34,647 bases of DNA from Sulfitobacter sp. (GTDB taxonomy: Bacteria > Pseudomonadota > Alphaproteobacteria > Rhodobacterales > Rhodobacteraceae), in the NCBI GenBank assembly GCA_013002405.1, contig JABDKA010000103.1, positions 1 to 34,647 of the forward strand, written 5' to 3'. The stretch's first letter is position 1. Every line of letters begins with the position of its first letter. The notes under the pieces were generated by a model. It was given only the letters and a program-made list of their open reading frames with translations. It was not told the DNA's origin and did no database searches. Shown one piece after another: positions 1 through 34,647 of this stretch. Made by a program: the position numbers and the translations under genes.

Positions 1-136
1 GATGTTGATGCTCATGCTGCACGGCGAGAAAGGGGGCAGCAAAACAGGCATCTCTGAATACACGCTGGGCGCCAAGGAAGATGGGCCGATCAAGCCTGAT
101 GGCAACCTGGTGATGGTGGTTGTTACGGCGAAGTAG
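1..136 (+). CDS. 3' end of an unidentified protein (partial)
   Basis: An open frame enters from the left edge (codons in phase with base 2) and stops at TAG 134-136, giving about 44 residues that end in LVMVVVTAK. Three in-frame ATGs lie in the first 16 bases, but with no upstream sequence the start cannot be judged. The tail has a Gly/Lys-rich stretch followed by a short hydrophobic beta-like strand. I recognise no family. The gene ends 14 bp before a strong hairpin that separates it from the convergent argG, so it is probably a real gene end rather than a chance frame. Confidence 0.55.
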   Translation, partial: MLMLMLHGEKGGSKTGISEYTLGAKEDGPIKPDGNLVMVVVTAK

Positions 137-150
137 TCACCCCTGCCGAC

Positions 151-180
151 GCAGCCCGGAAGAAAGGCCGGGCTGCACCC
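151..180. terminator. Hairpin terminator between the left-edge gene and argG
   Basis: A perfect 9-bp inverted repeat, GCAGCCCGG (151-159) and CCGGGCTGC (168-176), encloses an 8-nt loop. A short T-run (ACCCTTT) follows on the + strand. It sits between two convergent stop codons (136 and 185), so it probably ends transcription from both sides. The T-run is weak on the + strand and absent on the - strand. Confidence 0.65.
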
Positions 181-184
181 TTTG

Positions 185-1453
185 TCAGTCGAACCGTGGC
201 AGGCCCGCGTCTGGCACCTCGGGCTTGTCCACGTCCTGTTTGCGGCGTTCGTCCCGCGCGGCCAGCAGGCGCAGGCGCAGGGCGTTGATACGGATAAAGC
301 CCGCCGCATCCTTCTGGTCATAAGCGCCCCGATCGTCCTCGAAGGTCACGTGCGGCTCGGAATAGAGGCTCTCGTCGGACCAGCGGCCCACGACGCGGGC
401 AGATCCCTTGTAAAGCTTCAGACGCACGGTGCCGGAGACGTGTTCCTGGCTCTTGTCGATGAGCGCCTGGAGCATTTCACGTTCCGGGCTGAACCAGAAA
501 CCGTTATAGATCAGTTCGGCGTAGCGGGGCATCATCTCGTCCTTGAGGTGCGCGGCACCCCGGTCCAGCGTGATGGATTCGATGCCGCGATGGGCTTCGA
601 GCAAGAGGGTACCGCCGGGCGTTTCGTAAATCCCCCGCGACTTCATGCCAACAAAGCGCCCTTCCACAAGGTCGAGACGCCCGCAGCCGTGCTTGCCGCC
701 CAGCTCGTTCAGCTTGGTCAAAAGCTCCGCCGGGCTTAGCTTTTCGCCGTTGATCGACACGGCATCCCCCCGCTTGAACCCGATTTCGATGAATTCGGGG
801 GTATCGGGCGCATCTTCTGGGTTCACTGTGCGCTGATAGACGTAGTCGGGCGCGTCTATGGCCGGATCCTCCAGTACCTTTCCTTCCGAAGAAGTGTGCA
901 GCAGGTTCGCGTCCACGCTAAAGGGCGCTTCACCGCGTTTGTCCTTGGCGATTGGTATCTGGTTCTTTTCGGCGAAGTCGATCAGCTTGGTCCGGCTGGT
1001 CAGGTCCCATTCACGCCAGGGCGCGATGACTTTGATATCGGGGTTCAGCGCGTAGGCGGCCAGTTCGAAACGGACCTGGTCGTTGCCCTTACCGGTCGCC
1101 CCGTGGGCCACGGCATCGGCCCCGGTTTCTGCTGCGATCTCAACCAGGCGCTTGGAAATCAGCGGCCGTGCGATTGATGTGCCCAGCAGGTAGAGCCCTT
1201 CGTAAAGGGCATTGGCGCGGAACATCGGGAAGACGAAGTCGCGGACGAATTCCTCGCGCACGTCTTCGATATAGATGTCTGAGGCACCCATCATCTCGGC
1301 CTTCTTGCGAGCTGGTTCCAGCTCTTCCCCCTGGCCCAGATCGGCGGTGAAGGTCACAACCTCGCAGCCGTATTCGGTTTGCAGCCATTTCAGGATGATC
1401 GAAGTATCAAGACCGCCGGAATAGGCGAGCACGACTTTTTTGGGCGCGGACAT
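185..1453 (-). CDS. argG: Argininosuccinate synthase
   Basis: A 422-residue cytosolic enzyme that joins citrulline and aspartate using ATP to make argininosuccinate, the penultimate step of arginine synthesis. The N-terminal ATP-binding motif AYSGGLDTS is at residues 10-18. GTSIARPLI (about 91-99) and [14 protein letters not shown] (about 117-130) are the other family signatures. The frame stays open far upstream (to 2104, antisense to ilvA). The start is set at 1453 because homology begins there with [14 protein letters not shown] and an AAAGGA ribosome site lies just upstream. The C-terminus carries a short charged tail past the usual end of the family. It is transcribed divergently from ilvA across 126 bp. 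Confidence 0.97.
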
Positions 1454-1479
1454 GGGATTTCCTTTCTCACTTGCCGCGC

Positions 1480-1568
1480 GAGGTATCGGGTTTTCGCAGG
1501 CTGAGCAAGATGAGGCTGGCGCGTTGACCTCCCGTGCGCGCATCCCTATCGAAGTCTGAGGTATCGGG
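1480..1568. repeat. 11-bp direct repeat in the argG/ilvA intergenic region
   Basis: GAGGTATCGGG occurs at 1480-1490 and again, identically, at 1558-1568. The copies are 78 bp apart centre to centre and sit at the two ends of the 126-bp divergent region. One copy lies just upstream of the argG ribosome site, the other just before the ilvA start. They could be paired regulator sites, but this is inference; the right copy also overlaps the ilvA leader. Confidence 0.4.
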
Positions 1569-1579
1569 AGGCACCGGAG

Positions 1580-2812
1580 ATGAAAGAGAATTTCCAGGCG
1601 ATGGCGACCTTGGCCGCAGCCAAGATGCGTCCGGTTTTTCCCGTCACGCCGCTTCTGAAGAACGAATTGCTGTCGGAGCGGTTCGCGGCCGAGATCTGGC
1701 TCAAGCGGGAGGATCTGACCCCGGTACGCTCCTACAAGCTGCGCGGGGCCTTCAACGCGATGCGGAAGGTGATCCCGGACCAGACGCTTTTTGTCTGTGC
1801 CTCCGCCGGGAACCACGCGCAGGGTGTGGCCTTCATGTGTAAACATTTTGGGGTTAGGGGTGTGATTTTCATGCCCGTGACCACACCCGATCAGAAGATC
1901 CTCAAGACCCGGATGTTTGGTGGCGACCATGCCGAAGTGCGGCTGGTCGGGGACTATTTCGACGAAACGCTGGTGGCGGCGCAGGAATTCTGTGCCGAAC
2001 AGGGGGCGCATTTCCTGTCGCCCTTTGACGATGACGACGTGATCGAGGGGCAGGCATCGGTTGCGGTGGAGATTGAGCAGGATCTGGGCCGCGTGCCGGA
2101 CCATATTATCATGCCCGTGGGCGGCGGCGGACTATCGGCGGGTGTGGTCGGCTATTTCGGGGATGAGTGCCGATATACCTTTGTCGAGCCGTCGGGCGCC
2201 AAGAGCCTTGCAGCAGCCATTGACGAAGGCGCGCCGGTGGACGTCTCGCCCATAGATTCATTCGTGGACGGGGCGGCGGTGGCCAAGATCGGCGCGCGGC
2301 CCTTTGAGAAGCTGAAAGGTGTGAACCGTGCGGACATCATCAACCTGCCCGAAGACCGCATCTGCTGCACCATCGTTGAGATGTTGAATGTCGAAGGCAT
2401 CGTCCTGGAACCGGCTGGCGCCATGTCGATCGAGGCACTGGGCGATGTGCGCGACCAGATCAAGGGCAAATCGGTGGTTTGCGTCGTAACCGGTGGGAAC
2501 TTTGACTTTGAACGGTTGCCGGAAGTGAAGGAACGCGCGCAGCGGTTTGCGGGGCTGAAGAAATACTTCATCCTGCGCCTGCCCCAGCGGCCTGGTGCGC
2601 TGCGCGATTTTCTGGACCGCCTGGGCCCGCACGACAACATCACGCGGTTCGAGTACATGAAGAAAAGCGCGCGCAATTTCGGATCAGTCCTGATCGGAAT
2701 CGAGACGGACAAGCCCGAGAATTTCGACAGTCTGTTTCAGCGGATTGGCGAAAGCGGCTTTACCTACACTGATATCACCAACGACGAAACGCTTGCGCAA
2801 TTCGTGATCTGA
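1580..2812 (+). CDS. ilvA: Threonine ammonia-lyase (biosynthetic, short form)
   Basis: A PLP enzyme that deaminates threonine to 2-oxobutanoate, the committed step to isoleucine. It has 410 residues. The PLP lysine lies in SYKLRGAF (K53), the substrate loop is SAGNHAQG (about 75-82) and the phosphate-binding loop is [10 protein letters not shown] (179-188). A single ACT-like regulatory domain (about 328-400, beginning [16 protein letters not shown]) fits the short-form family of about 410 residues rather than the two-ACT E. coli enzyme. The ACT domain implies allosteric control, probably by isoleucine (family knowledge). The start is ATG 1580 after GGGAGGCACCGGAG. An ATG at 1601 is possible but would trim the conserved N-terminus. 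Confidence 0.95.
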
Positions 2813-2821
2813 GGGAAAGCC

Positions 2822-3628
2822 ATGCAGTTTGACGAAAAATCCATGGTGATCACCGGCGGCGGTTCGGGCATCGGCGCGGCCATCGCACGGGCGGCGTCAG
2901 CCAAAGGCGCGCGTGTCTGCGTGGCGGATCTGGATCAGGGCAAGGCGCAGGCCATCGCGGATGAGATCGGCGGGATCGCCGTTCAATGCGACGTGGGGGA
3001 TGAGGCGGCCATCCAGTCCGTCATCGAAAGGGCCGAGGCGGCCCATGGCCCCGTTGATATCTGGGTGTCGAACGCCGGGCTGGGCAAGGGTGATCCTTCG
3101 CACGCCGCCTCTCAACCCAATGAGCACTGGGAGCTGAACTGGCAGGTCCACGTGATGGCGCATGTCTATGCTGCACGCGCGCTGCTCCCTTCGATGATCG
3201 AGCGGGGGTCCGGGTATCTGGTCAACGTTGCATCCGCCGCCGGCTTGCTGAACCAGATCGGCGATGCAGCCTATTCGGCGACCAAGCATGCCGCCGTCAG
3301 CTTCGCGGAATCGCTCGCCATCACACACGGCGCGGACGGGATCGGTGTTTCCGTTGTCTGTCCGCAGTATGTTGCGACGCCCCTGCTGGGCCTGTCGGAC
3401 GCGGATGCCCGGGCGAACCTGCTCACGGCCGATGATGTGGCCGAGGCGGTTGTTGCGGGGGTCGAGGCGGAGAGGTTCCTGATCCTGTCCCATCCCGACG
3501 TAGCCAAGTACGCCGCCCATCGCGGAGCCGATCACGACCGCTGGGTCAGTGGCATGCAGATGCTGCGCGCAAAGGCGATTGAGACTTTTGGTGAGGTTTC
3601 GGTCGAGAATTTCTACAAGCTGGTCTGA
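2822..3628 (+). CDS. SDR-family NAD(P)-dependent oxidoreductase
   Basis: A 268-residue classical short-chain dehydrogenase/reductase. The cofactor loop TGGGSGIG is at 11-18, D37 follows beta-2 (VADLD) and suggests NAD(H) preference, NAG is at 84-86, and the catalytic set is S138, Y151 and K155 (YSATK). The substrate cannot be read from sequence. It starts 9 bp after the ilvA stop behind a GAGGGAAAG ribosome site, so it is probably co-transcribed with ilvA, although no isoleucine-pathway role follows from that. Its last 16 bp overlap the 3' end of the convergent HPt gene. Confidence 0.9.
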   Translation: MQFDEKSMVITGGGSGIGAAIARAASAKGARVCVADLDQGKAQAIADEIGGIAVQCDVGDEAAIQSVIERAEAAHGPVDIWVSNAGLGKGDPSHAASQPNEHWELNWQVHVMAHVYAARALLPSMIERGSGYLVNVASAAGLLNQIGDAAYSATKHAAVSFAESLAITHGADGIGVSVVCPQYVATPLLGLSDADARANLLTADDVAEAVVAGVEAERFLILSHPDVAKYAAHRGADHDRWVSGMQMLRAKAIETFGEVSVENFYKLV

Positions 3629-3957
3629 GGGGAAAGCCGCGTCGGCAGATCCTGGAGGAATTCCGACTTGGACAGCCGATAGAGTTCGAGAATTTTCGGC
3701 AGATCAACCTGCGCTGCGTCACCCTTTGCCGCCCGCGTCTCCCCCCGCTGGCAGGCCTGCGCGAAGTCCGCAAAGCCCAGGTTCATCGCGCTGCCCTTGA
3801 GAAAGTGCAGATCTTCTTGCAGCTTTTCGGGCTCGCCCCTCGCTTCCAGCCGGGTGGCCACCTCATCGACCTCCTGCAGGAACAGCGTGACCAGCTCCTC
3901 AAAGTCCTCGGGCCCCACTTCACCGTGTAACTGACGTACCTGGTCCCATTCGATCAT
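3613..3957 (-). CDS. Stand-alone histidine phosphotransfer (HPt) protein
   Basis: A 114-residue, mostly helical cytosolic protein. The phospho-accepting histidine is H51 in LHFLKGSAMNLGF, with the usual following Lys and Gly. There is no kinase or receiver domain, so it would shuttle phosphate between receiver proteins. The divergent neighbour 148 bp away encodes a receiver-PP2C phosphatase with an intact phospho-Asp site. That makes it the obvious partner, either as phosphate donor or sink (inference from position). The 3' end overlaps the SDR gene by 16 bp on the opposite strand. Confidence 0.85.
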   Translation of the reverse strand: MIEWDQVRQLHGEVGPEDFEELVTLFLQEVDEVATRLEARGEPEKLQEDLHFLKGSAMNLGFADFAQACQRGETRAAKGDAAQVDLPKILELYRLSKSEFLQDLPTRLSPQTSL

Positions 3958-4105
3958 AAGGCTTACCTCCGGACCCCTAATTTGCCCCGATTGGTAAAGA
4001 ATTCCTCTCGGATTGGGTCCGAATTAGGCGCAATTTGATCCTTCATCCGGCGTTAAGCCCGGGCGCTGTACCGGGGGTGAAACAGATCCAGGGGTGCCCC
4101 GGCAG

Positions 4106-5389
4106 ATGGTCCTTATCGTTGATCAAGAAGGCTTTGACGGCGGCCTTCCGCGCGAGGGTGCAGGCCGTCTGGTGCTGGTCGTCGATGACAGCAGGATGCA
4201 GCGCCGGTTGCTGGTGAAACTGCTACTGCGCTGGGGTTTTGACGTGATCGAGGCCGAGGACGGGAATGAGGCGCTGTCGCTTTGTCGGACACACAGGCCG
4301 GATATCATCCTCAGCGATTGGGTCATGCCCGGGCTCTCCGGGCCCGAATTCTGCGCAGCGTTCCGCCGTCTGTCGGGGAGCCGCTATGCCTATTTCATCC
4401 TCCTCACCTCCAAGAGCGAGAAGGACGAGGTGGCGGAGGGGCTCGATTCCGGGGCGGATGATTTTCTGGTCAAGCCGGTCAACGGCAGTGAGCTGCGCGC
4501 GCGGATCACCGCCGGAGAGCGGATCATCGAAATGCAGCGGGCCCTGACCGAGACCAACCGCAAGATGGCCGATACGCTGGCCGAACTGCGCCGGGTCTAC
4601 GATTCGCTCGACAAGGACCTGCAGGAGGCGCGCGATCTTCAGCAATCGCTGATCCGCGAGAGGTTTCGCGCCTTCGATGTCGGTAACCTGTCCCTTGTGC
4701 TGCGGTCCAGCGGTCACGTGGGGGGCGATCTGGTGGGCTTCTTTCCGGTCGATGGGCGGCATCTGGGGCTATTCGGGATCGACGTGTCGGGCCACGGGAT
4801 CAGTTCAGCCCTGATGACCGCGCGCCTCGCGGGCTATCTGACAGCGGGTACGCCCGATCACAATATCGCCCTGGGCCGTGATGCCGATGACCGCGTGGTG
4901 CCCCGCCCCCCGTCGGAGGTGGTGACAGAACTGAATGAGCTGGTCCTGGGTGAGATGGAGACGGAGCATTACTTTACCCTCATGCTCGCCTTTCTGGATA
5001 TGCAGACGGGCCTGGTGACACTGTCACAGGCCGGTCATCCGCATCCCATCATCCAGCGCGCCAATGGCCTTGTGGAACAGGAGGGGCCCGGCGGTCTGCC
5101 CGTGGGTCTGGTTGAGGGTGCACGGTACGAGGCCTTTGAGATCCAGCTTGAGCCGGGGGACCGACTGATGATCCTGTCGGATGGGGTCACCGAATGCCCG
5201 GACCGGGCAGGCAATCTTTTGGGGGAGCAGGGGTTAGAGCGGATAATTGTCCGTCTGAGGGATATCCGGGATACCGCCTTTCTGGAGGCGCTGATCTGGG
5301 AACTGGCCCGTTTCGCGGGATCAGAGGAGTTTCCCGACGATGTCTCAGCGCTGGTTTTCGATTACAAAGGCCCGCCCGAGACCGACTGA
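4106..5389 (+). CDS. Response regulator with PP2C/SpoIIE phosphatase output
   Basis: A 427-residue soluble protein. The receiver domain spans about 21-135, with acidic pair D27/D28, phospho-acceptor D71 (LSDWVMPG), T101 and K123. A helical or coiled-coil linker (about 140-185) follows. The SpoIIE/RsbU-type PP2C domain (about 195-425) has metal ligands in GGD (206-208), GIDVSGHG (D226), LSDG (D359) and PDDVSALV. Such proteins dephosphorylate an anti-anti-sigma factor in partner-switching systems. The layout resembles RbaY of Rhodobacter capsulatus, which acts with RbaV/RbaW (family knowledge), but no RbaV/RbaW-like gene is in the window. The chosen start is ATG 4106 behind AGGGGTG; an in-frame GTG at 4094 would add four residues. 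The 3' end overlaps the Nudix gene by 28 bp. Confidence 0.9.
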   Translation: MVLIVDQEGFDGGLPREGAGRLVLVVDDSRMQRRLLVKLLLRWGFDVIEAEDGNEALSLCRTHRPDIILSDWVMPGLSGPEFCAAFRRLSGSRYAYFILLTSKSEKDEVAEGLDSGADDFLVKPVNGSELRARITAGERIIEMQRALTETNRKMADTLAELRRVYDSLDKDLQEARDLQQSLIRERFRAFDVGNLSLVLRSSGHVGGDLVGFFPVDGRHLGLFGIDVSGHGISSALMTARLAGYLTAGTPDHNIALGRDADDRVVPRPPSEVVTELNELVLGEMETEHYFTLMLAFLDMQTGLVTLSQAGHPHPIIQRANGLVEQEGPGGLPVGLVEGARYEAFEIQLEPGDRLMILSDGVTECPDRAGNLLGEQGLERIIVRLRDIRDTAFLEALIWELARFAGSEEFPDDVSALVFDYKGPPETD

Positions 5390-5823
5390 CGCAGGTACCG
5401 GGCCAGGAACATCCGGTCCCCATCGTTCCCCAGTGCGGATACGGCATCGGGGGCAGGCAGGGTCAGGGTGGCATGATCCGGCTCAACCGGTGCGCGGATC
5501 TGTTGCACGGGCTGTGCCAGATAGACATGGCACAGCTTTTCCGCCCAAAGATCATATTCAGGCATAAAGACAAAACGCCTGAAGGCCCCCAGCCTGCGTG
5601 GGTAACCGATGCGCCAGCCGGTTTCCTCCAACACCTCACGGTGCAGTGCCTGCAAGGGCGATTCGCCCGGATCAATGCCGCCGCCGGGCAGTTGCACATC
5701 CACTTTGGGCGCAAGCTGTGCCGTCAGCAACAGCCGCTGGCCCAGCGGCAATATCGCATAGGCACCCGCGCGCAGCCGGTACTTTCTGTCGCGCATCGGT
5801 GGCATGCCCACCCGTTTGATCAT
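5362..5823 (-). CDS. Nudix hydrolase
   Basis: A 153-residue protein with a complete Nudix box: G48-x5-E54-x7-REVLEETGW (62-70). Members cleave nucleoside diphosphates linked to another moiety; the substrate here is unknown. The flanking LPGGG and the compact length resemble MutT-like house-cleaning enzymes. The start at 5823 has AAAGGGG close upstream, and an alternative ATG exists at codon 7. The last 28 bp overlap the end of the convergent receiver-PP2C gene. It is divergent from hslO with a 75-bp gap. Confidence 0.88.
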   Translation of the reverse strand: MIKRVGMPPMRDRKYRLRAGAYAILPLGQRLLLTAQLAPKVDVQLPGGGIDPGESPLQALHREVLEETGWRIGYPRRLGAFRRFVFMPEYDLWAEKLCHVYLAQPVQQIRAPVEPDHATLTLPAPDAVSALGNDGDRMFLARYLRQSVSGGPL

Positions 5824-5828
5824 CGCCC

Positions 5829-5856
5829 CTTTATCCCTTAGTTGCGGCCCCTATAT
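5829..5856 (+). promoter_or_regulatory. Possible heat-shock (RpoH-type) promoter for hslO
   Basis: CCCCTATAT at 5848-5856 resembles the CCCCATnT -10 box of sigma-32 promoters. CTTTATC at 5829-5835 is a poor match to the CTTGAAA -35 box, at a spacing of 12 bp. A start near 5864 would leave about a 35-nt leader before hslO. Hsp33 genes are commonly heat-shock regulated, which is the main reason for proposing it. Confidence 0.28.
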
Positions 5857-5898
5857 GGATGCGGTATGCCAACCGGCCCCCGATAAGGAAACCCCCTG

Positions 5899-6894
5899 AT
5901 GTCCAAGCAACAGCCGCCCGGAACACAGATCGCATGGGACGACAGCGTGCTGCCGTTTCAGCTCGATGCCTCCGACATCCGGGGCCGTGTGGCCCGCCTG
6001 GACGGCGTTCTGGACGGGATTCTTGGCCAGCACGACTATCCGCCGCAAGTGGAGGCGCTGGTGGCCGAGATGGCTTTGCTGACCGCGATGATCGGCCAGA
6101 CGGTCAAGCTGCGCTGGAAGCTGTCGCTGCAGGTGCAATCAAAGGGCGCCGTTCGCATGATCGCCACCGATTACTACGCGCCCGAGGAAGAGGGGCGTTC
6201 GGCCCGGATCCGTGCCTACGCCAGCTATGACCGCGACCGCGTCACCGACGGCGACCCGTTTGAGCAGGTTGGAGACGGTTATTTCGCGATCATGATCGAC
6301 CAGGGTGAGGGGATGAAACCCTATCAGGGCATCACGCCTCTGGCCGGTGGATCGCTCTCCGCCTGTGCAGAGGCCTACTTTGCGCAGTCCGAACAGCTGC
6401 CGACGCGGTTCCAGCTCAGCTTTGGCCGCTCTTCCGGCCTGGATGAGGTGGAACACTGGCGCGGCGGTGGCGTAATGCTCCAGCACATGCCCAAGGCATC
6501 GCCCTTTGCCGCCTCCGGTCAGGGGACCGGGGAGATCCTGCGCGCCGGTGATCTTGTTGATGGCGATGAGAAAGAGAACTGGAACCGCGTGAACATCCTG
6601 CTCGACACGGTCGAGGATCTGGAACTGATTGGCCCCTCTGTGCCGCCGACGGATTTGCTGCTGCGCCTTTTCCACGAAGAACAGCCGCGGGTCTATGATG
6701 CACAGGCGGTGCGGTTTGGCTGCACCTGTTCCGAGGACCGCGTGCGGCAAAGCCTGTCGATCTACTCCGCCAGCGATATTGAGAAGATGACCACCGATGA
6801 GGGTCGCGTCACGGCGGATTGTCAGTTCTGCGGCGCCCACTATGACCTCGATCCGGCCACCGTCGGGTTCGAGGCGACCTCCCCCGGTGAGTGA
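5899..6894 (+). CDS. hslO: Redox-regulated molecular chaperone Hsp33
   Basis: A 331-residue cytosolic holdase that becomes active when oxidised. The C-terminal zinc/redox switch is intact: C275-x-C277 (GCTC) and C308-x2-C311 (DCQFCG). These cysteines bind zinc when reduced and form disulfides under oxidative unfolding stress. The N-terminal two-thirds is the substrate-binding domain (LPFQLDASDIRGRVARLD near the start). The ribosome site AAGGA lies 9 nt before ATG 5899. It overlaps the next Nudix gene by 8 bp, so the two are probably translationally coupled. Confidence 0.96.
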   Translation: MSKQQPPGTQIAWDDSVLPFQLDASDIRGRVARLDGVLDGILGQHDYPPQVEALVAEMALLTAMIGQTVKLRWKLSLQVQSKGAVRMIATDYYAPEEEGRSARIRAYASYDRDRVTDGDPFEQVGDGYFAIMIDQGEGMKPYQGITPLAGGSLSACAEAYFAQSEQLPTRFQLSFGRSSGLDEVEHWRGGGVMLQHMPKASPFAASGQGTGEILRAGDLVDGDEKENWNRVNILLDTVEDLELIGPSVPPTDLLLRLFHEEQPRVYDAQAVRFGCTCSEDRVRQSLSIYSASDIEKMTTDEGRVTADCQFCGAHYDLDPATVGFEATSPGE

Positions 6895-7483
6895 CACCTT
6901 CGACCAGATCCGCACCGCGCTAAGGCGCGAGGGGGTTGAGACATCGGACTTCGATCTGAACCCCGATGTGACGCTGCCAGAGGGGCGGCGGCTGCGCCAG
7001 GCGGGGGTTCTGGCGCCCCTGATTGAACAAAACGGGCGACTGGAGCTATTGCTGACCAAACGCTCCTCCGCGCTCAAGCACCATCCGGGGCAGGTGGCTT
7101 TTCCGGGTGGCAAGCAGGATGAGGGGGACGCAGATGTGGTTGCCGCAGCCCTGCGTGAGGCACGCGAGGAGATCGGTCTGCCGACGGATCTGGTCGAGGT
7201 GCTGGGCACCATGCCCGCCCATGAGACCGTGACGGGCTTTCAGGTGACGCCGGTGATTGCGCGCATCTCCGCCTCATTCCGGATCGTGCCGGAACCCGGT
7301 GAGGTGGATGAGGTCTTTGCCGTCCCGCTCGATCATGTGATGAATCCGGCGAACTACCTTGTCGAATCGCGGCGTTGGCGCGGCACCCGGCGGCATTATT
7401 TCACGGTGCCTTACGGGCCCTATTACATTTGGGGCGCGACCGCGCGTATGTTGCGCGCATGGGCAGAACGGATGAAAACCTGA
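6887..7483 (+). CDS. CoA pyrophosphatase-type Nudix hydrolase
   Basis: About 198 residues starting at GTG 6887, inside the end of hslO (8-bp overlap). The frame is open further upstream, but that part overlaps the hslO zinc domain and looks non-coding. The motif LLTKRSSALKHHPGQVAF (about 55-72) followed by PGGKQD is the CoA-pyrophosphatase signature (UPF0035/NudL type). The Nudix helix REAREEIGL is at 90-98. Family members hydrolyse CoA, often oxidised CoA, to 4'-phosphopantetheine and 3',5'-ADP. Pairing with redox-activated Hsp33 would fit an oxidative-damage clean-up role, but that is inference. It overlaps cca by 25 bp. Confidence 0.9.
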   Translation: MSDTFDQIRTALRREGVETSDFDLNPDVTLPEGRRLRQAGVLAPLIEQNGRLELLLTKRSSALKHHPGQVAFPGGKQDEGDADVVAAALREAREEIGLPTDLVEVLGTMPAHETVTGFQVTPVIARISASFRIVPEPGEVDEVFAVPLDHVMNPANYLVESRRWRGTRRHYFTVPYGPYYIWGATARMLRAWAERMKT

Positions 7484-8637
7484 TACCCCCTGACACGCCG
7501 TGGCTGACCGATCCCGCCGCGCGGGCGGTTTGTGCCGCCCTGCAGGCCGAGGGGCACCATCTCTATTTCGTGGGCGGTTGCGTGCGCAACGCGCTGTTGG
7601 GGCGTCCTGTCAGCGATGTGGACATGTCGACGAACGCGCGGCCCGAAGAAGTGACGCGTCTGGCCGAAGCCGCAGGACTGAAGGCCGTGCCGACCGGGAT
7701 TGACCATGGCACTGTCACGGTGGTTTCGGACGGACACCCGTTTGAGATCACAACCTTCCGCAGGGATGTCGAAACCGATGGGAGGCGCGCGGTGGTCGCC
7801 TATTCAGACGATATTGCCGATGACGCGCGGCGGCGCGATTTCACCATGAACGCACTTTACGCCACGCCAGCGGGTGAAATCGTCGATCCACTGGGCGGTC
7901 TGCCCGATCTGCGGGCGCGCCGGGTCCGGTTTATCGAAGACCCCGCAGCGCGGATCCGGGAGGACTATCTGCGCATCCTCCGCTTCTTCCGTTTCACGGC
8001 GACCTATGGCGATCCAGCCCTTGGTTTCGATGCGGAGGCGCTTGCGGCAATCGCAGCGAATCTCGACGGATTAGAGACACTTTCCGCCGAACGCCTGGGC
8101 CACGAGATGACGCGCCTGCTGACCGCGCCCGAACCTGCACCAGCGGTCGCGGCGATGCGGCAGGTGGGCGCGCTGGGCCGGGTTTTGCCGGGTAGCGATG
8201 ACCGCTGGCTGGGGCCTCTGGTGCATCTGGAGCAGGAAGTAGGCATTCCCGCGGACTGGCGCGCCCGTCTGGCGATCCTCGGAGGTGAGGACGTGGCAGT
8301 GTGGCTGAGGCTGAGCAAGGCAGATGGCCGGATGCTGGAGAAGCTGACGGCCCACGGGTTCGGAGCGACGACCCTTGCCGAGATTGCTTATCGCGAAGGG
8401 GTAGAGGTGGCGCAACAAACCCTTCTGATCAGGGGTGCAGTGGCCGCAGAAATCCCGCAAAAGTGCTTTTTAGACACGATAACCGACGCTGCGAAGGCCG
8501 AATTTCCGATCAGGGCAGCGGACCTCATGCCGCGCTACAAAGGCCCCGCGCTGGGGGAAAAGCTGCGCGCGCTTGAGGCGGATTGGATCGCCTCGGGCTT
8601 TGCCCTGACGGCGCAGGAACTGATCGACCGGGCCTGA
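7459..8637 (+). CDS. cca: CCA tRNA nucleotidyltransferase / poly(A) polymerase family
   Basis: About 392 residues. The nucleotidyltransferase core shows GGCVRNALLG (39-48), catalytic DVD (53-55) and the RRDFTMNAL motif (125-133) with downstream DYLRILRFFRF (169-179), typical of class II enzymes. Alphaproteobacterial members add CCA to tRNA 3' ends; a poly(A) polymerase role cannot be excluded from sequence. The start at ATG 7459 (MGRTDENLIP) overlaps the end of the CoA-type Nudix gene by 25 bp. The frame extends further upstream without homology. Confidence 0.92.
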   Translation: MGRTDENLIPPDTPWLTDPAARAVCAALQAEGHHLYFVGGCVRNALLGRPVSDVDMSTNARPEEVTRLAEAAGLKAVPTGIDHGTVTVVSDGHPFEITTFRRDVETDGRRAVVAYSDDIADDARRRDFTMNALYATPAGEIVDPLGGLPDLRARRVRFIEDPAARIREDYLRILRFFRFTATYGDPALGFDAEALAAIAANLDGLETLSAERLGHEMTRLLTAPEPAPAVAAMRQVGALGRVLPGSDDRWLGPLVHLEQEVGIPADWRARLAILGGEDVAVWLRLSKADGRMLEKLTAHGFGATTLAEIAYREGVEVAQQTLLIRGAVAAEIPQKCFLDTITDAAKAEFPIRAADLMPRYKGPALGEKLRALEADWIASGFALTAQELIDRA

Positions 8638-8808
8638 CAGGCTCGACAGAAGGGCCATCTTCCGCTAGGTCAGGAAACAGACACATGGAGGGTGCAAGAT
8701 GTATCGCGGGATCTGGTTCAGCTGAGGCTGGCATAATCCATCCCCGACCGGTCCGCCGCAGCGGTGCCGGTTCATCTTGCTTATTCTGACCCAAGGCTCT
8801 TGTTCCCC

Positions 8809-10647
8809 ATGTTCCGTTTCTTTGAAAAACTTGTCGATCCCTACGTTCCCTATCAGGAGACGGATAGGCCGCCGCGTGACATCTGGCCCTTCATGAAAAG
8901 CTATACCCGGCCCTTCCGGCGGCTTTTCGTACTGGCTGGGATTATGTCGATTATCGTTGCCGCGATCGAGATCGGGCTGATCTACTACATGGGTCGGGTG
9001 GTCGACCTGCTCAACGCCGGGCCCGAGGAGATGTGGGCGCGCTACGGCACCGAACTGATCCTTGTAACGGTCTTCATCCTGCTGATCCGGCCCCTGATGC
9101 AGGCCATCGACGTGATGCTGCTGAACAATGCGATCATGCCCAACGTCGGCACGCTGTTTCGCTGGCGGGCGCATCGGCAGGTGTTACGGCAATCGGTGGG
9201 CTGGTTCGAGGATGATTTCGCCGGTCGCATCGCCAACCGCATCATGCAGACGCCGCCGGCAGCGGGGGAGGTGGTGTTTCAGACGTTCGACGCGATATCC
9301 TATTCGCTGGCCTACCTTGTCGGGGCGGCGATCCTGCTGTCGACCTCCGACTGGCGGCTGCTGCTGCCGCTGCTGGGCTGGTTCGTCCTTTACGGTGCGC
9401 TGATGCGCTGGACTATCCTGCGCGTCGGGCCCGCGTCACAGGCGGCGTCGGACGCGCGGTCTGCGGTGACGGGCCGTGTGGTGGATGCCTATACCAACAT
9501 CCATTCCGTAAAGATGTTTGACCATCACGACATGGAGGAAAGCGTTGCCCGCGAGGCTATCGAGAACGCGCGAAAGACCTTTCAGGTGGAGATGCGGATC
9601 TACACTGTGATGGACGTGGTGCTGACCGTTCTGAACGGTCTGCTGATCGTCGGTGTTGTGGGTTGGGCAATGTGGCTTTGGAATGCGGGAGAGGCAAGCG
9701 TCGGCGTGGTTGCTGCCGCCTCTGCCCTGACGCTGCGGCTGAACGCCATGACCGGGTGGATCATGTGGGCGCTCTCCTCCTTTTTTCGCGAACTGGGTGT
9801 CGTGGCCGAGGGGATGGAGACCATCGCCCAGCCGATCACCCTGGTCGATGCGCCGGGTGCAAAGCCGCTGAAGCTGACCGATGGCAGGATCGACATGCGC
9901 GGCGTGACCCACCACTACGGGCGGCGGTCGGGTGGATTACAGGGGGTCGATCTGACGATTGAGCCGGGTGAACGGATCGGCCTCGTAGGGCGGTCGGGTG
10001 CCGGAAAATCGACCCTGATCAAGCTTCTTTTGCGGTTTTACGAGGCCGAGGGCGGTCAGATCTGCATCGACGGGCAGGACATCACCAGGGTCACGCAGGA
10101 CAGTCTGCGCAAGCACATCGGGATGGTCCAGCAAGAGGGATCCTTGCTGCACCGCTCGGTCCGGGAGAACATCCTTTACGGTCGCCCCGACGCGACGGAG
10201 GAGCAGATGATCGCCGCCGCGAAGCAGGCGCAAGCACATGAGTTCATCCTTGATCTGCAAGATCCGGAAGGGCGGCAGGGGTACAATGCGCGCGTGGGCG
10301 AACGGGGCGTCAAACTCTCTGGCGGTCAACGGCAAAGGATCACGCTGGCGCGGGTCATCCTCAAGGATGCGCCGATCCTGTTGCTGGATGAGGCGACAAG
10401 CGCGCTTGATAGTGAGGTGGAGGCGGCGATTCAGGAGACGCTTTACGGTATGATGGCGGGCAAGACCGTGATCGCCATCGCGCACCGGCTATCGACCATC
10501 GCGGAAATGGACCGGATCATCGTGCTGGATGACGGCAGGATCGTGGAAGAGGGCAATCACGACGCGCTTTTGATGCGGGGCGGGCTATATGCAGATTTCT
10601 GGGGCCGCCAGTCGGGCGGTTTCCTGAAGCTGGACGTTGCCGAGTGA
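8809..10647 (+). CDS. ABC exporter half-transporter (permease-ATPase fusion), first of a pair
   Basis: A 612-residue inner-membrane protein. An N-terminal six-helix type 1 exporter domain (about 35-330) precedes a complete ATPase. Walker A GRSGAGKST is near 394, LSGGQRQR near 504, Walker B ILLLDEAT near 524 with catalytic Glu, and switch His in IAHRLS near 557. The start is ATG 8809 (MFRFFEKLVDPY); an upstream GTG at 8764 adds unconvincing residues. Its stop overlaps the next half-transporter's GTG start by 4 nt, so the two are translationally coupled and probably heterodimerise. The substrate is unknown: lipid or drug export is typical of the family. Confidence 0.92.
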   Translation: MFRFFEKLVDPYVPYQETDRPPRDIWPFMKSYTRPFRRLFVLAGIMSIIVAAIEIGLIYYMGRVVDLLNAGPEEMWARYGTELILVTVFILLIRPLMQAIDVMLLNNAIMPNVGTLFRWRAHRQVLRQSVGWFEDDFAGRIANRIMQTPPAAGEVVFQTFDAISYSLAYLVGAAILLSTSDWRLLLPLLGWFVLYGALMRWTILRVGPASQAASDARSAVTGRVVDAYTNIHSVKMFDHHDMEESVAREAIENARKTFQVEMRIYTVMDVVLTVLNGLLIVGVVGWAMWLWNAGEASVGVVAAASALTLRLNAMTGWIMWALSSFFRELGVVAEGMETIAQPITLVDAPGAKPLKLTDGRIDMRGVTHHYGRRSGGLQGVDLTIEPGERIGLVGRSGAGKSTLIKLLLRFYEAEGGQICIDGQDITRVTQDSLRKHIGMVQQEGSLLHRSVRENILYGRPDATEEQMIAAAKQAQAHEFILDLQDPEGRQGYNARVGERGVKLSGGQRQRITLARVILKDAPILLLDEATSALDSEVEAAIQETLYGMMAGKTVIAIAHRLSTIAEMDRIIVLDDGRIVEEGNHDALLMRGGLYADFWGRQSGGFLKLDVAE

Positions 10648-12488
10648 GGTCTACTTTGCGTATCTCCGATTGGATCAATCCCTTTACACCCGCCGAAGGG
10701 CCACCGCCGCAGACCCTTGGCGCCTTCATGCGCTGGTGCCTGAACGGGGCCTGGCCGGTGCTGTTTTTGGCCGCTTTTCTTTCCGCCCTTGCCGGCGCGA
10801 TGGAGGCGGGAACGGCGCTGATCCTTGGGTTGGTGATCGACGCGACGGTCAGCGCAGGGCCGGAGGCTTTTTTCGACGGGCGCAATCTGGGTCTGATCCT
10901 CGGTGCTCTGGGCTTTTTCCTGATCGCGCGGCCGTTGCTTTTTGGCCTTTCGTCGGCCTCCAACGCGATCATGGTGCAGCCAAATGTGAACCCTCTTGTG
11001 CTCAGCCGTCTGCACCGCTGGACACTGGGCCAGAACGTTGGCTTTTTTGATGATGATTTCGCGGGCCGTATCGCGCAAAAGCAGATGCAGGCGGCGCGTG
11101 CGGTCACCGATGTAGCCTCCGAAGTGATCAACGTAGTCTGTTTTGCGCTCGCCTCCCTTGTGGGTTCCGTCCTGCTGCTGGCGGCGATCGATTGGCGCGT
11201 CGCGATTGGCTTCGCGGTCTGGCTGGTGGCATACCTGGCCCTGATCCGCTGGTTCCTGCCACGCGTGCGACGGCGGTCAGCGGGCCGCGCGGGGGCACGG
11301 GCGATGGTGTCCGGTCAGGTCGTTGATACGATCACCAACGTGAAGACCGTGAAGCTCTTTGCGCATGCGGACCACGAGGACCGCGCGGCGCTGGGCGCAA
11401 TGGAAACCTTCCGTCACAGGGCGCTCGAATTCGGCTATCTCGCCGCCGGATTCCGGTTGGCGCTGATGAGCCTGGCGGGCGTCCTGCCCGTGCTGCTGAT
11501 CGGTGGGACGATCCTGCTGTGGCAGCGCGGCTGGGCCAGCGAGGGGGACATTGTGGCTGCCGGGGCCATCTCCATTCGTATTGCGCAGATGACGGGGTGG
11601 GTCAGCTTCACGCTGATGGCAATCTATTCCAACGTCGGCGAGATCGAGGACGGGATGCGCACCCTGACACCGCGCGTCCGGCTGGAGGATGCCGAGGATG
11701 CGCAGCCGCTGGAAGTGGCGCGAGGCGAAATTGTTTTTGACGATATCGGCTTTGCCTACGGGCGGGAAACGGGTGGTGTGGATCAAATCAATCTGCGGAT
11801 TGCGCCCGGAGAGAAGTTGGGGATTGTCGGGGCCTCAGGTGCGGGCAAGTCGACACTGGTTGCCCTGCTCTTACGGCTCTATGAGGCGGAAAAGGGGCAT
11901 ATCGCCATCGACGGGATGGACCTGCGCGACGTCACACAAGAAAGCCTGCGACGGCAGATCGGCATGGTCACCCAGGAGACGGCCATGTTCAATCGCTCTG
12001 CACGAGACAACATTCTTTACGGGCGGCCCGAGGCCACCGAAGAGGAGCTGATCGCAGCGGCCAAGCGGGCGGAGGCGCATGACTTCATTCAGGACCTGCA
12101 GGATTTCAAGGGGCGCACCGGCTACGATGCGCACCTCGGGGAGCGGGGTGTGAAGCTGTCGGGCGGCCAACGGCAGCGGATCGCACTGGCGCGCGCCATC
12201 CTCAAGGATGCGCCGATCCTGGTGCTGGATGAGGCGACGAGCGCGCTCGATTCGGAAGTCGAAGCATCGATTCAGGAAGCGCTGCACCGGGTGATGGAGG
12301 GCAAGACCGTGCTGGCCATCGCGCACCGGCTCTCCACCCTCACGGAAATGGACCGGATCGTGGTCCTGGACGCAGGCCGGATCGTGGAAAGCGGCACGCA
12401 CGATGCCTTGCTGACCAAAGGTGGGCTTTACGCGCGCTACTGGCAGCGGCAGTCGGGCGGTTTCCTGAACCTAAAGGCGGCTGAATAG
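10644..12488 (+). CDS. ABC exporter half-transporter, second of a pair
   Basis: A 614-residue paralog of the preceding gene with the same layout: membrane domain about 35-330, Walker A GASGAGKST near 396, LSGGQRQR near 504, Walker B ILVLDEAT near 525, switch His in IAHRLS. Both ATP sites look intact in both subunits, unlike heterodimers with one degenerate site. The start is GTG 10644 within the stop of the upstream gene (GTGA). NBD regions are close even at DNA level (for example CTCAAGGATGCGCCGATCCT in both), and both end in a QSGGFL motif, which points to a local duplication. Substrate unknown. Confidence 0.92.
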   Translation: MRSTLRISDWINPFTPAEGPPPQTLGAFMRWCLNGAWPVLFLAAFLSALAGAMEAGTALILGLVIDATVSAGPEAFFDGRNLGLILGALGFFLIARPLLFGLSSASNAIMVQPNVNPLVLSRLHRWTLGQNVGFFDDDFAGRIAQKQMQAARAVTDVASEVINVVCFALASLVGSVLLLAAIDWRVAIGFAVWLVAYLALIRWFLPRVRRRSAGRAGARAMVSGQVVDTITNVKTVKLFAHADHEDRAALGAMETFRHRALEFGYLAAGFRLALMSLAGVLPVLLIGGTILLWQRGWASEGDIVAAGAISIRIAQMTGWVSFTLMAIYSNVGEIEDGMRTLTPRVRLEDAEDAQPLEVARGEIVFDDIGFAYGRETGGVDQINLRIAPGEKLGIVGASGAGKSTLVALLLRLYEAEKGHIAIDGMDLRDVTQESLRRQIGMVTQETAMFNRSARDNILYGRPEATEEELIAAAKRAEAHDFIQDLQDFKGRTGYDAHLGERGVKLSGGQRQRIALARAILKDAPILVLDEATSALDSEVEASIQEALHRVMEGKTVLAIAHRLSTLTEMDRIVVLDAGRIVESGTHDALLTKGGLYARYWQRQSGGFLNLKAAE

Positions 12489-12525
12489 GCTTGGGTTGTG
12501 GGCCGGGTCACGCTATGGCCGGGGC

Positions 12526-13743
12526 ATGAGCGAACATCTGATCGAACGGCTTGGTCATCACGGCGACGGGATCGCCGAGGGGCCCGTATATGCACCCGTC
12601 ACGCTGCCCGGTGAGCGGGTCAGCGGTAGGCTGGAGGGCCAGACCCTGTGCGATGTGCGCATCCTTACGCCATCTGACCATCGGGTGGCGCCCCCCTGTC
12701 GGCACTTCAAATCCTGCGGCGGCTGCCAGTTGCAACATGCGGCGGACGATTTCGTAGCCGATTGGAAGCTGGGGATTGTGCGCACGGCCCTCAATGCGCA
12801 CGGGTTAGAGACGGATTTGCGGCAGATCGGAACCTCTCCCGCGCAATCGCGGCGGCGCGCCACCTTCGCCGCGCGGCGGACCAAAAAGGGCGCCATGGCG
12901 GGCTTCTTCGCGCGGGGATCCGACGTGATTGTCGAGGTGCCGGACTGCCAGTTGGTCCATCCCGATCTGCTGGGCGGGCTGGAGACTGCGCGGGAACTGG
13001 CAATTGCAGGGGCAAGCCGGAAAGGGGCTCTTGCCGTTACAGTGACGCAGTCCCGGGCGGGGCTGGATGTGGCGGTGAGCGGGGGTAAACCGCTCGATAG
13101 TCCGCTTCGGGCGCTTCTGGCGCAGCAGTGTGAGCGGCTCGGGTTGGCGCGGCTGGCCTGGGAGGATGAACTGATCGCCACGCGCGTTCCGCCGGTACAG
13201 ACTTTCGGGGGCTGTGACGTGGTGCCACCGCCTGGTGCGTTTTTGCAGGCAACCGCGCACGGGGAAGAGGCCCTGCGCGATGCAGTGATCGAGGCGCTCG
13301 GCGATGCGGCAAGGGTGGCTGACCTGTTCGCGGGCGTGGGCACCTTTGCCTTGCCCCTGGCGCGGCGCGCGCAGGTCCACGCGGTCGAAGGGTCGGTGGA
13401 GATGATCGCGGCGCTGGATCGCGGATGGCGGATGGCGCAGGGCCTGAAGACCGTGACGAGCGAAGCGCGCGATTTGTTTCGCAGGCCCCTGCTGCCTGAC
13501 GAATTACGGTCGTTCGAGGCCATCGTGCTGGACCCCCCGCGCGCGGGTGCGGAGGCGCAGGTGGCCGAGTTGGTGCGGGCGCGGGTGCCGCGGCTGGCGT
13601 ATGTTTCCTGCAATCCGGTCACATTTGCGCGGGACGCCGCCGTGCTGGTGGAAGCGGGTTACCGGCTGGACTGGGTGCAGGTGGTTGATCAGTTCCGCTG
13701 GTCGGCGCACGTGGAACTGACCTCCTGTTTCACCATCGGGTGA
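12526..13743 (+). CDS. TrmA/RlmC/RlmD-type class I RNA (uracil-5) methyltransferase
   Basis: About 405 residues. A 4Fe-4S cluster is suggested by C58-x5-C64-x2-C67 (CRHFKSCGGC) and a later Cys in PDCQLVHP. The SAM site is VADLFAGVGTFALPLA, followed by DPPRAG, and the catalytic Cys is C362 in YVSCNP. These features define the TrmA/RumA family, which makes 5-methyluridine in tRNA or rRNA. The target cannot be assigned, and there is no obvious separate TRAM domain beyond a short N-terminal OB-like stretch. The start is ATG 12526 (MSEHLIERLGHHGDG), 37 bp after the exporter pair; upstream TTG and other codons lack homology. Confidence 0.9.
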   Translation: MSEHLIERLGHHGDGIAEGPVYAPVTLPGERVSGRLEGQTLCDVRILTPSDHRVAPPCRHFKSCGGCQLQHAADDFVADWKLGIVRTALNAHGLETDLRQIGTSPAQSRRRATFAARRTKKGAMAGFFARGSDVIVEVPDCQLVHPDLLGGLETARELAIAGASRKGALAVTVTQSRAGLDVAVSGGKPLDSPLRALLAQQCERLGLARLAWEDELIATRVPPVQTFGGCDVVPPPGAFLQATAHGEEALRDAVIEALGDAARVADLFAGVGTFALPLARRAQVHAVEGSVEMIAALDRGWRMAQGLKTVTSEARDLFRRPLLPDELRSFEAIVLDPPRAGAEAQVAELVRARVPRLAYVSCNPVTFARDAAVLVEAGYRLDWVQVVDQFRWSAHVELTSCFTIG

Positions 13744-13766
13744 TCGGTAACGGCTATCTGCCCCCT

Positions 13767-13794
13767 TTGAGGATCGAATAAGTTGGGCTATAGT
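13767..13794 (+). promoter_or_regulatory. Predicted sigma-70-type promoter for the first L,D-transpeptidase
   Basis: TTGAGG (13767-13772) and TATAGT (13789-13794) are separated by 16 bp. Transcription would begin near 13801, leaving about a 45-nt leader before ATG 13846. The region is more AT-rich than its surroundings. Confidence 0.42.
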
Positions 13795-13845
13795 TCGGGC
13801 TACGAAAAAGGGGCGAAACGGCCTCGACCATATGGCAGTACAACG

Positions 13846-14343
13846 ATGAAACGCAGAACACTTATCCTGGGCGGTACGGCGCTGGTCGCGCTGGGCGCTT
13901 GCGGGCAGAGCAAATTCAAACGATACGACGGTCCCGAAGTCACCTATGTGGTGGTTAACAAGCGTGACCGCCGGATGTTCCTGCTTCACCACGACAAGGT
14001 GCTTGAACAGTATAATATCAAGCTGGGATTTGCCCCAGACGGCCACAAGGAGATTGAGGGCGACGGCAAGACGCCCGAAGGTGTCTATTGGATCGACCGG
14101 CGCAATCCCAACAGCCAGTTCCACCTGTCGCTGGGCATTTCCTACCCGAACGAGGAAGACCGCAAAAGGGCACAGGAAATGGGTGCGCCGCCGGGCGGAG
14201 ATATCTTTATCCACGGCCAAAAAAACCCGTTCGACAAAGGTAAGGGTGACTGGACCTGGGGCTGCATTGCCGTCACCAACCGCGAGATAGAGAATGTTTA
14301 CGCGATGGTGAACGATATGACGCCGATTCAGATCAATCCCTGA
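13846..14343 (+). CDS. L,D-transpeptidase-family (YkuD) lipoprotein
   Basis: A 165-residue envelope protein. The signal is MKRRTLILGGTALVALGAC, with a lipobox LGAC that makes C19 the likely lipidated residue. The YkuD domain follows (about 34-163). Its catalytic motif is IFIHG (H123-G124) and DWTWGCIAV, with nucleophile C140. Members form 3-3 or 3-4 peptidoglycan crosslinks, attach proteins to peptidoglycan, or act as amidases; which applies here is not visible. The GDWTWGC form resembles the short YafK/ErfK-like subgroup. The start is ATG 13846, since an upstream in-frame start at 13783 would bury the signal peptide. Confidence 0.88.
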   Translation: MKRRTLILGGTALVALGACGQSKFKRYDGPEVTYVVVNKRDRRMFLLHHDKVLEQYNIKLGFAPDGHKEIEGDGKTPEGVYWIDRRNPNSQFHLSLGISYPNEEDRKRAQEMGAPPGGDIFIHGQKNPFDKGKGDWTWGCIAVTNREIENVYAMVNDMTPIQINP

Positions 14344-14456
14344 GATGGCAGTGCGCAAGGCCCGTCGTCACACGGGCTGCTGGCGCTTCGTCTGAGTTTG
14401 TCCTGTAAAACGAAGAGGGGGGCGCTTGTGCCCTTGTCCTGAGGGGTGGTGTGGCG

Positions 14457-14966
14457 TCAGCCGCCCATCACCAGCGTCCACCAGATCTTGCCATTGGATT
14501 CCTGATGCCACGAAAAGCCCATGTTGCGCGCCTCTACTGACATGATCACCCGGCGGGTGTCGGGCTGGTCCATCCAGGCGGCGAGGGTCTCGAGCTCGGA
14601 TTCGTAGGTCTCCGAAATCACCTCACCCACCAGGGGGCCGCCATAGCCAACTCGGCTGATCCGGTCGATGGGGGAAGAGCCGTCAGAGCCGAAGTGCCAG
14701 GGGCGGTTCTGGCGCGACATATCTTTCGAATGAGTGGCCGCGGCTGCGTTCAGGCGCGACTCAAGCTGAACAGCAGGACGGCCCGCGGCGGCGCGAAGTG
14801 CATTGACGGAATCCAGCATGCGGAACTGGATCTTGCCCGCATCGCGCGCACTGATCCGGTAGGCTTTGGGCAGCGGCTTTCCGTCCGCCCCAATCTGCGG
14901 CGCGGAAGGCGCACAGGCCGCCACGGTCAAAACCAGGGCGAGAAGGACAGAAATCAGGCGAAACAT
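14457..14966 (-). CDS. CAP/SCP-domain lipoprotein
   Basis: A 169-residue protein with a lipoprotein signal, MFRLISVLLALVLTVAAC (lipid Cys at 18), and a CAP (SCP/PR1, YkwD-like) domain. Visible CAP features are the helix with VNALRAAAGRPAVQLES, the ATHSKDMSRQ segment (His plus helix) and the GEVISETY stretch containing the second cavity-type Glu. The C-terminal SWHQESNGKIWWTLVMG matches the closing beta-strands of the family. Bacterial CAP proteins are extracytoplasmic and mostly of unknown function. It lies between two L,D-transpeptidase genes, which suggests a cell-wall role (inference). Confidence 0.82.
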   Translation of the reverse strand: MFRLISVLLALVLTVAACAPSAPQIGADGKPLPKAYRISARDAGKIQFRMLDSVNALRAAAGRPAVQLESRLNAAAATHSKDMSRQNRPWHFGSDGSSPIDRISRVGYGGPLVGEVISETYESELETLAAWMDQPDTRRVIMSVEARNMGFSWHQESNGKIWWTLVMGG

Positions 14967-15020
14967 ACGGTAACTCCGGGCAAAATACTTTGGAACCTCC
15001 TACAGGGGGATTCGTTGCAG

Positions 15021-15066
15021 TTCAAACGCACATCGGCGTTACCTCGCCCGATGACGGGAGTTTGAA
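15021..15066. repeat. Compound dyad abutting the second L,D-transpeptidase promoter
   Basis: Outer arms TTCAAAC (15021-15027) and GTTTGAA (15060-15066) enclose inner arms CATCGG (15031-15036) and CCGATG (15048-15053). The right outer arm ends at the base before the -35 box TTGAAC at 15067. A mirror TTGAAC reads leftward on the - strand at 15025-15020. The position suits an operator shared by the divergent CAP and transpeptidase genes, but no regulator is known. Confidence 0.45.
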
Positions 15067-15095
15067 TTGAACCTGCGTCTTTCGGGCAATATAAC
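15067..15095 (+). promoter_or_regulatory. Sigma-70-type promoter for the second L,D-transpeptidase
   Basis: TTGAAC (15067-15072), a 17-bp spacer, then TATAAC (15090-15095). It is close to consensus at both boxes with ideal spacing. The expected start is near 15102, giving about a 33-nt leader that contains the GGAG ribosome site (15125-15128) before ATG 15135. Confidence 0.62.
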
Positions 15096-15134
15096 ACGGT
15101 CGATTAAGCACCCTGCTGACCATTGGAGTCTTCG

Positions 15135-15749
15135 ATGTCTGACAAGCGATATACTCTTCATAGCCGCCGCGCCTTTCTGGCAGGAGGCGCTGCCGTGCTG
15201 GCAACGCCCGCGCTGGCACAGAGCAATGCCGCGGCGGTCAATTCGGCCGCGACCACCCAGGTTGAACGTGACCTGACAGAGACCGTGCGCCGCAACATTT
15301 CCAGCTTCCGCACGCTGGATTGGCAGCCCTACTTCGATAACCTTAACAACGGCGCGATCCTGGTGGATATCGACAGCCGCGCGGTGCATTTCTGGAGCGA
15401 TGATCTGGGCGTTTACAAGCTCTATCCGTCCTCCGTCCCCCTGACCGAGGATCTGACCCGCCGGGGCCGCACAAAAGTAATCCTTAAGGACCCCGAGCCG
15501 GACTGGCGTCCGACGCCGTCGATGAAAAAGCGCAATCCCGAGTGGCCCGATTACATCGGACCAGGCCCGGAAAACCCGCTTGGCACCCGGTCGCTGCACC
15601 TGGGCTGGACCTATTACCGGATCCACGGCACGCACGATACGCGGAAGATCGGGCGCAAATCGTCCAACGGGTGCATCGGTCTCTACAACGAGCATATTGA
15701 AGAGCTTTTTGAGATGGCCAATGTGGGCACCCAAGTGTTGCTTATTTGA
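15135..15749 (+). CDS. L,D-transpeptidase (YkuD) with Tat-like signal
   Basis: A 204-residue exported protein. Its N-terminus has a twin-arginine motif (SRRAFLAGG, 10-18) and a cleavage-like PALAQS site near 29, so export folded through Tat is likely. The YkuD catalytic motif is YRIHG (H164) followed by SSNGCIGL with nucleophile C180. This is the classic HG-x13-15-SxGC form of true L,D-transpeptidases that crosslink peptidoglycan. The start is ATG 15135, six nt after GGAG; an in-frame TTG at 15123 is less likely. It is divergent from the CAP lipoprotein, with a good promoter and a dyad in between. Confidence 0.9.
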   Translation: MSDKRYTLHSRRAFLAGGAAVLATPALAQSNAAAVNSAATTQVERDLTETVRRNISSFRTLDWQPYFDNLNNGAILVDIDSRAVHFWSDDLGVYKLYPSSVPLTEDLTRRGRTKVILKDPEPDWRPTPSMKKRNPEWPDYIGPGPENPLGTRSLHLGWTYYRIHGTHDTRKIGRKSSNGCIGLYNEHIEELFEMANVGTQVLLI

Positions 15750-15891
15750 CGACATTCGGGCGTCTGTGGCTTTGACCAGCGGAATCCGGGTTTGCATTCC
15801 TGCGGTTATGCTGTTTACAAAGTCTCACGAGGTAAGTCTTGGGTGCGCTTCCGCACGTCCTGTGTGGAGCGCCATTTTCGGAGGTTATACT

Positions 15892-16074
15892 ATGAAAAAA
15901 CTCGTTCTCGCCGCTGCCCTGACCGCAGCCGCATCGACCGCACACGCTGGCTCTCTTGCAGATCCGGTCATCGAAGCTCCCGTTGTTGTTGAAGAAGCAA
16001 CCGGTTCTTCTTCCGGTATCCTGATCCCGCTGCTTCTGCTGGTTCTGGTTGCCGCGGCTGTCGCTTCCGACTAA
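15892..16074 (+). CDS. Small exported/membrane protein of 60 residues, function unknown
   Basis: The 60 residues comprise an N-terminal signal sequence (MKKLVLAAALTAAASTAHAG, cleavage likely after AHA), a short acidic Pro/Val/Glu stretch, a GSSSG hinge and a C-terminal hydrophobic helix (ILIPLLLLVLVAAAVASD). The mature product would be about 40 residues with a single membrane anchor and a periplasmic acidic tail. CGGAGG sits 8 nt before ATG 15892, and a strong terminator follows, so this is a free-standing expressed gene. Similar small proteins occur in Rhodobacterales as hypotheticals (recollection, not checked). Confidence 0.8.
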   Translation: MKKLVLAAALTAAASTAHAGSLADPVIEAPVVVEEATGSSSGILIPLLLLVLVAAAVASD

Positions 16075-16095
16075 TCGGAACGGCGATCTAAAACG

Positions 16096-16127
16096 AAAAA
16101 GGCGGTGCTGGGCACCGCCTTTTTTTT
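16096..16127 (+). terminator. Rho-independent terminator of the small membrane protein gene
   Basis: The 8-bp perfect stem is GGCGGTGC (16101-16108) and GCACCGCC (16112-16119) with loop TGG. AAAAA precedes it and eight T follow (16120-16127). It is the clearest intrinsic terminator in the window, 22 bp after the stop codon. Confidence 0.92.
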
Positions 16128-16487
16128 GCGTTTGCGGGTGACATTGGCGGAAATCGTCTGACCGCCAGGCACCCGTGACGTGCCCGGCCCATCCCGAAAG
16201 TGCTATAAGCATTGGCTTATAGGGGGCGACCCAAACGTCAAGCCGATGTTGTTCTTCCATTTCTGGTGCTTTTCGAAAGGAACGGCAGTCTGTGCTGTCG
16301 TCCCACGGTCCGACCTGTCGGACAGCGAAACCCCAAGGAATGAATACCGCACTGCACAAGTGCATTTTCTTTCGCAGTTCCTCAGCCTTTTCATGGAAGA
16401 GCTGATGTCAGGCCATTTCGGCGCGATACCGATGTCCGCCGTTCAAACCCAGGATCGGAACAAGGTTAGCGACCGTTAGCCCGTTCC
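16128..16487. other. 360-bp stretch with no convincing gene, AT-richer than its surroundings
   Basis: Between the terminator and the hemH stop there is no frame with a ribosome site plus recognisable product. A 99-codon + frame at 16180-16479 is rich in Cys, Trp and His and lacks a ribosome site. The last part contains GGAAGAGCTGATG (around 16394-16407), which could start a product of fewer than 30 residues. The only clear structure is a perfect 8-bp dyad at 16203-16222, listed separately. Confidence 0.5.
16203..16222. repeat. Perfect 8-bp dyad with 4-nt spacer
   Basis: CTATAAGC (16203-16210), spacer ATTG, GCTTATAG (16215-16222). As RNA it would be a small AU-rich hairpin. As DNA it has the size and symmetry of an operator for a dimeric regulator. 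There is no T-run, so it is not a terminator. Confidence 0.5.
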
Positions 16488-17558
16488 TCAGTCCAGCCAC
16501 CCTTTGAGGTTTTCCTCAATCGCGTTCGACAGCGATTTGATGTGCGCTTTGTCATCGTTGAGGCAGGGGATATACAGGAAGTGCTCTCCGCCCGCCTCTT
16601 CAAAGCTCTCCTTGATCTCTTCGTTGATCTCTTCAAGCGTTTCGATGCAATCGGCGGAAAAGGCCGGGGCGCAGACGGCGATGGACTTGTTGCCTGCCTC
16701 GGCCTGGCGCGCGACCTCTTCCACTGTGTAGGGCTGCAACCATTCCTCGGGGCCGAATTTCGACTGGAAAGTTGTCATGATTTCGGTGTCTTTCCAGCCC
16801 AGACGTTCCTTCAGCAGGCGCGTCGTCTTCTGACACTGGCAATGGTAGGGGTCGCCCTCCATCAGGTAGCGCTGCGGCACACCGTGGTAGGAGCAGATCA
16901 GTATATCGGGGCGCTCTTCCGCTATTTCGTATGCATTTTCAATGGATTGCGCCAACGCCTCGATATAATCGGGGCGGTCGAAATAGGGTGGCACCACGCG
17001 GGCGATGGGCTGCCATTTTTCCTTGCCCAGGGCGGCAAAGAAGGCGTCACAGGCGGTGGCGGATGTGGCCCCGGCATAGTGCGGGTAGAGCGGGAAGAAG
17101 AGGATCTTGGAACAGCCCGCCTTCGTCATCTCTTCCACTTTGGACCGGGTGGAGGGATTGCCGTAACGCATGCAGAAATCGACCATGACATCGTCGCCAT
17201 AGCGTTCCTTCATGGCGGCCTTGATCTTGGACGTCTGGGCCTTGGTGATGGTCATCAGGGGGCTTTCGCCCGCCTCTTCGTTCCAGATGGATTTGTAGGC
17301 CGCACCCGAGGTGAAGGGCCGCTTTGTCAGGATGATAAGCTGCAGGAGCGGCTGCCAGAGCCAAGGCGAATAATCGATCACCCGGCGGTCGGAGAGGAAT
17401 TCACCCAAATAGCGGCGCATGGACCAGTAATCATAATTGTCAGGTGTACCGAGGTTTGCCAGCAAAACGCCGACCCTCTGTTTCGGAATGGCCGGATGGT
17501 CCTCGTTCGCGTGGGCGGGGCGCGCGGCTTGCATCTTGTGGTCCTTAGATAAATCCAT
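16488..17558 (-). CDS. hemH: Ferrochelatase
   Basis: About 356 residues. It inserts ferrous iron into protoporphyrin IX to make heme, at the inner face of the membrane. Family landmarks are GVLLANLGTPD near the N-terminus, the metal-site His in CSYHGVPQRY, FQSKFGPEEWLQPYT, and the acidic run ETLEEINEEIKE near the C-terminus. Several Cys residues (YHCQCQK and others) are present, but I do not assign an Fe-S cluster. The start is ATG 17558 (MDLSKDHK), with AAGGA upstream; the frame is open 31 codons further, into the spacer before the NDUFAF5-like gene. It lies 55 bp downstream of that gene on the same strand, so co-transcription is likely. Confidence 0.95.
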   Translation of the reverse strand: MDLSKDHKMQAARPAHANEDHPAIPKQRVGVLLANLGTPDNYDYWSMRRYLGEFLSDRRVIDYSPWLWQPLLQLIILTKRPFTSGAAYKSIWNEEAGESPLMTITKAQTSKIKAAMKERYGDDVMVDFCMRYGNPSTRSKVEEMTKAGCSKILFFPLYPHYAGATSATACDAFFAALGKEKWQPIARVVPPYFDRPDYIEALAQSIENAYEIAEERPDILICSYHGVPQRYLMEGDPYHCQCQKTTRLLKERLGWKDTEIMTTFQSKFGPEEWLQPYTVEEVARQAEAGNKSIAVCAPAFSADCIETLEEINEEIKESFEEAGGEHFLYIPCLNDDKAHIKSLSNAIEENLKGWLD

Positions 17559-17613
17559 TCCGACGGTCCTTAGACAATAATTTCGCAGAGAGGTAGAGGT
17601 TTTGGCCTTCGGG

Positions 17614-18432
17614 TCAATTGGGTAACTTTGTCTCAGCCGTGCCGAGGGCATCCGAAAGCCGCTGCTGCGCCGATCCGGGGCGTAGCGGTTTGGGCTGGCT
17701 TTCGTCGGGGGCCCAGCCGGTGAGGAAGATCAGTTCGAAGGTCGCGGTGATGCGGTCCCCGTCGGCCGGGAAGTGTGCTGCATAAAGTTCAGCCGCGCGG
17801 TTCAGCACAGCGCGCCTGGTCGGGCGGCGCAGCCGGTCCGTGAGGGCGTTCGTCTCACCCATGGCGCGCAGATCGCGCATGAGGGCCCAGGCATCGCCGT
17901 AAGTTACGGTAAAAGGCGCTGCATCGGCCACGGGCAGGGCAAAGCCCGCCCTTTGCAGCAGGGCACCGACATCGCGCAACTCACCTAGGGGTGCGATCCG
18001 GGGGGAGAGGCCGCCGGTCACTTCCACTTCCGCCTGGCCGATGCAGGCGCGCAATTCTTTGAGGGTCTGTCCACCAAAGCTTACCGCAAGGAAAAGCCCG
18101 TCAGGGCGCAGCGCGCGGCGACACTGTATCAACTGGCCGACCGGATCATTGGCCCAGTGCAGGGCGAGCGCGTGCACCACAAGATCATGGTCACCCGGCG
18201 TCAGGTCCAGCGTTTCACTATCCCCGACAATCCTGGCCTCGGGCAGGTTTTCCGACCAGACCTGCGGAAAACCTGTCACGACCGCCTGCTTCGTAAACGA
18301 TTTATTAATCATCTGCAGGCGATCATTGATTTCATCCGCGGCCGCGTAATGCAGGAACATACCCTCCGGCGTTGCGCGGTCGCGGTGGCGTTTCAGGGCA
18401 TCGGTATCGGTCATGCGGGGTCTGTCGGTCAT
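17614..18432 (-). CDS. NDUFAF5-like SAM-methyltransferase-fold protein
   Basis: 272 residues. The central part (DLVVHALALHWANDPVGQL, ALRPDGLFL, FGGQTLKELR) and the tail (GGLSPRIAPLGELRDVGALLQRAGF, TGWAPDESQPKPL) match the NDUFAF5/BioC-like methyltransferase family by eye. Human NDUFAF5 modifies complex I subunit NDUFS7 by arginine hydroxylation, so a complex I assembly role is plausible. The usual glycine-rich SAM motif I is not visible; the expected place reads AVVTGFPQVWSENL. Upstream of hemH on the same strand. The start at 18432 lacks a clear ribosome site, and an ATG at 18414 is the alternative. Divergent from comF by 35 bp. Confidence 0.8.
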   Translation of the reverse strand: MTDRPRMTDTDALKRHRDRATPEGMFLHYAAADEINDRLQMINKSFTKQAVVTGFPQVWSENLPEARIVGDSETLDLTPGDHDLVVHALALHWANDPVGQLIQCRRALRPDGLFLAVSFGGQTLKELRACIGQAEVEVTGGLSPRIAPLGELRDVGALLQRAGFALPVADAAPFTVTYGDAWALMRDLRAMGETNALTDRLRRPTRRAVLNRAAELYAAHFPADGDRITATFELIFLTGWAPDESQPKPLRPGSAQQRLSDALGTAETKLPN

Positions 18433-18467
18433 CGGGGGGATGTAGTTCTTTGCGCAACGGGTTTCAA

Positions 18468-19178
18468 ATGGCCCTGAACGCCATCTATCCCGCGCGCTGC
18501 CTGTCCTGCGGCGATGTGGTGGAAAGCGATTTTGGCCTGTGCGGTTCCTGCTGGCGGGACACCTCTTTCATCGGGGGGGCCGTCTGCGACGCCTGCGGCA
18601 CACCCCTGCCGGGGGATGACGGCGACGATATCATCTTTTGCGACACCTGTCTTGAAACCCCGCGCCCCTGGGTCCGGGGCCGTGCGGCACTGCTTTACCG
18701 TGAGACAGGGCGAAAACTGGTCCTGTCCCTCAAACACGGGGACCGGCAAGAGATTGCCCGGCCTGCAGGTCTTTGGATGGCGCGCGCGGTACGGAATATT
18801 CTGGACGAACGGGCCCTTATCGCGCCGATCCCGCTTCATTGGCAAAGACTGCTGAAACGACGGTACAACCAGTCCGCCCTGTTGGCGCGGGCCTTGGCGG
18901 ACGCGCTGCAGATGGCAAGCTGTCCCGACCTTTTGCGACGGATCAAGCGGACGCCGTCGCTCGACGGGATGAACCGGGAGGAAAGGGCGGCGACGCTGGA
19001 GAATGCCATCACCGTTCATCCGCGCAGGCGGCATCGGCTGGTAGGTCGCCCGGTGCTGCTGGTGGATGATGTGATGACCTCCGGTGCCACGCTTGCGGCA
19101 GCGACGGAGGCCTGTCTTGCGGCCGGATCAGGGCCGGTATGCGTTGTGACACTGGCGCGGGTGGACAAAGCGCCCTAA
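18468..19178 (+). CDS. comF: ComF-family phosphoribosyltransferase-like protein
   Basis: About 236 residues. The N-terminal zinc-ribbon-like region has paired cysteines CLSC (11/14), CGSC (25/28), CDAC (40/43) and CDTC (58/61). A phosphoribosyltransferase domain follows, with the PRPP loop VLLVDDVMTSGATL near 198-211. ComF proteins act in DNA uptake in naturally competent bacteria, but they are also widespread in species not known to be competent (family knowledge). The start is ATG 18468 (MALNAIYPARCLSC). A TTG about 18 bp upstream would lie better behind the GGGGGGA sequence, so the start is uncertain. It leads a same-strand run with grxC, nit and marR. Confidence 0.88.
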   Translation: MALNAIYPARCLSCGDVVESDFGLCGSCWRDTSFIGGAVCDACGTPLPGDDGDDIIFCDTCLETPRPWVRGRAALLYRETGRKLVLSLKHGDRQEIARPAGLWMARAVRNILDERALIAPIPLHWQRLLKRRYNQSALLARALADALQMASCPDLLRRIKRTPSLDGMNREERAATLENAITVHPRRRHRLVGRPVLLVDDVMTSGATLAAATEACLAAGSGPVCVVTLARVDKAP

Positions 19179-19210
19179 ATCAACGTTCAGAGACGTTGAA
19201 AGGATGCCTG

Positions 19211-19468
19211 ATGAAACCCGTTGAAATCTACACCTCCCCGCTTTGCGGCTTTTGCCACGCCGCCAAGCGCCTGCTCAACAGCAAGGGCGTGGAGTTTACC
19301 GAGATCGACGTGTGGGAGCAGCCGGAGCGCAAGTCAGAGATGATCCAGCGCGCCAACGGCGGCCGCACCGTGCCGCAGATCTTCATCGGTGATGAACATG
19401 TAGGTGGGTCAGACGAGCTGCATGCACTGGAACGGCAGGGCAAGCTCGACGCTTTGCTGGCCGCCTGA
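19211..19468 (+). CDS. grxC: Glutaredoxin 3 type
   Basis: An 85-residue cytosolic thiol-disulfide oxidoreductase of the thioredoxin fold that reduces disulfides and glutathione mixed disulfides. The active site is C12-G-F-C15, in place of the usual CPYC. The cis-Pro motif is TVPQIF (53-58) and the glutathione-binding GGSDEL is at 65-70. The dithiol pair means it is not a monothiol Fe-S-carrier glutaredoxin. Ribosome site GAAAGGA lies before ATG 19211. It shares one base with the next gene (TGATG). Confidence 0.93.
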   Translation: MKPVEIYTSPLCGFCHAAKRLLNSKGVEFTEIDVWEQPERKSEMIQRANGGRTVPQIFIGDEHVGGSDELHALERQGKLDALLAA

Positions 19469-20298
19469 TGCAGGCCGCACTGCTCCAGCTGAATGTGACG
19501 GATGACCCGGCGGCGAACCTGACGGTGACTGCCGGCTTGCTGAGAGAGGCCATCGCGGCGGGCGCGCAATTTGTCCTGACGCCGGAGGTAACGAACTGCA
19601 TTTCCACCAGCCGCAAGCACCAGAACGATGTGCTGCAGCCGGAAGAGAGCGATATCACCCTCGCCGCGATGCGGCTTGAGGCGGAGAAGGCCGGGATCTG
19701 GCTGTTAATCGGATCGCTGGCGTTGAAGACAACGGATCCGGATGGCCGTTTCGCCAACCGGTCGTTCCTGATTGGGCCCGACGGTCGAATTCACGCGAAA
19801 TATGACAAGCTCCACATGTTCGACGTGGACATCAGCCCAACGGAGACCTGGCGCGAATCGGATGGCTACCGTCCGGGCGACCGTGCGGTCTTGACCGAGA
19901 CGGACTTTGCCCGGATCGGGATGACCATCTGCTACGACATGCGGTTTTCTCATCTCTACCGGGCGCTGGCGCGGGCGGGGGCCAATGTCCTGACCGTTCC
20001 GGCGGCCTTCTCTCCGGTCACCGGGGCCGCGCATTGGCATTCGCTCTTGCGCGCCCGGGCCATCGAATCGGGCTGCTGGGTCATCGCCCCTGCCCAGACC
20101 GGCACCCATGCGAGTGAAAATCAACGCACGCGCGACACATACGGTCATTCGCTGGTCGTCGATCCCTGGGGAGAAGTGGTACTGGACGCAGGGACAGACC
20201 CCGGCGTTTACAAATTCGACCTCGATATGGGAAAAGTGGAAGAAGCACGGGCCAGGGTGCCAAGCCTGGCCAACGCGCGTGAGTTCACCGGACCCTGA
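19468..20298 (+). CDS. Carbon-nitrogen hydrolase (nitrilase superfamily, Nit1-like)
   Basis: 276 residues with the nitrilase triad E40 (LTPEVTN), K114 (KYDKLHMFD) and C155 (GMTICYDMRF). KLHMFDVD and the ETWRESDGY region resemble Nit1-type enzymes, which repair deaminated glutathione (family knowledge; substrate not proven). Its 1-nt overlap with the glutaredoxin gene makes a glutathione-linked role attractive. Related omega-amidases are the main alternative. Confidence 0.88.
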   Translation: MQAALLQLNVTDDPAANLTVTAGLLREAIAAGAQFVLTPEVTNCISTSRKHQNDVLQPEESDITLAAMRLEAEKAGIWLLIGSLALKTTDPDGRFANRSFLIGPDGRIHAKYDKLHMFDVDISPTETWRESDGYRPGDRAVLTETDFARIGMTICYDMRFSHLYRALARAGANVLTVPAAFSPVTGAAHWHSLLRARAIESGCWVIAPAQTGTHASENQRTRDTYGHSLVVDPWGEVVLDAGTDPGVYKFDLDMGKVEEARARVPSLANAREFTGP

Positions 20299-20316
20299 GG
20301 GGCGTACAGACCGACA

Positions 20317-20751
20317 ATGAGCGAAGACAAGAACACCCTCGCGATCATGCTATTCAGCGAGCTTCTGGCGGCGGATCACGCGCTGCGGGGCAAGCTGACC
20401 AGCGTCCTGCCGAAGGGCATGGAAATCTCGCATTTTTCGGTGCTCAATCACCTGGCCTGGCAGGGCACGGAATCCTCACCGGCACGGCTGGCCGAGAAGT
20501 TTTCGGTCACGCGCGGGGCCATGACCAATACGCTGAACAAGCTGGAATGGGCGGGATATGTCCACATCCGCCCCGATTGGGACGATGCACGGCGCAAGAT
20601 GGTCGGGATCAGTCCGGCGGGAAAACAGGCGCGGGACGATGCCCTCTCAGCGATTGCGCCGTTGATTACACGCATCGTCGAGGATCTGGGCGAGGATCAG
20701 GCCCGCGCGGCCCTGCCGATCCTGCGGGAAATCAGGGTGAAGCTGGCGTAA
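20317..20751 (+). CDS. MarR-family transcriptional regulator
   Basis: A 144-residue winged-helix DNA-binding protein, acting as a dimer. The helix-turn-helix lies in SPARLAEKFSVTRGAMTNTL and the wing in GYVHIRPDWDDARRKMVGIS. N- and C-terminal helices form the dimer interface. It starts 18 bp after the nitrilase-family gene and ends 10 bp before the convergent ubiG stop. Targets and ligand are unknown; the closest candidates are the genes just upstream. Confidence 0.88.
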   Translation: MSEDKNTLAIMLFSELLAADHALRGKLTSVLPKGMEISHFSVLNHLAWQGTESSPARLAEKFSVTRGAMTNTLNKLEWAGYVHIRPDWDDARRKMVGISPAGKQARDDALSAIAPLITRIVEDLGEDQARAALPILREIRVKLA

Positions 20752-20761
20752 TCTGGCGCTG

Positions 20762-21511
20762 CTATGACCTCGGACGCAGGCTCGCGGTTACGTAGTTCAC
20801 GCTCAGATCACGGTCCGAAATGGACCAGTGCCAACTGATCGGATTGAAAACGAAGCCTTTCCGATCTACCGGCTCCAATCCCGCGCCGCGCAACAGATCA
20901 AACAGCTCATCCGGCGTGATGAACTTGGACCAATCGTGCGTCCCCCGCGGCAGCCAGCGCATCACGTGCTCGGCCCCCACGATGGCGGCGGCATAGGATT
21001 TGGCCGTGCGGTTCAGGGTAGAGCAGAGGTGCAGGCCCCCCGGCTTCAGCAGATCGTGACAGGCAGCCAGAAAATCGGGGGGTGATGCGACGTGTTCGAT
21101 CACCTCCATGTTGAGGACCACGTCGAACTGTTCCCCCGCTTCCGCCAAGGCCTCTGCGGTGGTGTGGCGATAATCGATCTCAAGCCCGGATTGTGCTGCG
21201 TGCACGCGCGCAACGGGCAGGTTGCCTTCGGCGGCGTCAGCCCCCACAACCTCGGCCCCCAATCGGGCCATGGGTTCCGACAGCAGGCCACCGCCGCAGC
21301 CGATGTCCAGCAGGCGCAGATCCTTGAAGGGCTCAAGCGTTTTCAGGTCCCGGTCGAACTCTCCGGCGATCTGAGCGGTGATGTAATCCAGGCGGCAGGG
21401 ATTGAGCATGTGCAAGGGCTTGAATTTGCCCGCAGGATCCCACCATTCAGCGGCCATCGCCTCGAACTTGGCGATTTCCGAGGCATCTACGGTGGTCTCT
21501 GCCAGTTGCAT
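20762..21511 (-). CDS. ubiG: Bifunctional ubiquinone O-methyltransferase UbiG
   Basis: 249 residues. It performs both O-methylations of ubiquinone synthesis at the inner membrane. SAM motif I is LLDIGCGGG (67-75), with an acidic residue ending the next strand ([10 protein letters not shown]). Family signatures include [18 protein letters not shown], the NMEVIEHV segment, LCSTLNRT and GTHDWSKFI. The start is ATG 21511 with GGAG five nt upstream; the frame is open further into the pip start. It is divergent from pip with a 49-bp gap and convergent with marR. Confidence 0.95.
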
Positions 21512-21560
21512 GGTTCTGCTCCCTATGCTCTGCTTCTTACCTGGTCTATATAGGCGCTCT

Positions 21561-22529
21561 ATGGACAAGTTTCCCGACCAAAAACGCGCAGTTCAGTACC
21601 TTTATCCGCCCGCCGACCCCTACGATCAGCGGATGCTGGCGGTTGGGCAGGGTCATCAAGTCTATGTTGAACAATGCGGCAACCCTGACGGGATACCAGT
21701 GGTGGTTCTGCACGGCGGTCCGGGGGGCGGATGCAGCCCCTCGATGCGGCGCTATTTCGATCCTTCCCGATTCCGGGTGATTCTTTTTGACCAGCGCGGT
21801 TGCGGGCGATCCAAACCCCACGCGTCGGTCACTGACAACACCACCTGGCATCTGGTCGCCGATATCGAACTTATTCGTGCCACTCTGGGGATAGATCAAT
21901 GGGTGGTCTTCGGGGGCTCTTGGGGGGCGACGCTGGGCCTGATCTACGCGGAGACGCATCCGGAGGCGGTACGCGAGCTGGTGCTGCGCGGCGTCTTCCT
22001 GATGACCAAGACGGAGCTGGACTGGTTCTACGGCGGCGGCGCTGGCCGCTTCTGGCCCGAGGTCTGGGACCGTTTCGTCAGCCTTGTGCCCAAGGATGAA
22101 AGGCACGATCTGATCGCGGCCTACCACCGGCGTCTCTTTTCCGGCGATTTGCCGATGGAGCAACGCTTTGGCAAGGCCTGGGCGGCTTGGGAAAATGCCC
22201 TTGCGTCGATCTATTCGACCGGCTCGGCGCACGAGGGTCCGGCAGAATATGCGCGGGCCTTTTCGCGGTTGGAAAACCACTACTTTACCAACAAGGGTTT
22301 TCTGGAAAGCGACGGTTACATCCTTAAGAACGTCGACCGGATTGCCCACGTGCCGGGCACGATCGTGCAGGGCCGATATGACATGATATGCCCGCCGACC
22401 AGCGCCTATGCCCTGTCGAAAGTCTGGCCCAAGGCGGATCTGAAAATGGTGCGCAACGCGGGCCATGCCCTTTCGGAACCGGGGATCAGTGCCGAGCTGG
22501 TGCGCGCCATGGACAGGATTGCCACCTGA
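21561..22529 (+). CDS. pip: Proline iminopeptidase (peptidase family S33)
   Basis: A 322-residue cytosolic alpha/beta hydrolase that removes N-terminal proline from peptides. The oxyanion motif HGGPGGG is at 51-57, nucleophile S120 is in GGSWGA, the acid is in GRYDMICPP and the histidine in NAGHALS. Length and motifs are normal for the family. The start ATG 21561 follows a TATATA sequence by only 8 bp, so its leader must be very short or its promoter lies inside ubiG. The stop overlaps the next gene's ATG by one base (TGATG). Confidence 0.92.
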
Positions 22530-23395
22530 TGAGCAGCCGCAGAGGCCATATCGACCGTCGTGCGCTCTTTTCCAGCGCTGCCGCCGCTGCCCTGCTGGCC
22601 GCGACCGGGGTCGGTGCCGCAGGTGCCCCGCAAAAGGGCGGCCGTCTGCGCATGGCGCTGTCGGGTGCCACGCGCAGCGACAGCTGGACCGACGGCGATG
22701 GGCTGTTCATGCAGGTCGCGCGACAGGGGATGGTTTTTGAGACGCTGACAGAGGTGGCCGCCGACGGCACACTGCAGGCGGAACTGGCCCTCAGTTGGAC
22801 CGCGGACCGCGATGTCCGTGTATGGACCTTTGATTTGCGGCCCGGCGTGACTTTCCATGATGGTTCGCTCTTCACCGCTGAGGATGTGGTGGCCAGCCTT
22901 TCGACGCGGTTGGAAGGTGAGGTTGAGGCGATGGGCGCAGCGCAGGTGCGTATCACCCTCGCTGCGCCTATGCCATCGCTGCCTTTGATCCTTGCGCAGC
23001 CGGATTTCGTGATCCGGCCCGCCCACGCGCTGGATGCGGGGATCGGGACCGGGCTCTATGCGGTGAAGTCTTTCACGCCGGGTCAGCGACTGCTCACCCA
23101 ACGTATCGCGCGGCATTACAAGGACGGGCGCGCAGGCTGGTTCGATGAGGTTGAGCTTACTTCCATCCCCGCCGAAGAGGTGCGCGGCCAGGCTTTGCGG
23201 GAAACCCTCGTCGATGCGGCCGATCTGACAGATGCGGCCCTTTTGAAGGACCTGCCCGAGGTCATAGCCCAGCCGGACCGTCATCACCCTGCCTATGCCC
23301 TGCTGTCGCAGGTGGTACAGCCTGCGCAGGTCAGCCACCTGCGCCTGCTCGATAACCTGCGCGGCCCGCAACGCTGGTGGTTTGCGCAAAGCTAA
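22529..23395 (+). CDS. Short family 5 solute-binding-like protein
   Basis: 288 residues, roughly half the length of normal peptide/nickel-type substrate-binding proteins. A Tat/Sec-type signal (DRRALFSSAAAAALLAATG) comes first. Domain I landmarks follow: VFETLTEVAADGTLQAELA, WTFDLRPGVTFHDGSLFTA and EDVVASL. An RPAHALDAGIGTGLYAV segment corresponds to the start of the GTGPY-type loop. The large second lobe is missing, and the tail (about 215-288) is unlike the family. There is no leftover sequence between its stop and ybaK (10 bp), so it is not a recent frameshift. It has no adjacent permease or ATPase and is coupled to pip. A periplasmic binding role without transport is possible. Confidence 0.8.
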   Translation: MSSRRGHIDRRALFSSAAAAALLAATGVGAAGAPQKGGRLRMALSGATRSDSWTDGDGLFMQVARQGMVFETLTEVAADGTLQAELALSWTADRDVRVWTFDLRPGVTFHDGSLFTAEDVVASLSTRLEGEVEAMGAAQVRITLAAPMPSLPLILAQPDFVIRPAHALDAGIGTGLYAVKSFTPGQRLLTQRIARHYKDGRAGWFDEVELTSIPAEEVRGQALRETLVDAADLTDAALLKDLPEVIAQPDRHHPAYALLSQVVQPAQVSHLRLLDNLRGPQRWWFAQS

Positions 23396-23405
23396 GGCCG
23401 GGTCG

Positions 23406-23873
23406 ATGAGCAAGAGCATGAAACGGGTGGAAGCCGCGATTGCAGGCGCGGGCCTCGAGACGCAGATCGTGATCTTGCCAGACGGTGCGCGCACGGCGGC
23501 GGATGCGGCCCGGTCCTGTCATTGCGATGTTGGGCAAATCGCGAAATCCATGATTTTCGAAGGGGAGCGTAGCGGGGCACTCAAACTGTTGCTGGTTAGC
23601 GGCGCACACGAGGTTGATCTGAGCCGTGCGGAGGAATTGTTCGGCGAACCCCTGCAGCGTGCGGATGCCAAGCGTGTCAGGGCGGAGACGGGCTTTGCCA
23701 TCGGCGGGGTCGCCCCCCTCGGTCATTTGTCTCAGATAGAGACATGGATGGACCGCACCCTGCTGACCTATGCACTGGTTTGGGGTGCGGCAGGCACACC
23801 ACATTCGGTTTTCAGCGTCTCCCCCGATGAACTGCAAAAGGCCACGGGTGCCACGCTTTTCGACATGGGTTGA
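23406..23873 (+). CDS. YbaK/EbsC-family aminoacyl-tRNA deacylase
   Basis: 155 residues, the usual length. The family's conserved lysine lies in DVGQIAKSMIF, and the GGVAPLGHL loop is present. YbaK-type proteins hydrolyse mischarged tRNAs such as Cys-tRNA(Pro) (family knowledge); substrate specificity is not readable here. The start is ATG 23406 (MSKSMKRVEAAI), 10 bp after the short SBP gene, so it is likely co-transcribed with pip and the SBP. A hairpin begins four bases after the stop. Confidence 0.88.
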   Translation: MSKSMKRVEAAIAGAGLETQIVILPDGARTAADAARSCHCDVGQIAKSMIFEGERSGALKLLLVSGAHEVDLSRAEELFGEPLQRADAKRVRAETGFAIGGVAPLGHLSQIETWMDRTLLTYALVWGAAGTPHSVFSVSPDELQKATGATLFDMG

Positions 23874-23876
23874 GTG

Positions 23877-23901
23877 CGGGACTCCCTGGCCGGAGTTCCC
23901 G
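23877..23901 (+). terminator. Hairpin immediately after ybaK-like gene
   Basis: CGGGACTCC (23877-23885), loop CTGGCC, GGAGTTCCCG (23892-23901), a 9-bp stem with one bulged base. There is no U-run, so it is not a classic terminator, but it may mark the 3' end of the pip-SBP-ybaK transcript. Confidence 0.4.
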
Positions 23902-23912
23902 GATCAGCATCA

Positions 23913-24092
23913 ATGCCGGGTTTCGAGAAGTATTTTTTCGAACAGGGCAACAATCGGCGCGCACCCGCCTTCCGAGCCCTGAAAATGAATGGAGTACCGA
24001 TTCCCACCAGAGATTTCGGCCCAATCTGCCCCGAAGGTCAGACCGTTCATCCGGAGATTACCACCTTGGCGGAACAGGGTCTGAAGACCTGA
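23913..24092 (+). CDS. Possible 59-residue protein
   Basis: ATG 23913 opens a 59-codon frame (MPGFEKYFFEQGNNRR...) with plausible composition that runs almost the full gap to the DUF3307 gene. There is no clear ribosome site, and no family is recognised. The same frame continues upstream to a GTG directly after the ybaK stop, but that part lies in the hairpin. If it is not coding, the gap 23902-24099 is simply untranslated. Confidence 0.25.
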   Translation: MPGFEKYFFEQGNNRRAPAFRALKMNGVPIPTRDFGPICPEGQTVHPEITTLAEQGLKT

Positions 24093-24099
24093 TTAGGGT

Positions 24100-24489
24100 C
24101 TATGTCGCGAAAACCGCCCAGCCCCAGATGATTGCCAGATAGGTCAACTGGTGGGCCAACTGGTCCGCTCCGAAGGCGCGCCAGTATCCGGCATCGTCGG
24201 GACCATACTGGGTGAGTTCCGCATGCCGTCCCTTAAGGAAGTCGATCACGTAGTGCAGCAGCAGCTCTATGCCGCAGATGACGACGGACAGGATCAGGGG
24301 CACGCCCAAAGCCAAGAAAATCAACAGCGATAATCCCGCATGCAGTGCCACGTGTTGCAGCCGCCCAAGATGCAGGAAACGGCCCCGTGCCATCAGCATG
24401 CGCGGGGTCTGTAGAAAAAAATCTGCAAACAGATGCTTCACCTGCAGCAAAGCCAGCAGGATCAGAGCCGTCTGTACTGGCGCAATCAT
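24100..24489 (-). CDS. DUF3307 family membrane protein
   Basis: 129 residues with about four hydrophobic segments. The N-terminal QVKHLFADFFLQT, the central HYVIDFLKG and the C-terminal ADQLAHQLTYL are the charged and histidine-rich membrane motifs I associate with DUF3307. The function of this family is not established. GGAG lies upstream of ATG 24489. It is divergent from the 1010-residue ABC-like gene (98 bp apart), which might mean shared control. Confidence 0.8.
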   Translation of the reverse strand: MIAPVQTALILLALLQVKHLFADFFLQTPRMLMARGRFLHLGRLQHVALHAGLSLLIFLALGVPLILSVVICGIELLLHYVIDFLKGRHAELTQYGPDDAGYWRAFGADQLAHQLTYLAIIWGWAVFAT

Positions 24490-24587
24490 TACGCAAACTC
24501 CTCTGCGGGGGAGATTAGCGAAAGACCCAGAAGTCGCAAATAATTTGATTTCAAAGCAAACTGCGCGCTAAGCCTTAGGGAACGGCA

Positions 24588-27500
24588 TTGCGAAACGACT
24601 GGTACTGGACGGATTTCATCGAACGTTCTCTCTTCGAATTCATCTGGAAATACTCCAAGCGAGAGCAGCTGACGCTTCTGGCCGTCACGGTGACCTTGTT
24701 CCCGCTCCTTTACCTGACCCTCGAACTTCCCAAGCGGATCATCAACGATGCGATCGGCGCCGCGTCTGACTCCATCAATGTGCTGGGCGTTGAGATGGGG
24801 CAGATCATGTTCCTGATGCTGCTTTGCGGGTTCTTCCTGCTGGCGGTGCTGGTCCACGGCATCATGAAGATGCGGATCAACACCATGAAAGGGGTTCTTG
24901 CCGAACGCCTGTTGCGGCGTTTTCGCTATACGCTGATCGCCCGCATCCTGCGCTTTCCCGCGCCCTATTTCGAACGGACCAGCCAGGGGGAGCTGGTCTC
25001 AATGGTCACCTCCGAGTCCGAGCCGATGGGCGGGCTGATGGGGGATGCGGTGGCCCAGCCGGTCCTGCAGGCCGGTCAGATGCTGACCATCCTCAGCTTT
25101 CTTTTCCTGCAAAGCTGGGCCTTTGGTCTGGCCGCCTGTGCGCTGATCCCGCTGCAAGCCTGGCTGATCCCCAAACTGCAGCGCCAGATCAACATGCTGA
25201 ACAAGAAACGGATCATCCAGGTCCGCGCGCTTGCTTCCGAGATCGGGGAGGGGGCCGTGGGGGCCAGTACCCTGCGCGTCAACGGCGGCTGGCGCTACCG
25301 CATGGCGATGATTTCGGAACGCTTGGGCCTGGTCTACAACCTTCGGTTTGAGATCTACCAGAAGAAGTTTTTCATGAAGTTTCTCAACAACTTCATTGGT
25401 CAGCTCACGCCCTTTTTCTTTTACGCCATTGGCGGTTACCTTGCGATCACCGGCCGGATCACGGTGGGTGCCCTTGTGGCCGCGCTTGCCGCCTACAAGG
25501 ATCTGTCGAGCCCCTGGAAAGAGCTGTTGGCCTATTACAACCAGCTGCAGGACATGTCGCTGCGCTGGGACACGATCACCGAAAGGTTCGCGCCAGCGGG
25601 CATGATTGAAAAGGAACACTTCGAAGGGGAGCCGGAGAGCCTGCCGAATCTGACAGGGGACATCACGATCAAGGATGTCTACGTTGAAGATGCCGATGGC
25701 AACGTGGTGCTGGACAACATCAACGTCACATTCGAGGCGGGACAGACCGTTGCCGTGACAGCCGGGAGTGATGAGGACCGGCGCGCCCTGGCCGAGGTGC
25801 TGACCCGCGAACTGGTGCCTGTCAGCGGCGGGATCACCGTGGGGGACCAGCCGCTTTCCGATATGCATCAAAGCGTGATCGCCAAACGGATCGGCCACGC
25901 AACATCGCGCCCCACTATGTTCATGGGCAGTTTCGGTGAAAACGTGGTCTTGCCGCTGAAACTGCGCCCGGAGATAAGTGATCAGCCTTCGCCTGAAGCG
26001 CTGGAAAGCCTGAAGGCGGGGAACAGTCCCGACATGCTGAACGCCAACTGGGTGGATCTGGAGCCCGATGCAATTCGCGATGACCGCGAACTGCGGGCCT
26101 GGTGGCGTACTCTGGTTCAGGGGATGGAGATTGATACCACACTCTTCAAAAGGGGCATTGAGCAAAAACTTGATCCAGAGGCCCATCCCGATCTGGCCAC
26201 AGCACTGATTGAACTGCGCCCCCGCGTTGCCGCCTCAGTGGCAGGGGCCAATCTGCAAGATCAGGTGCATTTCTTTGACCCGGCGGCCTATAATCCTGCC
26301 CTTCCGGTCGCCGAGAACCTTATCTTCGCCACGCCCCGCCAACCGATCACGGCGGGGCTGTTGGAAGAGCAGACCGATTTCTTGCAGCTTCTGTCCGATC
26401 TGAAGATCGAGGCGGAGCTTTTGCAGCTGGCCTCGGACATCGTTGAACTTCTGCGCCAGATCTTTGGCCTGGACGGAACAGACCATCCGCTGTTCCGGAA
26501 ACTGGGTCTGGATGCGACGACCTTCGAGAACGCGGTTTCCCTGATCCCCAAGCAGGAGGACGGCGGCGAGCTGACGGTCAGGGACAAGGCACAGCTTTTG
26601 GCGGTGCCTTTCGTGATCTCAGCGGAAAAGCTGGGATCGGCTTTCCCTGACGACATCATCGAACGCATTCTGCAAATACGCGCAAGCCATGCCCACGCCC
26701 TGCAGGAAAGCATGGCGGGGCTCTTCTGTCCCATCGCGGCGGATGAGCCTGTGATCGGGCTTTCGGTTCTGGAAAACGCTCTTTTCGGCAAGTTTTCCGA
26801 AGGCAGCGGCAGCAAGGCCGATGATCTGCGCAGCCTGCTGGACGATCTGCTGCACGAGGCGGGGCTTGATGGCTACGTGCTTGAGTTGATTTTTGACATG
26901 CCGCTGACGCTGGGCGGCAGTAACCTGCCCGCCTCTTTGGTGGAGACGCTGGCGATCAGCCGTGCCACGATCAAAAGCCCCGACGTGCTGGTGCTGGACA
27001 GCGTCCTGTCAAGTTATGACGCGGAAATTCGCAGCAAGCTGCACGGCAAATTGCGGGAACTATTGCCCAAAACGACGATCATCTGCCTGGAGCCCAGTTT
27101 TGCCGACACCAGCGGATTTGACGCGCAGTTCGTGATGCAGAAGGGCCGGATCGCAACGGTTGAGGCCGGTCTGTCGGAAGAGGACGACAGTAAGGTCAGC
27201 GCCGATCTGGCGCGCAAACTGAGTGCGCTGCAGGACACCGATCTGTTTTCGGGCCTGGAACGCAGGCAGCTGAGGCTACTGGCTTTCGGGGCGCGCTGGT
27301 ACACGGCCAAACCGGGGGAGTATGTCTTTTATAAGGACGATGATCCATCCAGCGGCGCCTATCTGGTGGTCAAGGGGGAGGCGGAGTTGTTGCTGCCCCG
27401 CGAAGGTGAGGACGACCTGCTGATCGCCACCTCCGGCCCCGGCGCACTGGTGGGCGAGCTGGGTCTGATCCGGAATGTGCCACGCGCGCTGGATATGCGG

Positions 27501-27620
27501 GCCAAGAGTGATCTGACCTGTTTGCGGATCGGTGCGGAAGAGTTTCTGGACGTGGTCGGTAACGATGCGCGCACCGCCTACAAGCTGCTGCAGGTGGTGG
27601 CGGGCTACGTATCTAACTGA
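24588..27620 (+). CDS. ABC-exporter-like protein with degenerate ATPase and C-terminal cyclic-nucleotide-binding domain
   Basis: 1010 residues. A type 1 exporter membrane domain (hydrophobic segments about 27-48, 72-92, 160-195, 262-304) precedes an NBD-like region from about 358. Its first strands look right (DGNVVLDNINVTFEAGQTVAV). However, the Walker A position reads TAGSDEDRRAL (391-401) with no GKS/T. A roughly 300-residue insertion follows. The signature position reads LTLGGSNLPASL (773-784). Walker B LVLDSV (801-806) has Ser for the catalytic Glu, and the switch-His position reads ICLEPSF. ATP hydrolysis is therefore unlikely. A CRP-type domain occupies about 881-1003, with phosphate-binding cassette GELGLIRNVPRA (956-967) intact. 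The start is TTG 24588, six nt after AGGGA. It probably acts as a cyclic-nucleotide-responsive membrane protein; the transported substrate, if any, is unknown. Confidence 0.85.
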   Translation: MRNDWYWTDFIERSLFEFIWKYSKREQLTLLAVTVTLFPLLYLTLELPKRIINDAIGAASDSINVLGVEMGQIMFLMLLCGFFLLAVLVHGIMKMRINTMKGVLAERLLRRFRYTLIARILRFPAPYFERTSQGELVSMVTSESEPMGGLMGDAVAQPVLQAGQMLTILSFLFLQSWAFGLAACALIPLQAWLIPKLQRQINMLNKKRIIQVRALASEIGEGAVGASTLRVNGGWRYRMAMISERLGLVYNLRFEIYQKKFFMKFLNNFIGQLTPFFFYAIGGYLAITGRITVGALVAALAAYKDLSSPWKELLAYYNQLQDMSLRWDTITERFAPAGMIEKEHFEGEPESLPNLTGDITIKDVYVEDADGNVVLDNINVTFEAGQTVAVTAGSDEDRRALAEVLTRELVPVSGGITVGDQPLSDMHQSVIAKRIGHATSRPTMFMGSFGENVVLPLKLRPEISDQPSPEALESLKAGNSPDMLNANWVDLEPDAIRDDRELRAWWRTLVQGMEIDTTLFKRGIEQKLDPEAHPDLATALIELRPRVAASVAGANLQDQVHFFDPAAYNPALPVAENLIFATPRQPITAGLLEEQTDFLQLLSDLKIEAELLQLASDIVELLRQIFGLDGTDHPLFRKLGLDATTFENAVSLIPKQEDGGELTVRDKAQLLAVPFVISAEKLGSAFPDDIIERILQIRASHAHALQESMAGLFCPIAADEPVIGLSVLENALFGKFSEGSGSKADDLRSLLDDLLHEAGLDGYVLELIFDMPLTLGGSNLPASLVETLAISRATIKSPDVLVLDSVLSSYDAEIRSKLHGKLRELLPKTTIICLEPSFADTSGFDAQFVMQKGRIATVEAGLSEEDDSKVSADLARKLSALQDTDLFSGLERRQLRLLAFGARWYTAKPGEYVFYKDDDPSSGAYLVVKGEAELLLPREGEDDLLIATSGPGALVGELGLIRNVPRALDMRAKSDLTCLRIGAEEFLDVVGNDARTAYKLLQVVAGYVSN

Positions 27621-27635
27621 TCCTGCGATGCGGCC

Positions 27636-28754
27636 CTAAATAAGAGGTTTGAGAGCCTCGAAGAGCCTTGTTATATGGTCGGCCCTGGTCACCGCACCGG
27701 GAGAGAGGCGCAGGATCCGCCCGCGGCAATCGACGTGAATGTGTTGATCCCTGAGTTGGTTTACCAGATGAACCGGGTCAGTTGCGGCGGGCAGCTCCAG
27801 CATGATTGACCCGCCACGCATGGTCTCCTCCGTCGGCGTGGCGAGGGGGAGGGTTGCTTCCTCGGCAGCTTCGATGATCTTCGCCGTCAGGGCGCGGTTG
27901 TGGTTGAGCAGATCGCTTTGTGCTGCCTGCCAGCGGAGGGCGGGAATAGAGCCTACACAGGCCAAAACCGAAGGAGTGCCATGCTCGAACCGGCGGGCAT
28001 CGGGCGCATACTCGAAGGCGTCGAGATCCCAGGAAAAGGGATCGTCCTGGGAAAACCAGCCGCGCAGTTCTGGTCTGACCACCTCAATCAGATCCGGACG
28101 CATCTGGATGATGCCCGCACCCGGTGTGCCGCAAAGCCATTTCAGGGATGTGGAGATGACGAAATCTGCAGGTGCTTCTTTGAGTGAAAAGGGAATAATC
28201 CCAATGCCCTGCGTCAGGTCCACTCCAATAAGGGAGTTCATTCGGCGCCCGTGGGCGATAAGTGTCTCTAAATCGCAGCGATGGGACGATGTTGAGGTGA
28301 CAAAGGTAAGAAGTGCCAGCCCGACCTCTTCGTCCCAGGCGGCGATCATGTCCTCATCCCGGACCCAATGATCACCCTGCCGGACAGGAACCGTGTGGAG
28401 CGTATAGCCCAGCCGTTCCTGCATCCCACTCAGCAGAAAGTGCAAAGAAGGGAAGCAATCGGCAGCGATCAGCACCTTCTTTTCCTTTAGAGTCTGTTCT
28501 GGCAGGCCGCCGAGGATGGAGAAGAGTGCGGTGGTGACATTTTCCGCGCTGGTCAGGGACCCTTCCGGCGCGTCGATCAGGGCACGCCATAGGTCAAGGA
28601 ACTCGCCCCGCCGTTCAAGAACCTGCGGCCATTGTGCGTCGTCCATGGCGCCCCAGATATGGGAGAATTCCGAGAGTGCCGCCGCCATGTCCCTGGCCTT
28701 GCCGGGATAGAGCCCGATGGAGTGGTAGAGGAAATAGGCGGGATCATCGGACAT
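27636..28754 (-). CDS. Kynureninase-like class V aminotransferase-fold PLP enzyme
   Basis: 372 residues, with PLP lysine K205 in STSLKWLCGTPGAG and cofactor-contact D179/Q182 in GVDLTQGIG. The downstream GWFSQDDPF and RFEHGTPSVLAC segments are what I expect of kynureninases (hydrolysis of kynurenine to anthranilate and alanine). The genes around it are transporters, not other tryptophan-degradation genes, so a related beta-elimination or aminotransfer reaction is equally possible. It is the last gene of the leftward operon, 24 bp after the ATPase, and ends 15 bp from the convergent 1010-residue gene. Confidence 0.82.
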   Translation of the reverse strand: MSDDPAYFLYHSIGLYPGKARDMAAALSEFSHIWGAMDDAQWPQVLERRGEFLDLWRALIDAPEGSLTSAENVTTALFSILGGLPEQTLKEKKVLIAADCFPSLHFLLSGMQERLGYTLHTVPVRQGDHWVRDEDMIAAWDEEVGLALLTFVTSTSSHRCDLETLIAHGRRMNSLIGVDLTQGIGIIPFSLKEAPADFVISTSLKWLCGTPGAGIIQMRPDLIEVVRPELRGWFSQDDPFSWDLDAFEYAPDARRFEHGTPSVLACVGSIPALRWQAAQSDLLNHNRALTAKIIEAAEEATLPLATPTEETMRGGSIMLELPAATDPVHLVNQLRDQHIHVDCRGRILRLSPGAVTRADHITRLFEALKPLI

Positions 28755-28778
28755 GGATATCAGTCTCTAATATGCCTT

Positions 28779-29573
28779 TCAGGCCCATTCCTGGTAAGGA
28801 TCAGGTAGGGGGATGGCCTGCAACAGTTCCCTTGTATAGGCCGCCTGCGGCGCTTCGAACAGCTGGGCGGTTTCGCCTTCTTCGACAATCTCACCCTGGT
28901 GCAGAACCAAGGTGCGGTTACAAAGCCGTCGAATGACAGAGAGATCGTGGCTGATGAAGGCCAACGTGAGACCGAGCTCCTTCACCAGACCACCCAGCAG
29001 ATTCAGCACTTGCGCCTGGCTTGAGACATCGAGGCCCGAGACGATCTCATCCGCCAGGATGAAATCGGGTCGCAGGGCAATGGCCCGGGCGATGCCGACG
29101 CGCTGGCGCTGTCCGCCGGAGAGTTCGTGTGGAAAGCGCCGGGCGAAGCTGCGGGGCAGGCCGACCAGATCCAGCGCCTCATCGACCCGTGTTGTGAGCC
29201 TGTCCATCCCGTGCAATTTCAAAGGGCCAGCAATGATGCCACCCACCCGGCGGCGCGGGTTCAGGGATGACATGGGATCCTGAAAAATCATCTGGAAGCG
29301 GTGGCGCATAGGGCGCAGCTGGTTCTCTGTCAGGTGGGTGATGTCGGTCCCTTCGAAGGTGATGCTGCCCCCCGTCGGTTCCAGCAAGCGCAACATCGCC
29401 CGTCCCAGTGTCGACTTGCCGGAACCGGAACCGCCGACGATGCCCAGCACCGCGCCCCTGGGCACATCGAAGGTGAGGCCCCTCAGGATCTCGATGCGGG
29501 GAGCAGACCCTAACAAAGGCTTTCGGGTCATATCCGGCAGCGAAAGGCGCAGGTCACGAACCTGGTACATCAT
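28779..29573 (-). CDS. ABC importer ATPase, OppF/DppF type
   Basis: 264 residues. Walker A is GGSGSGKST, the Q-loop [12 protein letters not shown] is characteristic of the peptide/nickel class, the signature is LSGGQRQR and the Walker B strand is FILADE with catalytic Glu. The following IVSGLD replaces the common PTSALD, a minor oddity. The start ATG 29573 overlaps the OppD-type stop in an ATGA. It pairs with the adjacent ATPase as a heterodimer driving uptake through the two permeases upstream. Confidence 0.93.
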
Positions 29574-30439
29574 GTGCCAAACCTCACGTCATGCAGGCGC
29601 ACCTCTTCCTCAACAGCGCTGATCACGCTTTCCGGCACGGGCGTCAGGCTGCCGGTAGGGTCGAGGTAAGTAGGTGTCGCGGCGAGCAATGCACGCGAGT
29701 AGGGATGAATGGGCCGCATGAAGAAACGGTGCATCCGCGCTTCCTCGACCACCTTTCCGGCGTAGAGAACCGACAACGTGTCACAGACCTTGGAAACGAC
29801 GCCAAGGTCGTGCGTGACGAAGAGGAGCGAGGTGCCGTGCCGCACCTGCATATCGGCGATCAGGCGGAGGATCTGTTTCTGCACCGTCACGTCGAGCGCG
29901 GTGGTGGGTTCATCCGCGATGATAAGCTTGGGCTCAGCCGCGAAGGCGGAGGCAATGAGGATGCGCTGCCGCATGCCCCCCGACAGTTCGTGCGGGTAGG
30001 ACCGCATGACGCGGGCGGGGTCGGGGATCTGCACCTCTCCCAGCAGTTCCAGCGCCCGCGCTTCGGCGTCAGACCTGGTCCAGGCCAGGATATCGACCAG
30101 CCGCCGGGTGATCTGTGGGCCGATCCGCTTTGAGGGATTGAGCGCGGTGAGCGGATCCTGCGGGATCAGGGCCGCCGTGGCCCCAATGCGCTTGCGGCGG
30201 GTGTCGTGGGGCAGGGCCAGAAGGTTCTCCCCATCAAGCCAGATCTCACCTCCCGTCACCTGTAACGCGCGGGGCAGGGTACCCAGCACCGCCTTGCCGA
30301 TCATTGACTTGCCCGCGCCGCTTTCGCCCACAAGTCCGTGCACCTGCCCCTGTGCCACGTCGAGCGAGACGGAGCGCAGGATGGTCACTCCGGATTTCAG
30401 ACGTACGGTGAGGTTCCGGATGGAGAGAAAGCCGCTCAT
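29570..30439 (-). CDS. ABC importer ATPase, OppD/DppD type
   Basis: 289 residues with Walker [10 protein letters not shown] (Met after Ser rather than the usual Thr), Q-loop [11 protein letters not shown], signature LSGGMRQR and Walker [13 protein letters not shown]. The C-terminal [12 protein letters not shown] motif is the mark of peptide-class ATPases. The short tail after it contains no cysteines, so the Fe-S-type CxxC extension of some OppD proteins is absent. The start at 30439 overlaps the permease stop in ATGA; the frame is open 33 codons upstream without homology. Confidence 0.93.
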
Positions 30440-31287
30440 CTCAGCACCGGGTCGAAACGGTCCTTCAGCCCTTCGCCCAGTTGGGAAAAGCTTAGGACGG
30501 TGAGGAAGAGAGTGATCAGCGGGAATACCAGAACCCACCAGGCCTGGTGTACGCTTGTCCGCCCTTCGGCGATCATGCCGCCCCAGGTGGGGCTGTCAGT
30601 GCTGATCGACAGGTTCACGAAGCTCAGGATCGCCTCTACGATGACGGCGATGCCCATTTCCAGCGTCAGCAGGGCCACGATGGTGGGCAGGACGTTGGGC
30701 AGGATTTCAGTGAGCATGGTGCCGAAGCGGGTGCGTCCGGCGACCTGGGCGGAGGCGACGTAGTCCATGGCGCCCTGGCTCATCGCTTCGGCCCGAACCA
30801 CGCGGGCAAAGCGGGTCCAGTCGATGACGACGATGGCGATGATGATGGAGACAAGGCCCGGGCCAAGGACGGCGATCAGCAGAATCGCAAAGAGGACCGG
30901 GGGAAAAGCCATCCATATGTCGACAAAGCGGCTGATGATCCGGTCGGGCCAGCCGCGGTAGTAGCCCGCGATGAGGCCCAGCGTTGCGCCGATGAGGCAA
31001 GTAAGCGTTCCCGCGACGAGTGCCACAATCAGCGCCAGCCGGGTGCCGTAGAGGATGCGGCTGAGAACGTCACGGCCAAGGCTGTCGGTGCCGAGCCAAT
31101 AGCCCGGTTCGGTTCCCGCCACCCAGAAGGGGGGCATCCGGCCAAGGAAGAGGTCCTGCATCAGAGGGTCCTTCGGTGCGACCCAAGGGGCGAGGAGGGC
31201 GCCAAGAACCAGCAGCGTCAGCCATCCGCCGGAGAGCCAGAGGCGCAGGCCGATGGGCCGTCTGACCTCCCCCCGTGCGTCACGCAT
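30436..31287 (-). CDS. ABC importer permease, DppC/OppC type
   Basis: About 283 residues with six membrane segments. The N-terminal extension ends in GTDSLGRDVLSRILYG, the family hallmark. The ATPase-contact (EAA) loop is DYVASAQVAGRTRFGTMLTE. The chosen start is ATG 31287 (MRDARGEV), overlapping the DppB-type stop by 8 bp; an upstream in-frame start at 31314 would overlap more deeply. Confidence 0.93.
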   Translation of the reverse strand: MRDARGEVRRPIGLRLWLSGGWLTLLVLGALLAPWVAPKDPLMQDLFLGRMPPFWVAGTEPGYWLGTDSLGRDVLSRILYGTRLALIVALVAGTLTCLIGATLGLIAGYYRGWPDRIISRFVDIWMAFPPVLFAILLIAVLGPGLVSIIIAIVVIDWTRFARVVRAEAMSQGAMDYVASAQVAGRTRFGTMLTEILPNVLPTIVALLTLEMGIAVIVEAILSFVNLSISTDSPTWGGMIAEGRTSVHQAWWVLVFPLITLFLTVLSFSQLGEGLKDRFDPVLR

Positions 31288-32290
31288 GGCGCAGCCTGGG
31301 GTTGAGGATGACATAGAGCATGTCGACGAAGAGGTTCACGAGGGTGAAGAGCAGCGCGAACAGGATCACGATGCCCTGGATCAGCGGCAGGTCGCGGTTG
31401 ATCACCGCGTCGATGGCCATATTGCCAAGCCCCTCATAGCTGAAGAGCCGTTCGATAATCACTGTACCGCCGATCAGGAAGGTGAACTGCACCCCCACCA
31501 GAGTAAGAGTCGGCAGGACGGCGTTGGGAAGTGCTTCGCGTGTGATGACGTAGTTCTCACCGTACCCCTTGGTGCGGGCGAGGGTCACGTAATCAAGGTG
31601 CATGGTCTCTTTCAGCGACTGCTTGAGCAGCTGCGCGATGATGGCGGCCAGAGGAATGGCCAGCGCCAAGGCAGGCATAAACATGTGCCCGATCAGATCG
31701 GCAATCACGTCGAAACGGAGGCGCACCAGCGCCTCGAAGAGGTAGAAGTTGGTGGAAAAGTCGATGTTGAGCGAGGGGGAGATGCGGCCGGAAATGTGGA
31801 AGACGGGCCAGAGCACGCCGAAAAGCAGGATCAGGATCAGCCCCCAGAGGAAATCGGGGATAGAAAGAGCCATACCCGCGGTCACGTCCACCGCGCCTTC
31901 GGTCTTGGTATCGCGGTAGCGGGTGCCGGTCAGGGCGAGCGCCCCGCCGATGGCCACGGCGATGAAGAGAGCGACGATAGACAGCTCCAGCGTAGCGGGG
32001 AGGCGACCGAGGACGAGGTCAGAGACAGGCTGGCGAAGGGAGATGGAGGTGCCGAAGTTTCCCTGCATCACGCCGCCCAGCCAAATGAGGAACTGTTCGA
32101 AGATCGACTTGTCGAAGCCGTACTGTTCTTCCAGCCGGGCGATGTCGGCGTCCGTCGCGCCGGGGGGCAGCATCATGGCAATGGGGTTGCCGGGGACGAC
32201 CCGGATCACCACGAAGACGATCACGGCGACACCGAACAGGGTGACGATGGTGGTGACAAACCGGATCAGGAAGGCGCGGAGAAGGGTCAT
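31280..32290 (-). CDS. ABC importer permease, DppB/OppB type
   Basis: 336 residues with six membrane segments. The N-terminal FVVIRVVPGNPIAMMLPP is typical of DppB. The EAA loop is DYVTLARTKGYGENYVITRE, followed by ALPNAVLPTLT. The first gene after the twin hairpins, so its expression may be lower than that of the binding protein. It pairs with the DppC-type permease that overlaps its 3' end. Confidence 0.94.
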   Translation of the reverse strand: MTLLRAFLIRFVTTIVTLFGVAVIVFVVIRVVPGNPIAMMLPPGATDADIARLEEQYGFDKSIFEQFLIWLGGVMQGNFGTSISLRQPVSDLVLGRLPATLELSIVALFIAVAIGGALALTGTRYRDTKTEGAVDVTAGMALSIPDFLWGLILILLFGVLWPVFHISGRISPSLNIDFSTNFYLFEALVRLRFDVIADLIGHMFMPALALAIPLAAIIAQLLKQSLKETMHLDYVTLARTKGYGENYVITREALPNAVLPTLTLVGVQFTFLIGGTVIIERLFSYEGLGNMAIDAVINRDLPLIQGIVILFALLFTLVNLFVDMLYVILNPRLRHA

Positions 32291-32319
32291 TCAGGTGACA
32301 GTCGGTGCTAGAGAAAAGC

Positions 32320-32380
32320 GCCCCGGACGTGATCCGGGGCCTTGCGCAGTTTTTTCAAGGTCCCGGGTCAAGCCCGGGAC
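32320..32380. repeat. Twin hairpins between binding-protein and permease genes
   Basis: The first hairpin is CCCCGGA (32321-32327), loop CGTGA, TCCGGGG (32333-32339). The second is GTCCCGGG (32360-32367), loop TCAAG, CCCGGGAC (32373-32380). Both belong to the CCCGG-x5-CCGGG class of palindromes scattered between genes in many alphaproteobacteria (recollection). A T-run (TTTTTTC, 32351-32356) lies between them on the + strand. In the mRNA (- strand) they sit just 3' of the binding-protein gene. Confidence 0.7.
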
Positions 32381-32390
32381 ATTTGGCGCC

Positions 32391-33917
32391 TTACGCCGGG
32401 GTCATCAGGTGCGGCAGCAATGCGCCTGAGCGGTGCGGAACCACCTTCACCGCAGAGGTATGGAGGATCGGCTGGACGTATTGCAGCAGCGGAATGACTT
32501 CCGCGTTCTCCGCAATACTGCGGTCCACTTCCTTCCAGCCCGCGATGCGCTTGGCCTCATCCGCCTCGCCCCAGAGGGGCAGGATCTTGTTGAAGGTATC
32601 CTCGCCGTCCCAGACGGAGTGGGGGGAGGGGCCGAACATGGCGAATCCGGTCGAAGTGGTCGGATCGCCCACCGAGTTGCCCCAGTTGTAGAAGGCCGCC
32701 GGTGCCAGCGTATCCGCCGCGCGCAATTCGTAGTGCTTGGCGATCTCATAAACCTCGATCTCTGCCTCGATCCCGACGCGCCGCCAGAGACCGACGATGG
32801 CCTGGATCATCTCGTAATCCTTGGGTTTGAACCCGCGCGTGGTCTGGATGGTAAAGCGTACTGGATTATCGGGTCCGTAGCCCGAGGCGGCCAGCAGTTC
32901 CTTGGCCTTATCGGGGTTGTACTCCACCTTGATGGTGTCGTCGTAGGCGATGTAATCGGGCGTTTGCAGCGTGTCGATGGGCACGCCATAGCCCGACAGG
33001 AGCCGTTCGATGATAAGCGGCTTGTCAATGGCGTGGGCCGCAGCCTTGCGCACATTTGGGTCGGTCATCACTTCGATGTCGTTGAGGAAGATCATGCCAA
33101 TGTCCGAGATGGGCGCTGCCGTACCTTCGATCCCGTCCTTGGCCTTGAGACGGTCAAATTCCTCGTAGGGGACTTCAAGCGTGACGTGGCTGTTGCCGGA
33201 TTCGATCTCGGCCACGCGGGAGGCGGCATCGGTCACGAACTTGATGGTCACGTTCTTGAACGCCGGTGCGCCGCCCCAGTAATTATCGTTGGCCTTCAGG
33301 GTAACAAAGGCGTTCCGCTCAAACCGGTCGACCATGTAGGGGCCGGAGCCGACGGGCTTCGCTTCGAAGCCCTCTGCGCCCACCTCCTCATAGTACTTCT
33401 TGGGCAGGACGTAGCCGGTCAGGAAGGACATCCACTTGAAGAAGGTCGGCTCGAACTCGGGCATGTCGGCGGTGACACGGTTGCCATCGGACTTGATGTT
33501 GGTGACCTTCCCCCAGATGAACTGAATGGGGTTACCGGTTTCGGCCTTGCCCGCGCGTTCAAGTGACCAGGCGACATCCTCGGCGGTCAGGGGATCGCCG
33601 TTATGCCAGGTCACACCCTCGCGCACATCCATCCAGATGGCGGTATTGTCGTCGTTCCAGCCGTAGTCGGTGATGATGCCGGAGCCGAAGCTGAGGTCCG
33701 TGTTCTGGGGGATGAAAAGGTCAAAGACCGATTGGTAGAACCCCTGAATCGTCGGGTTCACCGCGGAGGGGCCAACGGTCGGGTCCCAGCTGGGCAGGTT
33801 CACGTTGTAGGCGATGACCAGCTCGTCGATTGTCTGAGCGAAGGAGGGCAGGCCGACCGTGGTAAAGGCCGCTGCGGCGGCGGAGGATTGCAGAAGGCTT
33901 CTTCTGGAAAGTTTCAT
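32391..33917 (-). CDS. ABC importer substrate-binding protein, family 5
   Basis: 508 residues, full length for the peptide/nickel-type periplasmic family. The N-terminal MKLSRRSLLQSSAAAAAFTT is a Tat-like signal with cleavage near FAQ. Family landmarks are DVREGVTWHNGDPLTAEDVAWS, AKPVGSGPYMVDRFE, NDNYWGG and the late IQAIVGLWRRVGIEAEIE. The ligand cannot be predicted: di- and oligopeptides, nickel chelates, opines and sugars all use this fold. GGGAG lies before ATG 33917. It sits 38 bp after the FAD oxidoreductase and 100 bp before the DppB-type permease, separated from it by two hairpins. Confidence 0.93.
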   Translation of the reverse strand: MKLSRRSLLQSSAAAAAFTTVGLPSFAQTIDELVIAYNVNLPSWDPTVGPSAVNPTIQGFYQSVFDLFIPQNTDLSFGSGIITDYGWNDDNTAIWMDVREGVTWHNGDPLTAEDVAWSLERAGKAETGNPIQFIWGKVTNIKSDGNRVTADMPEFEPTFFKWMSFLTGYVLPKKYYEEVGAEGFEAKPVGSGPYMVDRFERNAFVTLKANDNYWGGAPAFKNVTIKFVTDAASRVAEIESGNSHVTLEVPYEEFDRLKAKDGIEGTAAPISDIGMIFLNDIEVMTDPNVRKAAAHAIDKPLIIERLLSGYGVPIDTLQTPDYIAYDDTIKVEYNPDKAKELLAASGYGPDNPVRFTIQTTRGFKPKDYEMIQAIVGLWRRVGIEAEIEVYEIAKHYELRAADTLAPAAFYNWGNSVGDPTTSTGFAMFGPSPHSVWDGEDTFNKILPLWGEADEAKRIAGWKEVDRSIAENAEVIPLLQYVQPILHTSAVKVVPHRSGALLPHLMTPA

Positions 33918-33955
33918 GGTTTATCTCCCTTGTTGGTTCGTTTTTGAGTAGGACC

Positions 33956-34647
33956 TTACTTCCCGACCAGCTTCTTGGCGAGCATTGTGCCGGGTCCAGC
34001 CCCCGTGCCCCCACCGGGCCAGACAGCAGCGCCGGTGTGGTAGAGGTTCTTGATGGGCGTGGAGCCGTCCGCGTATCCACGGGCGGGACGGTTCACGAAA
34101 TGCTGGTGCAGATGGTGGCTGCCACAGACCTGGTCCCCGCCGACGAGGTTGGGATTGTCCGCCTCCAGCATGGTTGGCGTGACGATGTGTTGTCCAAGGA
34201 TCCGGTCGCGGATGCCTGGGGCGTACCCCTCGATGATGTCGACCACGCGGTTTGCGAAGGGTTCGGCCGCGTCTTCCCAATCAGTCGCCGTGATCTTACC
34301 CTTTGCGTCACCCTTGATGGTGCCGGGAGCCATGCGGACCTGCAGCCAGAGCACGTGTTTCCCCGTGGGCGCGCGGGAGGGGTCCACCACGGTGGGTTGG
34401 CCGCAGACGATCACAGGTTCATCCGGCAAAAGGCCTGCCTTGGCCTGGGCGTAGGTGCGGGCCATCTGGTCCATCGAAGGGGCAAGGTGCACGTAGGCAA
34501 AGCGTTTCAGTTCTGGTGTGATCCAGACGGGCAGTCCGTCCATGGCGAGGTGGATCATCATGGTGCCCGGTGCGTGCTGAAAGCCCTTCATGGCCGCATC
34601 ATGCCGTGTGTTGCCGGTGCCGCCGGTCAGTTTGAGGAGTGCGGAGG
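33956..34647 (-). CDS. Phytoene-dehydrogenase-like FAD oxidoreductase (partial, 5' end outside window)
   Basis: The C-terminal 229 or so residues of a COG1233-type NAD(P)/FAD-dependent oxidoreductase. The final motif (NLYHTGAAVWPGGG, then GAGPGTMLAKKL) is the FAD-contacting C-terminus of the CrtI/CrtO/PYROXD2 group. The frame stays open to the window edge, and the N-terminal dinucleotide-binding GxGxxG is not in view. No carotenoid genes are nearby, so a role in the uptake/catabolic operon is more likely than pigment synthesis (inference). The first visible gene of the leftward unit. Confidence 0.85.
   Translation of the reverse strand, partial: SALLKLTGGTGNTRHDAAMKGFQHAPGTMMIHLAMDGLPVWITPELKRFAYVHLAPSMDQMARTYAQAKAGLLPDEPVIVCGQPTVVDPSRAPTGKHVLWLQVRMAPGTIKGDAKGKITATDWEDAAEPFANRVVDIIEGYAPGIRDRILGQHIVTPTMLEADNPNLVGGDQVCGSHHLHQHFVNRPARGYADGSTPIKNLYHTGAAVWPGGGTGAGPGTMLAKKLVGK

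Follow-up and report, generated by a model that had tools for sequence, protein, structure and literature searches.

The window, as we call the whole stretch of 34,647 nucleotides of Sulfitobacter sp. DNA that was analysed, carries on its plus strand (24588..27620) a gene for a fused pseudo-ABC/cyclic-nucleotide-binding (cNMP) protein of 1010 residues, an architecture that is shared by its relatives. The start codon is a TTG at 24588 with an AGGGAA stretch ahead of it, and the stop codon lies at 27618-27620; many relatives have a Met start 10 residues further in, where the window protein has Ile (ATC). The initial annotation had placed coordinates, strand and frame correctly, with all 1010 codons intact, and its observation as a whole was confirmed. 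At least 566 stretches of the genome collection encode relatives, and 80 loci among the matches listed align across residues 11-994 or more, so the gene is not a chance frame. A divergent gene for a DUF3307 membrane protein (24100..24489, minus strand) is a conserved neighbour in 49 of 54 loci of the window protein's subfamily. No RNA family or tRNA was found in the window, and a scan of it for promoters and terminators gave nothing better than shuffled sequence.

Four parts follow each other along the plus strand. The exporter-type membrane domain (residues 15-335, 24630..25592) is the most conserved part of the family and, in agreement with the initial annotation, is matched by Pfam ABC_membrane (residues 62-300, E 4.6e-17, 63 bits against a cut-off of 28). 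The nucleotide-binding domain (NBD) is represented by two degenerate halves delimited by hhalign. The first half (residues 352-470, 25641..25997) holds the Walker A region, the Q-loop region and a first 'GEN' unit, while the second (residues 769-862, 26892..27173) spans the positions of the signature, of Walker B and of the switch, of which Asp 804 alone is intact. Between them lies an insertion of ~300 residues (471-768, 25998..26891), evident from hhalign and from a break in the PDB matches, which split into 99-455 and 765-860. The cNMP-binding domain (residues 880-1008, 27225..27611) is matched by Pfam cNMP_binding (PF00027; residues 908-991, E 7.8e-14, 51.9 bits against a cut-off of 27.5), and its nearest kin are separate cNMP proteins of unfused relatives.

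Matches of the whole protein are of a general kind. Pfam ABC_tran covers residues 375-475 only, with an E of 0.022 that is under its cut-off, and in PHROGs it is generic ABC transporters that match. The best NCBIfam match is the MsbA lipid flippase model TIGR02203; the score of 126.7 bits is, however, far under the cut-off of 602, and the ATPase motifs are not intact. A Rhizobium member of the family also has TIGR02203 as its best match (183.7 bits). In a PDB sequence search with the window protein, PCAT1 and other exporters outscore MsbA.

Loss of motifs and expansion in the NBD

In the window protein the Walker A position reads AGSDEDRR (25761..25784, plus strand), D804 of Walker B is followed by S805 in place of the catalytic Glu, and P836 occupies the switch-His column. 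These losses, at the aligned sites, are those described in the initial annotation. The signature position reads LPASLVET where LSGGQRQR is expected. For the family, 168 aligned rows were compared, which are the distinct sequences from 174 loci whose called gene reached 700 aa or more; genes were called by a home-made caller, shorter calls (membrane-domain-only genes and contig-end fragments) were left out, and at least one gene entered twice with different starts (L208 and L245). A full Walker A, GxxxxGK[ST], is present in 5/168 relatives, Walker B DE in 8 and the switch His in 23. The SGG core of the signature is present in none, a single row (L196) having LTGGQ, and no relative has all motifs together. 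Judged from these rows, the motif loss in the NBD is family-wide, and an active exporter is ruled out by the lost Walker A, signature, Glu and His.

The alignment of orthologs had been set by the initial annotation as a test that could refute it, and the outcome favoured that annotation. Among the 79 Rhodobacteraceae rows from the collection, which are only the closest relatives among the matches listed, Walker A, His and SGG were absent throughout and DE was found in 2. The 89 rows from outside the collection set have GxxxxGK in 36, the Glu in 39 and the His in 23. Walker A and DE are both retained in four rows (three genes) of a single genus. Together with the 36 GxxxxGK rows, these suggest that some members of the family may still bind nucleotides.

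Kinship of both halves with canonical NBDs was revealed by hhalign at 99.8% in each case. The first-half family segment aligns to template positions 7-110 of 240 and the second to 121-232, against a canonical profile of 13 rows in which the window's two exporters are counted twice. This kinship supports an NBD fold for both halves. The insertion carries two extra copies of the NBD's own Q-loop/'ENLLFG' segment, unit 2 (VHFFDPAAYNPALPVAENLIFATP, 26265..26336, plus strand) and unit 3 (LFCPIAADEPVIGLSVLENALFGKF, 26721..26795, plus strand). In hhalign of the family profiles, units 2 and 3 match with E 5.9e-15, units 1 and 3 with 1.3e-7 and units 1 and 2 with 2.8e-7, whereas control pairs without common residues gave E 0.096 or more; two further high-scoring pairs share residues and are unusable as controls. 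A known extra domain was rejected for the insertion, as three members gave no Pfam match and PDB matches had E 0.54 or worse. By these profile comparisons, the NBD is rebuilt through internal expansion and not merely degraded.

Mean pairwise identity among 59 relatives is 49% in the membrane domain and 33-35% in the NBD parts. The opposite trend, 26% and 48%, was obtained for 11 canonical exporters, which are mixed paralogs unmatched to the family set. Short membrane-domain-only relatives, which occur in the same genomes as full-length members, carry the same invariant charged residues. Conservation of the presumed coupling loops, near E143 and R213, likewise extends from the family to these NBD-free relatives. 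Of 15 pairs compared for dN/dS, the seven close ones gave 0.00-0.16 in every region, including the NBD parts, except for one cNMP value that is undefined. The other eight gave 0.11-0.94, with dS near-saturated and some pairs seeming to mix subfamilies. Summed over all 15 pairs, dN/dS is 0.17 for the membrane domain, 0.29, 0.34 and 0.31 for the NBD parts and 0.26 for the cNMP domain. Purifying selection on the gene is supported, and so is the earlier statement that the motif loss was not recent.

The cNMP domain in fused and two-gene form

The phosphate-binding cassette of the window protein (GELGLIRNVPRAL, 27453..27491, plus strand) retains its Glu (E957) and Arg (R966), and has Leu for the Ala expected two residues past the Arg. 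The CRP-type domain of the initial annotation is borne out by its Pfam match and by these two residues, with the Ala as the exception. Among fused relatives the Glu position holds Glu or Asp in 88/88 (Asp in 30) and the Arg is present in 87/88. The strict cassette is found in 69 of 78 separate cNMP proteins. One of these (L152), the only one searched, has the sensor domains of PKG, PKA and SthK among its best PDB matches.

The cNMP-binding protein gene lies directly downstream in 57 of 58 unfused loci of Alphaproteobacteria, and one gene further along in the single miss (L221). The 58 are a hand-picked subset of loci from the 129 positive genomes, and their count does not include the distant-subfamily loci L249-L251, which have no adjoining cNMP gene. 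In the tree the fused forms make up one side of a single branch with support 84; L245, tagged split in the tree yet fused by length and match, is placed immediately next to the fused clade (99). A fusion peculiar to the window genome is ruled out by the fused relatives and by the unfused loci with an adjacent cNMP gene. On the evidence of gene order, the window protein is the fused version of a widespread two-gene unit, and the fusion described earlier is real without being a one-off. The initial annotation had mentioned neither this two-gene form nor the signature loss, the 471-768 insertion and the internal repeats. Searches aimed at the family found no description of it in the literature, subscription papers being mostly outside their reach.

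Glycosyltransferases and other neighbours

The family was found in 129 of the 385 alphaproteobacterial genomes sampled. It is accompanied by genes for the synthesis of surface sugars and stands in operon-like order with several glycosyltransferases. Family and glycosyltransferase gene GT28a occur together in 123 of the 385 genomes, one alone in 10 (6 and 4) and neither in 252, counts that are uncorrected for phylogeny; in Rhodobacteraceae they co-occur in 17/17. In the draft genome of the window, the gene (on C220) and the glycosyltransferases (on C146) are on separate contigs, and upstream glycosyltransferases are missed at contig ends. This glycosyltransferase cluster, outside the window, is the strongest functional clue. 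The O-antigen biosynthesis enzymes reported as important in root colonisation include pRL110056 of R. leguminosarum (PMC11103875). By RefSeq gene count, gene 56 of pRL11 would be the nucleotide-sugar dehydrogenase that adjoins the cluster, a provisional match to the old tag.

Class III cyclases adjoin some family members: cyclase-like genes were found near the family gene in 11 of 190 loci, four of them confirmed by Pfam. Two canonical half-exporters are encoded in the window, 12 kb from the pseudo-ABC gene. A strict motif screen of the 190 loci (2664 called genes) found no canonical exporter save the window's own. These are therefore no constant neighbour of the family, and a constant canonical-exporter partner is ruled out for the screened loci. 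With no constant partner gene among the 2664, the suggestion that the protein is bound by another ATPase was not borne out. In Rhizobium johnstonii 3841, the ATPase encoded near the glycosyltransferases sits with a substrate-binding protein and two permeases, which marks it as an importer.

Proposed mechanism and its alternatives

The reading that we favour, to which we give about an even chance, is of an ABC-exporter-like membrane protein without catalytic activity, acting together with a cNMP-binding domain in a surface-glycan pathway. The dead NBD, the cNMP partnership and the pathway link are each supported by sequence comparison, and with them the initial view of a former exporter that lost its ATPase motifs and is tied to a cyclic-nucleotide-binding domain. 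We infer the dimer, the ligand, the gating and the substrate. Points that weigh against this reading are the Leu in the cassette of the window protein and the Asp in that of 30 fused relatives, the small share of loci with a cyclase-like gene, the separate contigs in the window's draft genome, the rows that retain ATPase motifs, and the distant subfamily with no adjoining cNMP gene. The protein would form a dimer in the manner of an MsbA-type exporter. Its pseudo-NBD, enlarged by the extra Q-loop/helical copies, would have stopped hydrolysing ATP while keeping its seat at the membrane domain's coupling loops. A cyclic nucleotide produced by class III cyclases would bind to the cNMP domain, which belongs to the same chain here and is encoded by an adjacent gene in most unfused relatives. 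Binding would shift the pseudo-NBD, and the membrane domain would switch between two states. What the glycosyltransferases that co-occur with the family produce might be handled or presented by the membrane domain, which might instead organise these enzymes at the inner membrane.

ABC exporters rank among the largest of protein families and are generally taken to run on ATP. Here a whole family has retained the exporter machine and dropped its ATP engine, with the membrane domain more constrained than the NBD, which raises the testable general question of whether an ABC conformational cycle can be driven by another ligand. More tentatively, and with considerable doubt, we consider a class of ABC-fold membrane machines in which a cyclic nucleotide, acting via a dedicated sensor domain and a pseudo-NBD grown from its own Q-loop/helical segment, would replace the ATP switch; the level of the second messenger would then gate the passage of surface glycans or glycolipids through the inner membrane, and NBD-free paralogs of the same genomes would be ungated. 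The family may also let cyclic-nucleotide signalling act on surface glycans directly, bypassing transcription, both in marine roseobacters and in rhizobia (R. johnstonii 3841, Sinorhizobium meliloti).

It is conceivable, though doubtful, that nothing is transported and the protein is a pure scaffold, the membrane domain anchoring glycosyltransferases (in some lineages a methyltransferase) and the cNMP domain only assembling or releasing them. This agrees with the lost ATPase motifs and with the fact that several glycosyltransferases co-occur with the family in operon-like order; however, the high constraint on the membrane domain and its invariant charged residues, found also in NBD-free short relatives, point to a path for translocation or lipid handling more than to a passive anchor. 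A secondary transporter or channel like SbmA/BacA, driven by a proton gradient or acting as a gated conduit with the pseudo-NBD and cNMP domain as gate, appears rather unlikely. SbmA is described as being related to ABC membrane domains and driven by protons (PMC13316013), and membrane-domain-only relatives share genomes with the family. Against this, Pfam gave no SbmA/BacA match to the window protein up to an E of 1, and the presumed coupling loops are conserved where SbmA-type proteins are described as having no coupling helices (PMC13316013).

Degenerate half-sites are common among heterodimeric exporters, and the two half-exporters 12 kb away could suggest a regulatory heterodimer half, powered by an ATP-hydrolysing exporter encoded elsewhere. 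This is unlikely, as canonical exporters occur in the window only among the 190 loci, the R. johnstonii ATPase belongs to an importer, and the window protein is without even a Walker A half-site. That ATP is still bound or slowly hydrolysed through unconventional residues is quite improbable: the outside rows with GxxxxGK, Glu or His speak for it, but Walker A is missing in the window protein and its 79 Rhodobacteraceae relatives, and the SGG core in all rows. Pycsar-type phage defence, with a membrane effector triggered by a cyclic nucleotide, is very improbable. Of the cyclases beside some members, the three that were scanned are matched by PADLOC's models for PycC, which may be true of class III cyclases in general, and a separate cNMP protein is picked up by Pycsar TIR-effector models on account of its sensor domain; yet for the window protein itself PADLOC gave no match up to an E of 0.01, and a conserved cluster with glycosyltransferases is unlike patchy defence islands. 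A decaying pseudogene, suggested by the lost motifs, is hardly credible against 1010 open codons and the dN/dS of the seven close pairs, which rule out a recent pseudogene.

Known systems resemble the favoured dead exporter in part. In heterodimeric exporters with a degenerate site, one site works and both P-loops are retained. Degenerate catalytic NBD residues are common to them and the window protein, which has, however, lost all of Walker A, signature, Glu and His, and whose family has no constant partner gene among the screened loci. In HetC of Nostoc PCC 7120 a cyclic-nucleotide-binding-type domain is fused to an ABC exporter and is reported to be needed for function; this domain is N-terminal, and a C39 peptidase, an essential ATPase residue and ppGpp binding in vitro are described (PMC10986499). 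Both proteins combine a cNMP-type domain with an ABC exporter, but in the window protein this domain is C-terminal (908-991), no peptidase is matched by Pfam and the ATPase motifs are lost. SbmA/BacA-like transporters (SLiPT) are described as having neither NBD nor coupling helices and as using a glutamate ladder (PMC13316013). Their ABC-exporter-type membrane domain, which works without ATP, resembles that of the window protein, and NBD-less relatives of the family exist too, although the window protein retains an enlarged pseudo-NBD and a cNMP domain. With cyclic-nucleotide-gated channels and PKA/PKG the likeness lies in the sensor domain, by way of L152, the effector here being an ABC-type membrane domain and not a channel or kinase.

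Architecture and motif loss

The pseudo-ABC/cNMP gene was found to occupy 24588-27620 on the plus strand as the single intact frame of 1010 codons claimed by the initial annotation, with a TTG start after AGGGAA. Pfam matches over the cut-off to ABC_membrane (residues 62-300) and cNMP_binding (residues 908-991) agree with the exporter-type membrane domain and C-terminal CRP-type domain described there; ABC_tran matched residues 375-475 with an E value of only 0.022. Because the PDB matches are split into two separate stretches, 99-455 and 765-860, about 300 residues are inserted in the NBD. Family profiles of both NBD halves matched canonical NBDs at 99.8% probability and covered template positions 7-110 and 121-232; the insertion is therefore located after the Q-loop/'ENI' segment and before the helices that precede the signature.

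Profile comparison revealed two extra copies of the Q-loop/'ENI' segment inside the insertion (units 2 and 3, unit 1 being the copy in the first NBD half). E values were 5.9e-15 for unit 2 with unit 3, 1.3e-7 for unit 1 with unit 3 and 2.8e-7 for unit 1 with unit 2, as against 0.096 or more for control pairs without common residues. Matches of units 2 and 3 to the canonical segment were weak (8e-5 and 6e-5; two control segments gave 0.19 and 0.28), and no convincing match to the insertion was obtained in Pfam (three members) or PDB. These profiles argue that the domain is still an NBD, rebuilt from within.

Motifs were tabulated in 168 distinct rows, namely 79 Rhodobacteraceae rows from the genome collection, which are the nearest relatives found, and 89 others. 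None of the 168 retains the signature's SGG core (LTGGQ occurs in one); Walker A is present in five, the DE of Walker B in eight and the switch His in 23. Thus the absence of Walker A, catalytic Glu and switch His noted initially holds family-wide, and the proposed alignment of orthologs at these positions gave, for the 79 nearest rows, no Walker A, no His and two DE. Four rows representing three genes of one genus (L206-L208 and L245) have both Walker A and DE without signature or switch His, and possibly represent a nucleotide-binding intermediate. Among the 89 rows outside the collection set, GxxxxGK is present in 36, mostly with Asp or Glu at the magnesium-binding Ser/Thr position, and the Walker B Asp is changed to Asn or Ser in many. 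For seven close relative pairs, dN/dS was 0.00-0.16 in all regions with a defined value, while eight remoter pairs gave 0.11-0.94 at near-saturated dS, which carries little information. The family-wide absence and the low ratios in close pairs support the earlier view that the loss was not recent; the sequence record indicates an old loss of NBD motifs in a maintained protein.

The membrane domain

The conservation pattern is inverted with respect to canonical exporters: mean pairwise identity among 59 relatives (<60% identity) was 49% in the membrane domain and 33-35% in the NBD parts, compared with 26% and 48%, respectively, in 11 canonical exporters of mixed paralogy. Fourteen short relatives of 293-413 aa stop after the membrane domain, and one was confirmed to be a complete ABC_membrane domain by itself. 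The family residues K94, R113, E143, Q190, R213, R253, K260, K264, G282, G283, G294, A298 and P309 are also present in 14/14 of them. On account of the inverted conservation and the same residues in the short relatives, the membrane domain seems to be functional in its own right. The window's draft genome also encodes an exporter-type membrane domain without NBD (contig C6, 7214-8095; L165).

Cyclic-nucleotide-binding partner and co-occurring glycan genes

The family was detected in 129/385 sampled Alphaproteobacteria genomes (E 1e-60 or better), and 31 of 32 positives in a phylum sample of 398 genomes were Alphaproteobacteria. Flanks were taken for 59 loci of the class sample, one fused and 58 unfused; in 57 of the latter a cNMP-binding protein gene lies directly 3'. 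The strict phosphate-binding cassette is present in 69/78 separate cNMP proteins, and the best PDB matches of the one searched include PKG and PKA sensor domains. The fused domain scored a median of 98.7 bits against the separate proteins versus at most 43.1 bits against the remaining cNMP-domain proteins encoded in the window's genome, which identifies the separate proteins as its nearest kin. One change suffices for the fused forms in a tree of 59 rows.

Class III cyclase domains gave 16 matches in the window's genome. Cyclase-like genes occur in a minority of loci (11/190), and Pfam confirmed four of them: in L149 and L228 the gene follows the cNMP gene, in L184 it lies upstream and in L073 it is two genes off; by annotation, cyclase RL_RS30035 of R. 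johnstonii 3841 is ~10 kb off.

Glycosyltransferase genes lie upstream, as a rule divergent, in 48/58 unfused loci. The reference-locus set comprises a GT28-type protein, two GT4, a histidine phosphatase, a MurG-like protein and a weak polysaccharide-deacetylase match, and a homolog of its PF12692 methyltransferase follows within three genes downstream in 36/58. In raw counts that ignore phylogeny, 123 of 385 genomes have the family and GT28 together, six the family alone, four GT28 alone and 252 neither; both occur together in 52/55 family codes having either. Among 100 Rhodobacteraceae genomes, GT28 was present in 17/17 carrying the family (E 1e-100 or better), 20-34 kb away on one contig in seven, and the three genomes with GT28 but without the family all have membrane-domain-only relatives. 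Among the matches listed, NBD-free short relatives occur in 14/100 Rhodobacteraceae genomes, all within the 20 with GT28. In the window's genome the glycosyltransferases are on another contig (C146), with a PF12692 methyltransferase, an MscS-type channel and, by eye, nucleotide-sugar dehydrogenase and importer genes.

These comparisons describe an ancient, maintained, ATPase-motif-less exporter type, coupled to a cyclic-nucleotide-binding domain by operon or fusion and to glycan synthesis by co-occurrence; the overall observation of an exporter-like protein with a cNMP domain therefore stands and is widened to a family linked to glycan genes. We favour a membrane unit that would be switched by a cyclic nucleotide and may either transport a substrate or act solely as an enzyme organiser. 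The nearest precedents are HetC (PMC10986499) and SbmA/BacA (PMC13316013), and the family's combination of features is absent from both. No description of the family was found in the literature searched for it.

Subfamilies and window neighbours

A 50% paralog of the gene (L180) lies on contig C233 of the window's genome, where it overlaps an Rce1-like CPBP protease gene (PF02517), the pair occupying 5143-6045 and 6042-9143. This protease gene follows in 25/30 loci of the L180 subfamily, usually with two more conserved genes, which carry the annotations accD and folC in Ruegeria sp. AD91A. In a distant subfamily (L249, L250 and L251; 850-891 aa), matches to the family query begin at about residue 342-347, leaving the membrane domain unmatched; no cNMP gene adjoins, and one member sits 11 bases from a cyclase-like gene.

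Within the window, the pseudo-ABC/cNMP gene has unremarkable neighbours. A DUF3307 membrane protein gene (24100-24489, minus strand) is divergent from it, and such a gene is directly upstream in 49/54 loci of its subfamily. A kynureninase-like PLP enzyme and a peptide-type ABC importer (27636-33917, minus strand) are convergent with it. The solute-binding family 5 protein at 22529-23395 (plus strand; called at only 288 aa, with 335 aa for the longest ORF) seems to lack its C-terminal half, since the Pfam profile was covered only at 2-183 of 368. Two tandem canonical ABC half-exporters (8764-10647 and 10644-12488, plus strand) have intact motifs and a four-base ORF overlap.
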